NCBI GenBank assembly: GCA_951812775.1
Contig: OX638326.1
Coordinates: forward strand, 880,335 to 944,334
Length of the DNA stretch: 64,000 nucleotides
Source: an uncultured Alphaproteobacteria bacterium
GTDB taxonomy: Bacteria > Pseudomonadota > Alphaproteobacteria > MPNO01 > UBA2964
Reading direction: 5' to 3'
Under the pieces are notes generated by a model that did not search any database, was not told the origin of the DNA, and was given only the letters and a program-made list of their open reading frames with translations. The position numbers and the translations under genes were made by a program. The stretch's first letter is position 1. Each line of letters opens with the position of its first letter. This document shows positions 1-64,000 of this stretch, piece after piece.

Positions 1-342
1 CTTCGGGATATGTCGGAACACCTGCCAGAAGCTTCTTCGACGATTTATATTTGATGCTGTAGCTATTCTGATCAAACACAATATTCACCGTCGCCGCGTG
101 GCGTTTCCAGTTCCACGTTGCCAAAAGTTCTCCCGGCTTTGTCTCAGAAACCAGCCATTTCTGGGATTTAGCTGCACGAGTTATTTTTCGCCGATCTGTT
201 CAAGCGTCAGTTTCGAGGAAATACTTGGGATCGTTTGATTTTCAACCTTATAAATAGGGCTGACACGTGAACAACCGGCAACAATCAACACACCCAATAT
301 GATAAACATAGCCCGAGGTGCCGTGTTTCTAATTCTATGCAT
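1..342 (-). pseudogene. small lipoprotein, frameshifted and running off the left edge
   Basis: From an ATG at 342, preceded by GGGGGA, the frame gives a short signal peptide ending in a lipobox (VAGC, Cys at about residue 24). It then meets TAA at 181-183, making a 53-residue peptide. Directly downstream another frame continues to the window edge with KSQKWLVSETKPGELLATWN and then NSYSIKYKSS. That order of signals (lipobox, hydrophobic start, 'W..S..KPG', 'YSI.YKSS') matches a small family of outer-membrane lipoproteins of unknown function. One extra A in the run of five A on the coding strand (184-188) would join the halves. Either the gene is frameshifted or the base call is wrong. Confidence 0.6.
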
Positions 343-411
343 ATTCCCCCTGTTAAATAGTCACTATTTGATCACACATTTGATGCGTATATCTTACCTG
401 GAAACACTTAA

Positions 412-1131
412 ATGTACAATGGTTGCATAAGTATTTCTACATTAACGCAACCCAAGGATACGACTCTCGTCGATCACATTATTGCGCGTTGGGCCAATCA
501 CTCTGATCATTCAGCAGCGGGAGCATATTCCCGAAAAGAACTGGCGCGACGGTTTCTTTTGGGCCGGTCGCTAATACGCAACGTACTGGCGCGTAGTAGC
601 TTGATGCCGAATTGCGACTACGAATTTGTGGCCAATGACAAAGGCAAGCCATTTATCAAACTGTCATCGGGCGAAATTGGGCCAGCTATTTCCATAACTC
701 ATAGCAACGGAATGATAGCGGCAGCTGTTACATCAATCGGCGCTCTTGGCATCGACATGGAATTTCATCGCGCCAACCGCTCATTTAACGCGATAGCGTC
801 TTATGCGTTTGGTCCGCAGGAGACAAAGATCGCAAGCCAATCAATCGATAACTTCTACAAGATTTGGTGCCTGCGTGAAGCAATGAGCAAAGCAACTGGA
901 AAAGGCCTGGAAGAAGCAACAGACGGTGTCGACACAGTAGACAAAATGCCGATGGTTGGCGCATGGAAATCGTCGATTGAGACTGAGGAATGGGGTTTCG
1001 CCCTTCTCACGCCATCGAGAAGATATAGCCTCGCAATCGCCATAAAATGCGCAGCGGAAACCGCCAGCACGAAATGGAATGAGCGTTCATTGAAATTCGA
1101 ACAGTTAGAATTTTCTGATCTTATTTCCTGA
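412..1131 (+). CDS. 4'-phosphopantetheinyl transferase, Sfp type
   Basis: This cytosolic enzyme would move the 4'-phosphopantetheine arm of coenzyme A onto a carrier-protein serine, activating polyketide, peptide or fatty-acid synthases. The 239-residue protein has the usual signatures: KPFI at about 79-82, an ISITHS block at 93-98, the Mg-binding GIDME at 113-117 and WCLREAMSKATGKG at 152-165. Its length is normal for the family. The ATG at 412 has only a weak GGAA upstream, so a slightly later start is possible. No synthase gene is visible nearby, so the target carrier protein is unknown. A decayed copy of its 3' end lies at about 2055-2256. Confidence 0.85.
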   Translation: MYNGCISISTLTQPKDTTLVDHIIARWANHSDHSAAGAYSRKELARRFLLGRSLIRNVLARSSLMPNCDYEFVANDKGKPFIKLSSGEIGPAISITHSNGMIAAAVTSIGALGIDMEFHRANRSFNAIASYAFGPQETKIASQSIDNFYKIWCLREAMSKATGKGLEEATDGVDTVDKMPMVGAWKSSIETEEWGFALLTPSRRYSLAIAIKCAAETASTKWNERSLKFEQLEFSDLIS

Positions 1132-1137
1132 CCTGGT

Positions 1138-1932
1138 CTACAAGCTAGGCTTCCGTGCCACGACGCAAACTAGCGGTCGCGCATGAGAGGCCTTTACAGG
1201 ACGACCAAGCATTTCCAATACGCCAAAGTCGGGACGAGACCATGGAGAAAAAGGCGTCAACACATCTGAGCTATCAAATTCAAACCCAATGTCCCGGAGC
1301 AGGGTCAAATATTCCTCCGCAGACTTTTGTGTTTTCATAGGGTGTCGAAAAAACAATCGGACCCACCACGAATAAATAAACAACCTGCAGGATTCCGTAA
1401 AAAGCAATCTACCGCCAGGCGCCAAGACTCGGAGGAACTCTTTTGCCGCTAGTTGCTGCTCCGTAAAATGGTGAAAACTCTGATGACAAAACACCGTATC
1501 AATAGATTCATCGGGTAGATCAATCTTTGACGCATCCCCGACTCTTATTTCGGCGGGACAAGAACATCGTTCTACGAGGGCTTCGCCACGCTTAACTAGG
1601 TTGGCGTCTATATCAATTCCGAGAAGAGATTCCGGACGAAGATGTTGGTCTATAAAGGGAAAAGCGTAGCCTTGACCGCAACCGATATCCAAGACCCGGC
1701 CAAAGTCGCGACTTCCGCGCAACAAGGTTTCCAGATCAGCCATCGTGCCAGGCAAAACATGCCTTCGCCACATGGCAGTACCAAGAAACCAAGTCCCAAT
1801 CCGCGTTTTTCGGACCCATTCTTCGGGACCCTTCGCGATAGAATGGTTTAATGCGCTAGTCTGATTGCTTCGATCACTCAAAATACTGAACCAACAGGCG
1901 GGTACGAACCAAATTCCCAGTTCGGTGAACAC
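1138..1932 (-). CDS. class I SAM-dependent methyltransferase
   Basis: The protein has a Rossmann-type methyltransferase core: motif I VLDIGCGQG at about residues 80-88, an acidic LGIDID at the end of strand 2 around 104-109, and a LPDESIDTVFCHQSFHHF block (motifs II/III) near 143-160. The substrate cannot be told from sequence. The start used here is a GTG at 1932; the first 35 residues resemble nothing I know, so a later start is possible. It lies tail to tail with the phosphopantetheinyl transferase, six bases apart, and is followed on its 5' side by a decayed duplicate of that transferase. This suggests local rearrangement around the gene. Confidence 0.75.
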   Translation of the reverse strand: MFTELGIWFVPACWFSILSDRSNQTSALNHSIAKGPEEWVRKTRIGTWFLGTAMWRRHVLPGTMADLETLLRGSRDFGRVLDIGCGQGYAFPFIDQHLRPESLLGIDIDANLVKRGEALVERCSCPAEIRVGDASKIDLPDESIDTVFCHQSFHHFTEQQLAAKEFLRVLAPGGRLLFTESCRLFIYSWWVRLFFRHPMKTQKSAEEYLTLLRDIGFEFDSSDVLTPFSPWSRPDFGVLEMLGRPVKASHARPLVCVVARKPSL

Positions 1933-2054
1933 TTAACGAAGTAAACTAGAGGAGTACGCATCAGAATCTACTGCGAGATGGTTTAAAGCCTAATAGAGCT
2001 CCCCCACATTTTCGCCGGATTTTATACCATCAAGGTTGGGGTGACCTCTACAAT

Positions 2055-2256
2055 TTCATAAAAAAGCCAGCACATCACCCCTGGACGGTGCGTGGAAATC
2101 GACATTAATAGCAGAGAATGACTATCAGCCCTTTTCACGCCTGTAGAAAATTACAGCTTCGCCTGCGCTGTCCACGTTGCCGAGCGTACCAGGTTTAAAA
2201 ATACAGGATATGAGCGCGATAAGTTATTGCCCCCTGACAACGGAGGATCTCATTGA
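2055..2256 (+). pseudogene. decayed 3' fragment of a second phosphopantetheinyl transferase
   Basis: In one frame, bases 2078-2120 read SPLDGAWKSTLIAENDYQ, close to VGAWKSSIETEEWG in the intact transferase upstream. After a frameshift near 2120 the next frame reads ALFTPVENYSFACAV, matching ALLTPSRRYSLAIAI, and runs to TGA at 2254-2256. The DNA also matches over short blocks (GG[T/C]GC[G/A]TGGAAATCG and GCCCTT[T/C]TCACGCC). No start codon or GIDxE / REA..K core is recognisable upstream, so only the C-terminal part survives. This stretch otherwise holds no gene. Confidence 0.55.
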
Positions 2257-4305
2257 CTAGCCTTGCCAAAGTTGTTCGGCCCAACTGACTAATTCAGGCG
2301 GCAAGCACCACCAGCGCATCAAGCGCAACGCCGCCGTTTTGCCGATTAAGGCCTTCGCGCTGGTCTCGTCCAGTGTTGGTGCAGCGAAAGCGACATCGCG
2401 ATAGAGTTCCAGTGCAACGCCCCCAGAGCCAAACATTACCAGCGGACCCATCTCAGGGTCCCGCAAAGCCCCGATCACCAATTCGACCTCGCCCGAAACC
2501 TGCTCGGCGACGAGAACACCCTCCAAAGCTGTTCTCGGCGCATTCGCGGTGACATTTCGGCGGATCATTGAAAACCCCTGTCGCACTGAGGCAATGGTGT
2601 TGTTGTTCAAAAGCACACCACCAACATCAGATTTATGGGTCAGTTCAGCGCCTACTACCTTGAGGACGACCGGCATACCAATTTTACGGGCGATTTCCGT
2701 CGCCTCCGCGGCACTGGTCGCGAGGTTTTCCATCGGGGTTTTGAGTCCATAGGCACGGATAAGTTTCTTGGAGTCGATCTCTGACAGGGGCATCCGTCCG
2801 GCATGCGTTGCTGCCCTTTTGATTGCATGTTCCACCGCTGCGGGAATGCGCGATACCTTTTTCGTAGTGCGCTTTTTACGATTTTTTCGTTCGGCATAGC
2901 TCGTCACTGCGCGAATGGCACGGAGCGCTTTATCTGCCTCCTGCAAAAAAGCGACATTCCGGAATCCGTTTCTAATATCGCGGCTATACTCGTTCATGCT
3001 ATGCGAGATCATCGTGACATAGGTGATCGGCTTACCGGCTTTCTTCGCCAGTTTGTTGACCGCACGAATATACTCAACCTTGCGTTCCGCGCCCGGCGCC
3101 CGGGGAATTTCCTCCTGTAACATCAAGGTATGAATACCCGGGTCATCAAGCAGCGCCTTGACGCAGTTGATATATGTCTCTTCGCTGTTGAGAGCGGCAA
3201 AGCCGGAATCAAGGGGATTGCCAATGATCGACCCGACACCGAGCAGTTCACCAAGCCGACGTTTGGTTTTGGCTTTCAAAGGGGGAAATGACAGATTGTT
3301 TGTTTCCGCCTGATCAAGCAGCAACCCCCGTAAGCCGCCAGAGAACGTTATCGCCCCGATGCCATTTCCCTTGGGCAATTGGGCGTGCAGAAAATACTCA
3401 GAAGCTTCGACGACGTCATCCAGGTTAGACACCCGGATCACCCCGGCATCACCGGCGATGGCATCAAAGGCGGCGATTGAGCCAGCCAGCGCACCGGTAT
3501 GTGCCATTGCAGCCGCTCGCCCGCTATCAGACGTTCCCAATTTCAAAACGATGACCGGTTTACCAACCGATCTGGCCGCTTCACAGGCCGCCAGAAAATT
3601 TTCCGAGTCGCGGACAGATTCAAGATAGAAAACAATAACCTTGATCTGCGGGTTGGCCGCAAAATACTCAATATAGACTGCCGTCTTGAGACCAGCTTCA
3701 TTGCCACTGATAACAATGTACCCGACATCCATGCCGCGCTCTTCCAACGTGCGTTTGAGCGCCATGACCAGACCGCCGGACTGACCAACAATCGCAACAG
3801 GTCCTGGCTCGGTCCGGAGCGTCCGATTATCGACCATGGTCACTACCCTGTTGCCGCCGTTGAAATTGGCGAGACAGTTGGGACCGGATACCGCCAGACC
3901 GGTCTCGCGGATAGTGTCGGCAAGCTCCTCGCCAAGTTTTATCGATTTGTCATCTGGAAGTTCACCGAACCCGGACGAAATTATCGTGGCACTGCGCGCG
4001 CCCGCAGCGGCTGCCTTTTTCAGCGTCGACGAAACAAAACGGGCGGGCACGAGAACCAGAACATGATCAGGTTTCTCGGGCAAATCAGCTAATGAGGCGT
4101 AACACTTAACGCCCCAAACCTGATCTCGATTTGGATTAACCGGATAAACAGCCCCTTTAAAGCCATAGCGATTGAGGTTGTTCCAGCTGCGTTCGGCCCA
4201 GTTTCCCGGTTTATCACTTGCCCCGACAATCGGGATATTACGCGGATTGAGAAGCGCCTCGATATCGGGGCGCTTCCGCAATCGACCTGATTTTTTTACC
4301 GCCAT
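2257..4305 (-). CDS. ferA: NDP-forming acyl-CoA synthetase, feruloyl-CoA synthetase (FerA) type, C-terminus damaged
   Basis: The 682-residue protein follows the order of ADP-forming acyl-CoA synthetases: a CoA-binding Rossmann domain (IPIVGASDKPGNWA, residues 25-38), succinyl-CoA-ligase-like domains with a conserved AMAHTGALAGS segment, then an ATP-grasp domain beginning about residue 485 (MPVVLKVVGAELTHKSDVGG). In known sphingomonad pathways this class converts ferulate to feruloyl-CoA; the adjacent hydratase-lyase supports the same role here. The last about 20 residues are aberrant: after LIGKT the expected family ending, NGGVALDALVVLAA then TGA at 2294-2296, is present but in another frame. 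Roughly 55 residues that normally lie between are missing, so an internal deletion near 2335-2340 appears to have shifted the frame. Activity is doubtful. Confidence 0.75.
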   Translation of the reverse strand: MAVKKSGRLRKRPDIEALLNPRNIPIVGASDKPGNWAERSWNNLNRYGFKGAVYPVNPNRDQVWGVKCYASLADLPEKPDHVLVLVPARFVSSTLKKAAAAGARSATIISSGFGELPDDKSIKLGEELADTIRETGLAVSGPNCLANFNGGNRVVTMVDNRTLRTEPGPVAIVGQSGGLVMALKRTLEERGMDVGYIVISGNEAGLKTAVYIEYFAANPQIKVIVFYLESVRDSENFLAACEAARSVGKPVIVLKLGTSDSGRAAAMAHTGALAGSIAAFDAIAGDAGVIRVSNLDDVVEASEYFLHAQLPKGNGIGAITFSGGLRGLLLDQAETNNLSFPPLKAKTKRRLGELLGVGSIIGNPLDSGFAALNSEETYINCVKALLDDPGIHTLMLQEEIPRAPGAERKVEYIRAVNKLAKKAGKPITYVTMISHSMNEYSRDIRNGFRNVAFLQEADKALRAIRAVTSYAERKNRKKRTTKKVSRIPAAVEHAIKRAATHAGRMPLSEIDSKKLIRAYGLKTPMENLATSAAEATEIARKIGMPVVLKVVGAELTHKSDVGGVLLNNNTIASVRQGFSMIRRNVTANAPRTALEGVLVAEQVSGEVELVIGALRDPEMGPLVMFGSGGVALELYRDVAFAAPTLDETSAKALIGKTAALRLMRWWCLPPELVSWAEQLWQG

Positions 4306-4328
4306 AGCTGGCGTCTCGCCGTCCGGCG

Positions 4329-5192
4329 CTATTTCGCCTTGTTGCGCCGTTCAAAGTGACCGAGACCAGGACGGTAACTTTTCTCATCCAGGAACTGGCT
4401 CATCCCCTGCCCCCTGCTGTCTTCCTTGTCGATGAATTTGAGCGCATCGCTCTTGGCGTTGAGATAATCCGCCGCCTCAGGCTCGTTCATGAAGCGTACG
4501 GCGCGGATGGCTTCCTTGGTGTATTTCACGGCAGCCGGACTCTTCTGCTGCATCAGTCGCGCGAGCTTCATCACTTCTGATTTCAGCTTGTTTGCCGGAA
4601 CCGATTTATTGACCATGCCGATTTCCATCGCCCGTTTGCCCTTAAACGGTTCGCCCGTCGTCGCGTAATAGATGGCATCGCGTAACCGCATCATCTGTCC
4701 GACATTCCAGCTGACAATGCCACCCGGAATTATCCCCCAATTGACTTCTGACAGACCAAAGACTGCGCTATTTGACGCGATAGCGAAATCGCAGGCACTC
4801 ACCTGGGTGAAGGCGCCACCAAAACAGAAGCCATTGACCATCGCGATTGTCGGTTTGGGAAATTTCGACAGTTTTTGCCAGCGCCAGTCATTGGAAGCCC
4901 TGCGGGCTTTCGCCCGTGCAGCCGGATCGGTGGCGGTTCCCCTGAAATACAGCCGAATATCCTGCCCGGCGCAAAATGCTTTGCCAGCGCCTGTCAGCAC
5001 CAGCACATCTGTGTGCGGATCGATGGACAGATGGTCTATCGCATCATTCATATCGAGATGGAGTTGCGGGCTCATCGCGTTCCGCTTCTCCGGCCGGTTC
5101 ATAATCAGAAATGTGACCCCTTTATCGCGTTCAATCTTCACGGTCTCGAATGTTGGATCAACGATCTTGGGTGCTGCTTTTGTTGCCGCCAT
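4329..5192 (-). CDS. ferB: hydroxycinnamoyl-CoA hydratase-lyase (feruloyl-CoA hydratase/lyase)
   Basis: This crotonase-fold enzyme would hydrate feruloyl- or coumaroyl-CoA and split it to vanillin or 4-hydroxybenzaldehyde plus acetyl-CoA. The sequence resembles this subfamily more than general enoyl-CoA hydratases: LIMNRPEKRNAMSP near residue 30, GAGKAFCAGQDIRLYFRG, KPTIAMVNGFCFGG, and FGLSEVNWGIIPGG carrying the catalytic glutamate. The start chosen is ATG 5192, because GGGAGG stands correctly ahead of it; an upstream in-frame codon at 5207 has no such site. It precedes the NDP-forming CoA ligase by 23 bases, the same ferB-ferA order known in Sphingobium. It lies about 100 bases downstream of the RND pump on the same strand. 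Confidence 0.8.
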   Translation of the reverse strand: MAATKAAPKIVDPTFETVKIERDKGVTFLIMNRPEKRNAMSPQLHLDMNDAIDHLSIDPHTDVLVLTGAGKAFCAGQDIRLYFRGTATDPAARAKARRASNDWRWQKLSKFPKPTIAMVNGFCFGGAFTQVSACDFAIASNSAVFGLSEVNWGIIPGGIVSWNVGQMMRLRDAIYYATTGEPFKGKRAMEIGMVNKSVPANKLKSEVMKLARLMQQKSPAAVKYTKEAIRAVRFMNEPEAADYLNAKSDALKFIDKEDSRGQGMSQFLDEKSYRPGLGHFERRNKAK

Positions 5193-5294
5193 AACCTTGC
5201 CTCCCAAAAATAGAATTTATATCGGGGCAATTGTCGGCAATTTCACTCCGGGAAACAATGCGACCCGGCAAAATAATTAGCGATTTTGCAGAAT

Positions 5295-8200
5295 TTAAGC
5301 CTCTGCTGATTTACCGAAACGTTCACTCATACGCTGAATGACGACATACAGCACGGGAACGAACAACAAGCCAATAAAGGTCGCCGAAACCATCCCCCAG
5401 AATACCACAGAGCCAACCGAGATTCGGCTCGCCGCCCCGGCGCCTGATGCAAATAGAAGGGGCATTACACCAAGAATAAAGGACAAAGCGGTCATCATTA
5501 CCGCCCGGAAACGAAGCCTCGCGGCTTCCATAGCAGCTGCTTCAATACCTAGCCCGGCCTCGCGGCGTGTCTTGGCGAATTCAACGATCAATATCGCGCT
5601 TTTGGACGTCAAACCGATCAACATGACCAACCCAATCTGGGCATAGAGATTATTGACCAGATGCGGCAAAAGCCAAATTGGCAACAGGGCACCAAAAGCT
5701 GCCAAAACAACAGAGAGAACAACAGACACGGGTGTCGTCCAACTTTCATACTGTGCCACGAGGAACAGATAGGCAAAAATGAGTGCGAGGACAAAAATCG
5801 CGATGATCAGCCCGCCAACTTCGAGTTCCTGCTGCGTCGTGCCGGTCCAGGCGATTGTGTAATTGTCAGGCAGCTTTTCGCGTGCCGTACGTTCCATTGC
5901 CGCAATGGCATCGCCGGAGCTCGCGCCCGGTGCAGGGGTGGCGTTCAGCGACGCGCTCTTGAACAGGTTATAACGTTTGATCGATAGCGGTCCGAGAACC
6001 GACTTTACCTGAACCAGCGCCTGCAGCGGCACCATGTCGCCGTTGGCGCTCCGAATATAGAGACGGTTGATATCCTCTATTGTATTTCGGTAACGGGATT
6101 CTGCCTGAATGATGACGCGATAGACTTTGCCATAAAGATTGAAGTCATTGATGTAGCTAGAGCCAAATTGCGCCTGCAGCGTGGAGAAGACCTCTGAGAG
6201 GGGAATACCGAGAACCTGCGCTTTGTCGCGATCCACTTCCAGAAATAGCTGCGGGACATTTGCAGAGTATGTCGTGAAGACGGTCCTAAGTTCAGGCTGT
6301 TGATTGGCCGCAAAGACGAGGCTGCGTGGCGCGGTGGCAAGGGCCTGCGGGGATTGACCGCCGATATCCTGAACCTCTGCTTCCAAGCCGCCACCCGTGC
6401 CGAGCCCCATGATAGGCGGCAAAGGAAACGCAAATGCGTTTGCTGCAGGCACGGAGAAAAGACGTGCATTGGCCTGTCCTAGAATCGCCTGCCAACTCGT
6501 TTGCGGTGTCGTTCTCTCATGCCACGGTGTGAGAATAGGAATTAACAACGACGAATTTGATGCCGCCCCTGATAACAAGCTAACGCCGGGCACCGCTATA
6601 ACGTCCGACACGCCCTCAATATCCCGCAATGAAGCCGATAATTGTTTGGTAACCGCGTTTGTACGCGCCAAAGATGCCCCCGCCGGTAATTGCACGTTCG
6701 CAAATAAAACGCCCTTATCTTCAGTTGGCAAAAACCCGGTGGGTGCGTTGATAAACAAATACCCCGTTCCAGCGACAAACCCGACAAAAGCAACAAGTGA
6801 GATAAATAATTTACGGACCATTCCACCGGCGATCCAAACATAGCTGCAGCGTCCTCGATCTACTGCGGCGGCAAACCATTTCAAAGGCCCACGGGGTACC
6901 CCTGAGCCAGACCGCAACGCAATCGCACAAATTGCTGGTGCCAGCGTCAGCGCATTCAGCGAGGACAACACAACAGCTGCACAAATTGTCAGCGCAAACC
7001 GGGAATACAGGGTGCCCGTTACACCGGGCATAAATGAGACGGGAACAAAAACAGCCAGCAACACCAGGGTTGTTGCGATCACCGGCCCTGTCACTTCGCG
7101 CATTGCAGCTTCAGTCGCGGCTTTGGCGTCTAACCCTTCATCCTGCATAAAGCGCTGAACATTCTCGACAACAACAATGCTGTCATCAACAACTACTCCG
7201 ATAGCCAGAATAAGGGCGAACAAGGTGATCAAGTTGACCGAAAACCCGAGCAATGAAAGAAAAGCAAATGTCCCGATAAGCGAGACTGGTATGGCCAGCG
7301 TCGGCACCAGGGTGGAGCGCCAATCCGACAAAAACAGAAATGTCACGGCAACGACAAGCGCAAAGGTTATGAAAAGTGTTTCCACAACCTCATTATTAAT
7401 GGATGCCCTAACCGCGCGGGTCGTATCATAGATGAATTTTATATTCGACATCTGGTGGAAAACGGCTCTTTAGACTCTCAAGCTCGGCATAAACCTTGTC
7501 AGCAACCTTGAGGGCATTGGCGCCGGGGGATTGATAGACGGCTATTGCCGCTGAAGGTTTGTTATTGAGTGTCGCTTGCGAGCTATATGACTTTGAGCCC
7601 AATTCAATTCGCGCAACATCCTTAAGTCGTACAAATGTTCCACCTTTGTCTGCGCGAAGAATAATATTGCCAAACTCCTCGACCGTCGCCAGGCGACCTT
7701 TGGCTTGAATTGAAAATTGAAATTGCGGCGCGGTCTCATAGGGTGGTGCACCAAGTTGGCCTGCTGTCGCCTGAATATTCTGTTCATTTATGGCTGTCCG
7801 AATGTCACTCGTCGTCAAATTGAGTAACGCCATACGATTGGGATCAAGCCACACCCTCATCCCATAATCCAACGCACCGAATTGCGATACGCTGCCAACA
7901 CCATTAATCCGGCCAAGCGAATTCTCAATATTAATCGACGCGTAATTACTTAGGAAAAGAGCATCACGCGATCCCTTTGGCGATAACAGGTTGACCACCA
8001 TGAGCATGCTAGTCGATTGCTTTTGCGTCACAACACCGTTGCGGGTTACTTCCTGCGGCAGTTGCGAGGTCGCCGTTGCCACGCGATTTTGAACATTGAC
8101 GGCAGCAATATCGGGGTCAGTACCGACCCTAAAAGTAACAGTTAAATCGTAACTGCCGTCATTTCCGCTGGTCGAGGACATATAGAGCATGCCATCCACC

Positions 8201-8415
8201 CCATTGACCTTTTCCTCAATCGGTGCGGCGACGGATTGCTCCACTGCAGAGGCGTTGGCACCGCTATAAACTGTTGAGACTTTGACTTGTGGCGGCGCAA
8301 TTTCAGGATATTCAGCGACCGGAAGGGAAAGAAGCGCGATACCGCCCGAAAGCGTTATCAAAACTGCGATCACAATTGCGAATTTGGGCCGATTTATAAA
8401 GAAAGAGGAAAACAC
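5295..8415 (-). pseudogene. RND multidrug efflux permease (AcrB/MexB type), one frameshift
   Basis: Two adjoining frames together give about 1,045 residues, the normal length of a hydrophobe/amphiphile exporter permease of the inner membrane. The first half starts GTG at 8415 (FSSFFINRPKFAIVIAV..., first membrane helix) and contains the porter domain; it ends YKIHL at a TGA. The second half begins with KFIYDTTRAV and includes the helix-4 LFALILAIGVVVDDSIVVVENV with the paired Asp residues of the proton relay. The join needs one A removed from the AAAA run at 7437-7440. The permease starts three bases after the adaptor stop. A pump with this break would be inactive if the sequence is right. 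Confidence 0.85.
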
Positions 8416-8418
8416 AAT

Positions 8419-9460
8419 TTACCCCTTCGTCGCAGAAACGGGATTTACCACCATATTGGGCCGTACTTTCTGCACACCCTCGACAATGACACGTTCACCC
8501 GTCACTAACCCGGACTTGATGACCCAGTCAGCCCCCGATTGGCGTGCCGTTTGTACCCGGCGCACAACAACTTTGCTTTCGGATTAACTAGGACCGTCAC
8601 AAACTGTCCGGGAAGCAACACGCCTTTGGGGTTAGGAAAACTCGCCCGAATGGCCACGGTGTCGGTCGCCTGATCAACTGTTGGCGCTATATAGTCAAAC
8701 CGTCCTTCCCCTTCATAGGCAGAACCATCAGAGAGAAGAACTGTCGGAACAAAGGATGGCTTCTCTAGATTGATCCCGCGCTTGCGAGCTTCGATAAGAA
8801 TTTTCTCGCTGACACCAATGGTGACGTGGATTGGGTCAATACTGGTTACCGTCGCTAAAGGCTCGCTGTCAGAGCCCACCAGATTGCCGACGCTATAGCG
8901 TACCTTGCTGATGCGCCCCGTCAAAGGGCTGACAATTTTGGTGTATCCCAGGTCCAGTTGCGCGGCCCTTAACTCGGCCTGTGATTTGAGCACGTCGGCT
9001 TTTGCGTTCGCCAGCGCGGCCCTCGCTTCATCTAGTTTAGCCCCCGAAACGACACTGCGACCAACCAGCGCTTTCTTTCTACGAAAATCAGCCGCCGCGT
9101 TTATTTCCGTAGCACGTGCGCGTGCCAGCTCCGCGCGCCGTTGTTCTACGACAACTTGATAGGGAGCCGACTCAATTTCGAAAAGTTTTTGGCCTTTGGT
9201 AACGGTTTGGCCGTCCACAAATGTCGTGCTTCCAGAACACCTTTGACCCTCGCGCGTATATCAACAGAATTTACGGCTTCAACGCGTCCGATAAAATTAC
9301 TGGTTCTGGCGACCTCTTTTTCGCGGACGGTGTCTACAACAACACTCGGGATCGGCCGAGCGCCACGCTTGTTTTGAGCATCTGCGGGAGACGCGAGAAA
9401 CCCTATAAGCGTGACGAAACTGACTATCGCTGCTACAGATCGAAATTCTATGTGGCGCAT
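8419..9460 (-). pseudogene. RND periplasmic adaptor (membrane fusion protein), two frameshifts
   Basis: Three frames in series make one AcrA-type adaptor of about 345 residues. The first starts ATG 9460 with AGAGGCAGAGAA ahead of it and encodes a signal peptide (SFVTLIGFLASPADAQ) and the start of the lipoyl/barrel-sandwich domain (VDIRARVKGVLEARH). The second begins FVDGQTVTKGQKLFEIE and carries the coiled-coil hairpin and beta-barrel. The third reads KVVVRRVQTARQSGADW and ends NMVVNPVSATKG at TAA 8419-8421. The breaks are a missing T (A on the plus strand) at 9219-9221 and a missing A at 8572-8574, both in short homopolymers. It would link the pump to an outer-membrane channel; no TolC-like gene is in view. 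Confidence 0.8.
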
Positions 9461-9463
9461 TTC

Positions 9464-9500
9464 TCTGCCTCTAACCTTTAATAGAAGAATTAGAGGCAGA
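9464..9500 (-). promoter_or_regulatory. perfect 11-bp inverted repeat over the adaptor gene's leader and ribosome-binding site
   Basis: TCTGCCTCTAA at 9464-9474 is perfectly complementary to TTAGAGGCAGA at 9490-9500, with a 15-base spacer. The arm nearer the gene ends three bases before the ATG at 9460 and contains the Shine-Dalgarno-like AGAGG. It could be an operator for a TetR-type repressor, as is common for RND pumps, or an RNA hairpin that hides the ribosome-binding site. No regulator gene lies beside it. Confidence 0.5.
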
Positions 9501-9541
9501 TTAGCCGACATTCAAACGACATGCATTTGGTAACTGAGGCG

Positions 9542-9973
9542 TTACCCGACGACTTCAACCAGCTCTATATCAAACACAAGATCTTGACCGGCGAGGGGGT
9601 GATTGCCATCAAGAGTTACGGTCTCATCGTTCATTTCAATGACGACAAAAACCATATCCTGTCCATTTGGTGCCGTGGCCTGAAGCTGGCCGCCAACCGT
9701 TAATTCAACTTCTGGCGGAATGACTGAGCCTTCGACTGTCTGAATCGCCTCGTCGACGCGGGGCCCGCAAGCGTTTTCAACTGCAATTTCGACCGTTGCC
9801 TTATCGCCAACATTCATGCCCACGACCGAGGCCTCAAGTTCAGGGATAATGTTCTTTTCGCCAATTTTGAACTCCAAAGGGTCACGACCTTCGGACGAAT
9901 CGAAAATGGACCCATCAGTCAGTTTTCCGGAATAGTGAATCTTAACGGTATCACCGTCATTGGCCTGCGCCAT
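9542..9973 (-). CDS. FKBP-type peptidyl-prolyl isomerase, SlyD-like
   Basis: The 143-residue protein would catalyse proline cis-trans isomerisation and chaperone folding in the cytoplasm. It opens with DTVKIHYSGKLTDGSIFDSS, the FKBP strand pair, followed by PLEFKIGEKNIIPELEASVVGM and the SlyD-type insert-in-flap region, and ends NHPLAGQDLVFDIELVEVVG, the FKBP C-terminal strand typical of SlyD. The His-rich metal-binding tail of E. coli SlyD is absent. ATG 9973 is preferred over an upstream in-frame codon at 10006 because GGAGA lies at a good distance. It is separately transcribed from neighbours as far as spacing shows. Confidence 0.88.
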   Translation of the reverse strand: MAQANDGDTVKIHYSGKLTDGSIFDSSEGRDPLEFKIGEKNIIPELEASVVGMNVGDKATVEIAVENACGPRVDEAIQTVEGSVIPPEVELTVGGQLQATAPNGQDMVFVVIEMNDETVTLDGNHPLAGQDLVFDIELVEVVG

Positions 9974-10175
9974 GGTATGTCTCCTTTCTTCCCGATGCAT
10001 GCGCATCTTGGTGAACTGGCGACATACCGAGCTGTGGTCGGTCGACAGAAATTAATGCAGGCGCACCCTCAGTTACCAACCTGATGATGTCAACTCGTTT
10101 CCGCTGATTTGAAGCAATTGCCGATCTAAAATCTTCCTATAAACTATTGTCATATCATTTCTTTGGAGATCACGA

Positions 10176-12494
10176 ATGACGCGCTATTCGATCAGCCAAC
10201 CTGTAACCCAGGTTGAAGCACCGCGTTTGCTAAAAGGCGAAGGCCACTATACCGACGACGTAAAACTACCTTTTGAATGCCACGTGGTATTTCTGCGCTC
10301 TCCTCATGCGCACGCCAACATTGTTTCCATCAACACGGGGGCCGCCAAACAGCAGCCCGGCGTCATCGATATTTTCACTGGTGACGATTGCGCAGAGGAC
10401 CATGTCGGCCCGGTCGCAGGCAACGCACCACCCAAACGGAGCGACGGAAGTCCGGGGTTTCGTCCCATACGCGAGCCCATGGCACGCACCCGTATCACTC
10501 ATGTTGGACAGTTGGTTGCGATGGTTATCTGCGAGACGATCAACCAAGGCAAAGATGCAGCCGAAGCCATTGAGGTGGAATATGAAATTCTGCCTGCAGT
10601 GATCGATCCTGTCGCTAACAGGCAACCCGACGCACCGCACCTCTACGAAGGTGGCTCAAACAACGAAGCCTTCACGTCCCAAAAGGGAGACGCGGAAGCA
10701 ACCGAAGCAGCGCTCGCGGCGGCACCACATACTGTCAAAGAGACCATGCCTATAACGCGGGTTGCGGCAAATACGATGGAACCCCGTGCTGTCGTTGCCA
10801 GTTATGACCCCGGCCGGGAACATTTTACGGTTTATGCCTGTCAGCAACGCCCATTTGTCTGGCGAAATATGATGACCAAAAAGATGTTCAACATCGAAGA
10901 AAACCAGATGACTGTGATCGCTGGCGATGTCGGCGGGTCATTTGGCATGAAGGGAGGACTGACACCGGAAGTACCTCTCGCCGCTTGGGCGGCAAAACGC
11001 GTTGGTCGCCCGGTGAAATGGGTCTGTGAACGCAGCGAAGGCCATATTTCAGATGATCAGGCCCGCGACGTAACTATTTCAGGTGAACTTGGTTTCGATG
11101 ATGAAGGTAAATTTCTGGCCTATCGTGCCAAGGCCAACGCCAATGTCGGCGCCTTCCTGTCCATGAACGGCTTTGGAACCCCCAACGGGGCCGCAAGCTA
11201 TCTCTGCAGTACCTATGACATGCCAACAGTGCATGGACATTCCACGGCGACTTTCACCAATACCGTGCCAATGGCTAATTACCGGGGCCCATCGGGGACG
11301 CCGGGCAGTTATGTTCTGGAGCGGTTGATCGATCTCGCCGCAAAAAAACTCGACCTCGATCCTTCGGAAATTCGTCGCCGTAATTACATTCCGGCGGATG
11401 CCATGCCAGCGAAGCTGCCTAATGGTCAAACCTACGATTGCGGTGAGTTCGAAATCGTTATGGATAAATGCCTTGAGCTGGCGGAATATGACAAAATTGC
11501 CGAGAGACGGGCTGATGCCGAGGCCAGAGGCATGCTCTATGGCGTTGGCGTATCATCGAGCGTCGACCCGTCGGGCAGCCCCGCCCCCGAAGCGGCTGAG
11601 CTTCGTTTTGATCCCGGCGGTACTGTCACCGTAATGACAGCCTCTACAGCTGGTGGACAGAGCCATGCGACGATCTATACGCAGATCGTTTCCGAAACTT
11701 TGGGCATTGATGCTGAAAAAGTACGCGTAGTCGAAGGCGATACCAGCCAGCATAGTTTTGGGTCAGGCACTGGTGCCGCGCGTACAGCAACGATCTGTGG
11801 CAATGTCGTTCTTCTTGCGGCAGAGAAAACCCGAGAGAAAGCAAAGAAGATCGCAGCGCATATGCTGGAAGCCGCCGATGACGATATCGAGTTTGACAAT
11901 GGTGAGTTTAAGGTCGCGGGCACTGATCGAAGCGTGTCGCTTGCTGACATTATAGATGTTGCTTTTGAGCCCAAAAAAGTCCCGCCCGGCATGGAGTTTG
12001 GTCTCTATGAAACCGCCAGCTGGTCACCTGAGACCACGAATATCCCCAATACCTATCATGTCTGCGAAATGGAAATTGATCCCGAGACAGGCACCAACCA
12101 GATCGTCCGGTACGCCGCTGTCCACGATGTCGGCGTTGAATTGAATCCGGTTTTGGTGGACGGGCAGGTCATTGGCGGAATCGCACAAGGTGCGGGTCAA
12201 GCATTGATGGAAGAAATGGTTTACGATTCAGACGGCCAAGTCGTCACAGGCTCCTTCATGGACTATTGCATGCCGCGGGCCTCTGACTTTTGCGAATTCA
12301 AACTTGATCGACACCCGGTTCCAACAGCGACAAACCCGCTCGGCGTAAAAGGGGCAGGAGAAGGTGGCACAGTCGGCGCACTGGCCGCCGTCATGAATGC
12401 TATCAATGACGCGCTGGAACCACTTGGTGTGCATAATTTGACAATGCCCGCGACACCTCAACGGGTGTGGAAGGCCATTCAGGAAGCGAGTTGA
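10176..12494 (+). CDS. molybdopterin-dependent dehydrogenase large subunit (xanthine dehydrogenase / CoxL family)
   Basis: The 772-residue protein matches the large, molybdenum-cofactor-binding subunit of aldehyde oxidase/CO dehydrogenase-type hydroxylases. It has the N-terminal a/b hammerhead domain (EAPRLLKGEGHYTDD), GDVGGSFGMKGG at about 249-260, NYRGPSG at 369-375 where the active-site loop sits, and GAGEGG near 726-731 holding the catalytic glutamate. The loop is not the AYRCSFR of true CO dehydrogenase, so the substrate is probably an aldehyde or N-heterocycle. The FAD and 2Fe-2S subunits that normally complete the enzyme are not adjacent: upstream is SlyD, downstream a convergent MFS gene whose stop lies within two bases. 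The partner subunits must be encoded elsewhere. Confidence 0.85.
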   Translation: MTRYSISQPVTQVEAPRLLKGEGHYTDDVKLPFECHVVFLRSPHAHANIVSINTGAAKQQPGVIDIFTGDDCAEDHVGPVAGNAPPKRSDGSPGFRPIREPMARTRITHVGQLVAMVICETINQGKDAAEAIEVEYEILPAVIDPVANRQPDAPHLYEGGSNNEAFTSQKGDAEATEAALAAAPHTVKETMPITRVAANTMEPRAVVASYDPGREHFTVYACQQRPFVWRNMMTKKMFNIEENQMTVIAGDVGGSFGMKGGLTPEVPLAAWAAKRVGRPVKWVCERSEGHISDDQARDVTISGELGFDDEGKFLAYRAKANANVGAFLSMNGFGTPNGAASYLCSTYDMPTVHGHSTATFTNTVPMANYRGPSGTPGSYVLERLIDLAAKKLDLDPSEIRRRNYIPADAMPAKLPNGQTYDCGEFEIVMDKCLELAEYDKIAERRADAEARGMLYGVGVSSSVDPSGSPAPEAAELRFDPGGTVTVMTASTAGGQSHATIYTQIVSETLGIDAEKVRVVEGDTSQHSFGSGTGAARTATICGNVVLLAAEKTREKAKKIAAHMLEAADDDIEFDNGEFKVAGTDRSVSLADIIDVAFEPKKVPPGMEFGLYETASWSPETTNIPNTYHVCEMEIDPETGTNQIVRYAAVHDVGVELNPVLVDGQVIGGIAQGAGQALMEEMVYDSDGQVVTGSFMDYCMPRASDFCEFKLDRHPVPTATNPLGVKGAGEGGTVGALAAVMNAINDALEPLGVHNLTMPATPQRVWKAIQEAS

Positions 12495-12495
12495 T

Positions 12496-13740
12496 TCAGG
12501 CGCGGACCAGCCGACCAGGCAGCACATCGCGAAGACGATAAATCAAGTAGATCACGAGAACCACGTTCGCGGCATTAAAGGCAGCACCAACGAGGAACGG
12601 GGCCGTGTATGATTTGGTAAGATCGAACAGATACCCGCCCATCCAACCGCCAACTCCCATCGCCAAAGCACCGACAAAGAAAACAATCCCCGTCCTGCGG
12701 CCAATTTCCCCAATCGGCAGATGATCCCGTATCGCGATAGTATAAACTGGAAAGAGCCCGCCATAACCGAGGCCAAACAGGGCTGCCACGACATAAAGCG
12801 CCCAAAGTTCATGGGTTATTGTGAAAACCGTCAGCATGACTGTCTGCGCGACGGAGAATATGAGAAGCGCCCGCATGCCGCCCCAACGATCTGACAAAAG
12901 ACCAAGGACGACGGCACGGCTAATAAACGCGCATAGCAGCATTACAGATTGCACCTCGACAGCACTTTGAATGGGGAAACCACGATCCGTCACGAAGGAT
13001 ACGAGATGACCAAGTGGCAGCGCCATGGCGATACAGCACCCGAAGATCGCAAAACACAGCCCGTACTGGATACCAGTATTTGAGATTGGAGAAACCGGTT
13101 TTCCAGAATAGGTGCTTTTGGTACCGGTCGGCTTTGGCAGCAGGGGTTTGGGCGGTTGCGGTTTGTGCCGCACGACCAGACATAACGGGAGCATGACGCA
13201 CAGCGCGAACACGCCGTACCAGAAAAACATATCCCGCCAGCCAATCTCGATCATCACATAACCAAACACCGGCAACCAAACGATGCCTGCCAATGCCTGA
13301 CCGCTGGAAACTATACCGACCGCTTTTCCGCGATGTTCAGAATACCAGCGCGCGATATTCGCAAGCACTGGCGCTGCAAGAGCCCCCTGCCCTGATAGGC
13401 CAAACATGATGAGATAAATTGCGTATAGCTGCCATGCGGTGCTGATCTCACTCACAAGCGTTGCGCCCGCGCTCAACATGACAGTGGCCAGCACAGCAGG
13501 AACGCCGAATCCCCATCGATCGACAATCCGTCCCATAATGAGGCCGCCAAAGCCCGACCCGACAAATTGCAGTGAAAACGCCAATGAAGGCACTTCTCGC
13601 GGCCAGCCGAAATCAGTTACCATATCTTTGAGCGCGACAACGATCATGAACATTGCACCGCCGGTAATAAACAGCATGGATACCGAGCCAATTAAAACGA
13701 GGGTACGTCGGCGTGCGGCTTTGGGGTCTTGCTCAGCCAT
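12496..13740 (-). CDS. MFS transporter, oxalate/formate-antiporter-like
   Basis: The 414-residue protein has about twelve hydrophobic helices in two halves separated by a polar central loop (RHKPQPPKPLLPKPTGTKST, near residue 195). The first half carries the MFS loop-2/3 pattern GLIMGRIVDRWG. Overall it resembles the carboxylate-transporting OFA/monocarboxylate group, so an organic acid is the likely substrate, but this is inference. It is convergent with the molybdopterin dehydrogenase and ends within two bases of it; the pair may therefore share a terminator region rather than a promoter. The start is ATG 13740. Confidence 0.8.
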   Translation of the reverse strand: MAEQDPKAARRRTLVLIGSVSMLFITGGAMFMIVVALKDMVTDFGWPREVPSLAFSLQFVGSGFGGLIMGRIVDRWGFGVPAVLATVMLSAGATLVSEISTAWQLYAIYLIMFGLSGQGALAAPVLANIARWYSEHRGKAVGIVSSGQALAGIVWLPVFGYVMIEIGWRDMFFWYGVFALCVMLPLCLVVRHKPQPPKPLLPKPTGTKSTYSGKPVSPISNTGIQYGLCFAIFGCCIAMALPLGHLVSFVTDRGFPIQSAVEVQSVMLLCAFISRAVVLGLLSDRWGGMRALLIFSVAQTVMLTVFTITHELWALYVVAALFGLGYGGLFPVYTIAIRDHLPIGEIGRRTGIVFFVGALAMGVGGWMGGYLFDLTKSYTAPFLVGAAFNAANVVLVIYLIYRLRDVLPGRLVRA

Positions 13741-13898
13741 AAATCTCTATATTTAAGGAATGAATATCCAGTGAAACGCTGTGTGCCCTTTTCAGGTGAG
13801 TCAAACCAGTGAAGAACGCAACTATCTTCCTCCTCTTGACCACCGATGATCTAGGCGCGAAAAACATCTCACACCAACAAATTCAAAGGTAGGCCAAA

Positions 13899-14753
13899 AT
13901 GCCCATAGGACCAGATGAAAACACCCCCAGCCGTAACCGCCTCGAAGGCAAGGTCGCCATTGTGACGGGCGCGGGTTCCATCGGAGATGGCTGGGGCAAT
14001 GGCAAGGCGGCCGCCTTTGTCTACGCCAAGGAAGGCGCCAAAACCTTTTGCGTCGATTTTCGCCTCGAGGCAGCAGAGGAAACTGTTAAACAGATTGAAG
14101 AAGCGGGTGGCGAAGCAATGGCCTATGCCGCAGACGTCACCGATGAGGATGCGGTGCAGGCAATGGTTGATGCCTGCGTGGAAGCCTGGGGTCGGATCGA
14201 TATTTTGCACAATAATGTCGGGGGCCAGGGCGTTGGACGGAGTCTCGATACGATTACCGTGGATGACTGGGACGCCACTTTTGCCCGTAACGTGACATCG
14301 GCAATGCTGACCTGCCGGGCGGCCGTTCCTATTATGGAAAAGCAACAAGACGGTTCGATTATCAACATCTCTTCGATTGCAGCGCTACGGCATCTCAACG
14401 CCAATACGGCGGTTTATTCTTCAACCAAGGGGGCGATGATCGAATTTACCAAGAACATCGCGATCCAACATGCCCGCTCCGGTATTCGCGCAAACTGTAT
14501 ATGCCCGGGCTATATCGACACACCGTTTATTCGTCGACTGGTCAATGGCAAGCCTTCCTACACTTACAAGGGATACACCTCAGCAGAAGAGTACGCTGCT
14601 GCGCGGAACGAGATCATTCCATCCGGACGCATGGGTACCGGATTCGATGTAGCCTATGCCGCCCTGTTCCTGGCATCTGACGAATCCACTCACATTACGG
14701 GAACACACTTCCCCGTCGATGGCGGCGTGACACAGATTTGCCCTGGCGTATAG
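13899..14753 (+). CDS. short-chain dehydrogenase/reductase (SDR)
   Basis: A classical SDR of 284 residues: KVAIVTGAGSIGDGWGNGKA at about 18-37 is the NAD(P) site, with an unusually long insertion in the TGxxxGxG loop; NNVGG follows near 105; the catalytic set is Ser in ISSIAAL, then YSSTKG with Tyr and Lys at about 171-175. The end HITGTHFPVDGG is the usual SDR finish. An Asp after strand 2 (VDFR) suggests NAD. The substrate is unknown. It is followed 18 bases later by a strong bidirectional terminator. Confidence 0.85.
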   Translation: MPIGPDENTPSRNRLEGKVAIVTGAGSIGDGWGNGKAAAFVYAKEGAKTFCVDFRLEAAEETVKQIEEAGGEAMAYAADVTDEDAVQAMVDACVEAWGRIDILHNNVGGQGVGRSLDTITVDDWDATFARNVTSAMLTCRAAVPIMEKQQDGSIINISSIAALRHLNANTAVYSSTKGAMIEFTKNIAIQHARSGIRANCICPGYIDTPFIRRLVNGKPSYTYKGYTSAEEYAAARNEIIPSGRMGTGFDVAYAALFLASDESTHITGTHFPVDGGVTQICPGV

Positions 14754-14771
14754 AAAATATTGCGCGCAACA

Positions 14772-14800
14772 AAAAAGGGCCGGTAATCCCGGCCCTTTTT
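14772..14800. terminator. bidirectional rho-independent terminator
   Basis: AAAAAGGGCCGG at 14772-14783 pairs perfectly over 12 bases with CCGGCCCTTTTT at 14789-14800 around a five-base loop. With a T tract on one side and an A tract on the other it can end the SDR transcript from the left and the minus-strand cupin-fold operon from the right. Confidence 0.9.
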
Positions 14801-14819
14801 ATGTAGAACAACCGATTGT

Positions 14820-15326
14820 TTAAGCAGCGATCTCGTACTTATCGCGCTTAACACCGATGAGATTCTGACCTTCGACACGGATCAGCCGGGTATCATCTTC
14901 CCGCCTTGGTGAATGCAGATCGCCTTCAAGATAAAGGTGCGCATCGCCCGGCTTCAAAGAATAATCCCGAACTTTCCGAACCTTGCCCGGATTACCTTCG
15001 GCAGGTTTTTCGACGCATTCCCATTCGGTCATAATGGTTTCACCTACTGCCTGGCCATAAATTGCCCAGCTGGGACCGTGATCATGCGGATTGCTGCCTT
15101 TTGCACCATTGTAGCTATGCGCCAGAATGCAGAATTTGAACTCTGGGTCTTCGTAAAGAAGATGACGTTCTTTCTGACCCGGGTTTTCAAAATGCTCTGC
15201 GACAAAGTTAGCATCGGCGCAAGCTCTTGAAATAAAACCACGAACCTTTTCGCGGCCCGCAGGACCGGCATCCGCGGCCATTGCCGCGTGACAATCTGCT
15301 GAAAGCTGTTCAAGCGTATAAGCCAT
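14820..15326 (-). CDS. COG5553-type cupin-fold metalloprotein, paralogue A
   Basis: A 168-residue protein of the predicted double-stranded beta-helix metalloenzyme family, distantly like cysteine dioxygenase. Visible features are MAYTLEQL at the start, NPHDHGPSWAIYGQAVGET with the HxH metal ligands near residue 80, GDAHLYLEGDLHSPRRE with a third His pair near 125-139, and a conserved RLIRVEGQNLIGVKR end. The function is not established. It is the second member of a tandem pair (see 15400-15903); the two share the same motifs throughout and arose by duplication. ATG 15326 follows AAGGAGGAGAT, a strong ribosome-binding site. Confidence 0.75.
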   Translation of the reverse strand: MAYTLEQLSADCHAAMAADAGPAGREKVRGFISRACADANFVAEHFENPGQKERHLLYEDPEFKFCILAHSYNGAKGSNPHDHGPSWAIYGQAVGETIMTEWECVEKPAEGNPGKVRKVRDYSLKPGDAHLYLEGDLHSPRREDDTRLIRVEGQNLIGVKRDKYEIAA

Positions 15327-15367
15327 AACAATCTCCTCCTTCTAAAACGTTGCAACGATTATGCCAC

Positions 15368-15389
15368 GCTCTTCCCATCGGGGAAGAGC
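15368..15389 (-). terminator. hairpin between the two cupin-fold paralogues
   Basis: GCTCTTCCC at 15368-15376 pairs with GGGAAGAGC at 15381-15389 around a four-base loop. On the minus strand no T run follows, so it is more likely an attenuator or mRNA-stabilising hairpin than a full terminator. Confidence 0.4.
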
Positions 15390-15399
15390 AAAATTCATC

Positions 15400-15903
15400 T
15401 TAGGCGGCAGCCTCATATCGAGGTCGCCGTACGCCATAAAGATTCATTCCTTCTACACGGATCATACGGACCTCATGTTCGCGGCGCGAGGAATGCAAAT
15501 CTCCTTCGTTATAGAGATGAGCGGTCCCCGTTGGCAGTTCATATGATTTAACCTTTACGACTTTACCCGGAGTCTTACCTTCGGGTTCTTCAACGCAATG
15601 CCAGTCTGTCATCTCGGTAATCCCGGCAGCGATACCATAGATTGCCCAGGTCAGACCGTGGCCATGCGGAAGACCTGTCTCAGGTGCCGCAACGTGAACG
15701 AAGATACAGAAATCAAACTCCTCATCCTCGTAAAGAACCTGTCTTGGGACATCATTGTCAGGGCCAAGATGTTCAGCGACGAAGTCGTCATCCTGACAGG
15801 CTTTTTCAACAATCTGGCGTACGGCGTGTCGCCCCACCGCACCGCGATCTTCTGAGAGTGCGCCACGACAATCCTTCACCATTTGATCAAGCGTGTAAGC
15901 CAT
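15400..15903 (-). CDS. COG5553-type cupin-fold metalloprotein, paralogue B
   Basis: A 167-residue paralogue of the next gene downstream, with the same MAYTLDQM start, a GLPHGHGLTWAIYGIAAG motif in place of NPHDHGPSW (keeping two His), GTAHLYNEGDLHSSRRE and a closing RMIRVEGMNLYGVRR. The family is predicted to bind a metal in a beta-barrel; the substrate is unknown. It starts at ATG 15903 with AGGAGGTCACCTT ahead. A 52-codon ORF lies just upstream on the same strand, and a DUF4197 gene before that, so all four may be co-transcribed. Confidence 0.75.
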   Translation of the reverse strand: MAYTLDQMVKDCRGALSEDRGAVGRHAVRQIVEKACQDDDFVAEHLGPDNDVPRQVLYEDEEFDFCIFVHVAAPETGLPHGHGLTWAIYGIAAGITEMTDWHCVEEPEGKTPGKVVKVKSYELPTGTAHLYNEGDLHSSRREHEVRMIRVEGMNLYGVRRPRYEAAA

Positions 15904-15922
15904 AAGGTGACCTCCTTTCCTA

Positions 15923-16081
15923 TTAGGGAGCAGACATATTCTTGAGCGTCAGCTCGGCATCCTCAATCGCCAACTGAACCAACGGGTCCTCGATATTCAT
16001 TCCCCGTAGTTCTTTTAAGAACTTTTCATACTCAGCGCGCCCACCGCCTATCTGTGGCGACAAAAGACAGGCTTCCGCCAT
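15923..16081 (-). CDS. possible 52-residue small protein
   Basis: An ATG at 16081, two bases beyond the DUF4197 stop, opens a frame of 52 codons ending at TAA 15923-15925. The peptide is MAEACLLSPQIGGGRAEYEK followed by an acidic, probably helical tail (MNIEDPLVQLAIEDAELTLK). Its composition is protein-like and it fills the gap between two genes of the same strand, but it has no clear ribosome-binding site; translational coupling to the upstream stop would be needed. I do not recognise a family. Confidence 0.4.
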   Translation of the reverse strand: MAEACLLSPQIGGGRAEYEKFLKELRGMNIEDPLVQLAIEDAELTLKNMSAP

Positions 16082-16082
16082 A

Positions 16083-16832
16083 TCAGCAATTAAAAACCTT
16101 TTTCAGCAACTCGATCGTGCGCTTGGCGGGGTTTTCGCGAATAGCGGCTTCTTCCCGCCCGAGATACAAAAACACGCCGGCAATCGCTTTCTCGAGGACA
16201 TAGCCCGTCAAATTGGCCTTGGCATCCGGCACAAAGGGGATCGATTTATACTGACCGATCATTTTGTCATAGGACGCGATGGCGCCGACCTGCGAAAGCT
16301 GACTATTCACAATGGGTTTCATTTCACCCATCAGCGGCGCTGACATCTTGCTCCTGAAATATTGCGTCGCTGAATCCTTGGGACCATTCAAAATCGCCTT
16401 GGCATCATCAATGGTCATTTGCTGGATCGCATTGCCAAATAATTTGCTGGCTTTGGGAACCGCCGCTTCCGCCGCCCGGTTAAGACGCAGATCAAGATCA
16501 TCCGTCAGGCTCCCCATACCCACCTTGTTGAGCATTGACTGAACTGTCTTAAGATAACCCGGCAGAGGAATATGGACATCCGAGGCTTTATTAAACCCGT
16601 CCGCACGACCCAGCGTGCTCACGACTCGCTCACTTCCGACCCGCAGGGCGTCTTTCAAACCTCCGGCGATTTCGCCAACCGATAAGGCGGTAGCGCTTGA
16701 TCCTGAATTCCCACCGAGGCCTTTTAAAAGGTCCCGACCTTTATCGAGAAAACTCTGTGAAATCGCTGGTGATGCGGCCACCACAATCGCGACGGCGATA
16801 CCGCCCAATCCAACCCGAGAAACAATTTTCAT
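16083..16832 (-). CDS. DUF4197 domain-containing exported protein
   Basis: The protein starts at ATG 16832 with CAGGGA ahead; an in-frame start 11 codons earlier lacks such a site. A signal peptide (GGIAVAIVVAASPAISQ) is followed by the DUF4197 domain: ALSVGEIAGGLKDALRVGSE, HIPLPGYLKTVQSMLNKVGM, MTIDDAKAILNGPKDSATQY and a closing AIAGVFLYLGREEAAIRENP. The family is a common periplasmic all-helical protein of unknown function in proteobacteria. It is the first gene of a minus-strand run that ends in the terminator at 14772-14800. Confidence 0.85.
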   Translation of the reverse strand: MKIVSRVGLGGIAVAIVVAASPAISQSFLDKGRDLLKGLGGNSGSSATALSVGEIAGGLKDALRVGSERVVSTLGRADGFNKASDVHIPLPGYLKTVQSMLNKVGMGSLTDDLDLRLNRAAEAAVPKASKLFGNAIQQMTIDDAKAILNGPKDSATQYFRSKMSAPLMGEMKPIVNSQLSQVGAIASYDKMIGQYKSIPFVPDAKANLTGYVLEKAIAGVFLYLGREEAAIRENPAKRTIELLKKVFNC

Positions 16833-16918
16833 AACAAATCCCTGAACGTAATTCGACATCCCCATGCCTGATGACAGGCTCGCAAATCACATCAGGAAAC
16901 GCAATGGAAATAGGCTGG

Positions 16919-17728
16919 TTATTCGGCTTCGGAAAGAAGGTTTTCGAGGAGCGCGTTAAATCGTTCCGGATATTCCAGATAAATCATATGGCCGATATCG
17001 GCGATATTTTCGTGGCGAATGCCGGGCATTTCCTTAGCGATATCCTAAACCATTTTTTGTGCCGCTGTGCGGTCGTGTTCACCGGACACAATCATCGACG
17101 GGACTCTGGGTTTGCTGGTCCATTCAAAAATATTGGCGTGTTTCAGCGATCGGAACTGGCGCAAATACCCGGCCTGCGGCATCGCCGCCGTCAGCTTTAT
17201 CCCCTTGGCCAGGACATCAGCCGCAGCATTGGGGGCGCAAGAGCGCGGCACATGGTGCGCAGCATATTCCGACATCCCCATTTTCTCGACCTGCGCCAAT
17301 CGCTCTTTGATGTCTTTCTCACGATCTCCGGGTTTATCAACCCCGCCGCCGACCACCGGCTGCGCTAACGTCAAAGATAGAACCCTGTCTGGAAATGCGC
17401 GGTGAAAGGCCGTGACCATGATGCCGCCATAGGAATGCCCAACGAGATGTGCTTTTTCGATCCCATGGGCGTCAAGAAAGCCTGCCATCGCCATGGCATA
17501 ATCAGCAACCGATGGAAGATCGGTATCAAAGTCAGTTGACTTGCCATAGCCCGGCGCATCCCAGCCAATCACCCGATATCGATCCGAAAAATGTTCGTAC
17601 TGGGTTTCCCAGTTTACCGATCCACAGCCCATACCATGAACAAAGAACAGGACATCGCCCTCCCCTTGCTCACGATAGGAAATTCGATATTCGCTGGTTT
17701 GGATTTCCTGAAGATCGGGCAACGCCAT
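16919..17728 (-). pseudogene. alpha/beta hydrolase with in-frame TAG before the catalytic histidine
   Basis: From ATG 17728 the frame encodes an alpha/beta-hydrolase: oxyanion HGMGCGSVNW near residue 40, DAPGYGKS, nucleophile elbow GHSYGG at about 98-103, and a HDRT acid region near 220. At codon 228 (17045-17047) there is a TAG, but the same frame continues DIAKEMPGIRHENI, then IGHMIYLEYPERF with the expected catalytic His near 245, to TAA at 16919-16921. A one-base change in AAG, GAG or CAG would explain it. As written, the 227-residue product lacks the triad His. It starts four bases after the stop of the CoxL-CoxG fusion, so they form an operon. Confidence 0.8.
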
Positions 17729-17732
17729 CGCG

Positions 17733-20702
17733 TTACTTTCCGAGCCCGATAGCCGACAACAGTTTCTGCCACCAACTATCACCGGATGCAGGAATTGGCT
17801 TTCCGCCAACCTGTGCCACAAGCCGTTCAAAGAACTGCCCGACAACAACCTTGGCAGCCCCTTCCAGCATGCGCCCACCAATCGCCGCAACCTTGCCACT
17901 AATCTCAACGCGGTAGCTGTACCGAACAAAAGTCCCACCATCGCGTGCTTCCAGCGTCACCTCACCCGACCCCGCCGAAGCCCCTAGCGGCCCTTCAAGT
18001 CCACCCGAAACAGTTGTGGAGTTTGGCTCATTGAGATCAGAAAGCTTGACCGCTGCGGTGAATTTGCCGCGAACCGGACCGACGCCAAGGGAAACCTCGG
18101 CGCTGTATTCATTGTCACCCACCAAATCAAGCTTGTGACAACCAGGAATGACGGCGGCCAGTGCTTCAGGGTCGAGTAACGTGTCCCAGACTTTCTGCGG
18201 ATCGGCAGAAACAAAAGTGTCACCCTCGCCGGTAAGTGCCGTCTCGGCGCCGTCCGAACTGGGCTCCGGAGCTTTACCTTTCGGCGTCGCAGGTTCCTCG
18301 CCATGCAAGATTTCACTGATTTTCGCCGGGGTGAGAGGCACAACAATATTGTCGATATCGAGGGCATCGCAAACCGCATTGGCCAAACAAACCGGAGTCG
18401 ACATGCAATTGCCTTCTGCCGCCCCTTTGGCCCCGAGGGGTGTGAAGGGCGATGGCGACTCCATATGAAGCAAAACAGGTTCCGGAACTTCAACAGCCGT
18501 CGGCACCAGATAATCGGCAAAGGTCCCTGACAGGAAGCTACCATCGTCCGCCGTCACAAACTCTTCATACATCGCCGCGCCGACGCCCTGGCCGAACGAG
18601 CCATAAACCTGCCCTTCAACGATCATCGGGTTCATCAGAGTCCCGGCATCATGCATTGTCACATATTTATCGATACGGATTTCCGCGGTGTCCGGATCAA
18701 TTTCGATCCCGCAATAATCGAAAACAAATCCATAGGTCAGTGACGTATTGATACGATCATGTTCATCCGGCGTCGTCAGCTCCTGAGGCGCCCAGGTTGC
18801 GGTTTCTCTCAACGCGGCATCCATGTCATCAGGCAACAGGCCTGGTGACCAATGAGTCCCGCCCGCAATCCGACGGAAGCTCAGCGTGTTGTCGGGATTC
18901 TCACGATCAAAAATCTGCCCGCCAGCAAATTCAACCTGCTCTGCCGGGACGTTCAACAGCTGTGCGGAAATCCGTGCCAGCTTGTCCCGCACCTTCTTAC
19001 CCGCAAGTTGGGCCGCAACCGCTGTGCCCGGCGAAAATCGGCATGAATAAGTACCGGCTGCGATCGACCACGGATCCTTGTGCGTGTCGTGTTCAACATT
19101 TACGCGAATATCCGCCGGTCGCAGACCAAGCTGATCAGCCACGATTTGCGACAGAACCGTTCCGTGCCCCTGTCCTTGTGGCGTTGTATCGCTGGTAACA
19201 CTTACCGAGCCAAGCGGATCAACATTAACCGTCGCCATCGAAATCGCACCGTCTTGCGATCCCCGTTTACGTCGTTCTTCAACCGGCACGATGGTACTGA
19301 GATAACCCATATTGGACATGCCAGGCTCGACAAGCGCCGTATAGCCAATACCGTAAATCTTCCCCGCTGCGCGCGCTTCATCACGCCGTTTCAACAAATC
19401 TGCCAGACCACCCTGTTCAACGGCCATCTCAACAGCCTTTGGGTAGTCGCCGGAATCGTACAGCGCGCCTGCAGGCGCTTGATAGGGAAAGACCCCGGCA
19501 TCCAATAGATTGGTCCGAATAACATCCAGCGGGTCCAGACCGAGGGTCACCGCAATCTTGTGCATCAGCCGTTCAATCGCAAAATACATTTGCGGGCCAC
19601 CAAAACCCCGTACCAACCCACCCGGAGTCTTGTTTGTCATCACCAGTCGATTGGTGACATCCAGATTCTGAACCTTATAGGCCCCACTGAGCGCACCATG
19701 CATACGATAGAGCGGACCCGGCATAGGTGATCGCAGATAGGCGCCATAATCGTCGAGCTGATCGATCCGCATACCGGTCATTTCGCCATCATTTTTGATA
19801 GCCGCTTTGATCGTCACGACTCTGTTCGGCGCTGAAGAAGCGGCTGTTAAATGCTCCAGCCTGTCTTCAACCCATTTCACCGGCTTGCCGGTCAACTTGG
19901 AGCATAGCCCCATCAACACGATGTATGGCAGCACGGCCTGTTTCACACCAAAGCTGCCGCCCGAGTTTGCGGGCGTCCGCAAACGCACATTGCTTTCCGG
20001 TACACGGAAAGAACGCGCCATTACAGGATGACCGGTATAGGGCCCCTGAAAATTGGACAAGACGTCATACACGTCATCATCAGGCAGGTATTCGACGATA
20101 GCGACAAAGGCTTCGATCGGGGTCAGTGAATTACGCGGATATTCGAGTTTAAGGTAAACGGTCTGATCCGCGTCAGCAAACGCTTTTTCAGGATCACCAT
20201 AAATGAAGTTGCGTTCCGACATAATGTTCGTGCCAGCATCGGCATGAACCAGCGGTGCGTCATCCGCCGTCGCCGCTTCCGCATCGATGATCGGCGTATG
20301 AACATTGTAAGTAACTTCAACCAGATCGAGAGCGTCCTCCGCGATATACCGATCCCGCGCAACGACCACGGCAACAGCCTCGCCGACAAACCGTACTCTG
20401 TCCACCGCCAGCGCCCACTCATTGAGTGGCTGTTTAACGATGACCAAAAACGGATCAGAGATCGCTTGAATATCTGTACCGGTATAAACGGCACGGACAC
20501 CCGGCAATGCCTCAGCCTTAGACACATCGATAGAAACGATTTCTGCACTGGCATGCGGGGAACGCAACACCGCTCCATGCAGGGTTCCCTTGGGCACCGG
20601 GTAATGATCTGCGAACCTCGCGCGGCCAGTCAGAAGACGGCTGTCCTCGACTCTCTCGACGCTTTGCCCGACATATTTTTCGATCTTTGCTTGCTGCGCC
20701 AC
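17733..20702 (-). CDS. molybdopterin dehydrogenase large subunit fused to a CoxG domain
   Basis: About 989 residues. Residues 1-780 are a CoxL/aldehyde-oxidase large subunit: YVGQSVERVEDSRLLTG at the start, NSGGSFGVKQA, LVRGFGGPQMYFAIERLM at the active-site loop, and KGAAEGN with the catalytic Glu. From about 825 a CoxG-type SRPBCC domain follows (VSADPQKVWDTLLDPEALAA, IPGCHKLDLVG, VGPVRGKFTA, GGRMLEG), then a short hydrophobic tail that may touch the membrane. CoxG normally is a separate gene helping anchor or mature the enzyme. The start used is GTG 20702, since AGGAG lies eight bases ahead; a TTG at 20738 is also open. FAD and FeS subunits are not nearby. Alpha/beta hydrolases flank it on both sides. 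Confidence 0.85.
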   Translation of the reverse strand: MAQQAKIEKYVGQSVERVEDSRLLTGRARFADHYPVPKGTLHGAVLRSPHASAEIVSIDVSKAEALPGVRAVYTGTDIQAISDPFLVIVKQPLNEWALAVDRVRFVGEAVAVVVARDRYIAEDALDLVEVTYNVHTPIIDAEAATADDAPLVHADAGTNIMSERNFIYGDPEKAFADADQTVYLKLEYPRNSLTPIEAFVAIVEYLPDDDVYDVLSNFQGPYTGHPVMARSFRVPESNVRLRTPANSGGSFGVKQAVLPYIVLMGLCSKLTGKPVKWVEDRLEHLTAASSAPNRVVTIKAAIKNDGEMTGMRIDQLDDYGAYLRSPMPGPLYRMHGALSGAYKVQNLDVTNRLVMTNKTPGGLVRGFGGPQMYFAIERLMHKIAVTLGLDPLDVIRTNLLDAGVFPYQAPAGALYDSGDYPKAVEMAVEQGGLADLLKRRDEARAAGKIYGIGYTALVEPGMSNMGYLSTIVPVEERRKRGSQDGAISMATVNVDPLGSVSVTSDTTPQGQGHGTVLSQIVADQLGLRPADIRVNVEHDTHKDPWSIAAGTYSCRFSPGTAVAAQLAGKKVRDKLARISAQLLNVPAEQVEFAGGQIFDRENPDNTLSFRRIAGGTHWSPGLLPDDMDAALRETATWAPQELTTPDEHDRINTSLTYGFVFDYCGIEIDPDTAEIRIDKYVTMHDAGTLMNPMIVEGQVYGSFGQGVGAAMYEEFVTADDGSFLSGTFADYLVPTAVEVPEPVLLHMESPSPFTPLGAKGAAEGNCMSTPVCLANAVCDALDIDNIVVPLTPAKISEILHGEEPATPKGKAPEPSSDGAETALTGEGDTFVSADPQKVWDTLLDPEALAAVIPGCHKLDLVGDNEYSAEVSLGVGPVRGKFTAAVKLSDLNEPNSTTVSGGLEGPLGASAGSGEVTLEARDGGTFVRYSYRVEISGKVAAIGGRMLEGAAKVVVGQFFERLVAQVGGKPIPASGDSWWQKLLSAIGLGK

Positions 20703-20744
20703 CGCAACTTCTCCTGTCGTGTGTATTTGTTTACCCAACGCGCC

Positions 20745-21662
20745 CTAGAGGATGCCTTTTTCCTCAAGAAACGCCAAGACTCCATCGCGGCATTGCTCGG
20801 GCTCCTGTATCTGCATGAGATGGCCGGTGCCCGAAACGGTCTGATACTCATACCCGCCATCCTCAGCCAACGCCTTATTGGCAAACGCAGGACCAGGGGC
20901 GCCTTTTGCCTCCGGATCACAACCAAACAACTTTACGACACCGCCAATATCTGCGGCAGTTGGCCATAAATTAAGGGTCATCGCCTGAATATAAATCGAA
21001 GCTTCAAATTCGCGTGGACAGGACAGGGTCCAGTCGCCTGCCTCTTCATCCTTGCACAAAACAGACCGCGCCATCAGTTCGTGGGCACCGTCGACCCAGG
21101 TCGCATGGGCTCTTGTGTCCTTATAATGTTGAGCCAATTCATTTGGATCACTGAAACGGTCAGGCCGACCCATTGCCCATTCGTAGAGCCGCTGTTCAAA
21201 CACACCCATGCGCTCATACTCGCGATGTCCCTGCGGCGGCACATTCGGCGGGTCAAACAGGATTAAAGCATCCCATTTAAAGCCCAGCTCGCAGGCATGT
21301 TTCATGGCTGTGCGGCCGGACATCGAATGAAAAATACCGATGTTGGTCTTCTCGCCACATTGTGCGTTTACCTCGCGAAAGACCCGATTAAGATCAAGCG
21401 TCATCTGCGCGTAGTTATGCGCCGGTAATCCCGAAATCGCCGTAGGATTCTGACCATGATTACGAAAATCAAAAATCGCCAGATCGAATTGGTCCTGAAA
21501 CAAACTCCAGAACGGGTAATACCCGTCCGCCGCAAAGCCATTACCATTACCAAGGATGATCCGGGGACCGTCTGGATTCCCATGCAGACGAACACGGATC
21601 GTCGCACCATCCCCCATTGTTAATTCCAGAGTTTCGCGTGGTGTTGGTATTTCAAAAGACAT
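20745..21662 (-). CDS. alpha/beta hydrolase
   Basis: The 305-residue protein has the strand-3 region ILGNGNGFAADGYYPFW, DFRNHGQNP, an elbow IFHSMSGRTA with Ser after His (the first Gly of GxSxG is Phe), an ILFDPPNVPPQGH loop, and GTGHLMQIQEPEQCRD near the C-terminus with the expected catalytic His. Start ATG 21662 is chosen since the family begins soon after; the longer frame to 21749 adds a non-homologous stretch. It ends some 40 bases before the preferred start of the CoxL-CoxG fusion, so the three genes from 21662 to 16919 are probably one operon. The substrate is unknown. Confidence 0.75.
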   Translation of the reverse strand: MSFEIPTPRETLELTMGDGATIRVRLHGNPDGPRIILGNGNGFAADGYYPFWSLFQDQFDLAIFDFRNHGQNPTAISGLPAHNYAQMTLDLNRVFREVNAQCGEKTNIGIFHSMSGRTAMKHACELGFKWDALILFDPPNVPPQGHREYERMGVFEQRLYEWAMGRPDRFSDPNELAQHYKDTRAHATWVDGAHELMARSVLCKDEEAGDWTLSCPREFEASIYIQAMTLNLWPTAADIGGVVKLFGCDPEAKGAPGPAFANKALAEDGGYEYQTVSGTGHLMQIQEPEQCRDGVLAFLEEKGIL

Positions 21663-21816
21663 GCTGATCTCAACTCGACTGATCGTGAAAAAATTATGCT
21701 GGTGATGTAAAGCATACGACCAACAAAATCGACCCCCTGCGATACTCATATTTGGCGGGATGACGCGACCGTACGGCCCCTGTATAGCTACACCAGTCCT
21801 AGATCATTGAGCTGAC

Positions 21817-23013
21817 ATGTCCTTCCGCCTTCTCGTCTTCCTGAGTTGTACCTCGCTGGTGCTCAACACCATGGCGTTTATGACGATAACCCCGGTCTTG
21901 CCTATTCTGTTTACCGAATGGAATCTGACAGAAACCGAGGCGGGGCTGTTAGGTGGTGCCTTTTTTATCGGCTACGTTACCTCAGTGCCGATTTTGGTCA
22001 CTTTAACTGATCGTATCCTCCCGAAAAAAATATACGTCTTTGCCGGTCTCATAGGGTTTGGCTCCTGTTTCGGGTTTGCCTTTCTCGCCGACGATCTATG
22101 GACCGGTGTTGTCTTCCGAATGTTAACTGGTGTCGGCGTTGCTGGCACTTATATGCCCGCCCTCAAGGCCATCGTTGATAGTCTTGAGGAACCGGAGCGC
22201 AGCCGCGCCTCCAGCTATTACACCTCAGTCTACGCCGTCGGCACGGCCGTCTCCATTCTCTCGGCAGGATATGTCACTGAATATTGGGGCTGGCAAAGCG
22301 CCTTTGTCGTTGCCGGCTTCGGTATCTGCATTGCACTGATTATTGGAATCATTGCCCTTCCCAAAGGGAAGATTACGCAGCGCACGCAAAGTCAGATAGA
22401 AGACTTCAAACGCGTATTCCGTAATCGGCCGGTGATGGTCAATATCACCTCTTACTTTGGCCATTTATGGGAGGTGTTTTCCAACCGGGTGTGGATCGTC
22501 ACCTTCCTGGTTTTTGCAGAAGCTTCCCAACCCGGCAGTTTCATCATTTCCACAACATGGCTGGCGACGCTCGTCGCGCTGATCGGGGTTCCTGCCGCGA
22601 TGTATTGTGGTGAGCTAGCGGCTCGCCATGGAAGAGAACCTATCATTCGGATCAGTATGATTTCCGCAGTTGTCGTCGGCGTCGCCGTCGCCTTCACGAC
22701 CAGTGCTCCCTTGTGGGTTATTACCGTTCTCGCCCTGGCCTACGGTATGACCAGCTATTCAGATACGGGAACGATCAACACCGGGACAGTGGCGGCCGCA
22801 GAACAGGAGGTCCGTGGCGCTACGATGGCCATTCATGCGAGCGTCGGTTTCGCGGGCGGCGTTTTGGGGTCTCTGGCCATCGGCGCGACCTTGCAGGCGA
22901 CAGGTGGCAAGGATTCTGCAGATGCCTGGACCGCGGCATTCCTTGTCATGGCGATGGGTTCAGCTTTCGGGTTTATCATCCGATGGTGGGCATGGCGGAA
23001 GCAAAAGGCCTAA
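21817..23013 (+). CDS. MFS transporter
   Basis: A 398-residue protein with about twelve hydrophobic helices. The first helix begins LLVFLSCTSLVLNTMAFMTI; the loop between helices 2 and 3 holds LVTLTDRILPKK; the central loop (LPKGKITQRTQSQIEDFKRV, near residue 190) separates two six-helix halves. It is transcribed divergently from the hydrolase/CoxL operon, with about 150 bases between their start codons, and its stop overlaps the convergent glutathione S-transferase gene by four bases. The substrate cannot be inferred. Confidence 0.8.
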   Translation: MSFRLLVFLSCTSLVLNTMAFMTITPVLPILFTEWNLTETEAGLLGGAFFIGYVTSVPILVTLTDRILPKKIYVFAGLIGFGSCFGFAFLADDLWTGVVFRMLTGVGVAGTYMPALKAIVDSLEEPERSRASSYYTSVYAVGTAVSILSAGYVTEYWGWQSAFVVAGFGICIALIIGIIALPKGKITQRTQSQIEDFKRVFRNRPVMVNITSYFGHLWEVFSNRVWIVTFLVFAEASQPGSFIISTTWLATLVALIGVPAAMYCGELAARHGREPIIRISMISAVVVGVAVAFTTSAPLWVITVLALAYGMTSYSDTGTINTGTVAAAEQEVRGATMAIHASVGFAGGVLGSLAIGATLQATGGKDSADAWTAAFLVMAMGSAFGFIIRWWAWRKQKA

Positions 23014-23642
23014 CCGGCAACACTCGACCGTTTCGAGACCAACTCATACCACCGTTGGAGATTTGCGCAGTTTTCGGGAATCCCAAGTTTGGAAAACGCG
23101 GCAAAATCGATTGTGCAGAGGGTCGTTATATCAGCCACTGAAAAGCGATCACCGGCGATATATTCATTGTCGGCGAGCTGGGCGTTAAACTTTTCATAAA
23201 ACACCTCCAGCCGCGCCTGACCACGCTCTATCAGCTCAGGTATTTGCTGCAATGACTTTGAGTACCCCGGCAAGGAACGATCTGTGAACGATCCTTTTGA
23301 ATTCCGGTAATATTCAGCAATGGCCTGCATCCCCTCCCACTCGGCGAGCCGCTCCCACATATCGATTACAGCCATCTCTTGCGCGTTGTTGCCCATTAAA
23401 GGCGGGTCAGGATGTATCTGTTCAAAATAACGGCAAATGGCCATTGCCTCAGCAATATAGCTACCGTCATCAAGTTGCAGCAGCGGTACTCGGCGATGGT
23501 TATGGTTCTCCAAAAACGTCGGCGTCAAAAACGCTTTTCCCGGTACGCCAACATCTTCTGTCGGAATTTCGATACCCTTTTCAGCCAGAAAAATGGTCAC
23601 CCGACGCGGGTTGGGCGCGATACCCTAGGTAAATAACTTCAT
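23010..23642 (-). pseudogene. glutathione S-transferase with in-frame TAG at codon 6
   Basis: ATG 23642 gives MKLFT, then TAG at 23625-23627, then GIAPNPRRVTIFLAEKGIEI in the same frame. This is the standard GST opening, where a Tyr codon is expected at the TAG. The rest is a complete thioredoxin-like domain (HRRVPLLQLDDGSYIAEAMAICRYF) and helical C-terminal domain (AGDRFSVADITTLCTIDFAA), about 210 residues in all. Re-initiation at a GTG (23600) would drop the glutathione-site strand. Either the gene carries a nonsense mutation, or the TAG is read through or miscalled. The frame is also continuous with the upstream 191-codon ORF. Confidence 0.8.
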
Positions 23643-24200
23643 CTCATGTCTCAAACAGCAATTATCGGAAGTGTTATGCTGCCGGGATATGGAAAAACAA
23701 ACAAGCGATGGATCCGCCCGATCTAGATTTTGGACCCGCGGCACTTGGCCAAATTTCTCGCTACCAAATGTCATCTCTGATGAGACAGCCGTGAAAACTA
23801 TTTTCTCCGCGTGGCTTACGGCAGCCCCCATTGAAAAGCCGGAAACGACCGACGCAATTAGAGCCACTGCTGCAAAACTAAAAGCGGGTTTAGGGATAAA
23901 CCAGCGACTCCAAACATACTGTTTGCAAGCTGTTGAAGATGCATTGCCGGATAGCGTCTTCGCTTTAGCTACCATCGAATCCGGCACAGCCGGTTCAATA
24001 ATTTCGGCCTCGAGAAGCGGTAAAAATTCCGTATTTGCCGCCAGAAAGCCTGTGATCTCTGACATGTTCTCCCGTTCTTCAGCGGTGGCCTCAAGCCAGG
24101 CCGCTATTTCATTGGGATGTGGCGGAAGGGCATCGTCAGTCCTGGAGCCGATCACGCCGGAACGGCCAACCAACTCGCGATCTCGGTCCATATCAGACAT
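23625..24200 (-). CDS. single-pass membrane protein, probable anti-sigma factor
   Basis: The N-terminal part (PNEIAAWLEATAEERENMSE) is a helical cytoplasmic region, followed by one membrane span at about 110-127 (FAAVALIASVVSGFSMGAAV). Its place at the end of a sigma-factor cluster and its topology suggest an anti-sigma factor holding the ECF-type sigma; no zinc-binding HxxxCxxC is seen, so this is inference. The last about 45 residues look unlike a protein and run, without another stop, into the GST start and its TAG at 23625. A frameshift before the natural end is likely. ATG 24200 has a modest GGAAGGG site. Confidence 0.5.
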   Translation of the reverse strand: MSDMDRDRELVGRSGVIGSRTDDALPPHPNEIAAWLEATAEERENMSEITGFLAANTEFLPLLEAEIIEPAVPDSMVAKAKTLSGNASSTACKQYVWSRWFIPKPAFSFAAVALIASVVSGFSMGAAVSHAEKIVFTAVSSEMTFGSEKFGQVPRVQNLDRADPSLVCFSISRQHNTSDNCCLRHEMKLFT

Positions 24201-24229
24201 GATAAAGCCCTTCCGCCGCTTCCGCCATT

Positions 24230-24685
24230 CTAACGTCTGCTACGGCGCCCTGTTTGCGCCCGCGTACGATGCCCTTGACGGAAGTTCTGTCCGCCAGACC
24301 TTTTATTCTGGCGAAAATTTTGTCCCTGGAGGAGTCGGTTTTGTTTATAACCCTGCGCTCTCGATTTGTGATTTTGGCGTGAATTTCGCAGCGCGTTCTC
24401 GTTATTTGAACGCCATCGATTGGCCCGCGTCGGATTGCTCTGGCGGGTATCACGAAACTTTTGCTTCTTGTCCTGAAAATTTCCCTGATAGGTCCCAAGA
24501 CGTGAATCTCTGGTGTCACGGAATTGCTGCTGCCGTGAATCCCGCGTCGCGCAGCGTTGATTAATTTCCTGATCACGCTTTGTCCGCACGTCATCACGGG
24601 TAAAGTTTGACTGAGCCGAAACCGGTGCCGCGAAGCTCATCGCGATGCCGGCGGCGATTATCGTCAATAGTGTTCTGCGAACCAT
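24230..24685 (-). CDS. exported Arg/Asn/Gln-rich low-complexity protein
   Basis: After a clear signal peptide (LLTIIAAGIAMSFAAPVSAQ, residues 6-25) the 151-residue protein is almost wholly R, Q, N, S, D and K. It has recurring units FRDTR, NFRQ and RSGGQNFRQ, and ends RTRAQTGRRSRR. It would be strongly basic and probably disordered in the periplasm. I do not recognise a family. It lies 30 bases before the probable anti-sigma gene and 15 bases after the metal-sensor-like gene, so it belongs to the sigma-factor operon. ATG 24685 follows AAGGAGAAAGAT, a strong ribosome-binding site. Confidence 0.65.
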   Translation of the reverse strand: MVRRTLLTIIAAGIAMSFAAPVSAQSNFTRDDVRTKRDQEINQRCATRDSRQQQFRDTRDSRLGTYQGNFQDKKQKFRDTRQSNPTRANRWRSNNENALRNSRQNHKSRAQGYKQNRLLQGQNFRQNKRSGGQNFRQGHRTRAQTGRRSRR

Positions 24686-24700
24686 ATCTTTCTCCTTAAA

Positions 24701-25186
24701 TCAGTCTCTGGGAGGCGTTCCGCCGGAAAATAAAAACCGTCCGGCAAACAAATTTCGGCGACGTAATGTGCTGACAAAGATATCTCGTTGACTGGGATTC
24801 AGAGTGGCCAAGAATTCGTGCAACAGCGCGCTCACTTCCAGATTGAACTGCACCCGCTGAACGGCACTCTTCTCGACAACCGATTTGATCGCCAGAATGT
24901 CTGCTTTGGCCTTCAGCAATTCCCGCCAGTAGGCTTCGACGGTCAGAACCTCTTCATCTGACAATTGACGAAAGGCCTGACGTGCTTTGCTGCGCAATGT
25001 CAGAAACAGCTGTTTCTGCGCTTCATTTAAACGCAGCCGTTCGACAACAATTTCCGCAGCGCCTCCTCGGCTTACCCGCTCTGCACGCTGTTCGGCGACA
25101 AAATATCCGCCTACAAAAGCTGCGTTTAACCCTAGGGAGGCTGCCATAATCATCCAAATCAATGTTTTCTTCATCGGCTCACTCAT
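24701..25186 (-). CDS. Spy/CpxP-like periplasmic metal-sensor family protein
   Basis: An N-terminal signal anchor (TLIWMIMAASLGLNAAFVGG) is followed by a helical LTXXQ-like domain: VERLRLNEAQKQLFLTLRSK and EFLATLNPSQRDIFVSTLRR, the two repeats typical of the periplasmic heavy-metal sensor/Spy family. Such proteins act as periplasmic chaperones or sense metal stress and are often encoded beside an ECF sigma factor, as here. The start is placed at ATG 25186, the second in-frame Met; 25201 and 25174 are also possible. It is 58 bases from the sigma-factor stop. Confidence 0.7.
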   Translation of the reverse strand: MSEPMKKTLIWMIMAASLGLNAAFVGGYFVAEQRAERVSRGGAAEIVVERLRLNEAQKQLFLTLRSKARQAFRQLSDEEVLTVEAYWRELLKAKADILAIKSVVEKSAVQRVQFNLEVSALLHEFLATLNPSQRDIFVSTLRRRNLFAGRFLFSGGTPPRD

Positions 25187-25244
25187 TCGCCTATTTTCCA
25201 TACGGGCCCTTCGCCCGGTTCATCCCCAACGCCATCGAAAATTG

Positions 25245-25784
25245 TCAGTGGCTGTCATCAAAATGCTCCCGCAAGCGGGTCATTGCCTTGTGGTGCGTAC
25301 TGCGAACTGTTTGCGGATCGACGCCAAGACGGGTTGCGACTTCGCGCACGTCGAGGTCCTGTTCATAGAGCATCGTGATGGTTAAATGCTGCTGAGGCGT
25401 TAGCAGGTCATTTGGGATTTTCACTTTTTCGATCGGTTCTGAAGCAACGGCGAGTGCGGTTTCCGGGACGTCATCCAACGGCAGGGTCATACGTCTCTAA
25501 CGGCGTAACGCATCTATTGAAGTGCTATGAGCGACGACCTTAAGCCAAGTTTTAAGCCCTGCCCGTTCCGGGTCGTATTGCCGTAAAAGGCGGAAATCCT
25601 TTTTGCACAATCGGACAAAAACGTCCTGAAAGATATCCGCTTCATCGACGGAACTTGGATAGGCCGACAAGGCACGCCGAATGCTGCCCAAAATTGCAGG
25701 GCCATGACTGTCGACAAAGCGGTCCCATGCCGCCTTTTGGCCAGTCAACAAAGAGCTGAGATTATCGTCTTCCGCCAGTACCAT
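25245..25784 (-). pseudogene. ECF-type sigma factor interrupted by in-frame TAG between regions 2 and 4
   Basis: One frame of 180 codons encodes region 2 (DRFVDSHGPAILGSIRRALS, DEADIFQDVFVRLCK, AGLKTWLKVVAHSTSIDALRR), a TAG at 25497-25499, then RRMTLPLDD and region 4 (LTPQQHLTITMLYEQDLDVREVATRLG, then DPQTVRSTHHKAMTRLREHF). Both parts are expected in a sigma-70-family factor, and linker arginines follow RR in relatives, so the TAG probably replaces a Lys, Gln or Glu codon. An ATG lies three codons past the TAG, so separate translation of the region-4 part is conceivable. The factor heads a run with an exported metal-sensor-like protein and a probable anti-sigma factor. Confidence 0.8.
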
Positions 25785-25885
25785 TCCGCTGGACGCCCGT
25801 TCCTAATACGTCCCTTTTTATGGACGGATTAAGTGGCTTTACGGGCACAGCGGAACAAACACCCCCAAAGTTTTATGGTTAACGG

Positions 25886-26176
25886 TTAAATACCCTCAAC
25901 CGCGATGGCGTTAGAGGTCATAACGGCGTGACGCATCTTCTTGAGATCCGCATATTCCGGGCTGTCATACCAGCTTTCCAGCGCCGCCATATCAGGAAAT
26001 TCGATGATTGTCATCCGGTCAGGATCCCAATCACCTTCGACAATCTTGATATCGCCTGAGCGGACGATCTTGGTTCCACCATACTTCTCTATCGTCGTGT
26101 TTACCTTTGATGAATAGAGCTTCATCACCTCCGGGTCGCCCTCAGATGTGCGATGCGTAATGTAATAAGCCGTCAT
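25886..26176 (-). CDS. DUF1330 protein, copy 1
   Basis: A 96-residue ferredoxin-like-fold protein of the DUF1330 family, with the typical pattern MTAYYITHRT, KYGGTKIVRSGDIKIVEGDW, RMTIIEFPDMAALESWYDSP and EYADLKKMRHAVMTSNAIAVEG. The family's function is unproven; members lie near catabolic genes. It is downstream of a second DUF1330 gene, separated by eight bases, with no strong ribosome-binding site, so it is probably translationally coupled. Confidence 0.85.
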   Translation of the reverse strand: MTAYYITHRTSEGDPEVMKLYSSKVNTTIEKYGGTKIVRSGDIKIVEGDWDPDRMTIIEFPDMAALESWYDSPEYADLKKMRHAVMTSNAIAVEGI

Positions 26177-26184
26177 GAAATCAA

Positions 26185-26475
26185 TCAGGCGCCGTCGACG
26201 ATGATGGCGTTGGATCGCGAGCTGGCGAGCCGCATCTTAAGCAAATCGGCATATTCCGGAGAATTATACCAGGCTTTGAGAGCGGCGCGGTCTTCAAATT
26301 CAAGGATAATCACCCACCTAACAGGCCAATCCCCTTCCAGGACTTCAGGGCCCCCGCCACGAACTGCAAACTTCCCACCATACTGCTCGATGGTTGCCGC
26401 GACACCGGCTGAATAGGTCTTCATCGTTTCCGGATCAGTAACTTCCTGCTGATCGGCAATAAAATAGGCAACCAT
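26185..26475 (-). CDS. DUF1330 protein, copy 2
   Basis: A 96-residue paralogue of the next gene, with MVAYFIADQQ, YGGKFAVRGGGPEVLEGDW, WVIILEFEDRAALKAWYNSP and EYADLLKMRLASSRSNAIIV. ATG 26475 follows AAGGAGAGAGAC. It leads a short pair that may extend from the dienelactone-hydrolase-like and SDR genes upstream on the same strand (gaps of 31 and 33 bases), giving a possible four-gene operon. Confidence 0.85.
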   Translation of the reverse strand: MVAYFIADQQEVTDPETMKTYSAGVAATIEQYGGKFAVRGGGPEVLEGDWPVRWVIILEFEDRAALKAWYNSPEYADLLKMRLASSRSNAIIVDGA

Positions 26476-26506
26476 GTCTCTCTCCTTAAATTAGATGTTA
26501 ATTCCG

Positions 26507-27208
26507 TTAGCCGAGCAGATGATCGCTGAGATGTCCGAGGACTTTGCCCCAGGCGTCTTCTGACTGTTCATGACGAAAATTTCCCGGATTTACAGTGTTT
26601 TGGAAGGCATGACCTGCACCATCATAGCGGTAGAAGGTGTGCTCAACCCCAAGCTTGGTCAGCCGGGCATCAAACTTGTCGACATCTTCCGGCGACGGAT
26701 TTTTATCGTCATTGCCGTAAAACCCGTAAACCGTACATTTCAGCTGGTCGAACCGGTCAAAGACGCTGGGTCCGTCGCCCCAGGGTGAAAACGCGCCACC
26801 GCTGTAAAACGGTATGCACAGCTTGAAAATATCAGGTAGCGCGCTGGCACCTAGATAGGCAGTTCGTCCCCCCATACAGTGCCCCATGATTGCCATCCGA
26901 GATGTGTCAGCATTTTCCATCGAGCCGATATGATCCACCGTCGCGCTGATGTCAGCGATGACATCATCATCCAATCTGAAGTTCACTGCTTCCTCGGCGT
27001 CCATGCCCTTTTTTCGGTGGTAAAAATCTGGCGCCAGAGTCAGAAAACCTGATGCAGCGAGCCGATCAGCACTTTCGGTTGTGAAAGAATCCATGCCGCC
27101 GCGATGAAAGGTCAAAACGATTGCCGGGTGCGGTCCATCCCCTTCGGGCTCGCCAACATAAATCGGCATATCGCTGTCCCCGACATTTACGCTATCCCAT
27201 CTGCTCAT
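26507..27208 (-). CDS. dienelactone hydrolase family protein
   Basis: A 233-residue alpha/beta-hydrolase with the Cys nucleophile of the dienelactone-hydrolase group: MAIMGHCMGGRTAYLGAS near residue 110. It also has an early IVLTFHRGGMDSFT oxyanion region, DFYHRKKG, an acid at YGNDDKNPSPED and the catalytic His in DGAGHAFQN. In aromatic degradation this class opens lactone rings, but many members are general esterases. ATG 27208 follows CAGGGAGAGTTCAAC. It sits between an SDR and tandem DUF1330 genes on one strand. Confidence 0.82.
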   Translation of the reverse strand: MSRWDSVNVGDSDMPIYVGEPEGDGPHPAIVLTFHRGGMDSFTTESADRLAASGFLTLAPDFYHRKKGMDAEEAVNFRLDDDVIADISATVDHIGSMENADTSRMAIMGHCMGGRTAYLGASALPDIFKLCIPFYSGGAFSPWGDGPSVFDRFDQLKCTVYGFYGNDDKNPSPEDVDKFDARLTKLGVEHTFYRYDGAGHAFQNTVNPGNFRHEQSEDAWGKVLGHLSDHLLG

Positions 27209-27241
27209 GTTGAACTCTCCCTGTGATTTTAAATCTCGTTC

Positions 27242-28003
27242 CTAGTATGTGACGTCACCGCCATCGACGACCATCGTCTGGCCGGTCATAAAGGCACTGG
27301 CATCAGAGGCGAGAAAGATCGCCGCCCCAACGAGATCGTCCGGCACCTGTTCCCGCTTTAAGGCGCGTCCCCGAATTGAGGCTTCATTGTAAGGCGCGAA
27401 AGTATTATCCGCCGCCGCGACGGCCTCACTCATCGTCAGGCCAGGTGCCAATGAATTTACCCGGATATTTTCCTCACCAAGTTCTCGCGCCATCGCCCGG
27501 GTCATCGCAATGATGGCCCCTTTGGATGTCACGTAATGCAGCGTGAAGGGAATTCCTTTGAGGGCCGTACTCGACGAAATATTGACAATAGAGCCCGCAC
27601 CCCGATTGCGCAGTGACGGAACAACCGCCTTACAGCAATTGAAGCTGCCGCGGACATTTACCTCCATCACCTTGTCCCATTCCTCTGAATCGATATCGAG
27701 GAAAGTACGTCGGGGAATATCGACGAATAACGCGGCATTGTTGACCAGAATATCAACACCGCCAAATGCCTCCTCAGTCGCTTTTACCATTCCCTCACAG
27801 GCAGACATATCCGTGACATCACAGGCAAGCCCGATCGCCTCCCCCCCGGCATCAGTGATCGCCTTTACGGTATCAGCGGTATCAAGGACATCAGAAACAC
27901 AGACTTTTGCCCCCTCCTCCGCAAACGCCATTGCGTACGCCGCGCCAAGTCCTCTTCCGGCACCAGTTATGATCGCAACCTTGTCCTGCAGCTGACCACT
28001 CAT
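27242..28003 (-). CDS. short-chain dehydrogenase/reductase (SDR)
   Basis: A classical 253-residue SDR: VAIITGAGRGLGAAYA near residues 9-24, an Asp after strand 2 (VCVSDVLDT) favouring NAD, LVNNAALF, active-site Ser in NISSSTALKG, and YVTSKGAI with Tyr and Lys near 155-159. It closes FMTGQTMVVDGGDVTY. ATG 28003 follows GGAGACAAA. It probably begins the operon continuing into the dienelactone-hydrolase-like and DUF1330 genes. The substrate is unknown. Confidence 0.87.
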   Translation of the reverse strand: MSGQLQDKVAIITGAGRGLGAAYAMAFAEEGAKVCVSDVLDTADTVKAITDAGGEAIGLACDVTDMSACEGMVKATEEAFGGVDILVNNAALFVDIPRRTFLDIDSEEWDKVMEVNVRGSFNCCKAVVPSLRNRGAGSIVNISSSTALKGIPFTLHYVTSKGAIIAMTRAMARELGEENIRVNSLAPGLTMSEAVAAADNTFAPYNEASIRGRALKREQVPDDLVGAAIFLASDASAFMTGQTMVVDGGDVTY

Positions 28004-28016
28004 TTTGTCTCCATTT

Positions 28017-28454
28017 CTAACAAGTCTTGCAGGGCCGGGTCGGCAGTCTGCGTTTCAGCCAACCGGGCCCGTCATCTGGGTTACCCAGCATACCCTCGCG
28101 AACGTCTTTGATATTGTCGAAACCAGCGGCAGCCAGCCCCTGCGCTGCTTTTGCCGAGCGATACCCGCAGGCACAAATCAATGTGATAGGCGTATCTTTC
28201 TTGCCATTCACTGCTTTCGTCACTTTTTCAATAAACCCGGCCAGACCTTTGGGGTCATGAATTGAGATCTCTCTCGCGCCTGCTGGAACTCCGGTCTGAC
28301 ACCACTCCGTCACATGGCGGACATCGATAAGAGTACGTATACCTGCTTGCGTTTCCAGACTGGCCAATGGCGCTCCTACGACTCCGTCAGCACTCCGCGC
28401 CATTGGCGATGTGCCAAGTAAAAGAAGTAAAACGAATGAAAGACCTCGAACCAT
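28017..28454 (-). CDS. exported rhodanese-like protein
   Basis: A signal peptide (LSFVLLLLLGTSPMARSADG) is followed by a rhodanese-like fold: IRTLIDVRHVTEWCQTGVPA, ITLICACGYRSAKAAQGLAA with the active-site Cys loop C-x-x-G-Y-R-S near residue 96, and NIKDVREGMLG. Such proteins carry or transfer sulfane sulfur or bind thiols in the periplasm. It ends WLKRRLPTRPCKTC, with two further Cys. No obvious ribosome-binding site precedes ATG 28454. It lies 13 bases before the SDR start and may lead that operon. Confidence 0.8.
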   Translation of the reverse strand: MVRGLSFVLLLLLGTSPMARSADGVVGAPLASLETQAGIRTLIDVRHVTEWCQTGVPAGAREISIHDPKGLAGFIEKVTKAVNGKKDTPITLICACGYRSAKAAQGLAAAGFDNIKDVREGMLGNPDDGPGWLKRRLPTRPCKTC

Positions 28455-28532
28455 TTATCTAAACAGTGCACGGAATTGATTTTCATCACCCTACCCGCGA
28501 CACTGGCATCCGTAAATCGAAAGGACCACGCA

Positions 28533-29057
28533 ATGCCGTTTTTTCCTTCATTACCCGAAGACGCCGGTATCAGGCATTTGTTCAGCATTAAGCCCGGCCA
28601 TAAAGAAGGGTTTTCGAAATTTTCGGAAGCGGTAATGCGCGACGACTCCGTGTTCTCCATTGCCGAACGCGAATTGATCGCAGCCTACACCTCCGCCCTT
28701 AATTCCTGTGACTATTGCTACGGCGGGCATTCCGCTATAGCGCATCAACACGGTATTGAGGAAGGCGTCTTCGAGTCTCTGATTGATGACATCGATATGG
28801 CGCCGGTCGACAACAAGCTGAAACCCATACTGCGCTTTGTCCGCAAATTGACCCTGGAACCTTACAAGATGGTTCAGTCCGATGCCGATGCGGTTTTCGC
28901 CGCTGGTTGGGACGAAGAAGCGCTCGCGGATGCCATTTGGATTAGTGCCCGCTTCAGTATGATGAACAGGTTATCGCTTGGGCACGGACTCAATGCTGAT
29001 CCAGAGGCTTTCGAAGCACGTGCAAAAGCGATGAGTTACGGCAAACCAGAGAGCTAG
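28533..29057 (+). CDS. carboxymuconolactone-decarboxylase/AhpD-like protein
   Basis: A 174-residue all-helical protein of the peroxidase-related AhpD group. The redox centre is seen in ALNSCDYCYGGHSAIAHQHG (C-x-x-C then His), and the second helix pair is FVRKLTLEPYKMVQSDADAV. ATG 28533 follows AAAGGACC; the longer frame from 28476 has no such site. It probably reduces peroxides or is a minor carboxymuconolactone-type enzyme; which cannot be told from sequence. Its stop overlaps the convergent alcohol-dehydrogenase-like gene by four bases. Confidence 0.82.
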   Translation: MPFFPSLPEDAGIRHLFSIKPGHKEGFSKFSEAVMRDDSVFSIAERELIAAYTSALNSCDYCYGGHSAIAHQHGIEEGVFESLIDDIDMAPVDNKLKPILRFVRKLTLEPYKMVQSDADAVFAAGWDEEALADAIWISARFSMMNRLSLGHGLNADPEAFEARAKAMSYGKPES

Positions 29058-30100
29058 CCCGCGGTGGGATCGAGAATGATTTTCCCCGGCAAGATATCGC
29101 CCTCCATCATGCGATGAGCCGCTGGCGCCTCACTCAATGGAAAGACTTTTTCGATCTTTGCCTTGAGTTTGCCCTCACCCGCCAGGGAAACAGTATCGCT
29201 GACATTCTGCTCCGTGTTCCCGGTACTACCGAAAATGCGGATATTCTGGTGATACAGGAACGCGCAATCGAGTTCGACTTTACCGCCACCATGGGCGCCA
29301 GCCGTTACCAGCCTGCCGAGTTTGCGCAGACATTTGAGGGCCTTGGGCCAGGTCTTGGGGTTTGAGACATTCTCAAAAACCAGATCAATTCCTTCACCAT
29401 CCATGTATTCCCGTACAGCGTCGGTGAGGTCCTGTTTGGCGTAGTTCACACCAAAATCGGCACCATATTCACAGGCAACGGCAACTCTTTCATCCGCCCC
29501 TGCCGCCGCAATCACCGTCGCGCCCGCCGCCTTGGCAATTTGAATACCGGTCAGCCCAAGGCCACCAGCCGCCCCCATCACCAGAACAGTTTGGCCGGGC
29601 TGCAATTCACCGGTATCGAACAAAAGATGATGTGCCATCGGACCATGCCGAAGTACCGCAGCAGCTTCCGCAAATTCCAGATTGCCTGGCAGCTTCACCG
29701 CAACCGAGGCCGGAACTTTGACCAACTCAGCCGCACCCCCCCATCGCCCGACGCCGAGCATTGTACTCGCGGGGCACTTTTTGAATTCACCTGCGGCACA
29801 GGCATCACAATTAAGGCACGGGGCCCGCGACAATAAGGCAACGCGATCACCGGCAGCGACATTTGAAACACCATCGCCTACGTCGCAGACAATACCCGCC
29901 GGATCGACCCCACCGATATGGGGCAGGACAACGCCACGCTGCGGTTGCTCACCGGCACGCACGGCGCAATCAAGGACGCGATTAACTGTGACCGCGTGAA
30001 CTTCTACAACGAGTTCACCGGGCCCGGCGGTCGGATCCTCGACATCCTCATATTGGAGGACATCTGGGTTGCCGAACTCCCGGTATATCGCTGCCTTCAT
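29054..30100 (-). CDS. medium-chain alcohol dehydrogenase/quinone-oxidoreductase-like protein
   Basis: The 348-residue protein has an N-terminal GroES-like domain with a structural-zinc Cys set (CLNCDACAAGEFKKC at about 95-109), and a nucleotide-binding domain beginning VLVMGAAGGLGLTGIQIAKA near 168. It ends with KIEKVFPLSEAPAAHRMMEG, the usual MDR finish. The CGxCGTD catalytic-zinc motif of classical ADHs is absent, so an NADPH quinone or enoyl-CoA reductase role is more likely. It overlaps the fumarylacetoacetate-hydrolase-like gene by ATGA, indicating co-translation. Confidence 0.82.
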   Translation of the reverse strand: MKAAIYREFGNPDVLQYEDVEDPTAGPGELVVEVHAVTVNRVLDCAVRAGEQPQRGVVLPHIGGVDPAGIVCDVGDGVSNVAAGDRVALLSRAPCLNCDACAAGEFKKCPASTMLGVGRWGGAAELVKVPASVAVKLPGNLEFAEAAAVLRHGPMAHHLLFDTGELQPGQTVLVMGAAGGLGLTGIQIAKAAGATVIAAAGADERVAVACEYGADFGVNYAKQDLTDAVREYMDGEGIDLVFENVSNPKTWPKALKCLRKLGRLVTAGAHGGGKVELDCAFLYHQNIRIFGSTGNTEQNVSDTVSLAGEGKLKAKIEKVFPLSEAPAAHRMMEGDILPGKIILDPTAG

Positions 30101-30969
30101 TCCGCCGCGCGCACGGTGACAGACATTTCGCCTATCAAATCACAGGCGCAATGCATGACATCACCCGGATGGACTTCACTGACACCCGGAGGTGAACCAG
30201 TAAACAGATAGTCACCAGGGTGGATCGTGTAGAATTCAGACGCAAACTCAATCAGGCGCGGCACATCGAAAATCAAATCTTTGGTATGCGCGTCCTGCTG
30301 AAGATTTCCATTCAGGTGAACGGTAAAGGGGACATTGCTGGGGTCAGGAATTTCATCTGCCGTAACCATCCAGGGGCCGACCGGCGCGTATCCATCACAG
30401 GATTTACGGAAGCTGCGATCTTCGACGCCACGGACGGTCATATCGAGACCCAGCGTGTAACCCGCGACGTACTCCATCGCGTCTTCACGTTTAATGCGGC
30501 TGCCTTCTTTGCCGATGATAATAACGAATTCGACCTCGTGATCATTGCGACGGTCCGGGAAACGAATAGCGATGCCTTCACCAGGACCAACCACGGCAGA
30601 GTTTGCTTTCAGGAATATGCCCTGATTTTGAATTCCTGGTGGCCGGTGCGGTCCTTTGTCCTCACCGGTAATGTGTGGTTGGGCCGCCATTTCTGCGACA
30701 TGGGCTTCATAGTTCACCGGGGCCGCCATGGTTTTGCATTGCCGGGCAATAGGCGGCAACAGATCGACATCAGACACTTCTATACCCGGTGCTTTTGCTG
30801 CGGCCTCTTCCATTCGGTCTCGCCATTCCGGCAAGGCAGCGATTACGGCATCACCTTTCATGTCATAGCAGGCATTCGCACGAATTTTCGTTTGAATATC
30901 GGTGATGTCCCTAATGGTACCATCGACGACAACACCGAGCATGTCTTCATTAAATCGGCAAAGCTTCAT
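30097..30969 (-). CDS. fumarylacetoacetate hydrolase family protein
   Basis: The 290-residue protein has the C-terminal FAH catalytic fold: KANSAVVGPGEGIAIRFPDR, then NDHEVEFVIIIGKEG with metal-binding Glu residues, YTLGLDMTVRGVEDR, and HPGDYLFTGSPPGVSEVHPG at the end. Family members split or hydrate beta-keto acids such as ring-cleavage products of aromatics. ATG 30969 follows GGGAATT. The stop overlaps the start of the alcohol-dehydrogenase-like gene, and an extradiol-dioxygenase-like gene is divergent about 215 bases away, which suggests an aromatic pathway; this is inference from context. Confidence 0.85.
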   Translation of the reverse strand: MKLCRFNEDMLGVVVDGTIRDITDIQTKIRANACYDMKGDAVIAALPEWRDRMEEAAAKAPGIEVSDVDLLPPIARQCKTMAAPVNYEAHVAEMAAQPHITGEDKGPHRPPGIQNQGIFLKANSAVVGPGEGIAIRFPDRRNDHEVEFVIIIGKEGSRIKREDAMEYVAGYTLGLDMTVRGVEDRSFRKSCDGYAPVGPWMVTADEIPDPSNVPFTVHLNGNLQQDAHTKDLIFDVPRLIEFASEFYTIHPGDYLFTGSPPGVSEVHPGDVMHCACDLIGEMSVTVRAAE

Positions 30970-31184
30970 TGTTTAATTCCCTATCTATTCGATTATTCTG
31001 GCGGGCTGGTCCGCCGCAAAATTCTGACACCATTTAATCAGTCGTTTGAACAAAAGGGAACGGCTGCGGAAAAATTTGAAATATTGAATTATTCGGAATC
31101 TTCCTTGGCAGAACTGGTGATGAGTAATAGGCTTTTTACAAAGATGCTAGCCGACTGGGCTGGTGCATATTTCAAGAGGATGAA

Positions 31185-32096
31185 ATGACCGAACCACAAG
31201 TCACAGGCTTACGAAGTATCGAATATAATGTCCCTGATCTCGCCAAAACGAGTCGGTTCTATGAACTCTGCTGGGGCCTCAAGAAAGTCGCCGAAGAAGA
31301 CGGAAAACATTACTTCCGTGCCACCGGCGCAGAGCATCACATTGTCGTTCTGCATGAAGGCGGCAAAGCTAGCGTTAACAGGATCAACTTCGCCGCTGAG
31401 GATAATGCAGCGGTAGACGGGCTTCACGCAAAACTGTCCGGGTTGGGCATTTCGACGGAAGGTGATCCCGGGGACCTGACGGGACCAGGCGGCGGATATG
31501 GCTTCAGCTTCACTGATCGGGACGGCCTCGGCTATGCGGTCAGTTCCGGCATCGCAGCCCATAGCGACACGGATATGGTGGGAGACCGTCCCTTCAAACT
31601 TAGCCATGTCGTTCTCAATTCAGACAAGGTGGAAGACCAAACTGAGTTTTATCGCGATGTGCTGGGTTTCCGGGTCAGCGACCGAACAGAACGCATGAAT
31701 TTTATACGGTGTAGTTCCGACCATCACAGCATCGCATTCGCGCATAGCGAAGGGCCATCCCTAAATCATGCGGCCTTTGAAGTCCCTGACTTTGACGCGC
31801 TGATGTGTGGTTCAGGCCGCATGAAACAAAAGGGTTTCCCGGTTCAATGGGGTGTCGGCCGTCATGGCCCCGGAAACAATGTTTTCGGCTATTTCTTTGA
31901 GCCAAACGGTATGGTCGTTGAATACACCGCCGAAGTCGAACAGGTGGACGAGGCCACTTACAAAACCGGAACACCGGAAGAGTGGGCACAGCGGGTTCAG
32001 GGACCGGACCGCTGGGGCTTTGCTGACCCGCCGACCGATCATCTGCGACGGTGCATGGGCGGCGATCCGCAACCGGTAGACGTCGATATATTCTAA
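31185..32096 (+). CDS. VOC-fold extradiol-dioxygenase-like protein
   Basis: The 303-residue protein contains two vicinal-oxygen-chelate modules. Residues 8-120 begin GLRSIEYNVPDLAKTSRFYE; the second, from about 137, begins KLSHVVLNSDKVEDQTEFYR. The second carries a metal-ligand set as in type I extradiol dioxygenases: His in LSHVVL, His in SLNHAAFEV, and Glu in MVVEYTAE. It could cleave a catechol-like ring or be a glyoxalase-type relative. It starts ATG 31185 after AGAGGATGAA and is followed by about 195 bases without a gene, then the first TTT transporter. Confidence 0.8.
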   Translation: MTEPQVTGLRSIEYNVPDLAKTSRFYELCWGLKKVAEEDGKHYFRATGAEHHIVVLHEGGKASVNRINFAAEDNAAVDGLHAKLSGLGISTEGDPGDLTGPGGGYGFSFTDRDGLGYAVSSGIAAHSDTDMVGDRPFKLSHVVLNSDKVEDQTEFYRDVLGFRVSDRTERMNFIRCSSDHHSIAFAHSEGPSLNHAAFEVPDFDALMCGSGRMKQKGFPVQWGVGRHGPGNNVFGYFFEPNGMVVEYTAEVEQVDEATYKTGTPEEWAQRVQGPDRWGFADPPTDHLRRCMGGDPQPVDVDIF

Positions 32097-32291
32097 GGAG
32101 AGGTGAAATCAGGCTGAATTTGGGAAGCAAGGATTGTTGGTTTCACCCCTTGCATGGCGATTTTGCTTGGCGTAGCCTCTTTTCCACGGGAGTTCGAAAA
32201 CATAGTAATTTGATGTGCTCCCAACCCTGCGGGGTTAAAGTCGGTCTTGCAGGAACGCAACATTAAAGGGTTCTAAGGGAGGATTCGAAAT

Positions 32292-33392
32292 ATGAATTTA
32301 TTAAAGCATTCAGCGCTCGGAATTATGGCCGCTGCCGTCGTAGTGACCGGCCTGAGCGTGACAGCCGATGCCCAGTTCTTTAAGGGCAAACGCGTAAATA
32401 TCATCATCAATTATGGCGCCGGTGGGAACACCGACATTCAGGGCCGCATGGTCATGCGCCATATGAAAAAATACATTAAAGGCAAACCTCGCCTGGTCTT
32501 CCGTCATGTTTCCGGGGCTGGTGGTGTTGTTGGCGCGAACTTCCTGGGTGAAGCCGGTAAGAAGAACGGCACCATGATGGGCGTTTTCACGATTCCGATT
32601 ATGGCGCAGGTTATGAAAACACCTGAGCTTCGGGTCGATCTTTCCGCCTTCCATTATGTTGGCGCTATTGGTCAGCAAACGATTGGGCATATCCGGAAAG
32701 ATGCCATTCCAGGGAAGACTATCAAAAACTATAAAGACCTCCTCGCGAATGAGAGCCACGCAATCCGGACTGGCGGCCATGGCCCGACGAGCAGTAAAGA
32801 CCTTCGGACCCGTTTGCTGTTCCAGGCTTTGAAAATTCCGTTGAAGCATGTCACCGGTTACAAGTCCGGTGGTAAGATTCGGGCGGCCATTCTGAAAAAC
32901 GAACTCGACATGACCGCGGATTCACTCGCCGGTTATTATGGCCGGGTGGTTGTACAGTTGATCAAACCAGGGATTTCCGTGCCGATCTGGCATATCGGAA
33001 CACCTGGTCCGAACAACACTATTCTGCATTCACCGACCGTTCCAAAGAACATTCCGAGCTTCCAGGCAGTGTACGAAGAGAAATTCGGCAAGGGCGCACG
33101 CCCCGACCGCATGACGTGGGATGCCATCAGAACAATCGGTGCCTCACGTGAAATGCTCCGTATTCTGGTCTTCCGCAAAGGAACCAACCCCAAGGCTGTC
33201 GCCGAAATGCGCGCCGCTTGGGACAAAACTATGCTCGATAAGGCCTTTCTTGCAGATTACCGGAAAGTCAACGGAAGCGATTTTGATGGTAAATCAGGTG
33301 CCGACGCCCAGAAGTATGTCAAGACAATCGTGGACGTACCTAAGGATCTTGAAAAGTTTCTGCTCGATTACGCCAACGCCGCACGCGGTTAG
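32292..33392 (+). CDS. TTT-system periplasmic substrate-binding protein (TctC family)
   Basis: A signal peptide (GIMAAAVVVTGLSVTADAQ) leads into a periplasmic binding protein of the tripartite tricarboxylate transporter class: VNIIINYGAGGNTDIQGR, FRHVSGAGGVVGANFL, HVTGYKSGGKIRAAILKNEL. At 366 residues it is longer than typical TctC (about 320). It would bind a carboxylate and deliver it to the fused TctA-TctB membrane protein 80 bases downstream. ATG 32292 follows GGGAGGA. A strong hairpin separates it from the membrane gene, consistent with higher expression of the binding protein. Confidence 0.85.
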   Translation: MNLLKHSALGIMAAAVVVTGLSVTADAQFFKGKRVNIIINYGAGGNTDIQGRMVMRHMKKYIKGKPRLVFRHVSGAGGVVGANFLGEAGKKNGTMMGVFTIPIMAQVMKTPELRVDLSAFHYVGAIGQQTIGHIRKDAIPGKTIKNYKDLLANESHAIRTGGHGPTSSKDLRTRLLFQALKIPLKHVTGYKSGGKIRAAILKNELDMTADSLAGYYGRVVVQLIKPGISVPIWHIGTPGPNNTILHSPTVPKNIPSFQAVYEEKFGKGARPDRMTWDAIRTIGASREMLRILVFRKGTNPKAVAEMRAAWDKTMLDKAFLADYRKVNGSDFDGKSGADAQKYVKTIVDVPKDLEKFLLDYANAARG

Positions 33393-33420
33393 GTCAAATC
33401 GACTGACGTAGAGCTATGAA

Positions 33421-33444
33421 GGGGACGTCCATCCGGACGTCCCC
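33421..33444 (+). promoter_or_regulatory. intercistronic hairpin between TctC and TctAB genes
   Basis: GGGGACGTCC at 33421-33430 pairs perfectly with GGACGTCCCC at 33435-33444 around a four-base loop, with no T tract after it. It probably stabilises the upstream mRNA or causes partial termination, adjusting binding-protein to permease ratio. A similar hairpin occupies the same place in the second TTT locus (56784-56816). Confidence 0.65.
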
Positions 33445-33472
33445 ATTTCATCCATCATAGAGGTAGACCGCC

Positions 33473-35488
33473 ATGACATTTATGGAAGCGGTTCTGGACG
33501 GGCTCAGGCTCGTACTCGTTTGGCCCGCGCCCGGCTATATGCTGCTGGGTGTCGCCATTGGCATGTTTTTCGGAGCCGTCCCGGGGCTCGGCGGCCTGGT
33601 TGGCATGGCAATCATTCTACCTTTTACATTCGGGATGGAACCGAATGTCGCGTTTGCCTTTATTCTCGGCATGTACGCGGTAACAACGACAGCAGACACC
33701 CTGTCTTCAGTGCTGCTCGGGATACCCGGAACAGCAGCATCTCAAGCCACCATTCTTGATGGTTATCCCATGGCGCAACGAGGAGAAGCCTCACGTGCAC
33801 TCGGTGCGGCCTATACCGTTTCGATGATTGGCGGCGTCATTGGCGCTGTCTTTCTGGCGATTTCTATTCCGGTCATCCGGCCGGTCATTTTATCTTTTTC
33901 TGAGCCTGAACTCTTTGCGCTTGCTGTCCTCGGTCTCACGATGGTTGCCTCGCTTAGCGGGAAATCCATCTTCAAGGGCACGGCGGCTGCCTGCTTTGGG
34001 CTCATGCTCGCCACAATCGGCTTTGCGGAATTTGGCGGAGTCCGCCGTTACTGGTTTGACCAGAACTTCCTTCTCGAAGGGCTACCTATCGTTCCTTACG
34101 TGCTCGGCTTGTTTGCCATTCCCGAAATACTAGAGCTGGCTGTTCGTAACACCTCGATATCCCGGGTTCAGAGGGAAGAGGTTGCTACCGGCGGCATTAT
34201 CAATGGCATGAAAGATGCTGCCAAACATTGGTGGCTTGGCATTCGTTGTACCTGTATCGGCGTCTATGTTGGCATGTTGCCTGGTCTAGGGGGCTCGATC
34301 GTTGACTGGGTCGCCTATGGTCATGCGGCGCAAAGCGAAAAGAACAATGAGAACTTCGGTAAGGGTGACGTCCGCGGTGTCATCGCGCCAGAGGCCGCCA
34401 ACAATGCGATGAAAGGCGGCGCTCTGCTGCCGACAATTGCCTTTGCCATTCCGGGCAGTGCCTCAATGGCGATCCTGCTCAGTGCTTTCTTTATCCAGGG
34501 GCTGGAACCCGGTCCGCAAATGCTGACGGATAAGCTCAACATTACTTTCACGCTGGTGTGGACACTCGTCCTTGCCAATGTTGCCGGTGCAGTTGCATTG
34601 CTCCTGTGGGGCAGTCAGGCCTCAAAGATCACCTATCTGCAGGGCCACATCATCGTGCCCGCGATTATGCTGGTTGTCTTTATGGGGGCCTGGGTCGGCA
34701 ACGGCACACTGGGTAACTGGATCGTTTTGCTGGTCTTTGGTGTCATTGGCTATTTCATGAAGTTAGGTGGCTGGCCGCGACCGCCCATCGTTTTAGGGTT
34801 TGTGCTTGGCAAAATCATGGAGGAGGCAATGAACCTCTCCATGCAAACTCACGCCTGGGGCTCTTTCACCCGCCCGATTGTCCTCGTCATTATCGTGTTG
34901 ATCATTGCCACTATCATTCATGCGGTCATGAAACAGCGCAAAAAACAAAAAGAACTCGCAGAGCCAAGCGAGTTCAAACCTGGCGAAGGCTCAATGATTG
35001 TCGCGGAAGGCGGCAAAGATTGCCCGCCAGCCTCCTGGCCTATTTCTGCCTTACTGGTGATGATGTTTGTCTATTGCTTCGTGGAAGCAATGCAATGGTC
35101 ATTCTCACCAAGGGTTTTCCCACAGACGGTTTCGACAATTGGCTGCTTCCTCGCCCTGGGCGCGCTGATCTACGACCTCAAGGGAAGAGCCGCTCTTAAG
35201 GCCGGTACGGCCGCAGCCGATGTCGTCGGGGTCGATAGTGCCTATGTCTTAAAGAGTCTTTATTACCTGTCCTGGCTCATCGGAATATTTGTTCTGACAC
35301 TGCTCATAGGGCAGTTCCCGTCCCTCGTCCTGTTCGTCATTCTATATCTGAAGTTCTGGGGGAATTTCAGCTGGAAGGTCATCGCTATCTACACCGTCTT
35401 TGCGATCACGTTCCTGTTGATTATGTTCAACGAGATTGTACCGGTGCTGTGGTATGAACCACCTCACCTGCCCTCGTTCTTCGTATAG
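33473..35488 (+). CDS. TTT-system permease, TctA fused to a TctB domain
   Basis: A 671-residue inner-membrane protein. The first about 490 residues are a normal TctA: GMFFGAVPGLGGLVGMAIIL, LSSVLLGIPGTAASQATILDG, and VGMLPGLGGSIVDWVAYGHA with the repeated loop motif, followed by APEAANNAMKGGALLPTIAF. After a charged linker (KQRKKQKELAEPSEFKPGEG, about 480-505) a TctB-like four-helix domain follows (FSPRVFPQTVSTIGCFLALG, ILYLKFWGNFSWKVIAIYTV). TctA and TctB are normally separate genes, as at 56854-58903. No second TctB gene is present here, so the fusion supplies it. ATG 33473 follows GAGGTAGACC. Confidence 0.85.
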   Translation: MTFMEAVLDGLRLVLVWPAPGYMLLGVAIGMFFGAVPGLGGLVGMAIILPFTFGMEPNVAFAFILGMYAVTTTADTLSSVLLGIPGTAASQATILDGYPMAQRGEASRALGAAYTVSMIGGVIGAVFLAISIPVIRPVILSFSEPELFALAVLGLTMVASLSGKSIFKGTAAACFGLMLATIGFAEFGGVRRYWFDQNFLLEGLPIVPYVLGLFAIPEILELAVRNTSISRVQREEVATGGIINGMKDAAKHWWLGIRCTCIGVYVGMLPGLGGSIVDWVAYGHAAQSEKNNENFGKGDVRGVIAPEAANNAMKGGALLPTIAFAIPGSASMAILLSAFFIQGLEPGPQMLTDKLNITFTLVWTLVLANVAGAVALLLWGSQASKITYLQGHIIVPAIMLVVFMGAWVGNGTLGNWIVLLVFGVIGYFMKLGGWPRPPIVLGFVLGKIMEEAMNLSMQTHAWGSFTRPIVLVIIVLIIATIIHAVMKQRKKQKELAEPSEFKPGEGSMIVAEGGKDCPPASWPISALLVMMFVYCFVEAMQWSFSPRVFPQTVSTIGCFLALGALIYDLKGRAALKAGTAAADVVGVDSAYVLKSLYYLSWLIGIFVLTLLIGQFPSLVLFVILYLKFWGNFSWKVIAIYTVFAITFLLIMFNEIVPVLWYEPPHLPSFFV

Positions 35489-35494
35489 CGGAAA

Positions 35495-36388
35495 TTATAA
35501 AGCTGGTTTAGCGCCCCCTGTATCTGATTTCGCCAGATACAGGGCGGCACCGAATATAATGGCGCCGCCAAGCCAGACCCATATATCAGGAATTTCCTGG
35601 AACACCGCAAATCCCAGCGCCGCACCAAATGGCAGACGCATAAATATAAACGGGAAGACAGCGGTCGCATCTGTCGACGCAAAAGCTCTGCCCAGAAATC
35701 TCTGATTCAATGTCGCCAGCGCAGCAATGATCACCAGCATGATCAACTCGTAAAAATTGGGCCATTGCCAGTCAAACAATGCACCAATGAAGATGATGGG
35801 GGTCATGTAGATTGCATGAAAAAACACGACCTTATCCGGCGGATCTGAACGGGTGGCGTACTTCATCAAGGTACCGCTACCGGATGCTGAAAGGGCGGAA
35901 CAGAGGACCAGAATTGCGCCGAGGCTGATCTCCTGAAAACCCGGACGAATAATGATCAGAGCGCCTGCGAAACCGGCCGCCAGGGCAAAAACCCGATTTA
36001 CCTTGAAGCCTTCACCTAAAAACAACATGGCGAGCATCATGCCGAACAACGGTGTCGTGAAAGTCAGTGCCTGCGCATCAGCTATTTCCATCAACGCGAC
36101 GCCCGGAAAAAAGAACATGACAAAGCCCGCCCCCGTCATACCGCGGGCCATAAAAGCTTTGTGGTTTTTGGATTTCCAGATGCTCGGGCCGGTTCGAATG
36201 GCATACGGCACCATGAGCAGAAAGGAGAAGAAGGCCCGGAAAAATCCAATTTCAAGGGGCGGAATATCAGTGGACAACAGCCTGATTGTCAGCGCCATTG
36301 TTGCAAAGGATGCGCAGGCTAAACACATCCATAGCGCTCCACGAGCCGTGGCTGGCAACGCGGCAAAAGAAGAGGCGATAGGTTTCAC
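35495..36388 (-). CDS. DMT-superfamily (EamA) transporter
   Basis: The 297-residue protein has about ten hydrophobic helices forming two EamA repeats: LWMCLACASFATMALTIRLL through VFALAAGFAGALIIIRPGF, and LGAILVLCSALSASGSGTLM through IIFGAALYLAK. The family exports amino acids, nucleosides or other small metabolites. The start used is GTG 36388, with no clear ribosome-binding site. It is convergent with the TTT permease, six bases apart, and follows an SDR gene on the same strand. The substrate cannot be inferred. Confidence 0.82.
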   Translation of the reverse strand: MKPIASSFAALPATARGALWMCLACASFATMALTIRLLSTDIPPLEIGFFRAFFSFLLMVPYAIRTGPSIWKSKNHKAFMARGMTGAGFVMFFFPGVALMEIADAQALTFTTPLFGMMLAMLFLGEGFKVNRVFALAAGFAGALIIIRPGFQEISLGAILVLCSALSASGSGTLMKYATRSDPPDKVVFFHAIYMTPIIFIGALFDWQWPNFYELIMLVIIAALATLNQRFLGRAFASTDATAVFPFIFMRLPFGAALGFAVFQEIPDIWVWLGGAIIFGAALYLAKSDTGGAKPAL

Positions 36389-36447
36389 CGGACTAACCGG
36401 CAGGAAACATATCGCCTCATAAATTTTAGGGCGATGTGGATCGCCTT

Positions 36448-37194
36448 TTATCCATTCATTTCAGCGCTGTAACCGCCATCGACGAACAGGTTTTCACCAT
36501 AGATGAAGGAAGCTTCGTCGCTGGCCATGAAGTTAACCGCGGCGGCAAGCTCTTGCGGCAGTCCCGGACGATGCAACATATTCTGGACAAAACGATCAGG
36601 ATCGAATTCCTGCTTACCGACCGGAGACCCAATACGGTTTGGCACAACAGAATTCACGCGAATACCATATTCGGCATATTGCGACGCGATCGCCCGCATC
36701 AGATTGGCAACGCCGCCTTTGGCAGCACAATACGCAACAGCGCTGTTACGTCCCTTAAAGCCCGAGGTGGAGCCGATATTTACCATGGCACCGCCATCGC
36801 CCTGCTCGATCATCTGTTCACCGACATATTTGCAGGTCAGGAACTGGCTGGTCAGCGTAACGTCGATGGTTTTCTGGAAATCAGCCAGCGTGCATTCGCG
36901 GATCGTCAGGTTATCTGAGATCGCAACATTGTTGACCAGGATATCAATGCGGCCAAAGGCTTTCACCGTTTCCGCGACCATATTTTTAACCGAGTCTTCA
37001 TCCGCAACATTGGCCTGAATGAATACAGCACAGCCTTCTTTCTCAGCGTTCAGTTTATCGGCGGCTTCCTTCCCGCGATCATCCAGATCAACGACGGCGA
37101 CTTTTGCGCCTTCCTGTACAAAAAGCTTGGCGGTTTCTTCGCCGATATTGCGGCCCGCACCGGTGACGATTACGACTTTATTTTCATGTCTCAT
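36448..37194 (-). CDS. short-chain dehydrogenase/reductase (SDR)
   Basis: A 248-residue classical SDR: KVVIVTGAGRNIGEETAKLF, Asp after strand 2 (VAVVDLDDRG), LVNNVAI, catalytic Ser in NIGSTSGFKG, and YCAAKGGVANL with Tyr and Lys near 151-155; it closes YGENLFVDGGYSAEMNG. ATG 37194 is chosen because GGGAG precedes it; an in-frame ATG at 37209 lies before that site. It is divergent from the UbiD-type decarboxylase across about 240 bases that contain an inverted repeat. Confidence 0.86.
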   Translation of the reverse strand: MRHENKVVIVTGAGRNIGEETAKLFVQEGAKVAVVDLDDRGKEAADKLNAEKEGCAVFIQANVADEDSVKNMVAETVKAFGRIDILVNNVAISDNLTIRECTLADFQKTIDVTLTSQFLTCKYVGEQMIEQGDGGAMVNIGSTSGFKGRNSAVAYCAAKGGVANLMRAIASQYAEYGIRVNSVVPNRIGSPVGKQEFDPDRFVQNMLHRPGLPQELAAAVNFMASDEASFIYGENLFVDGGYSAEMNG

Positions 37195-37273
37195 AGTGCT
37201 CCCTTTCATTAGTAGCTTTGGTTTTCCTTGATGGCGCGGATTGAATAGATCACCCCGCCCGGAGTCAATGGAC

Positions 37274-37300
37274 CGGCTGACTAAATTCGCCTGTCAGCCG
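37274..37300. promoter_or_regulatory. 8-bp inverted repeat in a divergent intergenic region
   Basis: CGGCTGAC at 37274-37281 is a perfect inverted copy of GTCAGCCG at 37293-37300, with 11 bases between. It lies between the divergent SDR and UbiD genes, a plausible operator position, but no regulator gene is near; it may equally be a small hairpin in a leader. Confidence 0.35.
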
Positions 37301-37435
37301 TCGTAACGCGTTGCCACTGGCGCGACCTGAAATCGTGGTGTAAAAACATTCGGGAAACAGCAACAAAATAAGGGCTTCTGCACGCTGAAATCATCAGCCG
37401 TGTAAGACTCCTTTTGGCGGTAAATGGAGAAAAAG

Positions 37436-38914
37436 ATGGACGACTCAAGGAGTTCAGCAATAGCCAACGATCAAGCCAGCTATCGCGGTCTGCGCGACTG
37501 GATCGAAAAAGTCGATGACTTCGGTGAATTGCTATGCGTCGATAACGCAAGTTGGGACGCTGAAATGGGCAGCATCACCCAGATGATGACAGAAAAGAGC
37601 AGGGGCAATGCCCCTGCGCTCCTGTTCGACAATATTCCTGACTATGAACAGGGCTTTCGGACACTTTACGGGTCTCTTTCCTCTGTTCGCCGCGTCGCAC
37701 TGACCCTTGGTCTACCGCTCGAATTCGACCGTAAAGTCGATATTGTCCAACGATATTACGACCGCATGCAGAACATGCAGCTGATCCCGCCGAAGATGGT
37801 GGAGTCCGGCCCGGTGATGGAAAACGTCCTTACCGGCGATGACATTGATGTTCTGAAATTCCCTGTCCCGCGCCATCACGAGCAGGATCAGGCACGCTAT
37901 ATCGGCACCGCCAACTGCGTTATTTCGAAAGACCCCGATAACGGCTCCTTCAATGTCGGTACCTATCGCAACCAAGTCTATGATGCGAAGACCATCGGTT
38001 GCCAGATCACCGAGGGCAAGCACGGTCGTATCCATCGCGATAAGTATTTTGAACGCGATGAAGAGTGTAAATTTGTCATCCTGGTCGGTGAAGACCCGCT
38101 TCTTTATATGCTGTCTGCCAGTCCGCTGCCCGAAGGCGTTTGCGAGTTTGATTTTGCGGGTGGACTGCGCGGTGATGCCATTGAATGCATCGAAGGCCCC
38201 TATACCGGCTTCCCCATTCCAGCCGATGCCGAGATCGCCATTGAAGGCGTGGCCCGTCCGGGCAAGGTAAAGCAGGAAGGTCCGTTCGGCGAATGGATGG
38301 GGTATTACTCAGATGATTCTGTGCCCCGCGCCTATGTCGAGATCAAAACCATCTTGCACCGCAATGATCCAATCATCTGTTGCGCCCCGCAACATAAACC
38401 GGTCGACGAGACCGGACTTCTAAAAGGCATTGCCGGTTCGGCAGAAATCTGGCGGTCGCTGGAAGCCTGCGGGCTCCCTGACATCAAAGGGGTCTGGAAC
38501 CACGAAGGAGGCCCGGCAACCCGCTTTACCGCTATCCAGATCAGACAGCGTTATCCCGGTCATGCACGAAACGTGCTTCACGTTGCGTCAAACTGCCAGG
38601 GCGGTGCCTATGCCGGTAAATGGACCGTGGTCGTCGATGAAGATATCGACGCTGGCGATCTCGATCAGGTCCTCTGGGCGATGAGTACGCGATTCGACCC
38701 GATAACTGACATTGATACTATTCAGAAAGCCTGGGCATCAGGCCGCGATCCGCTTGTGCAGCCAGGCAACTTCAATAGTCGTATCCTTATCGATGCCTGC
38801 ATCCCCTATGATCAATATCTCAAGGGGACGTTCCCGCAGGTCGTGGATGTCAGCGACGAATTGCGCAAAAAAATGAGAGAAGAATTCAGCCACCTGCCTT
38901 TCCCGCAGGATTAG
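37436..38914 (+). CDS. UbiD-family decarboxylase
   Basis: A 492-residue protein of the prenylated-FMN decarboxylase family, which removes or adds CO2 on aromatic or unsaturated acids. It has NVGTYRNQVYD near 173-183 (metal and prFMN phosphate contacts), a following His-containing HGRIHRDKYF, and QEGPFGEWMGYY near 280-291 with the two catalytic glutamates of UbiD/Fdc. It ends VSDELRKKMREEF. ATG 37436 is favoured by GGAGAAAAAG ahead; an ATG four codons earlier is in frame. The flavin prenyltransferase (UbiX) is not in the window. It stands at the head of the EutA/NiCoT/cupin/RidA cluster. Confidence 0.88.
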   Translation: MDDSRSSAIANDQASYRGLRDWIEKVDDFGELLCVDNASWDAEMGSITQMMTEKSRGNAPALLFDNIPDYEQGFRTLYGSLSSVRRVALTLGLPLEFDRKVDIVQRYYDRMQNMQLIPPKMVESGPVMENVLTGDDIDVLKFPVPRHHEQDQARYIGTANCVISKDPDNGSFNVGTYRNQVYDAKTIGCQITEGKHGRIHRDKYFERDEECKFVILVGEDPLLYMLSASPLPEGVCEFDFAGGLRGDAIECIEGPYTGFPIPADAEIAIEGVARPGKVKQEGPFGEWMGYYSDDSVPRAYVEIKTILHRNDPIICCAPQHKPVDETGLLKGIAGSAEIWRSLEACGLPDIKGVWNHEGGPATRFTAIQIRQRYPGHARNVLHVASNCQGGAYAGKWTVVVDEDIDAGDLDQVLWAMSTRFDPITDIDTIQKAWASGRDPLVQPGNFNSRILIDACIPYDQYLKGTFPQVVDVSDELRKKMREEFSHLPFPQD

Positions 38915-38938
38915 AGCTGGCTGCCTACAGTAGGCGCG

Positions 38939-38958
38939 CGGCGGGGCAGACCCCGCCG
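38939..38958 (+). promoter_or_regulatory. GC-rich hairpin between UbiD and EutA-like genes
   Basis: CGGCGGGG at 38939-38946 pairs with CCCCGCCG at 38951-38958 across the loop CAGA. No T tract follows. It may partly end the ubiD transcript or protect its 3' end; the downstream genes then need their own or read-through transcription. Confidence 0.5.
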
Positions 38959-38991
38959 TCGCCGTATCAATGAGATTGAGAGCAAAAGGAT

Positions 38992-40533
38992 ATGGACGTG
39001 CACGATTTAGGTTTTGAACATATCAGCATGACGCCAGAGCAGGAGCAGGACCTGGCGGAAACAATCTGGAAACAGGATAATGTCGAGCTGACGACAGTTG
39101 GCGTTGATGTCGGCTCATCGACCTCTCATCTGATGTTCTCCAAGGTTCATCTGCAACGTCTGGCTGAGGGCCTCTCGAGCCGATTTGTCGTCGTGAACCG
39201 CCAGGTCTTGTGGCGTTCCCCCATCCTGCTGACGCCTTATCGTTCCGACTACACAATCGACGCCGATGAGCTGAAAGAATTTTTTGGTAACGCCTATATA
39301 GAGGCGGAGCTGACGCCAGAAGATATCGATACAGGCGCGGTGATCCTCACGGGGGAAGCCCTGAAACGGAACAATGCCCGCGCGATCGCCGATCTGTTTG
39401 CTGAAGAGTCTGGCAAATTTGTATGCGCCTCGGCTGGCCATAATCTCGAAGCGCTTATGGCCGCAAATGGTTCCGGGGCGGTTGCGCTGTCCGGACAGGA
39501 TCACAAGACCATTCTCAACATCGATATTGGTGGCGGCACCATCAAACTCGGCCTGTGCCACGGTGGACGGCTGCTGGCAACTTCTGCCTTCGCCGTCGGT
39601 GGACGCCTCATTGCCTTTGATGATGATGGCAAGATGACCCGTATCGAAGGCCCTGCTGAACAGGTTGCCGAAGATGTCGGCGTCAAGCTGGCGCTTGGCG
39701 AGGTCCTTTCTAAAGAAGATAAGAAGAAGATCGTCAGCCGTATGGTCGATGTCATCGTTTCCTATGCAACACGCGAACCAAATGATGATCTTTGCAAGGC
39801 GCTCCTGCTCACCGAAACATTGCCACAGACGCCGGCAATTGACGGGATCACCTTTTCAGGCGGCGTTTCCGAATTTGTTTATCGGCGCGAGGATGAAGAC
39901 CGGGGCGACCTTGGAAAATCGATTGCGCACGATCTCCGCCATGCCTTGGCCGACAAGCGTATTCCCGAAACGGTCTATGACCCCGGCCACGGCATACGTG
40001 CCACCGTCGTCGGCGCGTCTCAATTCACAGTGCAGGTCAGTGGCAACACGATCTTCCTGTCCGAGAAAGAGAAGCTGCCGGTCCGGAACGTTCCGGTTGC
40101 CAGCCTGGACATTGATTTGTCGGGTGACTTCACCGCGGAAGATGTTTCAACCAAGATAACAGAGGCTTTGAAGCGGCTGGATATGGTTGAAGGTGAAGAC
40201 CGTGTCGCGATTGCCTTCCGCTGGGGCGGTGATCCGCTCCATGCGCGGCTCTTTGCGTTGGCACAAGGCATCTGTAATGGCCTGCCCAAAACGGTCGCAG
40301 ATCCCGAGCTGCCCGTCGTCGTCATGATGGACGGCGATGCGGGTCGGACCATTGGCAACATTCTGGTGAAAGAACTGAATGTCGAAGGCGAAGTTATTTC
40401 AGTTGATAATGTGCAGCTGAGCGATTTTGACTTTGTCGATATCGGTGAATTTATGCCGGATACACAGGTCGTCCCGCTGATCATCAAGTCGCTCTTGTTT
40501 ACCTCACAGGTCAGGAGTAAGAACCAGCGATGA
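38992..40533 (+). CDS. EutA-type reactivating factor (ethanolamine ammonia-lyase reactivase family)
   Basis: The 513-residue protein has an actin-like ATPase fold as in EutA: phosphate-1 TVGVDVGSSTSHLMFS near 35-50, VILTGEALKRNNARAIADLF, CASAGHNLEALMAANGSGA, NIDIGGGTIKLG near 176-187, ITFSGGVSEF, and DIGEFMPDTQVVPLIIKSLL at the end. EutA restores B12-dependent ethanolamine ammonia-lyase by swapping damaged cobalamin, using ATP. The target genes eutB and eutC are absent. Instead it is overlapped by a Ni/Co transporter gene (ATGA at 40530-40533) and preceded by a UbiD-type gene. It is about 45 residues longer than E. coli EutA, mostly at the N-terminus. Confidence 0.82.
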   Translation: MDVHDLGFEHISMTPEQEQDLAETIWKQDNVELTTVGVDVGSSTSHLMFSKVHLQRLAEGLSSRFVVVNRQVLWRSPILLTPYRSDYTIDADELKEFFGNAYIEAELTPEDIDTGAVILTGEALKRNNARAIADLFAEESGKFVCASAGHNLEALMAANGSGAVALSGQDHKTILNIDIGGGTIKLGLCHGGRLLATSAFAVGGRLIAFDDDGKMTRIEGPAEQVAEDVGVKLALGEVLSKEDKKKIVSRMVDVIVSYATREPNDDLCKALLLTETLPQTPAIDGITFSGGVSEFVYRREDEDRGDLGKSIAHDLRHALADKRIPETVYDPGHGIRATVVGASQFTVQVSGNTIFLSEKEKLPVRNVPVASLDIDLSGDFTAEDVSTKITEALKRLDMVEGEDRVAIAFRWGGDPLHARLFALAQGICNGLPKTVADPELPVVVMMDGDAGRTIGNILVKELNVEGEVISVDNVQLSDFDFVDIGEFMPDTQVVPLIIKSLLFTSQVRSKNQR

Positions 40534-41258
40534 CTGTTCTATCCGTTCTCGCTATTGGGTTTCTACTAGGACTGCGCCATGCACTTGATGCTGATCACGT
40601 TGCGGCCGTTGCGGCGCTGGCAACCCAGGCCCGTTCTATTCGCGAAACCGTTAAAACCGGCATCGCCTGGGGCATTGGCCATACGGTAACGTTGTTTGCC
40701 GTCTGCGCGATTATCATCGTTTCGGGCGTTGCCTTTCCCGAACGCCTTGCTGGCACACTGGAATTCCTCGTAGGGCTTATGCTCGTTGGACTTGGCATAG
40801 ATGTCATCCTGAGGATCGTACGCGAACGCATTCATGTGCATGCGCATGCCCATCTCGATCAGGGCAGTCATATCCATTTTCACAGCCATGAAGACGAAAC
40901 CGACCACAATGCCTCTGCACATGACCATGACCATCGCTCGACCCTTCCAAAACGCGCCCTGGCGATTGGCTTAATGCACGGCCTAGCCGGTTCCGCCGCC
41001 CTCCTCCTGTTGGCAGTCAGTCAACAGATTTCAACAGCTGAGGCCCTGATCTATGTCCTGATATTTGGCGTCGGATCGGTGGCTGGCATGGCTATTTTAT
41101 CCGCTGCCATCGCTTGGCCGATCATGGCCAGTGCGCGTCGGGGAACCAACCTTTTCAAGCGCTTTAATCTGGCAATTGGGACAGGCACAGCGCTAATCGG
41201 CGCCTTCGTGATGGTCCACGCCTTCCCGAGTGTGACGGCACTGATCACCAGCCTTTAG
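40530..41258 (+). CDS. NiCoT-like nickel/cobalt transporter
   Basis: A 242-residue membrane protein. Helix 1 holds LGLRHALDADHVAA, the HX4DH signature (His17, Asp22, His23) of nickel/cobalt permeases. A His-rich cytoplasmic or periplasmic loop (residues about 103-140, HVHAHAH and HIHFHSH) probably binds metal, and a second GLMHGLAGSAALLLL lies in a later helix. Four bases overlap the EutA-like gene, showing translational coupling; with EutA, cobalt supply for cobalamin is the attractive reading, though direction of transport is not shown by sequence. The next cupin gene begins ten bases on. Confidence 0.82.
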   Translation: MTVLSVLAIGFLLGLRHALDADHVAAVAALATQARSIRETVKTGIAWGIGHTVTLFAVCAIIIVSGVAFPERLAGTLEFLVGLMLVGLGIDVILRIVRERIHVHAHAHLDQGSHIHFHSHEDETDHNASAHDHDHRSTLPKRALAIGLMHGLAGSAALLLLAVSQQISTAEALIYVLIFGVGSVAGMAILSAAIAWPIMASARRGTNLFKRFNLAIGTGTALIGAFVMVHAFPSVTALITSL

Positions 41259-41268
41259 GGAGTTCGAG

Positions 41269-41643
41269 ATGCCCGAGTTTAGAATTCTCAATCTTGCAGA
41301 TGCCCCGGTCACGCCGATGAAAGGTGATCGTGGCACGCAGCTCCGCCTGATCAATGCTGATATCGGTGCCGAGAAGGTCGACGTACATCTGAACCGTCTG
41401 GATCCGAAAGAACCCGGTGGCCGCTACCACCACCATACCAACGCCGATAACGTCTATATCGTCAAAAAAGGCCAGGGACAGTTGGTCGTCGAAGGCAAGA
41501 CATACACGATCAAGGAAGACGACGTCATCTATATCCCGGCAGGTCAGAAGCACTCTTTGACTAATGTCAGCGACGAGCCTTTTGAAATTTTTGAAGTCTA
41601 CACACCTGCCGGCAAGGACTTCGATTTCGTGATCGACGACTAA
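41269..41643 (+). CDS. small cupin-domain protein
   Basis: A 124-residue single cupin: motif 1 RYHHHTNADNVYIVKKGQGQ near 48-67 with three consecutive His and a usual Glu/Asp position, and motif 2 YIPAGQKHSLTNVSDEPFEI near 90-110 with the last metal His. It lies ten bases behind the Ni/Co transporter and likely belongs to the EutA operon. It may be a small metal-dependent enzyme or sensor. A second cupin gene is convergent and overlaps by four bases. Confidence 0.82.
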   Translation: MPEFRILNLADAPVTPMKGDRGTQLRLINADIGAEKVDVHLNRLDPKEPGGRYHHHTNADNVYIVKKGQGQLVVEGKTYTIKEDDVIYIPAGQKHSLTNVSDEPFEIFEVYTPAGKDFDFVIDD

Positions 41644-42059
41644 TCTGGATCAGGCGGCTGAACGCCATCAGGCCAGTCATCAACTTCGTGAAAATCTTTC
41701 CCCGCTGGAGCATAGACCTCGACGATTTTACAGGCGACATCTGATCTTGCATTGGTTGCCGTATGCACGACACCGGGCGGGATAAAGCCAACCTCGCCCA
41801 CATCCAGCACATGGCGCTGACCACCTTCTATACAGACTTCAAGTTGGCCATCCATCACGATATAGACGTTCTCGGCCTTCTCGTGAAAATGAATCTCGCC
41901 CCGACTGGCGCCCGGTTTAATAACATTCACATGCACATCGACATTGCTTGAGCCCACAGATGGGTCAACACAGCCGAACACGGTACCTCGCCCGTGGGGC
42001 AATTGACGGGTCGGCGCATCGAGAATTTTTACTTTATGAAATTTTGATTTTTCGGTCAT
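41640..42059 (-). CDS. small cupin-domain protein
   Basis: A 139-residue single cupin with motif 1 RGEIHFHEKAENVYIVMDGQ (two His and Glu) and motif 2 IPPGVVHTATNARSD (His). ATG 42059 follows GGGAGGACGTC; a frame extending to 42257 has no such signal and leaves the family region. It overlaps the other cupin tail to tail, and both proteins end with YxPAGKDF-like words (VYTPAGKDFD and VYAPAGKDFH), so they are paralogues placed in opposite orientation. Confidence 0.82.
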   Translation of the reverse strand: MTEKSKFHKVKILDAPTRQLPHGRGTVFGCVDPSVGSSNVDVHVNVIKPGASRGEIHFHEKAENVYIVMDGQLEVCIEGGQRHVLDVGEVGFIPPGVVHTATNARSDVACKIVEVYAPAGKDFHEVDDWPDGVQPPDPD

Positions 42060-42192
42060 GACGTCCTCCCTGTTTCCGATATGGGAGCATATCGCGGAGT
42101 TGGCACAGCCGATAGGTTTGGCGCCGTTGACAGTCATGCATCCTTCGCCCAATTTGACGGCAATAAAAGTCAGATATTCAGGGAGAAGCGTG

Positions 42193-42570
42193 ATGGGATT
42201 TGAAGTTGTCGAAGTTCTTGATTTGCCACCACCGGGGCAATTCACCCATGTCGTCAAAAAGGGAAAGATGGTCTTTATATCCGGTCAGACCGCCAACCCG
42301 GAAGCCGAGGCCGGTAATCTTGAACCCGGCCCACATGCCGAGCGCGTTTTCGGTTATCTGAAAAGCGCCGTCGAAGCCGCCGACGGCGATATGTCCGACA
42401 TCGTTAAAATCAATATTTTCCTGACAGACCTGTCACAATTTCCGGCGATCCTGGAATGGCGCCCCAAATTCTTCAAGGAACCCTACCCTGCCGCCACATG
42501 TCTCGTAGTCGACTCCATGGTCCAGCGTGAGCTGATCATGGAAATCGAAGCGATTGCGATCCTCGACTAA
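42193..42570 (+). CDS. RidA family protein (Rid/YjgF, reactive-intermediate deaminase)
   Basis: A 125-residue trimer-forming RidA protein: QFTHVVKKGKMVFISGQTA, then DIVKINIFLTDLSQFPAILE, then YPAATCLVVDSMVQRELIME. The conserved Arg of RidA near the end (RELIME, RxxxE) is present. Such proteins hydrolyse reactive imines and enamines. ATG 42193 follows GGGAGAAGCGTG. It precedes the ornithine-cyclodeaminase-like gene by 22 bases, which can make imines, so the pairing is chemically sensible. Confidence 0.85.
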   Translation: MGFEVVEVLDLPPPGQFTHVVKKGKMVFISGQTANPEAEAGNLEPGPHAERVFGYLKSAVEAADGDMSDIVKINIFLTDLSQFPAILEWRPKFFKEPYPAATCLVVDSMVQRELIMEIEAIAILD

Positions 42571-42592
42571 GCAGAAAGATAAGGAACCTACT

Positions 42593-43621
42593 ATGGCTGA
42601 AAACGAAGGTGTTCTCTTCATTCCCTATGCAGATACGGTTGATCTGCTCAGCGCCAAGGAAGCGCTGCAAATAGCCGAAGACGTATACCGTATGCAGGGA
42701 GAAGGCTCGGTCATGGCCTCGACACCACCGAGCTTCAAGCTCGATGTCGGCGAGCCCTTTCACAATCACTGGCATGTCAAATGTGCGCTTCTGAAGGAAA
42801 CACCGATCACCGGCGTCCGGCTTTACAACTATTTTGACGACGGTAACCGCAATACGGTCGGCCAGCTCGAGTGCGGCCGCTATATCATCCTTGCCGACCC
42901 CAATACCGGTACCAACAAAGCCATCGTCGAAGAGCACTGGACCTATGCGATCCGCAGTGCGGCGGCGACAACCCTGCCACTCAAATGGTTGGGGCCCAAA
43001 GACCCAAAGGTCGTTGGCATTGTCGGCGTTGGCACCATGGCAACCAATGCGCTGCGCTGTCTCGTGGAACTCTATGACGGAATTGAGGAAATTCGCTGCA
43101 CGTCGCGTAGCCCGCAAACCCGTGACGCTTTTGCGGAGAAATGGTCGGCCAAGCTCGGTATCAACGTCGTGGCCAAAGACTCAATTGAAGAGGTGGTACG
43201 CGATGCCGATATTGGTATCGGTGGTACGACCAGCGATGAAATTATGTGTCGCGAGCCCTGGTTAAAACCCGGCGCAACCTATGTGTCCTTTACCCGCCGC
43301 GAATTCGACCCGGAAGGCTGGCCGTTGATGGATAAAGTAGTTGTCGATAGTTGGGAAATGAACATGTTGATGAAGTATTTCCGGGCATCAGCCGAGGCTG
43401 GAATTTTCACGCATGACATGCTGCATGGTGAAATTCACGAGCTGGTGCGTGGCAAAGTCCCGGGACGCGAAAGCGACACCGAGCGCAATCTGATTCACAC
43501 CACCGGTCTGGTGGCGCACGACATCGCAATGTGTCATTACGTTTATCAGAAAGCCTTGGATAAAGGCGTCGGTGTTCGCCTGCCCTTCACGGGCACTGGC
43601 AACCCCGGTCCAATTGACTAG
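42593..43621 (+). CDS. ornithine cyclodeaminase/mu-crystallin family protein
   Basis: A 342-residue NAD(P)-binding protein. It starts FIPYADTVDLLSAKEALQIA, has a Rossmann motif VVGIVGVGTMATNAL near 141-155 and RCTSRSPQTRDAFAEKW after it, then an IGGTTSDEIM segment. The family covers ornithine cyclodeaminase, alanine dehydrogenase and imine reductases. ATG 42593 follows AAGGAACC; a frame from 42554 is not needed. It is between RidA and a dihydroxyphthalate-decarboxylase-like gene, 19 bases before the latter, and probably co-transcribed with both. Confidence 0.83.
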   Translation: MAENEGVLFIPYADTVDLLSAKEALQIAEDVYRMQGEGSVMASTPPSFKLDVGEPFHNHWHVKCALLKETPITGVRLYNYFDDGNRNTVGQLECGRYIILADPNTGTNKAIVEEHWTYAIRSAAATTLPLKWLGPKDPKVVGIVGVGTMATNALRCLVELYDGIEEIRCTSRSPQTRDAFAEKWSAKLGINVVAKDSIEEVVRDADIGIGGTTSDEIMCREPWLKPGATYVSFTRREFDPEGWPLMDKVVVDSWEMNMLMKYFRASAEAGIFTHDMLHGEIHELVRGKVPGRESDTERNLIHTTGLVAHDIAMCHYVYQKALDKGVGVRLPFTGTGNPGPID

Positions 43622-43640
43622 ATCACGGAGAAGCACCCAA

Positions 43641-44630
43641 ATGTCCAAGAAGATTCCCCTGACCCTCGCCTGTGGTGACTATGCAATCACCCGCCCGCTC
43701 ATTGACGGAATTGTTAAACCGGATGGTATCGATTTGACCGTCCTCACCGACATGGATTCCACGACACGGCACTGGCGTTTCTATAACAATGAAGACTTCG
43801 ATATGGCCGAAGCCTCCTGCTCGACATATCTCGTCGCCAAGGATCAGGACAAGCCGTTCGATGCTATTCCGGTGTTTCTGCATCGCCGGTTCCGGCACGG
43901 CTTCGTGTTTATCAACACAAATGCGGGGATCAAGGAACCCAAAGACCTGATCGGCAAGAAGGTCGGCATCAAGCATTGGCAGGTTACCGCCATTCTGTGG
44001 ATGAAGGGTATTCTCGAGCATGAATATGGCGTGCCGCACCGCTCGATCGACTGGTATCAGGAACTTGATCAGGACATCCCGGTTGAACTCCCAGACGACA
44101 TCAAATTGCAGACCTTGCCGGATGACAAATCGGTGGAGACGATGGTCGCGGAAGGCGAGCTGGATGCCTGTATTCACTCCTCAATCATCAAACCGTTTAT
44201 CAATGGTGACCCACGTGTCGCGCGACTGTTTCCCGATTTCAAACAGGAAGAGGTCAATTTCTACAATAAGACCGGCATGTTCCCGATCATGCACATCACC
44301 GGCATCAAAAAAGAAATCGTCGAACAATATCCCTGGGTGCCGATCAACATGTTTCACGCGCTGAACGAAGCAAAAGCAATTGCCATGAAACAGATGGTCA
44401 ATCCGCGCATTGTGCCCTTGGCTTGGTATCGCGAGGCCTGGGAAGAACAGGAACAACTTCTGGGAAAAGACCCCTGGGAATACGGGCTTGGCGAGCAAAA
44501 CCGCAAGACGCTCGAGAATATGATCAACTTTTCACATGAGCAGGCGCTGATGAAGAACAAGATGTCCGTCGACGATTTGTTCCTGAGCGTTGATCAGGGC
44601 CGAAAACGCGGCGTTGAAAAGCGGATTTAG
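43641..44630 (+). CDS. 4,5-dihydroxyphthalate-decarboxylase-like / substrate-binding-fold protein
   Basis: A 329-residue cytosolic protein with no signal peptide: LTLACGDYAITRPLIDGIVK, PDGIDLTVLTDMDS, then KKVGIKHWQVTAILWMKGIL, and LDACIHSSIIKPFI. This is the NMT1/periplasmic-binding fold used by Pht5-type 4,5-dihydroxyphthalate decarboxylase, which removes CO2 from an aromatic diacid. The start ATG 43641 follows GGAGAAGCACCCAA. It closes the cluster; a UbiD-type decarboxylase opens it, hinting at breakdown of an aromatic carboxylate. True decarboxylase activity is not proven by this fold. Confidence 0.78.
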   Translation: MSKKIPLTLACGDYAITRPLIDGIVKPDGIDLTVLTDMDSTTRHWRFYNNEDFDMAEASCSTYLVAKDQDKPFDAIPVFLHRRFRHGFVFINTNAGIKEPKDLIGKKVGIKHWQVTAILWMKGILEHEYGVPHRSIDWYQELDQDIPVELPDDIKLQTLPDDKSVETMVAEGELDACIHSSIIKPFINGDPRVARLFPDFKQEEVNFYNKTGMFPIMHITGIKKEIVEQYPWVPINMFHALNEAKAIAMKQMVNPRIVPLAWYREAWEEQEQLLGKDPWEYGLGEQNRKTLENMINFSHEQALMKNKMSVDDLFLSVDQGRKRGVEKRI

Positions 44631-44639
44631 CCGACAAAC

Positions 44640-45890
44640 AAGTCGTCACGAAGAAATTTCTGAAAATAATCGGTAATAGATATAATTGCCTAATACACTT
44701 GTAATTATTCCTGCGAAAACTGTTAACCCGAGATAGCACCATTTCTTTGTACTGTTTCGCGTCACTACCTTTTCGTATTCTTTTGCCTTATCGGAAAGCA
44801 GAATGAACGCAAGGCGTTGGTTGTCCGCAAAATGCGATATCAAAACTCCAAACAGTACAGACGAGAAAAAAACAAATACCATATACACGAAGTAATTCTG
44901 CAAATATGTGGACCAAATTCCGGAACCCACCACGTCGACGAGGTAATTAATTTTAATATTCAAAGAAGCAATACTAGCTGGGTCTAACTCAACTAATTTG
45001 ATCGTCTCATTGAATTTTTTTTCAACAATTAAACTTGTAAAATAAATTCCCAAAATCAAATATGACGAGAACAGGGCTATAGAATAACACAATCCAATTC
45101 CGCCGCCATATTTATTTATCCATCGAGAGAGTGGCCCTGTTTTCTCAATTACCGATCTTATATATCCCTCCAACAGTGACTCGATGTCCGCCCCCCCAAG
45201 TTCTAGCGGTATGATTAATTTGGAGTTGGATTCGTCCGAATTTTGGACTTAGCAAAAACATAAACCCTATCTCGTCGTCATCAAATCCGCCTCCTTCTCT
45301 ACGATTTGAACCAAGAAAAGTGACCTGAATTTCCTGTTTTTCTTGACTATCTTTATCTTGGAATTGAACAAGGTACGTCCAACTCAAATGTACTCCAACC
45401 GAAACAATTGGCTTTACTTCATTATAGGATCTTAATTCTTCAAGTGAATTTAAGAGAACTGATGAACTGTCATCGTAAAAAATTCGCGCGGTAAATTGCA
45501 CCAAATTTCCAGTATTTTGCTGTTCTATTCGCTGCTCAATGAGCGCATGTAAGTTTTCAATGTTTGAAAGTTCAATTCTAAATGGGCCACGAAATAGTTT
45601 TCTAATTGTTTGAGGCTTACCCAGAATACTACCAATAAATTCTTGAAATTTTTTCGTCTCTACTTGAAGAACTACATGTGAGTTATCAGAAAGTCCCGCG
45701 AGTAGTATCACGAACATTATCCCGAGTAGTATCGGTAGCAGGACTACGTGTAAATTTGTCTTCGTTTTGCATTTCGCCCCTCAAATATGATTGATTGTGG
45801 TGTTGTTTTTCTTTCTTCTTATAATTGTATGCATTCTGCGTTCGCGACTCCAGAGATAAAATCTCATAGCAGTTCGTCAATTAGAATGAG
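44640..45890. other. AT-rich island, probable horizontally acquired segment
   Basis: Base composition drops sharply in this stretch: long A and T runs and AT-rich codons (for example AAT, ATT, AAA) contrast with the GC-rich genes on both sides. It holds one frameshifted membrane-protein gene on the minus strand and a short direct repeat (GATACTACTCG, twice, about 45708-45740). No integrase or flanking tRNA is seen. Confidence 0.6.
44646..45717 (-). pseudogene. unrecognised AT-rich membrane protein, frameshifted
   Basis: Two frames meet near 45247. The first (from about 45717; its true start may be upstream) has TGNLVQFTARIFYDDSSSVL, then KPIVSVGVHLSWTYLVQF and IGFMFLLSPK. The next frame carries on ESNSKLIIPLELGGADIE, LLEGYIRSVIEKTGPLSRW and three membrane helices (CYSIALFSSYLILGIYF, YFVYMVFVFFSSVLFGVLI, LGLTVFAGIITSVLGNYI). 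Together they would make a protein of about 355 residues with a soluble beta-rich N-terminal domain and a membrane C-terminal half. I do not recognise a family. The AT-rich bases and isolation suggest lateral gain. Confidence 0.55.
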
Positions 45891-45973
45891 AGGCTCAATG
45901 CTGCAATCTTGCTTGACGTTCTCGCTGTGCGGTGCGACATAGCGCGGCATATTCTGGAATTTATGAAGTCAAT

Positions 45974-47566
45974 ATGACGACGTTGCCCGCCCCCGTCGCC
46001 CGACGGCGTACCTTTGCGATTATTTCGCATCCTGACGCTGGCAAGACGACTCTGACAGAGAAGCTGCTGCTGTTTGGCGGCGCGATTCAGCTTGCCGGTG
46101 CGGTAAAATCGCGTGGCGAGCAACGCCGGGCGCATTCCGACTGGATGAAAGTCGAGCGCGAACGGGGCATTTCAGTGACCGCCTCGGTGATGACGTTTGA
46201 GTATGCTGACAAGACTTTCAATCTGCTCGACACGCCGGGACATGAGGATTTTTCGGAAGATACCTACCGTGTTCTGACGGCTGTCGATTCCGCCGTCATG
46301 GTCATTGATGCGGCGCGCGGTATTCAGGCACAAACCCGCAAGCTGTTCGAAGTCTGCCGCCTGCGCGACATGCCGATCACCACCTTTATCAACAAGATGG
46401 ATCGCGAAGCCCAGGACCCGTTTGATCTGCTCGACGAAATTGAACAAAGCCTGCAAATCGACGTGACTCCGGCGGCCTGGCCAATAGGCATGGGATCGCA
46501 ATTTCTCGGCTGTTACGACCTGCTGAATGATCGTCTCATTCTGATGGATAAGGCTGGTCGCGGCGAAAAACCGCATCAGACTGAAACCTGTAACGGTCTG
46601 GACGATCCCAAGCTCGATGAATTATTGCCCGAGCACGCGGTCACAGAGCTCCGGGAACAAGTCGAAATGGTGCGCGGGTTATGTCCGGAATTTGATCTCA
46701 ACGCCTATCTCGAGGGCAATATGACGCCAGTGTTCTTTGGCAGCGCTATTAATTCATTCGGTGTCGGTGAATTGTTGGCCGGTCTCGTTGAGCATGCCCC
46801 ACCACCACGATCGCAACCATCTGTCGAACGCGAAATTACACCTGACGAAAGCAAGGTATCAGGGTTTGTTTTCAAGATTCAGGCCAATATGGACCCCAAA
46901 CACCGGGATCGCATCGCCTTTTTGCGTCTCTGCTCTGGTCATTTCAAACGGGGCATGAAACTGCGACACGTCCGGACTGACAAACAACTCGCGCTGAACA
47001 ATGCTGTCCTGTTTCTCTCCCGTGATCGCGAACTGGCCGAAGAAGCCTGGGCGGGCGACATTATCGGTATACCCAATCACGGAAACCTCCATATCGGCGA
47101 CGCACTCACCGAGGGCGAGGACCTGCATTTCAAGGGAATTCCCAGCTTCGCGCCGGAACATCTGCAAGCCGCCCGACCGACCGACCCGATGCGGGCTAAG
47201 CATCTTGGACGGGCTCTGCAGCAGCTTGCCGAAGAAGGCGCCGCTTCTGTCTTCAAACCACGCGTTGGGGCGGACTGGATTGTCGGCGTCGTCGGTGTTC
47301 TGCTGTTTGAAGTGCTAGCCGATCGAATCAGAACTGAATATGACGTACCGGTGCAGTTCGAACAGACCAGCCTGATTACGGCCCGCTGGGTTGATGCGGC
47401 GGATGATAATCTTATGAAAAAATTCATCCGGGCCAACGAAACTGCCCTCGCCGATGACCACAAGGGCGATCCAGTTTTTCTCGCCCGAAACGCTTGGCAT
47501 CTCGACCGCGCTGGTGAAGACTGGCCGGATGTTAAATTTTTAGCCACAAAGGAACAGGTGGCCTAA
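45974..47566 (+). CDS. prfC: peptide chain release factor 3
   Basis: A 530-residue translational GTPase that removes class-I release factors from the ribosome after termination. G1 is ISHPDAGKTTLTEK near 17-30; the RF3-specific GAVKSRGEQRRAHSDWMKVE follows, then RGISVTASVM (G2), DTPGHEDFSEDTYR (G3, about 82-95) and NKMDREAQDP (G4, near 139). Start ATG 45974 is chosen by homology; a GTG at 45932 is also in frame. The typA gene follows three bases after the stop, so the two GTPase genes form an operon. Confidence 0.93.
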   Translation: MTTLPAPVARRRTFAIISHPDAGKTTLTEKLLLFGGAIQLAGAVKSRGEQRRAHSDWMKVERERGISVTASVMTFEYADKTFNLLDTPGHEDFSEDTYRVLTAVDSAVMVIDAARGIQAQTRKLFEVCRLRDMPITTFINKMDREAQDPFDLLDEIEQSLQIDVTPAAWPIGMGSQFLGCYDLLNDRLILMDKAGRGEKPHQTETCNGLDDPKLDELLPEHAVTELREQVEMVRGLCPEFDLNAYLEGNMTPVFFGSAINSFGVGELLAGLVEHAPPPRSQPSVEREITPDESKVSGFVFKIQANMDPKHRDRIAFLRLCSGHFKRGMKLRHVRTDKQLALNNAVLFLSRDRELAEEAWAGDIIGIPNHGNLHIGDALTEGEDLHFKGIPSFAPEHLQAARPTDPMRAKHLGRALQQLAEEGAASVFKPRVGADWIVGVVGVLLFEVLADRIRTEYDVPVQFEQTSLITARWVDAADDNLMKKFIRANETALADDHKGDPVFLARNAWHLDRAGEDWPDVKFLATKEQVA

Positions 47567-47569
47567 GCC

Positions 47570-49411
47570 ATGACTGCGCAAATCGAAAACCTTCGAAATA
47601 TCGCCATCGTGGCACATGTTGATCACGGCAAAACGACCATGGTCGATTGCATGCTGCGCCAAACTGGCGTTTATCGCGACAATCAACAGGTGCAGGAGCA
47701 AGCCCTCGATACAGGTGACCTTGAACGCGAACGCGGCATTACCATTCTCGCCAAATGCACGTCGGTCGAATGGCAGGGGCAACGTATCAACATCGTCGAC
47801 ACACCGGGCCATGCTGATTTTGGTGGTGAGGTCGAGCGCGTCCTTTCAATGGTCGATGGCTGCCTGTTGCTCGTTGATGCTGCCGAAGGTCCGATGCCGC
47901 AGACCAAATTCGTTTTGTCGAAAGTACTGGCGCAAGGCCTTAAGCCCATTGTCATTATCAACAAGGTCGATCGCTCAGACGCCCGGGCCAATGAGGTTCT
48001 CGACGAAATCTTTGATCTCTTCGCAGCTCTCAATGCCAATGAGGATCAACTCGATTTCCCGGTTCTCTACGGGTCTTCCAAGCAAGGCTGGCTGGCAGAA
48101 GAACCGGAAGGTCCGCAAGAGTCTCTCGAGCCATTATTCAAGCTCATTCTAGACCACGTAAGTCCTCCAGAAGTCGATCCTGACGGCCCGTTCCGTATGC
48201 TGGTCACAACGCTGGAGGCTAATCCTTATCTCGGCCCCATCCTGTCAGGCAGAATTCTGTCGGGCTCAATCGCCGCCAATGGTACGGCCAAAGCGATCAC
48301 GCAAGATGGCCAACAGATTGAGCAAACCCGGGTCACAAAAATTCTCGCCTATCGTGGTCTCGAACGTGTGCCGCTCGACAACGCCGAGGCCGGTGACATC
48401 GTTGCCTTGGCCGGATTACAAAAAGCGACCGTTGCCAATACGATCTGCGATGTCAACGTTTCGGAAGGACTTTCCGCTAAACCAATCGACCCGCCGACGC
48501 TCGCTGTGACCTTCTCTGTAAATGACTCCCCCTATGCTGGTCAGGAAGGCGACAAGGTGACCTCGCGCATGATTCGTGACCGGCTGATGCGTGAAGCGGA
48601 AGGAAATGTGGCGATCCAGGTCACAGAAGCGGCCGATGGCAATGGCTACGAGGTGGCTGGCCGGGGTGAATTACAGCTTGGGGTCCTCATCGAAACCATG
48701 CGCCGCGAAGGCTATGAGATGTCGATCAGCCGTCCCCGCGTGGTTTATCGCACCGACCCCGATACCGGCGTCCGGATTGAACCGATTGAAGAGGTCGTGA
48801 TCGATGTCGACGAAGCCTATTCCGGTGTCGTCGTCGAGAAACTTTCGGCCAGACACAGTGAACTGATCGAAATGCGGCCCTCTGGTGGTGGCAAACAACG
48901 TCTTGTCTTTCACACCCCCTCCCGGGCTCTCATCGGTTATCACGGTGAGTTCCTCACAGACACCCGCGGCACCGGCGTCATGAACCGTGTCTTCCATGAT
49001 TATGAACCAGATAGAGGCGCTATCGATGGTCGACGACAGGGTGTCATTATCTCGACCCTGAAAGGCAACGCCGTCGCCTATGCCCTATGGAATCTCGAGG
49101 AACGAGGACCGCTCTTTATCGGCCCCGGCGAAAAGGTTTATTGTGGCATGCTGATCGGGGAACACAACAAAGGGCAGGATATTGATGCCAACCCGCTCAA
49201 GGCAAAACAGCTGACCAATGTTCGGGCCTCCGGGTCAGACGATGCCATCCTTTTGACACCGCCGGTTAAACTGACCCTTGAACGTGCCATCGCCTATATC
49301 GCCGATGATGAGCTGGTCGAGGTCACACCTGAATCTATTCGGCTCCGCAAACAGTACCTCGACCCCAACGACCGGAAGCGCGAAGCACGACGAGTCGCCG
49401 CAGAAGCCTAG
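47570..49411 (+). CDS. typA: ribosome-associated GTPase TypA/BipA
   Basis: A 613-residue EF-G-like GTPase that binds 70S ribosomes and helps growth at low temperature or under stress. G1 is [16 protein letters not shown] near 11-26, [12 protein letters not shown] (G2), [16 protein letters not shown] (G3, about 76-91), [13 protein letters not shown] (G4, near 131). The C-terminal domain has [20 protein letters not shown] and the TypA-specific [20 protein letters not shown]. It begins three bases after prfC with GGTGG ahead. A damaged MAPEG gene follows about 70 bases later. Confidence 0.95.
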
Positions 49412-49481
49412 ATTTTTCTTACCCCGCGCCTTACATCAGATGTTGGGCAGTATCGAGAACAGTCAAAATCTGGGGAAAATC

Positions 49482-49762
49482 ATGGAAACAATCATCTATC
49501 CGGGCAGCGTTACCCTGCTGGCAACGCTGCTTTACCTCCTGACAATGATGAATGTTGGCCGTAATCGGGGAAAACACGGTATTGAGGCGCCCGCAACAAC
49601 CGGCAATATAGATTTCGAATGTGCCTACCGGGCACAAATGAATACGCTGGAACACATGGTTTTCTTTCTGCCGTCGTTGTGGCTTTTTGCCTACACGGTT
49701 TCGGCGGAATGGGCCTGTTGGTTGGGCTTGTGTGGGTCGCCGGACGAACACAATATGTCATT
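49482..49762 (+). pseudogene. MAPEG family membrane protein, N-terminal part cut by IS
   Basis: ATG 49482, after GGGGAAAATC, starts METIIYPGSVTLLATLLYLL, then KHGIEAPATTGNIDFECAYR with the family's conserved NxxE/R region, MNTLEHMVFFLPSLWLFAYT. A missing G near 49702-49708 then shifts the frame to GGMGLLVGLVWVAGRTQYVIG. At 49763 an insertion sequence interrupts the gene; the remainder resumes at 51050 with PIGYITEPKKRAPG after the target duplication. MAPEG proteins are four-helix membrane proteins of glutathione and eicosanoid metabolism. This copy is broken twice. Confidence 0.82.
49759..49762. repeat. target-site duplication, left of IS copy A
   Basis: CATT here is repeated at 51050-51053, directly beyond the right end of the insertion sequence, showing transpositional insertion into the MAPEG gene. 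Confidence 0.85.
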
Positions 49763-51049
49763 GGACACCTCGAAGAACGTTCGGTTTGGCCGCTTGCGGC
49801 GTGATTTGACCGGGTGGGCGCGTCTGAGTGTCGGTTTTTTCGAGCCGTTTTGCGTCGATTTGATCGGTTTAGCCGGTCGAACCGGCCGTTCCGGCGTCAT
49901 GTGGGCGCACTTCGCCCCTGGAGCCAGAGGAAACGGCGCATGTTATACGCCAGATTGGTCATGCCGATCTTGGCCTCGGCCCGGGCGATGCCGATGGTCC
50001 GAACCGAGAGCGCCATCAAGCCTTTCTGATGGGCGAAGACATGCTCGACGGCGGAGCGTACCGCCGAGCGCGCCGCGTTGGCCTTGGCCAGGGTCGCCGG
50101 CATCGGCTTGCCGCGCGGCTTGCGGAAGTGGATCTGGGAGCGCTTGCCTTGGCGCGCCAGCATCTTCTCGTTACGCTTGGACCGATAGGCGGTATCCGCC
50201 CAGACCGGGCTCGCCGTGTTCTCCGGATCGATCAGACCGGCGAGCTGGCGGCCGTCATTGGCGGCGGCATCGGTGACGCGCCACTTGCGGATCAACCCGT
50301 GCCGCCGGTCCGTGGAGATGTGGTTCTTGTAGCCAAACGCCGGCACCATGATCTCCGGCCCCTTGGGGTGCCCATCCTCCAGACGCTTCACTCGGCCACG
50401 CTTCATGGTCCAGCGCGCATCCCGGTCTTTCTGGGCCAGCTTGGCCGGCTTGTCCTTCCACTCCTCTGGCACCTTGCCGGCCTTCAACGCCACCTTCTCC
50501 GGAACGCTGTTGCGCTGCCTGGGCGCCGCGACGATCGTGGCATCGACGATCTGGCCCGACAGCGCCAGGTAGCCATGGCCGCGCAGGTGTTCGTCGAAGC
50601 GATCGAACAACGCCTCGATCGCCTTGGCCTGCACCAGCAACTCACGGAACAGCCAGATCGTCTTGGCGTCCGGCACCCGGGCGTGAAGCCCCAGGCCCAG
50701 GAACCGCATGAAAGACAGCCGGTCGCGGATCTGGAACTCGGTTTGATCATCCGAGAGATTGTATAGTGCCTGCAACACCAGGATCTTGAACATCAGAACG
50801 GGGTCATAGGGAGGCCGGCCACCCTGGCGCCGGTCCGAGCGACGTAGCGCCCGGATCAAGGGCCGGCGAAACAACTCGAAATCGACCAACTCACCAAGCC
50901 GAAGCAACGGATCACCCGCCGCCGACAGTGCCGCGTAACGCTCATCAAGATCGAAAAAACCGGGCTGATCCGACATTCCATCCTCCATCAAGCCGATGAG
51001 AGAAGTGAAGCAGATCATGGCCAAAATGACGAGGTTTTTAGAGGCGCCC
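49763..51049 (-). mobile_element. IS5-type insertion sequence, copy A (1287 bp)
   Basis: Comparison with the copy at 61904-63189 sets the ends. The element runs from GGACACCTCG to GAGGCGCCC, with imperfect terminal inverted repeats (GGACACCTC against GGGCGCCTC, 7 of 9 bases). It is flanked by the direct repeat CATT at 49759-49762 and 51050-51053; removing it restores a continuous MAPEG reading frame (YVIGYITE). It differs from copy B by one T in a T run near the left end and by a T/G at about 51036. Such near identity points to recent transposition. Confidence 0.92.
49897..50976 (-). CDS. IS5-family transposase, copy A
   Basis: A 359-residue DDE transposase. It starts MSDQPGFFDLDERYAALSAA with GGAGG ahead at 50976; an upstream in-frame codon at 51024 lies further into the terminal region. 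The N-terminal domain continues RQGGRPPYDPVLMFKILVLQ; catalytic core parts are SGQIVDATIVAAPRQRNS (first Asp), SPVWADTAYRSKRNE (second Asp) and AVRSAVEHVFAHQKGLMAL (Glu), the Y-(2)-R-(3)-E-(6)-K-like signature of IS5. The frame is intact, so the element may be active. Confidence 0.9.
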   Translation of the reverse strand: MSDQPGFFDLDERYAALSAAGDPLLRLGELVDFELFRRPLIRALRRSDRRQGGRPPYDPVLMFKILVLQALYNLSDDQTEFQIRDRLSFMRFLGLGLHARVPDAKTIWLFRELLVQAKAIEALFDRFDEHLRGHGYLALSGQIVDATIVAAPRQRNSVPEKVALKAGKVPEEWKDKPAKLAQKDRDARWTMKRGRVKRLEDGHPKGPEIMVPAFGYKNHISTDRRHGLIRKWRVTDAAANDGRQLAGLIDPENTASPVWADTAYRSKRNEKMLARQGKRSQIHFRKPRGKPMPATLAKANAARSAVRSAVEHVFAHQKGLMALSVRTIGIARAEAKIGMTNLAYNMRRFLWLQGRSAPT

Positions 51050-51167
51050 CATTGGCTATATCACGGAGCCAAAGAAGCGTGCGCCCGGTCTAATCATCGG
51101 CATGATCATTCAGGTGAGCTTGTTCATCGGTGCCGCCATTGGGATCGGTCAGCTTTTATTACGCTAA
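51050..51167 (+). pseudogene. MAPEG family protein, C-terminal part beyond IS
   Basis: After the CATT duplication the frame reads GYITEPKKRAPGLIIGMIIQ, then the final helix FIGAAIGIGQLLLR and TAA at 51165-51167. It fits directly onto TQYVI at 49762 once the IS is removed. Confidence 0.82.
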
Positions 51168-51173
51168 CCGGGC

Positions 51174-51527
51174 TTAATCTGCCTTCTGTGCGCAGGTAAT
51201 ACATAGCGGGGTTGCTGGATCGTTTTCGAGCCTTTTGACCGCTATCGGTTCATCGCTGGCGGTACAATAGCCATAATCATCGCTCTCAATCCGATTCAGG
51301 GCTGTAGATATGCGTTGCAGCTCCTTCTCCCGGCGACGACCGGTCTCGTCCTCCATGGCTTGCTGCTGCATGGCACCCATGCGCGAAAGTCTGCCAATTC
51401 GCTGCTGATCCAGTTCAGTGTCTGTCTTTGTTTCTTCACCACTGTCAATTAGCGTCAGCAACTCTTTTCGCCAGGCGACAAGAGTTTTTTTCATCTTTTT
51501 GACATCAATACCGGGAGCCTTGCTCAT
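51174..51527 (-). CDS. DksA/TraR-type zinc-finger protein
   Basis: A 117-residue coiled-coil plus zinc-finger protein of the DksA group that binds the RNA polymerase secondary channel. Helical hairpin: KKTLVAWRKELLTLIDSGEE and RRREKELQRISTALNRIES. The finger reads YGYCTASDEPIAVKRLENDP and LCITCAQK: three Cys remain, while the second Cys of the usual CxxC is Ser (C-T-A-S). Cys-poor DksA paralogues that work without zinc are known. ATG 51527 follows GGGAGAAAGGCCG. It is convergent with the MAPEG remnant. Confidence 0.82.
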   Translation of the reverse strand: MSKAPGIDVKKMKKTLVAWRKELLTLIDSGEETKTDTELDQQRIGRLSRMGAMQQQAMEDETGRRREKELQRISTALNRIESDDYGYCTASDEPIAVKRLENDPATPLCITCAQKAD

Positions 51528-51796
51528 CGGCCTTTCTCCCTATTAAAGAAACGGTTTTTAAAGCTTAACGGCTTCCGACATATGAATGTTAAAAATTTTA
51601 TGACTCCAGCGGGTATTCGCGGACAGACGCAAAGGCCAAAATAGCGCTTACTATTCAGGGAAAATCATTAGTGGCAAACCTGAGAGCTAGCTAAATATTC
51701 ACACGGTGATATAATTGCCAAAACATGTAAGTTAATGGCAAGTATGTTTCAGGTTGGCAGACCTCAAGGTCACATACTGATTAAAGGGGGCTTGGA

Positions 51797-52766
51797 ATGC
51801 GCATAATTCGATTTGCGCTAATTACGTTATGCGTTCTATTGCCTGGAACGACATACGCGTTTGACAAGTTTGTCGCCCTCGGAACAGCATCAACTCGGGG
51901 AACCTATTACCCGGTGGGGCAAACGCTATGCAAATTTATCAATGCGGGCCGTCTCGAGCACCGTGTCCGGTGCGTCGCCTACAGCACGGGCGGTTCTGTC
52001 TATAACTTCAGGCCCTGGCGTCAGGTGAACTGGACATAGCGATAACCCGCGCCGACCTGGCCTATAAGGCTTATAAGGGTCTTGGAGAGTTTGCCGATAT
52101 CGGCGCTAACAAAAACTTGCGAACAGTTTCAAATCTCTACGACACGCCCGTCGTCGTTACCGTACACAAAGATAGCAGTATAAAGACCTTTGATGATTTC
52201 AAAGGCAAACGAATCAATGTTGGCAACCAAGGTTCCGGGAAAAGAGTGATCGCAGACGAGTTCTTCAAAATTCTGGGATGGAACAACTCGTTGTTTGCCA
52301 GCGTCACGGAGTTGGGCACGGTTGGCATGGCTAACGCGTTTTGTGAGAAGAAAATCGACATCATGATGGAGGCAATTGGGCTGCCCGCCAAACTTTATGA
52401 TCGCGTTACACAGAAATGCGGTGGCGTCTTTATCGACATTCCTGCAAGTCTGATAGCAAAATACATCAAACAGAATCGTTTCTTCGTTAAAAGCAAGCTT
52501 TCGCAAAATCTAAATCCACATGCCACGCGTGACGTTAATACAGCGTATTAATGACCCTCAGTCGCATTGCACCAAGAACAATCAACGTGGTTGCCAAAGC
52601 GATTTTCGCCGATTTAGAAAGCTTTCAGAATAGTCACAACGCACTGAGTCTTTCGAGCCACCCCACGATGCTACATGAGGGTATTCATGTACCCTTTCAT
52701 GCTGGTGCAAAACAGTATTTTACTGCAAATGACCTGCTGTCCGCAGACGGCGGAATTCCGAGATAA
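51797..52766 (+). pseudogene. TAXI-family TRAP substrate-binding protein, two frameshifts
   Basis: ATG 51797 begins with a signal peptide (FALITLCVLLPGTTYAF), then FVALGTASTRGTYYPVGQTL and VRCVAYSTGGSVYN, the TAXI start. A missing base near 52007 sends the frame to a TAG; the correct next frame reads LASGELDIAITRADLAYKAY and continues KGKRINVGNQGSGKRVIADE to TAA at 52549-52551. A second shift near 52540 leads to MTLSRIAPRTINVVAKAIFA and the C-terminal HPTMLHEGIHVPFHAGAKQY. Together it is a typical 320-residue periplasmic binding protein, now broken. No TRAP membrane subunit gene is adjacent. Confidence 0.8.
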
Positions 52767-52769
52767 ATC

Positions 52770-54666
52770 ATGATTAGTCTAGTCGAGATTTTGACAATCA
52801 ATAATAAAGACAAGTCCGCTCGGAGACTTGTGTCCCCGATTGCCAGATTGTGCACAATTCTTCCGGTCCTTGCCCTTACCAGCTGCATTACTCTTGATCA
52901 GTTGGACGTAACGAGTTCAGGCACAAAAGAGCCAACGGCAGAGACACCAGCACCTACGGAAACAAATCAACTATCACAGAAAGGCGTCGAGGCACTTCGC
53001 GATAACAAATTCAAGGAAGCCTCTGTTTACTTCAACCGGGCCCTCAAACTCGACATCCAAAATTCTTATCTGCAACTCCTGAATGCAATGGCCTATCACA
53101 TGCTGGCAGTTCGTTCGGATACCACCCAATTTGCACTGGCTGAGCAGGGATATAATCTGGCCATCAAGTTTGACCCGTCGAATTGGATTGCGCGCTACCA
53201 GCTCGGGTTACTTCATCGTGACCAACGCCGTTTTGACAAGGCTAAGACTTCCTTTGCTGACGCCTTATTCTATCGCGACGATGATCCGGACATACTCTCT
53301 AACCTTGCCGTATCAGCTTATTACAGCCGGTGCCCTCAAACGGCTTCGCGAAATAGAACCTAATTCTGTACGAACAACCAGGACGTCGTCTCTTGTAAGC
53401 GCGGCTCTCGGTCAGGAAGAGGACGCCAATAAATTTCTGGCGTTGTATCAGGAAACCAAGCCGCGCCGAGGCCGGTTCATCCATTTAACCCGACGGCTGC
53501 AAGACTGGAAACGCGTCCATGCACGAACTCAAAAAGCTCGCCTGCGTGCCCCTTTACCAAAAGCACTCAAGAACAAGAATATCGAGCTTACCCAGTCACC
53601 CTTTGGTGACTCCAGTCAAAACCAGGATAGTGGGTCACCCTTCGGCGGGCAGGATTCCAACACGGCGGCTGCCGACAGTACTGCGGCAGGGGCGAGCAAA
53701 GAAAAGATGGTGGTGGTCGACGTCGTTATCATCAGCTCCCGTGAAGACATAACAACAGCCAAAGGGGTAAACCTGCTCAACGGGTGGACGTTACAATTCG
53801 AGGGAAACAGAAATGTCGTCGATGGGACGACAGAAACGGACAATGTTCTGGCGACCTCTTTTGCCACGACATTAACCAAAACACTTACCCTGCCAGCGAT
53901 CACATATTCTCTCAACGTGGCGAATGCTGGTGCGACTCGGAGTGAGATTCTGGCGCGCTCCAGTTTGGTGGCTATTTCCGGCCAAAAGTCTGAGTTTTTC
54001 TCTGGTGAGAACATCAAGGCCGCTACGGTATCAACCACAGCGCAGCAGGGCGCGACAGAGGTGGATAAGGATATTGGTGTCAAATTGGCCGTTACACCTT
54101 CTGTTACCCCTGACGGAAGGGTCAAACTCCAGGTGGAAGTGGAGCGCACCTTTCTGACAACAGTCAGCGCCAACGTTACGTTCAATAACCAGGTAAGAAC
54201 GACAAAGGAATCCGTGAATGCCAACGTCATCATGAACCAAGGCGAAACACTGATCCTTAGCGGTCTTAGCGAGAAAGAAACCGAGAATATTCGCGATGGC
54301 GTACCGATAGTCCAGGATATCCCGGGAATTCAATATTTGTTTTCAAGGGAAACAACGCGAGACTTTAACCGGTCAGTACTTGTACTGCTCACGCCACGCA
54401 TCCCTGAATACACTTACCGCCCCCGCGAAATACGGGAAAAAGAAGAAGCGGCACGCAAAGATGGTGGCAAGGTTTTGAACGAACTTAAGGCGCGCTATAG
54501 CGATTGGTTCCGTCCCTATCCTAACTGGACTTCGGTATTCCATCATCTCCAGGAAAATAGCCTGTACCGTCAATTTAGAACCGGCGACGTTGCCCTGGAA
54601 CGTTGGGATACTCAGAAGCATATCAAAGTGCGGCTGAAAAAAGCCCTCGAGTTCCTGTATTTCTAA
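52770..54666 (+). pseudogene. TPR-secretin lipoprotein (type II/III secretion-like), one frameshift
   Basis: ATG 52770 leads to a lipoprotein signal with LALTSC (lipid Cys near residue 38), a Pro/Thr-rich linker, then TPR-like helices: GVEALRDNKFKEASVYFNRA, YNLAIKFDPSNWIARYQLGL, FDKAKTSFADALFYRDDDPD. A shift near 53335 joins GALKRLREIEPNSVRTTRTS. From about residue 310 a secretin-type domain follows: LNVANAGATRSEILARSSLV, KLAVTPSVTPDGRVKLQVEV, MNQGETLILSGLSEKETENI and SVLVLLTPRIPE. Together it is about 630 residues. Outer-membrane secretins form pores, but no pilus or type II genes accompany it. The pentapeptide gene is 19 bases downstream. Confidence 0.72.
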
Positions 54667-54685
54667 GACTTAAGGCATAACCGAT

Positions 54686-55606
54686 ATGGGCGTGACACGA
54701 AATTTTGGAAATACGGTAATTGCGGCGATATTTTTGTCCACAGCCTTTTCTGCGACGACGTCAGCGCAAAATAAAGGAACCCGTGTCACCGCATCCGGTG
54801 CACAAAAATGCATATTGTGCGATTTACGATATAGATATTACCAAGGCGCAAATATGGATGGGTCCAATTTCCGCGGCTCCTATCTATTCAATGCAAATTT
54901 CACCCGAACAAGCTTGATTAAAGCAAGGTTTGACAGCGCTACATTGGTGCTTGCTGAATTCGAACGTGCTGACCTGACCGACGCTAACCTTATTAAAGCC
55001 AATTTTGGGCGCGCTTCAATGTATGGCGCTACACTGCGCGGTGCCCGAATGAACTTTATTGATCTGGAAAGTGCCCATCTGGAAGCGGCAGAACTCACCA
55101 ATGCAAACTTGACCGCCGCCAACATGCCGCGTGTTCATATGCCCCGAGTTTTCGCCAGCAATGCCAACATGCGGAGTGCCAATCTGGCTGAAGCCGATTT
55201 ACGCGGTGGTAATTTCAGAGGCGCTAATCTGGAGGGCGCAAACCTGTCGGGTGCTAACCTGTCCGGCGCTGATCTGACACTGGCGAACCTGCGTGCCGCT
55301 AATTTGCGGGGCGCAAATCTTTCGGGAGCAAACTTTAGCTATGCATCTCTTCTCACCGCTAATCTAACCGGCGCTGATATCACTAACGCAACGCTGTACG
55401 GCACCAATATGAAGAAAGCAAAGTTCATTGATGCCAACCTGACAGGTGCCAGAATAGCCAGTGTGATTCAGATCAGAGCTGATTTCTGTAATGCTCAGAT
55501 GCCCAAAGGAAATATTGGCAAATGCAAAGGCAAGCCAAAACCCGCAAAGACTGCGCCTGCCCAGACGCAGACACTTCCCGACAAACCGGCCAGTGGTACT
55601 CCATAG
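54686..55606 (+). CDS. exported pentapeptide-repeat protein
   Basis: A signal peptide (VIAAIFLSTAFSATTSAQ) is followed by KCILCDLRYRYYQGANMDGS, with a CxxC pair, and then some forty A(N/D)LxX repeats from about residue 55 to 265 (for example LRGANLEGANLSGANLSGAD reads here as FRGANLEGANLSGANL). This folds as a right-handed square beta-helix. The tail (CNAQMPKGNIGKCKGKPKPA) has two further Cys and a Lys/Pro-rich end. A periplasmic or surface scaffold role is likely; pentapeptide proteins that mimic DNA are cytosolic and lack a signal. It may be co-transcribed with the secretin-like gene. Confidence 0.82.
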   Translation: MGVTRNFGNTVIAAIFLSTAFSATTSAQNKGTRVTASGAQKCILCDLRYRYYQGANMDGSNFRGSYLFNANFTRTSLIKARFDSATLVLAEFERADLTDANLIKANFGRASMYGATLRGARMNFIDLESAHLEAAELTNANLTAANMPRVHMPRVFASNANMRSANLAEADLRGGNFRGANLEGANLSGANLSGADLTLANLRAANLRGANLSGANFSYASLLTANLTGADITNATLYGTNMKKAKFIDANLTGARIASVIQIRADFCNAQMPKGNIGKCKGKPKPAKTAPAQTQTLPDKPASGTP

Positions 55607-55741
55607 CCCCGTAAAAACACTTATCAACAAGGTTGGGGTAATCGGGGCTACTAGTCCTTGACCCACCCTCAATAATCCCTGACGATGTTCTCAACTGATC
55701 CTACCGTAGAGGGTAGTGATCGAAGATAGGGAGATTTTTTG

Positions 55742-56767
55742 ATGAGTAATTTCGACAACGATTTTTCACGTAGGTTATTTTTAAAAGGTGCCGGTGCAAC
55801 CGCGGGTGCCAGTGCCCTCAGCATGTTGCCCATTCAGGCAGCCTTTGCAGCCGCCTTTCCGGAAAAGAACATTCAGATCTTTGTGCCGACCCGTGCAGGT
55901 GGCGGCGCGGACCGCAACATGCGGGCGTTCACCAGCGTCTGGAAAAACTATCTCAAAACCAATTTTGAGGCTGGATTTTACCCGGGTGCAGCAGGCCGCG
56001 TTGGCTATGAGACCTATATGGGTAAGGCCAAAGCCGACTGCTATAACCTGATCTTTGGCAATATGGGCCCGGAGGTTCTAAACTGGGTTGTCAAAAAGCC
56101 AACCTTCGATCTCAAGAGCTTCCTGTATATCGCGCAGGTTGATCAGGATCCCGGCATCGTCTTTGTCAGCAAGAAAAACAAAAAACTCAAAACCATCGAC
56201 GACATCGTCAAAGAAGGCAAAAAGCGCACATTGAATGTCGGCGTCAGCCGTCTCGCGCATCCTGCATCACTCGGTGTCCTCGCCCTTGGCCGTCATACTG
56301 GCGCCAAGTTCAATCTTGTACCGCTTTCCGGTGGACGGAATACGCGCGCTGGTGTTGCTACTGGCGAGATGGATTTTGGTGCTTTGCCGTCGGGCAGCGT
56401 CGTTCGCAAACAAAAGCAGTTTGATATCGTCGCGGTATTTGACAAAGCAAACCCGTTACCGAACCGAATGAAGAAAGCCGTCGTGGTCAACGACCATTTC
56501 GGCATGAAACTGCCACCGCTTTATGCGGGAGCGCGCGCTTTCGGGATTAAACGCGAAGCAATCGAAAAACATCCTGACCGTTACAAGGTTCTGACGGACA
56601 CGCTGCAGAAGGTTTACACTGACCCGGCCTACAAGAAAGCGGTCGAGAAAACCAAAGCCCCGTGGAAATATATCAGCTATGGGTCACCGGCAGATTGCGA
56701 AAAATATGTCGAGTACATCACCGCAATCGGTCAGGAATACAAATCGCTACTTACCGGCAAGTCCTGA
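55742..56767 (+). CDS. TTT-system substrate-binding protein (TctC family), Tat-exported
   Basis: The protein starts MSNFDNDFSRRLFLKGAGAT, a twin-arginine signal (SRRLFLK), then FPEKNIQIFVPTRAGGGADR, GFYPGAAGRVGYETYMGKAK and FNLVPLSGGRNTRAGVATGE of the TctC fold; about 341 residues. ATG 55742 follows AGGGAGATTTTTTG. It would bind a carboxylate in the periplasm. TctB- and TctA-type genes follow on the same strand after a strong hairpin. Unlike the first TTT locus, all three subunits are separate here. Confidence 0.85.
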   Translation: MSNFDNDFSRRLFLKGAGATAGASALSMLPIQAAFAAAFPEKNIQIFVPTRAGGGADRNMRAFTSVWKNYLKTNFEAGFYPGAAGRVGYETYMGKAKADCYNLIFGNMGPEVLNWVVKKPTFDLKSFLYIAQVDQDPGIVFVSKKNKKLKTIDDIVKEGKKRTLNVGVSRLAHPASLGVLALGRHTGAKFNLVPLSGGRNTRAGVATGEMDFGALPSGSVVRKQKQFDIVAVFDKANPLPNRMKKAVVVNDHFGMKLPPLYAGARAFGIKREAIEKHPDRYKVLTDTLQKVYTDPAYKKAVEKTKAPWKYISYGSPADCEKYVEYITAIGQEYKSLLTGKS

Positions 56768-56783
56768 TTTCAAAGTGAATAGC

Positions 56784-56816
56784 ATGGCTGGCGTGGATAA
56801 GCTTCACGCCAGCCAT
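56784..56816 (+). promoter_or_regulatory. intercistronic hairpin between TctC and TctB genes
   Basis: ATGGCTGGCGTG at 56784-56795 pairs perfectly over 12 bases with CACGCCAGCCAT at 56805-56816, loop of nine, followed by TTTG. Partial termination or mRNA protection would raise binding-protein output relative to the membrane subunits. Confidence 0.65.
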
Positions 56817-56853
56817 TTTGCTTGTGATTTCTCTGTAATTTGAAGGTCGTTAA

Positions 56854-57372
56854 ATGAGTGACGAGAACGGGCAAGATTCCGGGAAGCCCGAAAAACGGGC
56901 TGCTGGCGCGGAGCTTGTGCTCCCCATCGCCGGGCTGCTGTTCACGCTGTATTACTTTACGACCATCATTAACGTCCCGTGGACGGCGCAGGTTAGTGCT
57001 TTCTTTGTCGGCAATATTCTTATCGGGCTGATTATTGCGCTCATTATTCGGACGGCCATCCAGGTGCGCCGCGGCGAAGCCACCTTGAGCATCGCTCCTC
57101 TTATTGCTCCGAAAGAATACGTCCCAAAACGTCTCGCACTACTGGGCCTGACCTTAGGTTATGTCTTTTTCATCCAGTGGGGCGGGTTTACCGTCACGAC
57201 ATTCTTTTTCCTTCTATGCGCCATGTTGCTCCTCAGCGGCGGCAAGAAGAAAGGGCTGATCCTCACCCTGTCCCTGATTTTATCTGTCGGCGGTTACTTC
57301 CTGTTTATCGTCGCCTTTAATACCCGCTTCCCGAAAGGCCCTGTCGAAACAATGCTACAGGGCGTTTTCTGA
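56854..57372 (+). CDS. TTT-system small membrane subunit (TctB family)
   Basis: A 172-residue protein with four predicted helices: VLPIAGLLFTLYYFTTIINV, FVGNILIGLIIALIIRTAI, LALLGLTLGYVFFIQWGGFT, and GLILTLSLILSVGGYFLFIV. That is the TctB pattern. ATG 56854 follows GAAGG. The TctA gene begins one base after its stop, so both are translated from one mRNA and assemble in the inner membrane. Confidence 0.82.
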   Translation: MSDENGQDSGKPEKRAAGAELVLPIAGLLFTLYYFTTIINVPWTAQVSAFFVGNILIGLIIALIIRTAIQVRRGEATLSIAPLIAPKEYVPKRLALLGLTLGYVFFIQWGGFTVTTFFFLLCAMLLLSGGKKKGLILTLSLILSVGGYFLFIVAFNTRFPKGPVETMLQGVF

Positions 57373-57373
57373 T

Positions 57374-58903
57374 ATGGAGATAGATTGGGGGCTCTTCGCG
57401 GACCTGTTTGGCCGCACTTTCACGTTCTGGTGGGTCATTTTACCGGCAATCCTGTTGGGCCTCATCGTGGGCGCTATTCCTGGATTCAGCGCCGCCAATA
57501 CCATCATTATTCTTTTGCCGATGACGCTGGCGATGGAGCCGGAAATCGGGCTGATCTTTATGGTCGCCCTATATGCCTCCTCTCGCATGGGGGCGGGAAT
57601 CCCGGCGATACTGGTCAACATACCCGGGACCGCTGGCGCCGCGGCCACACCGCTGGACGGATACCCGATGACCAAACAGGGCCGCGCTCAGCAGGCTCTG
57701 GCAATATCCTTCGTTTCGTCCGTATTTGGCGGATTGCTGACAACCATTTTGGCGTTGATGGCAATGCCATGGTTGTCGCAGGTCGCCTATCACCTGCACA
57801 GTGTGGAAATGATTGTGATCATGCTGTTCGGCATCTCACTGATCGCAACCATCGCCGCTAAGGACACATTAAAAGGCCTCATTGCCGGGTTCTTCGGTCT
57901 TATGATTGGTTATATAGGTGCTGATGTCGTCTATGAGACGCCACGCGGCACCTTCGGTTTCCTTGAACTCTACGACAAAGTGCCTCTAATTCCCGCCCTT
58001 GTCGGCCTATTCGCCGTCTCTGAGGCTTTCGCCGTTATTGAGGGTGAGTCCATCCTGACCAAACGCGGAATGGACGCCATGCAGAAAGCCGGCTGGCAAG
58101 AGACCTGGGAAGGTGTACGGCTCGCCATATCACGATGGTGGCATATCATCTGGACGAGTATTATCGGCCTGGTCATCGGTGTCGTACCGGGCGCAGGTGC
58201 CGCTATCGCATCCTTTGTTGCCTATCAACAATCGAAAACCTTCTCAAAAACACCGGAGAAGTACGGCACAGGCCATCTCGACGGACTTGTTGCTCCAGAG
58301 TCAGCCAATAATGGCGTCACGTCAGGAACCCTTATTCCGTTGTTGGTGATTGGCGTTCCGGGTGGCGCAACCGCAGCCATCATGGCGGTTGTCCTGCAGT
58401 ATCATGGTGTCACAGTGGGTCCGGATCTGTTCGATAGCCAACCGGAACTTGCCTACGGCGCCTTTACCGCCATGGCCGTTACCTATGCGATCATGATCCT
58501 CACCGTCCTGCCTCTGGCCCGGTATATGTCGCGGATTACGGTCGTTTCGACCATCTACATGGCACCAATTATTATTTCTTTCACCCTCGTCGGATCGTTT
58601 GTTCCCCGCGCCTATGTCTTTGATATGTATCTCGCCCTGGCGTTTGGTGTGATCGGCTATGTTGCGCGCAAAACCGGCTACCATGTCGCCGCCATTTTGA
58701 TCGGCGTCATTCTCGGACCATTGCTCGAAAATTACTTCCTGCGCGCGCTGCGCATTTCGCAGGGCGATGTCATGGTCATCTTCTCGTCGAGTCTCGGGAA
58801 TGTCATGTGGGTTATGCTGATCATTTCGCTTTTCGTTCCGATGTATCTTGATCGACGGCGAAAAGCGCGCGAACAGGCTCTACCTACAACGACCGATTGT
58901 TAG
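57374..58903 (+). CDS. TTT-system large permease subunit (TctA family)
   Basis: A 509-residue inner-membrane carboxylate permease. It has the two TctA loop motifs, LIVGAIPGFSAANTIIILLP near 28-47 and LVIGVVPGAGAAIASFVAYQ near 265-285, the ILVNIPGTAGAAATPLDGYP segment, and APESANNGVTSGTLIPLLVI. About ten to twelve helices are expected. It follows TctB by one base. The gene ends four bases into the convergent ModA-like gene. The substrate is not evident. Confidence 0.87.
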   Translation: MEIDWGLFADLFGRTFTFWWVILPAILLGLIVGAIPGFSAANTIIILLPMTLAMEPEIGLIFMVALYASSRMGAGIPAILVNIPGTAGAAATPLDGYPMTKQGRAQQALAISFVSSVFGGLLTTILALMAMPWLSQVAYHLHSVEMIVIMLFGISLIATIAAKDTLKGLIAGFFGLMIGYIGADVVYETPRGTFGFLELYDKVPLIPALVGLFAVSEAFAVIEGESILTKRGMDAMQKAGWQETWEGVRLAISRWWHIIWTSIIGLVIGVVPGAGAAIASFVAYQQSKTFSKTPEKYGTGHLDGLVAPESANNGVTSGTLIPLLVIGVPGGATAAIMAVVLQYHGVTVGPDLFDSQPELAYGAFTAMAVTYAIMILTVLPLARYMSRITVVSTIYMAPIIISFTLVGSFVPRAYVFDMYLALAFGVIGYVARKTGYHVAAILIGVILGPLLENYFLRALRISQGDVMVIFSSSLGNVMWVMLIISLFVPMYLDRRRKAREQALPTTTDC

Positions 58904-59589
58904 GTAATCCCGACGGCGTTCAAAATCTCACGCGCGCGAGGCGTTTCAAGAAACCCAAGAAACCCTTTCACAACCCGCGAAGCGCGAGGGTCAATGAGTC
59001 CCGCAACATAGGTTGTCGTTTTTCGTAACCCATCAGGCAAAGGTCCTACGACAACAACCCCATGTTCAGAGAGCCGTTTGATAGCAGGGATCTGACCAAA
59101 GCCGATCTCTTTGCCCTGCCCATTGCCAATCCGCTCCATCAGCTTGGCCGCGCTGGGTAGGCGTTCGGTTTTGTGCGCTATCTGGTTGGCAACACCCAAA
59201 CCTTCAATCATCTTTTCGATATATTGCCCGGAAATCGCCTCGTTATAGAGGACACATTCAGCGCTCAGTAATGAGTCACGCAATGCTTGTTCTGAACTTA
59301 CATCAGGGAATTCCGCGCCCACTCTGACGGCGACTCCGGCTTCAACGTCGCCAACGCGCACCAATGACCCGCTATCCAGGAGCCCTGCAGCACCGTACTC
59401 CTCCATATGTGGCCCAGGAGCAACCAGAATATCGGGCTTATCACCTTCGCCTTCCATGACCTTCCTGATTTCCGGCGACGTCATATAGGACGGATCAAAA
59501 CGCGCCCCTGTATCGGTCATGTAGGTTTCCATACAGGCGACCACTCCCGATTGTGGTGCCCCTGCACTGATAAGACTGATTTCCGTCAC
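58900..59589 (-). CDS. ModA-like type 2 binding-fold protein without signal peptide
   Basis: A 229-residue protein of the PBP2 fold: ISLISAGAPQSGVVACMETY at the start, DILVAPGPHMEEYGAAGLLD, VRVGDVEAGVAVRVGAEFPD, and IGFGQIPAIKRL. The order matches molybdate/wolframate-type binding proteins (ModA), but there is no signal peptide or lipobox at the GTG 59589 start, which has GGAGAGAACAGC ahead. It may work in the cytoplasm, or the signal may be lost. No ABC permease or ATPase is nearby. It is divergent from the tandem hydrolases. Confidence 0.7.
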   Translation of the reverse strand: MTEISLISAGAPQSGVVACMETYMTDTGARFDPSYMTSPEIRKVMEGEGDKPDILVAPGPHMEEYGAAGLLDSGSLVRVGDVEAGVAVRVGAEFPDVSSEQALRDSLLSAECVLYNEAISGQYIEKMIEGLGVANQIAHKTERLPSAAKLMERIGNGQGKEIGFGQIPAIKRLSEHGVVVVGPLPDGLRKTTTYVAGLIDPRASRVVKGFLGFLETPRAREILNAVGIT

Positions 59590-59665
59590 GCTGTTCTCTC
59601 CATTGGTTGCCGTTCGATCATCAGCCCCTTACTCTACCGACAACAATCAATTGGAGAAGAGTTTT

Positions 59666-60610
59666 ATGAGCAATCTGATCACCAATATGCCAAATGACCC
59701 GGGAGATATTCAGGGAGAAGAGCACTGGGCAAAACGCGGCGACATTGATCTGTTTTTATTTCGCCGGTATTCGCCGACAGCCCGTGCCGCAAACCCGGAT
59801 AAACCCGTGTTGTTTCTGGTACATGGATCATCGTTTTCTGCGCGAACGGCCTATGATCTGGACATCCCCGGCCAGGGTGACTACTCGCTGATGCGGACCT
59901 TTGCCGGACTGGGATATGACGTCTGGACCATGGATCATGAAGGCTATGGCAAATCCAGTCATACTGACGGGTTTTCCTACATCGCAGATGGTGTGGAAGA
60001 CCTCAGGGCTGCAGCACCGGTCGTAGAGAAAGTAACCGGAAAGAGTGCCTTTTGTTTCTTCGGATCATCATCCGGCGCCCTACGCGCTGGCGGTTTCGCC
60101 AATGCTTGCCCGGAGCGTGTCGAAAAATTGGTTTTGGCAGCTTTGGTCTGGACTGGCGAAGGCTCACCAACACTCAAAAAACGGGCTAAAAAGATTGACG
60201 AGTGGCGCGCCACCAATCGCCGTACCGTCGACGAAGCTGCCTATTTGAACATCTTTAATCGCGACGTTCAGGGGCTGACCATTCCAGAACTGCCCGCTGC
60301 CGCAGCGGCAGCAGAAATGGCCAATGGTGGCGGAAGCGTCCCCAACGGCACCTATATCGATATGTGCGTCAATCTGCCTGTCGTCGACCCTACGAAAGTT
60401 GATTGCCCGGTTATGATTTTCCGTGGCGATCACGATGGCATTGCTACTGATGAAGATGTCCTCGGGTTCTTTACGGCGCTGCCTAACAAGGACAAGCAAC
60501 TCGTCATGGTTTCGGGTCAGGCTCACAACACAACAATCGGCATCAACCGCGCACGCTTCTGGCATTCGCTGGACGGATTCCTGTGTATGCCGGGTCGGGT
60601 CGATCAATAG
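59666..60610 (+). CDS. alpha/beta hydrolase, tandem copy 1
   Basis: A 314-residue hydrolase: LFLVHGSSFSARTAYDL (oxyanion region), WTMDHEGYGKSS, nucleophile CFFGSSSGALRAGG (G-S-S-S-G), acid in FRGDHDGIATDED, and catalytic His in VSGQAHNTT. ATG 59666 follows TTGGAGAAGAGTTTT. The next hydrolase gene starts two bases after its stop and is a close paralogue (same WTMDHEGYG, GSSSGALRA, HDGIAT words). The pair probably arose by duplication; substrate unknown. Confidence 0.82.
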   Translation: MSNLITNMPNDPGDIQGEEHWAKRGDIDLFLFRRYSPTARAANPDKPVLFLVHGSSFSARTAYDLDIPGQGDYSLMRTFAGLGYDVWTMDHEGYGKSSHTDGFSYIADGVEDLRAAAPVVEKVTGKSAFCFFGSSSGALRAGGFANACPERVEKLVLAALVWTGEGSPTLKKRAKKIDEWRATNRRTVDEAAYLNIFNRDVQGLTIPELPAAAAAAEMANGGGSVPNGTYIDMCVNLPVVDPTKVDCPVMIFRGDHDGIATDEDVLGFFTALPNKDKQLVMVSGQAHNTTIGINRARFWHSLDGFLCMPGRVDQ

Positions 60611-60612
60611 AC

Positions 60613-61524
60613 ATGACTGCAGATATCTGGAACCAGGAGTACTGGGCGCTTAAAGGCGATATAAAACTCTATATGTGGCGCAAACGGATCGGTGATCCGG
60701 TAAACGACACCGCGCCTAAGCCCGTCCTTTTCCTCGTTCATGGCTCGTCTTTTAGCGGGCCAACGGGGTTCGATCTTCAGGTGCCGGGCAAGCCCGATTA
60801 CTCCTTAATGGATAAATTTGCGTCTTATGGTTTCGATGTCTGGACCATGGATCATGAAGGCTATGGCCGGTCCGACAGCACTGACGGCAACTCCCCGATT
60901 TCCGAAGGGGTTCATGACCTGAGAGCCGGTATGGACGTTGTCACGCGGGAAACAGGGCAAACGAGCGCCGCATTTTATGGGTCCTCTTCGGGCGCGTTAC
61001 GCGCAGCGGCCTTCGCAGAAGCTTATCAAGAGAACGTCAGCAAGCTGATCCTCGATGCTTTTGTCTATACCGGCGAGGACGCCCCTACCCTGATCGAGCG
61101 CGCCAAAAAGATGGATCAATGGACGTCCAGCAATGTCCGCCCGGTTGACCGCGCGTTTTTCCTGTCGATCTTTACTCGGGACAAACCCGGCACCTCCGAA
61201 GAGGGCGTTGCCGAAACTCTGGCCGACACAGAGCTAGCCATCTGTGACGCTGTGCCAACCGGCACCTATGTCGATATGTGTTCCATCCTGCCAGTGTGCG
61301 ATCCAACCAAGACAACCTGTCCGGTTCTGATCATCCGCGGTGAACATGACGGGATCGCGACTGAAGAAGATTTATTGAATTACTTCAACAAACTGCCAAC
61401 CCGAGACAAACAGTTCGTGATTATCCCGGGCCTCGCCCATGTGACTTTTCTCGGCCGCAACCGCGCACGTTTCTGGCACGTTGTGAAGAATTTCCTCAAC
61501 GCTCCGGAACGTGTCGATATTTAA
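60613..61524 (+). CDS. alpha/beta hydrolase, tandem copy 2
   Basis: A 303-residue paralogue of the preceding gene: LFLVHGSSFSGPTGFDL, WTMDHEGYGRSD, FYGSSSGALRAAA with the nucleophile Ser, IRGEHDGIATEED, and PGLAHVTFLGRNRARFW with the catalytic His. It begins two bases beyond the upstream stop, so the pair is one transcript. The stretch before the oxyanion motif (KRIGDPVNDTAPKPV) is variable between the copies. It is convergent with the broken aldo-keto reductase, four bases apart. Confidence 0.82.
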   Translation: MTADIWNQEYWALKGDIKLYMWRKRIGDPVNDTAPKPVLFLVHGSSFSGPTGFDLQVPGKPDYSLMDKFASYGFDVWTMDHEGYGRSDSTDGNSPISEGVHDLRAGMDVVTRETGQTSAAFYGSSSGALRAAAFAEAYQENVSKLILDAFVYTGEDAPTLIERAKKMDQWTSSNVRPVDRAFFLSIFTRDKPGTSEEGVAETLADTELAICDAVPTGTYVDMCSILPVCDPTKTTCPVLIIRGEHDGIATEEDLLNYFNKLPTRDKQFVIIPGLAHVTFLGRNRARFWHVVKNFLNAPERVDI

Positions 61525-61527
61525 CGC

Positions 61528-61903
61528 TTAAATGCCGAGACCACCGAGCTGTTTCTCGGGATAGCGGGTACCAGATACCGCGTCAGCTTTTACCGAAGCG
61601 CCAATTTCACGGACCTCCTCTTCGCTAAGCGCAATATCAGTAGCCGCGATATTCTCCAGCAGATGCGCCGTCCGTTTCGTGCCCGGGATCGGTACGGTGT
61701 CGTCACCCTGATGCACCAGCCAGGCGATGGCCAATTACGGCACTGAAACGCGCTTTGCAGCCGCGAGTTCCTTCAGTGGCTGTATGATCGCGACATTTGC
61801 TTCAATATTTCCCGCCTGGAAACGCGGATGATCATGACGTCGATCGCCTTCAGCCAGGCTGTGAGATCCATCAATGGTGCCGGTAAGCATACCGCGACCA
61901 AGC
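61528..61903 (-). pseudogene. aldo-keto reductase, C-terminal part beyond IS, with in-frame TAA
   Basis: On the minus strand from the IS edge the frame reads GRGMLTGTIDGSHSLAEGDR, IIQPLKELAAAKRVSVP, then TAA at 61735-61737, and continues LAIAWLVHQGDDTVPIPGTK to the end KQLGGLGI at 61528. Relatives have Gln at the TAA position, so CAA to TAA is the simplest change. With the N-terminal part at 63190-63792 it makes a full AKR barrel, cut by an insertion sequence and also by a nonsense codon. Confidence 0.82.
61900..61903. repeat. target-site duplication, left of IS copy B
   Basis: AAGC here is repeated at 63190-63193 immediately past the right end of the insertion sequence, inside the aldo-keto reductase gene. 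Confidence 0.85.
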
Positions 61904-63189
61904 GGACACCTCGAAGAACGTTCGGTTTGGCCGCTTGCGGCGTGATTTGACCGGGTGGGCGCGTCTGAGTGTCGGTTTTTCGAGCCGTTTTGCGTCGATT
62001 TGATCGGTTTAGCCGGTCGAACCGGCCGTTCCGGCGTCATGTGGGCGCACTTCGCCCCTGGAGCCAGAGGAAACGGCGCATGTTATACGCCAGATTGGTC
62101 ATGCCGATCTTGGCCTCGGCCCGGGCGATGCCGATGGTCCGAACCGAGAGCGCCATCAAGCCTTTCTGATGGGCGAAGACATGCTCGACGGCGGAGCGTA
62201 CCGCCGAGCGCGCCGCGTTGGCCTTGGCCAGGGTCGCCGGCATCGGCTTGCCGCGCGGCTTGCGGAAGTGGATCTGGGAGCGCTTGCCTTGGCGCGCCAG
62301 CATCTTCTCGTTACGCTTGGACCGATAGGCGGTATCCGCCCAGACCGGGCTCGCCGTGTTCTCCGGATCGATCAGACCGGCGAGCTGGCGGCCGTCATTG
62401 GCGGCGGCATCGGTGACGCGCCACTTGCGGATCAACCCGTGCCGCCGGTCCGTGGAGATGTGGTTCTTGTAGCCAAACGCCGGCACCATGATCTCCGGCC
62501 CCTTGGGGTGCCCATCCTCCAGACGCTTCACTCGGCCACGCTTCATGGTCCAGCGCGCATCCCGGTCTTTCTGGGCCAGCTTGGCCGGCTTGTCCTTCCA
62601 CTCCTCTGGCACCTTGCCGGCCTTCAACGCCACCTTCTCCGGAACGCTGTTGCGCTGCCTGGGCGCCGCGACGATCGTGGCATCGACGATCTGGCCCGAC
62701 AGCGCCAGGTAGCCATGGCCGCGCAGGTGTTCGTCGAAGCGATCGAACAACGCCTCGATCGCCTTGGCCTGCACCAGCAACTCACGGAACAGCCAGATCG
62801 TCTTGGCGTCCGGCACCCGGGCGTGAAGCCCCAGGCCCAGGAACCGCATGAAAGACAGCCGGTCGCGGATCTGGAACTCGGTTTGATCATCCGAGAGATT
62901 GTATAGTGCCTGCAACACCAGGATCTTGAACATCAGAACGGGGTCATAGGGAGGCCGGCCACCCTGGCGCCGGTCCGAGCGACGTAGCGCCCGGATCAAG
63001 GGCCGGCGAAACAACTCGAAATCGACCAACTCACCAAGCCGAAGCAACGGATCACCCGCCGCCGACAGTGCCGCGTAACGCTCATCAAGATCGAAAAAAC
63101 CGGGCTGATCCGACATTCCATCCTCCATCAAGCCGATGAGAGAAGTGAAGCAGATCATGGCCAAAATGACGAGGTGTTTAGAGGCGCCC
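61904..63189 (-). mobile_element. IS5-type insertion sequence, copy B (1286 bp)
   Basis: Identical to copy A except for one fewer T near the left end and a G for T near the right end. It runs from GGACACCTCG at 61904 to GAGGCGCCC ending 63189 and is flanked by AAGC at 61900-61903 and 63190-63193. Removing it restores the aldo-keto reductase frame (SPLGRGMLTG). The two copies lie in the same orientation about 10.9 kb apart; since each has its own 4-bp duplication they inserted independently. Confidence 0.92.
62037..63116 (-). CDS. IS5-family transposase, copy B
   Basis: The same 359-residue DDE transposase as in copy A, starting MSDQPGFFDL at 63116 after GGAGG and ending at 62037. Its frame opens further upstream into the interrupted gene, but the internal start has the ribosome-binding site. 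Both transposases being intact makes homologous recombination or further transposition possible. Confidence 0.9.
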   Translation of the reverse strand: MSDQPGFFDLDERYAALSAAGDPLLRLGELVDFELFRRPLIRALRRSDRRQGGRPPYDPVLMFKILVLQALYNLSDDQTEFQIRDRLSFMRFLGLGLHARVPDAKTIWLFRELLVQAKAIEALFDRFDEHLRGHGYLALSGQIVDATIVAAPRQRNSVPEKVALKAGKVPEEWKDKPAKLAQKDRDARWTMKRGRVKRLEDGHPKGPEIMVPAFGYKNHISTDRRHGLIRKWRVTDAAANDGRQLAGLIDPENTASPVWADTAYRSKRNEKMLARQGKRSQIHFRKPRGKPMPATLAKANAARSAVRSAVEHVFAHQKGLMALSVRTIGIARAEAKIGMTNLAYNMRRFLWLQGRSAPT

Positions 63190-63792
63190 AAGCGGCGAGT
63201 AAGCAACAAAGCCGATATCAAGATCTCGGCACAGCGGTAGAATTTCATCCTCTACAAATCGCGTCCAAAGCAAATACTCGGTCTGAAGCGCCGCAATAGG
63301 ATGAGTCGCATGCGCCCGACGAATTGTATCCGGACCCGCTTCAGAAAGTCCTAAATACCGGACTTTACCCTGCTCAACGAGCTGCGCCATAGCGCCGACC
63401 GTTTCCTCAATCGGCACGTCCTTATCCACACGATGCTGAAAAAAGAGATCAATCACATCTGTGTTCAGCCGCGACAGGCTCTTTTCGCACGCTTCGATGA
63501 CATATTCAGGACGGCCATCCGCGCGGCCACCCAAATTACCAAACTTGGTTGCCAGAAACACTTTGTCGCGTTGCCCGGCAAGCGCCCGTCCCAGCAATTC
63601 TTCATTCTTGCCACCGCCATAGGCGTCCGATGTATCAATGAAATTCAAGCCAGCATCGATACCCGCCTGCAATGCTGAAACTGCCTCATCTTTGTTCGCA
63701 GCGCCGTAAATGCTGGTCATTGCCATGCCACCCAACCCGATGGCAGATATGTCGACGTCACAACACCCTAGCTTCCGATATTTCATATCCAT
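63190..63792 (-). pseudogene. aldo-keto reductase, N-terminal part cut by IS
   Basis: ATG 63792 begins [20 protein letters not shown], then [20 protein letters not shown] with the catalytic Asp-Tyr, [12 protein letters not shown] with the active-site Lys, and [19 protein letters not shown] with the His of the tetrad. The frame reaches VAYSPLGR and is then cut by the insertion sequence. The enzyme would reduce aldehydes or ketones with NADPH in the cytosol. Given the insertion and the TAA in the distal part it is dead. Confidence 0.85.
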
Positions 63793-63841
63793 CCCTCAAA
63801 ATAGCTCCATTAAGCCAATTTGATACCACGCGGAAGCCGCG

Positions 63842-63864
63842 GGCAAGCGATACAAACGCTTGCC
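63842..63864. promoter_or_regulatory. 8-bp inverted repeat in the divergent intergenic region
   Basis: GGCAAGCG at 63842-63849 and CGCTTGCC at 63857-63864 are perfect inverted copies separated by seven bases. The site lies between the aldo-keto reductase start (minus) and the gene starting at 63926 (plus), so it fits an operator for a dimeric regulator; no regulator is seen. Confidence 0.35.
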
Positions 63865-63925
63865 TGACATTGCCGGTTCTATCGCCCTGTAATACAGTCA
63901 CAAAAATCAAACAACGGAGGAAGAC

Positions 63926-64000
63926 ATGGCATCGGATTTTGAAGATCACTGTTGGAAAGACGTCGTCTCTGAGGGCGCTCTCAATATCTACAAACATTAT
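63926..64000 (+). CDS. partial CDS, probable isochorismatase-family hydrolase, cut by window end
   Basis: ATG 63926 follows GGAGGAAGAC, a strong ribosome-binding site. The 25 visible residues start MASDFEDHCWKDVV and end NIYKHY, an opening I associate with cysteine hydrolases of the isochorismatase / N-carbamoylsarcosine amidase group. No catalytic motif is within the window, so the assignment is tentative. Confidence 0.4.
   Translation, partial: MASDFEDHCWKDVVSEGALNIYKHY

Follow-up and report, generated by a model that had tools for sequence, protein, structure and literature searches.

The window, by which we mean the whole stretch of 64 000 nucleotides analysed here, corresponds to C1:880335–944334 of a genome that was assembled as a single contig of 4.149 Mb and is 99.58% complete. 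Near its start lies an open reading frame for a ferA-type NDP-forming acyl-CoA ligase of 682 amino acids (2257–4305, minus strand), the C-terminus of which is truncated and frameshifted. The adjacent gene on the same strand (4329–5207) encodes an intact p-hydroxycinnamoyl-CoA hydratase/lyase of the ferB type; its match to PRK09120 scored 347.1 bits, against a cut-off of 276, in agreement with the earlier note on this DNA, which had called this partner intact. Beyond it, also on the minus strand, lie a split gene for an RND efflux pump (5295–8415) and a broken gene for the HlyD-type adaptor of the pump (8422–9511). On the other side of the ligase gene, an aryl-polyene-type island about 18.6 kb long reaches into the window with its right end (positions 1–2256). 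The breaks in the pump and adaptor genes, and the abutting of the ligase gene on the island, are additions to what the earlier note had described.

The ligase reading frame and the 154-bp deletion

The ligase protein is normal through SAKALIGKT and then continues as AALRLMRWWCLPPELVSWAEQLWQG, its final residues being ...SAKALIGKTAALRLMRWWCLPPELVSWAEQLWQG. The foreign tail, read in a shifted frame, consists of 23 residues (LRLMRWWCLPPELVSWAEQLWQG) and a stop, and occupies 2257–2328 on the minus strand. Translated in another frame, this strand gives ...NGGVALDALVVLAA-stop. That frame carries the out-of-frame remnant of the normal C-terminus, GGVALDALVVLAA (2294–2335, minus strand), with the old stop codon TGA at 2294–2296. 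The remnant matched the 3′ ends of the intact genes of three relatives, namely G001 (32 bp, 97%, E 9e-11), G007 (36 bp, 92%, E 3e-10) and G003 (30 bp, 93%, E 1e-8). Judged by these alignments, it is not a chance resemblance. A ligase reading normally to LIGKT before an unrelated tail, and a family ending GGVALDALVVLA with the TGA at 2294–2296 in another frame, had both been reported in the earlier note; the former was borne out by translation of the ORF and the latter by the matches to the three relatives.

The ligase was searched for in 61 genomes, the window's own included. Close orthologues were found in four other genomes: G007 (83%), G003 (81%), G001 (81%) and G010 (70%). When the gap was measured between the same codons against four close orthologues (L045–L048), it was 154 bp in every case. 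As the deletion comprises 51 codons plus one base, the frame is changed. The earlier note had proposed a loss of about 55 residues; the deletion itself is upheld by the orthologues and paralogues, but its size is 51–52 residues. A single-base frameshift alone was rejected, since the 154 intervening bp are absent.

A scan of public genome contigs gave seven ligase loci. The segment was kept in all seven, and these ligases measured 711–728 residues from the start of the match. The second ligase that the earlier note had raised as a prospect is present four times over, as full-length NDP-forming paralogues at C1:1078252, 3541530, 3547702 and 3742708, each ending with a D/E-x-NP motif and then an ALD or VD motif. 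A natural short form of the family was considered and rejected, the segment being kept in 7/7 of the relatives found and 4/4 of the full-length paralogues, so that the comparison with full-length relatives favoured the earlier note's proposal.

The join of the deletion lies at 2329–2336 (minus strand), within AAAACGGCGGCG at 2340–2329, where the earlier note had placed it. A possible micro-homology there is GGCGGCG (2335–2329), or CGGCGGCG counting the preceding C. On the left side of the deletion L045 has ACGGCGGCGGCG, and on the right side L046 and L047 have GGCGGCGTC; the full micro-homology on both sides occurred in no relative measured. At a spacing of 154, no shared run exceeded 5 bp, a length reached by L045, L046 and L047 alike; at the join itself L045 shares GGCGG (5 bp), and L046 and L047 share one base at most. 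The micro-homology that had been proposed is thus plausible when pieced together from different relatives, but it is incomplete in every one of them. The deletion probably arose through slippage or end joining, with a short GC-rich repeat as its site. With the out-of-frame family ending still readable, the size and place of the event are known to the base.

Pfam profiles were matched to the 682-residue protein. The CoA-binding domain PF13380 (CoA_binding_2; E 1.5e-23) and the succinyl-CoA-ligase-like flavodoxin domain PF13607 (Succ_CoA_lig; E 5.1e-39) were present, and the ATP-grasp domain PF13549 (ATP-grasp_5) was incomplete, being matched at positions 2–167 of 221 only. The motif AMAHTG with His269 was also present, as in the orthologue L046; by its position, we take it to be the phosphorylatable histidine site. 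In PMC6388921, the role of a phosphorylatable histidine in a swinging loop is described for the FerA-type enzyme.

In L046, the stretch deleted here runs between Thr659 and the final ALD motif. Asn703 of DVNPF (L046 numbering) falls inside it, and the equivalent of Asp716 of ALDAL is out of frame in the window, so that the ligase ends without the C-terminal D/E-x-NP and the LD motif that follows it. By analogy with succinyl-CoA synthetase beta, we presume that the Asn of D/E-x-NP and the Asp of LD bind Mg; a literature search for a Mg-binding role of these two positions found no confirming text. In an alignment with the PDB chain 4xyl_B, what is missing or out of frame here matches roughly the final 60 of its 230 residues. 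On this comparison, the ATP-grasp unit has lost its end. Because this end is gone, the window ligase is expected to be inactive or at best a partial enzyme: the deletion removed the ATP-grasp end and shifted the frame into the 23-residue tail, so that ATP-dependent phosphorylation of the catalytic histidine should fail and no acyl-CoA should be made.

Three of the four full-length paralogues lie near hydratases, and all three of the hydratases tested scored above the PRK09120 cut-off. One of these remaining ligases could serve the kept hydratase-lyase. The genome also has six LigB-type homologues. Among plasmid-borne relatives of the intact orthologue, the best 12 of 481 shared 33–34% identity with it; none of these 12 was annotated as FerA, and those annotated were called 'acetate--CoA ligase family protein'. 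In the ligase tree the window copy stands beside G007, and in the hydratase tree it is nearest to G002; several supports are low, and the two trees conflict.

Neighbouring genes, soundness of the assembly and age of the break

One inserted base near 7433 divides the pump gene into ORFs 5295–7451 and 7426–8415. The adaptor gene has lost 1 bp near 9219 and 85 bp near 8581. In G007 and G003 both genes are intact, the pump (AcrB-type) being one frame of 1038 residues, and the gene order on one strand is HlyD-type adaptor, AcrB-type pump, hydratase-lyase and, last, ligase. We infer that these four genes form one operon that is decaying together. In the window three of the four (ligase, pump and adaptor) are broken and the hydratase-lyase is intact. 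In G001 the ligase and hydratase are kept, and the pump and adaptor persist as fragments only.

The same locus was compared in three further genomes of the genus, where the hydratase is 93% (G002), 88% (G006) and 90% (G008) identical. Within the contiguous DNA beside it, the ligase and pump were absent from all three; two weak matches (E up to 0.1) were obtained, the stronger being adaptor-like (E 0.015, in G002). The best genome-wide ligase match in these genomes had 42–43% identity, and since completeness is 98% for G002, 96% for G008 and 69% for G006, genome-wide absence is less telling for G006. The ligase and pump may have been lost in these three or may never have been present. Several genomes of the genus, then, have the hydratase-lyase but a ligase and pump that are damaged, reduced or missing.

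The soundness of the assembly was examined by a survey of frame breaks, in which ORFs of relatives were compared with the window and its left flank, a match being at least 60% identity with E at most 1e-10. In the first set, 66 of 83 ORFs were matched and five were split over frames. Four of these five belonged to the pump and adaptor; the fifth, at about C1:861,548 on the far side of the island, changes frame when compared with G002. In the rest of the window, 83 of 116 further ORFs were matched and three were split, all at 51.8–54.7 kb. Unmatched ORFs (17 and 33) were left out of the counts, and a piece as short as the ferA remnant escapes this survey. A generally indel-ridden assembly was rejected, as 5/66 and 3/83 ORFs were split and the lesions were clustered rather than evenly spread.

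An assembly or consensus error, with an intact ferA in the living cell, is nevertheless a conceivable source of the deletion, as everything rests on one assembly and the join is GC-rich and repetitive. We regard it as improbable: the genome is one contig of high completeness, frame breaks are few outside some spots, and three further lesions, one of them of 85 bp, occur in two genes upstream of the hydratase. A loss of 154 bp is also unusual as a consensus error.

Some other irregularities were seen in the region. When compared with G007, and in the NMT1-like case also with G002, the NMT1-like and secretin-like genes at 51848–54663 fall into several frames, and their identity of 61–87% is mostly below that of their neighbours. 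Two DDE transposase genes (DUF772 and DDE_Tnp_1) were recognized in ORFs 49897–51024 and 62037–63248; the stretches 49733–51051 and 61914–63184 interrupt ORFs that are continuous in G001.

Selection was assessed with a home-made branch codon model, in which synonymous sites were saturated. The ferA set had 660 columns, one codon of the foreign tail included, and the test was carried out on 658 codons. No relaxed selection was detectable on the ligase body, with omega of 0.059 on this branch and 0.072 in the background (2dlnL 0.84), and runs with each of three relatives as the focus were not significant either. The larger pump piece also showed no relaxation (0.029, with 0.032 in the background). 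In the intact hydratase omega was low and, if anything, higher here (0.021 against 0.009; 2dlnL 2.41, or 3.81 with three taxa).

Up to the join, the window ligase was changed at 8 of 224 columns that are invariant in all others. The same count was 1 of 217 for G007, 1 of 217 for G003 and 2 of 218 for G001; among more distant sequences it was 12 of 228 for G010, and 9 of 225, 6 of 222 and 65 of 281 for three distant relatives. With such counts in the more distant sequences, changes at conserved columns do not prove relaxation. The absence of detectable relaxation, together with the readable remnant, suggests that the ligase break is recent.

The same lack of detectable relaxation could be expected if the shortened protein were still functional or had changed its role, for instance as an alpha-like unit working with an ATP-grasp subunit in trans. 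The CoA-binding and CoA-ligase domains and His269 are intact, split alpha/beta forms exist in the NDP-forming ligase superfamily according to PMC8163506, and the genome has such a split pair at C1:1742933–1744910. Yet the first 167 of 221 ATP-grasp profile positions are still attached, unlike in a natural alpha subunit, and breaks are present in the pump and adaptor too. The break also looks too young to have been selected, because a well kept family ending stands behind the out-of-frame tail. We therefore hold a functional short form to be very improbable. On the sequence comparisons it appears very likely that ORF 2257–4305 is a FerA-type NDP-forming acyl-CoA ligase gene in a loss-of-function form, which arose recently through the 154-bp deletion.

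The aryl-polyene-type island at the tRNA-Thr site

Downstream of ferA, the window diverges from its relatives. The island (about G000:C1:864001–882590, its right boundary approximate) lies between ferA and a tRNA-Thr gene (tgt) at C1:863925–864000, and begins at the 3′ end of the tRNA. In G003, where the island is absent, ferA is followed by a short spacer, tRNA-Thr and a fumarylacetoacetate-hydrolase-like gene. GC content is 49.2% in the island and 52.4–52.9% in its flanks. Near C1:856.6 kb, on the far side of the island, a short-chain dehydrogenase is without its first 63–71 residues relative to L071 and L040.

The part of the island inside the window contains genes for a 4′-phosphopantetheinyl transferase (412–1131, plus strand), recognized by profile matches, and a SAM-dependent methyltransferase (1138–1932, minus strand), which is ApeB-like by type only. 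Elsewhere the island encodes ApeP-like and ApeI-like dehydratases, ketosynthases, a ketoreductase, a thioesterase, an AMP-binding ligase and acyltransferases, along with LolA-like, MMPL and DUF3261 proteins and a glycosyltransferase. PF22817 and PF22818 were found above the gathering score, together with PF00109, PF13723, PF13561 and PF00501; Ape-type dehydratases thus stand in one cluster with ketosynthases, a ketoreductase and an acyl-ACP ligase, as in aryl polyene gene clusters. A homologue of the ApeP-like protein was found in six of the 61 genomes when the window's own is counted, and the other five share only the class; no match to it was found in the eight other genomes of the genus that were searched.

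Beside the broken ferA, positions 2082–2162 (plus strand) resemble, in degraded form, a 3′ piece of the phosphopantetheinyl transferase gene. The DNA alignment score was 53, and the best of 1000 dinucleotide shuffles scored 40. A protein-level search for a fragment of this transferase found nothing, and the support comes from the DNA comparison, suggesting a duplicated copy of the gene that has decayed.

The tRNA-Thr site is occupied differently in other genomes. G007 has a different insert there, with an MBOAT-type gene and, by ferA, a 41-bp copy of the tRNA end (L039 about 12486–12526; the tRNA-Thr at 15413–15488). G002 has a whole second tRNA-Thr (copies at L069 5525–5600 and 8046–8121) with a 26-residue piece of hydratase next to it. 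A second tRNA-Thr end beside ferA was not found in the window's genome, G007 alone having one. From these arrangements, this looks like a tRNA-linked insertion site that has been used repeatedly, with cargo differing among genomes.

Its position raises the question of whether the arriving island broke ferA directly, by integration damage, or simply landed in a hot spot next to a gene that was dispensable. The island stands between ferA and tRNA-Thr, where G003 has its short spacer, and no more than about 40 bp separates the deletion from the old ferA stop. We consider such damage unlikely. The two joins, of ferA and of the island, are distinct events in position, since between them, on the island side, the old ferA ending survives with its stop; lesions of their own are seen in the pump and adaptor, some 3–7 kb away; and this genome has no second tRNA end by ferA of the kind seen in G007.

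The loss of the ligase might also be a consequence of acquiring the aryl-polyene cluster, if closing a competing route of aromatic-acid activation, together with the adjoining pump, benefited a pigment-maker that kept its hydratase-lyase. The kept enzyme would then give 4-hydroxybenzaldehyde, and hence 4-hydroxybenzoate, from the CoA esters of other ligases. In PMC8253772, 4-hydroxybenzoate is the predicted aromatic starter of the E. coli aryl polyene pathway. The AMP-binding ligase of the island is weakly similar to the 4-coumarate-CoA ligase model (107.6 bits, below the cut-off of 334.7). We think a causal link of this kind highly unlikely.

Meaning of the loss and comparison with known systems

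Relative to its intact orthologues, the ligase gene carries a disabling lesion, as a pseudogene does. This is ordinary pseudogenisation with no new mechanism, in a gene whose neighbours are decaying too and which lies at an insertion hot spot. It offers a clean, young example of gene loss that is useful for metabolic annotation at the level of the genus rather than as a new principle, and the FerA step should not be annotated for this genome from this locus.

The FerA-type feruloyl-CoA synthetase FCS1/FerA_B3 (PMC6388921 and PMC5863372) has the same three Pfam domains as the window ligase, which also keeps the histidine of the CoA-ligase domain. As in FerA-FerB clusters, a hydratase-lyase gene adjoins the ligase; this neighbour (4329–5207), which matches PRK09120, is the intact partner and distinct from the broken gene. 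The window ligase differs from the FerA type in that its ATP-grasp domain breaks off at position 167 of the 221 in the profile and is followed by a foreign tail; the comparison with FCS1 is one of domain content. To 4xyl_B, the beta chain of an NDP-forming acetyl-CoA synthetase, the C-terminal domain of L046 aligns over 217 residues (E 5e-45), whereas the window protein is without, or out of frame for, the end of that chain. The gene content of the island is much like that of the E. coli aryl polyene cluster, as given in PMC8253772; the island differs in having its own phosphopantetheinyl transferase and MlaC-like and weakly sulfatase-like genes.

Follow-up and report, generated by a model that had tools for sequence, protein, structure and literature searches.

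The window analyzed here, a stretch of 64,000 nucleotides from an uncultured alphaproteobacterium, encodes a member of a widespread clade of EutA-like ATPases that is distinct from canonical EutA. The partner class of this window-type clade, well supported by gene linkage and paired phylogeny, is the cupins. We consider it somewhat probable that the clade's partners are cupin metalloproteins and that the window protein is an ATP-driven chaperone of its enzyme.

The locus and its EutA-like protein

The features of the locus and its flanks are as follows (positions in the window; strand in parentheses).

32292–35488 (+): TctC receptor and TctA-type permease (tripartite tricarboxylate transporter), conserved on the upstream side of the EutA-like locus
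36448–37209 (−): SDR dehydrogenase, a conserved divergent neighbor (family match and relatives' loci)
37424–38914 (+): UbiD-family (de)carboxylase (PF01977, 198 bits), directly 5' of the EutA-like gene
38992–40533 (+): EutA-like actin-fold (ASKHA) ATPase of the cupin-associated clade, 513 amino acids (PF06277, 397 bits)
40530–41258 (+): NicO metal permease (NiCoT/RcnA superfamily; PF03824), with the RHALDADH motif and a His-rich loop
41269–41643 (+): small cupin cupS, with invariant H54, H56 and H95 (3-His site)
41640–42059 (−): second small cupin cupL, inverted, with three His conserved as in cupS; start inferred from relatives
42193–42570 (+): RidA/YjgF-family protein; start inferred from relatives of 125 amino acids
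42596–43621 (+): ornithine cyclodeaminase/mu-crystallin family (OCD-like) protein (family match)
43638–44630 (+): Pht5/NMT1-like protein with a substrate-binding fold (weak match, 24.7 bits)

Open reading frames and family matches confirm the gene set and order from UbiD to the Pht5-like gene given by the first-pass annotation, and the two close junctions that it reported, an ATGA overlap of the EutA-like stop with the NicO start (40530–40533) and a gap of 10 bases between NicO and cupS, are both present. The same annotation spoke of a Pht5-like decarboxylase; a Pht5/NMT1-like gene is indeed there, but a match of this strength does not establish decarboxylase activity. Pht5/NMT1-like genes also occur in the vicinity of EutA in those outgroup loci that have bicupins, and TctC/TctA genes recur close to EutA–bicupin pairs in other genomes. 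The best curated model for the window UbiD is the phenylphosphate carboxylase beta subunit, under its cut-off. An Rfam scan of the window returned no match, and hence no riboswitch that would name a metal or B12. Promoter and terminator scans did no better than on shuffled sequence, and viral contigs scanned with the EutA-like protein gave no match.

The Pfam family PF06277 covers the EutA-like protein over its full length (profile positions 2–474 of 475), while its score stays below every NCBIfam EutA equivalog cut-off (best 336 bits versus a cut-off of 598). The phosphate motifs D39-x-G41, D178-GGGT183 and G290-G291 are invariant in clade alignments. In searches against solved structures by sequence, only distant MreB and PPX proteins are found; the fold of the predicted model (pLDDT 84) matches Ppx/GppA, HgdC, PilM and MreB. 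The presence of HgdC (1hux) among these matches, together with a weak match to the BadF/BcrAD Pfam family, might point to an archerase-like redox activase that injects electrons into its partner with ATP hydrolysis, as HgdC and BcrAD do. However, clade alignments of the EutA-like proteins hold no invariant cysteine, so that a [4Fe-4S] site like that of HgdC is not common to them, and for this reason we set archerase-like activation aside as highly improbable.

The closest known system is EutA of E. coli (b2451), a member of PF06277. It shares with the window protein the full-length Pfam family and the nucleotide-binding motifs, and an ATP-driven enzyme maintenance of the same kind is likely for the window protein. 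EutA is the reactivase of ethanolamine ammonia-lyase (Mori et al. 2004, as cited in PMC5821096). The window protein is 29%–31% identical to canonical plasmid-borne EutA, compared with 35%–95% within its own clade, and the split between canonical and cupin-type EutA has an SH-aLRT support of 100 with long branches, three canonical sequences standing on one side. Unlike canonical EutA, the cupin-type clade has no eutBC, has several paralogs per genome (four in this one, including the window copy), has cupin neighbors and carries an extra N-terminal segment. One branch, that of the L021 EutA paralog, has His-rich tails; cluster 14, at one point considered as a His-rich EutA class, proved to be an ABC permease and was rejected.

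Cobalamin enzymes and the NicO permease

Could the protein, like canonical EutA, reactivate an enzyme that depends on adenosylcobalamin, while NicO brings in the cobalt of the corrin ring? The full-length homology to EutA, the overlap of NicO with the EutA-like gene and the presence of B12-binding domains in the genome all fit this reading. It is nevertheless very unlikely. The first-pass annotation noted that eutB and eutC are absent here, and the whole genome (4.15 Mb in a single contig) contains no copy of EutB; this gene does not serve ethanolamine ammonia-lyase. Of 24 further genomes that carry cupin-type EutA or bicupins, 23 likewise lack EutB. Methylmalonyl-CoA mutase is absent from this genome and from all but one of 19 genomes. 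The strongest B12-binding match lies in a 1260 amino acid frame that fits methionine synthase, an enzyme repaired in another way than by a EutA-type reactivase. A search for diol dehydratase gave no match, its positive control being equally silent. The partner had been proposed to be cobalamin- or metal-dependent; the metal-dependent half is likely, while a cobalamin enzyme finds no support.

The permease itself, for which the genome holds no second NicO match, scores 42.4 bits against PF03824 (cut-off 27.7) and shares the HX4DH motif (here RHALDADH) and a His-rich loop with NiCoT/NicO permeases and RcnA. It falls below the curated cut-offs of the HoxN/NixA and RcnA models, so neither import nor efflux can be assigned to it. 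Among curated models the efflux-type PRK10019 comes nearest, far under cut-off, and the clade does not conserve NicO, which two close relatives (G011 and G012) lack; the suggestion that the ATPase has its own cobalt supply is therefore unproven. Outside the window's clade, NicO lies beside EutA in two loci (L128 and L132) and nearby in three (L110, L133 and L120). Further hints of a metal come from CobW GTPases in L073, L128 and L133, from Phyllobacterium, which has a putative metal transporter, and from the His-rich tails of the L021 branch.

Linkage and co-inheritance with cupins

Among the 80 closest relatives in named genomes, which span several phyla, a bicupin (two-domain cupin) lies within 350 bp of the EutA-like gene in 53, a rate that may be lower in the wider family since loci most similar to the window protein came first in the ranking. 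In seven window-clade loci of this set, a 3-His small cupin lies within 800 bp. No cupin occurs in the stretch analyzed around EutA in 15 relatives, which include a deltaproteobacterial/Binatia branch whose EutA sits beside DUF4175, TPR and MoxR genes. The two genes run in the same direction in 70 of 73 EutA–bicupin pairs, with both gene orders represented. One such pair is that of Phyllobacterium zundukense (NZ_CP104971.1, N8E88_RS06860 and RS06865). The other three EutA paralogs of this genome each lie 3–129 bp from their own bicupin of 380–408 amino acids.

The linkage extends to inheritance. Of 289 genomes drawn evenly across the class, six encode a full-length EutA-like protein (above 350 bits) and a seventh has a fragment of one at a contig edge; bicupins are found in these seven genomes and in no others. 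Canonical EutA is found in five of 398 genomes of the phylum, each time no more than 160 bp from EutB, and a bicupin is missing from all five. Distances within the EutA family and within the bicupin family are correlated (Mantel r = 0.81; maximum of 2,000 permutations, 0.19), a value inflated by the common history of linked genes, and the paralog classes of the two proteins pair class by class. A literature search found no paper joining EutA with a cupin, bicupin or UbiD in this sense; the "EutA homolog" of papers on ectoine metabolism is an unrelated protein of the racemase superfamily.

The window copy has no adjacent bicupin. Three bicupins of this genome (L165, L166 and L167) have no neighboring EutA, and they group with the bicupins arrayed upstream of window-type EutA in L061, L062, L065, L067 and L172. 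The idea of a reactivase without its enzyme gives way to cupin partners, adjacent for the three sister paralogs and, probably, dispersed as orphan bicupins for the window copy.

The gene next door offers another candidate, namely that the ATPase (re)activates UbiD, for instance by exchanging an oxidized prenylated flavin or a metal. The order UbiD–EutA–(NicO)–cupin is conserved in at least nine related genomes, and UbiD lies 74–82 bp upstream of EutA across most of the window's family; it also lies directly upstream (17 bp) in L081 and 467 bp upstream in L109. Yet outside the window's clade UbiD is rarely adjacent, while a bicupin generally is; in L081, EutA is in addition followed by a bicupin 7 bp downstream; and in G009, EutA is separated from UbiD and NicO. 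UbiD enzymes are, moreover, widespread without any such ATPase. We regard UbiD as an improbable partner. Slightly less probable still is a role in acid degradation as a catabolic kinase or another ASKHA enzyme that shares operons with bicupins through a common pathway. The fold is also that of kinases and phosphatases, and the contexts include TTT transporters and aldolases, with tetronate-pathway genes in Phyllobacterium. Against this, the domain structure is that of EutA over its full length and the closest kin have reactivase function, the other neighbor genes vary widely while the cupin is constant, and EutA co-duplicates with bicupins within one genome.

The bicupin metal site and a proposed role

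The AlphaFold2 model of a partner bicupin (pLDDT 91) has the bicupin fold, with Z-scores of about 21 to 3bu7 and 2phd (3bu7: Z = 21.6, root-mean-square deviation 6.1 over 280 residues; 4fbf: Z = 21.2, 3.3 over 254 residues); by sequence, searches of solved structures give short matches only. These best structural neighbors are gentisate and salicylate 1,2-dioxygenases, which are ring-cleaving bicupins, and oxalate decarboxylase follows close behind (Z = 19.8). In ring-cleaving bicupin dioxygenases the N-terminal cupin generally holds the iron, although some members of the gentisate/salicylate family have two metal centers (PMC10306065). The partner bicupins, in contrast, have their invariant HxH and HQH in the C-terminal cupin, the N-terminal motif lacking a conserved HxH. 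In the BicC-type bicupin of this genus the HxH ligands are lost, a point against the role proposed below.

The cupin-clade EutA-like proteins are most likely ATP-dependent activators or reactivases of cupin metalloenzymes, a biochemical role that we infer from gene neighborhood and co-inheritance, which fall short of showing binding or activation. The ATPase would bind its cupin enzyme, as EutA does its own, and open the active site, so that a dead or wrong metal (Fe, Ni and Co being candidates) could leave or a fresh one enter. Its partners would be cupins, mostly bicupins whose C-terminal domain holds a 3-His site, rather than adenosylcobalamin enzymes. The window copy, the ortholog of the ATPase found elsewhere in tandem bicupin operons, probably acts, in an acid-degrading pathway with UbiD, on the three orphan bicupins in trans, on the small 3-His cupin beside it, or on both.

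Cupins form a very large enzyme superfamily, for which no dedicated repair or metal-loading partner driven by ATP is known to us. It is tempting to go further, and we do so tentatively, to the proposal that the widespread family annotated "EutA" is a class of ATP-dependent reactivases or metal-loading chaperones dedicated to cupin metalloenzymes. It would then be the first maintenance system driven by ATP that is known for the cupin superfamily, with several cognate pairs per bacterium and some of them coupled to Ni/Co transport. Phyllobacterium and Sinorhizobium/Ensifer offer cultured test systems. Should the pairing prove functional, a great many genes now listed as ethanolamine reactivases would be misnamed, a bicupin family labeled "hypothetical protein" would acquire a maintenance factor, and the principle of the reactivase would reach beyond cobalamin to simple metal sites.

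Gene cluster of the window

Re-examination of the open reading frames (ORFs) and their families bore out the gene positions of the first-pass annotation, which had placed a EutA-type reactivase gene without eutBC beside a Ni/Co permease, in a decarboxylase/cupin/RidA cluster:

37424-38914, UbiD, 77 bases before the EutA-like gene
38992-40533, EutA-like ATPase of 513 amino acids (PF06277)
NicO permease, its start overlapped by the EutA-like stop (ATGA)
small cupin, beginning ten bases past NicO
inverted second cupin, RidA, an OCD-family protein and a Pht5/NMT1-like protein

At 397 bits, the EutA-like protein spans all of the PF06277 profile and reaches none of the curated EutA equivalog cut-offs. 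Across the genus the genes run UbiD-EutA-NicO-cupin-(cupin)-RidA-OCD-Pht5, and the UbiD-EutA-cupin core is retained in most of the window's family; two genomes (G011 and G012) have lost NicO, and in a third (G009) EutA is detached from the cluster. That UbiD itself is the partner of the ATPase remains a serious alternative. The window's small cupins keep H54, H56 and H95.

At one locus of a relative (G003; L048, 9107-10622) the EutA-like gene lies in two overlapping frames, a frameshift or an assembly error. Elsewhere in the window, an insertion sequence with a DUF772/DDE transposase occurs twice (49763-50135 and 61904-62275; ORFs 49897-51024 and 62037-63248 (-)); the copies share long identical stretches approximately 12.1 kb apart, and the block of approximately 11 kb between them carries transporter-like genes. 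A 92-base direct repeat (59918-60009 and 60835-60926; 71% identity) falls in two ORFs 0.9 kb apart, which suggests a tandem gene duplication.

Pairing with two-domain cupins

The window genome has four EutA-like genes, and the other three paralogues each adjoin a protein of 380-408 amino acids with two cupin domains (a bicupin). From more than 500 relatives found by scan we took the 80 closest from named genomes (Alpha- and Betaproteobacteria, Chloroflexi including SAR202, Paenibacillus, Cohnella, Binatia and others). A bicupin lies within 350 bp of the EutA-like gene in 53 of the 80, within 1.5 kb in two more and farther off in three; seven window-clade loci have a small cupin, and 15 have no cupin within the fetched stretch. 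Some of these 15 are truncated by contig ends, and others, e.g., the deltaproteobacterial branch, look truly different. Both members of a pair share a strand in 70 of 73 cases, with the bicupin leading in 42 and EutA in 28. At several loci (L128, L132, L133, L110, L104, L124, L127) the EutA-like gene is accompanied by genes for an ABC transporter, comprising an ATPase, a large permease and an iron/phosphonate-type receptor, and in part by small cupin pairs and CobW GTPases.

EutA and bicupin distances are correlated (r 0.81; 2000 permutations peak at 0.19). Because linked inheritance by itself lifts r, the pairing of paralogues is the stronger evidence: within one genome, every EutA class retains its own bicupin class. 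One bicupin of the window genome (BicC type; L023, 7730-8956) has YSP in place of its lost HxH ligands and keeps its EutA neighbor.

The window copy has no adjacent bicupin. Its nearest outgroup orthologues (L061, L062, L065, L067, L172) are preceded by between one and four bicupins, and the three orphan bicupins of the window genome (L165, L166, L167) belong to the subclades of those upstream bicupins. We infer that the window ATPase would serve the orphan bicupins in trans, the small cupin beside it, or the two together.

Separation from the ethanolamine system

Of 289 genomes drawn evenly from the class, six carry full-length EutA-like matches (>350 bits) and a seventh has a contig-edge fragment beside its bicupin; bicupins (E below 1e-25) occur in precisely those seven. 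Naive counting puts the chance of this coincidence at about 3e-14, with a weight nearer 1e-6 because the seven genomes belong to three families. Among 398 genomes of the phylum, bicupins are found in the window genome only. The five other EutA in this set score 183-341 bits, versus 735-864 for three scored window-genome copies, and lie 45-158 bp from EutB; with bicupins absent there, canonical EutA goes with EutB and the window-type clade with bicupins. A true eut operon has the order eutA-eutB-eutC, in contrast to the EutA and bicupin of this clade, and a long branch (SH-aLRT 100) splits canonical EutA from the window-type clade. In a cultured isolate the pair is annotated as "hypothetical protein" and "ethanolamine ammonia-lyase reactivating factor EutA"; our literature search, which missed most subscription journals, found no paper on the pairing.

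EutB is absent from the complete window genome. Of 24 other genomes carrying cupin-type EutA or its bicupins, 23 lack it as well; the sole exception (G010) has it on another contig. The window gene is thus not part of an ethanolamine system. This part of the earlier interpretation stands, while a cobalamin enzyme as partner is not supported. A less likely rival reading makes a B12 enzyme the partner. Methylmalonyl-CoA mutase is absent from the window genome and was found in just one of 19 genomes checked, and the main B12-binding match of the window genome lies in a 1260 amino acid open frame, the size expected of methionine synthase. Diol dehydratase gave no match, but the control of that search was equally silent.

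The proposed cupin partner and a possible mechanism

The bicupin structure model (pLDDT 91) has its best matches in the 1,2-dioxygenases of gentisate and salicylate (Z about 21), and oxalate decarboxylase scores only slightly lower (Z 19.8). Typical gentisate and salicylate dioxygenases hold iron in the N-terminal cupin (PMC10306065), whereas the invariant histidines of the bicupins (HxH and HQH) are in the C-terminal cupin. The gene contexts, which include UbiD and Pht5-like proteins and transporters of the tripartite tricarboxylate type, point to carboxylic or aromatic acids. That the ATPase is a catabolic kinase remains a serious alternative.

Several neighbors hint at a metal. Outside the window's clade, NicO directly adjoins EutA at two loci (L128, L132) and lies within a few kilobases of it at three (L110, L133, L120); CobW-type GTPases occur at L073, L128 and L133, and in Phyllobacterium a putative metal transporter follows the EutA-bicupin pair. 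The window genome has no NicO match other than the one in this operon.

Canonical EutA is described as stripping damaged cobalamin from its enzyme using ATP (PMC5821096). The cupin-type clade keeps the nucleotide-binding motifs and the actin-like fold, and the simplest reading is that it would perform the same type of task on a cupin that contains a metal: the ATPase would bind the cupin metalloprotein and then open it, permitting metal exchange. A role as redox activase is a less likely rival to this reading. If the metal-exchange reading holds, the window gene would encode a EutA-type reactivase whose partner is of another class. In a deltaproteobacterial and Binatia branch (L106, L111, L116, L119, L125) the EutA-like ATPase genes have DUF4175, TPR-peptidase and MoxR genes as neighbors and lack a cupin, and therefore the wider EutA-like family may have additional partners beyond cupins.
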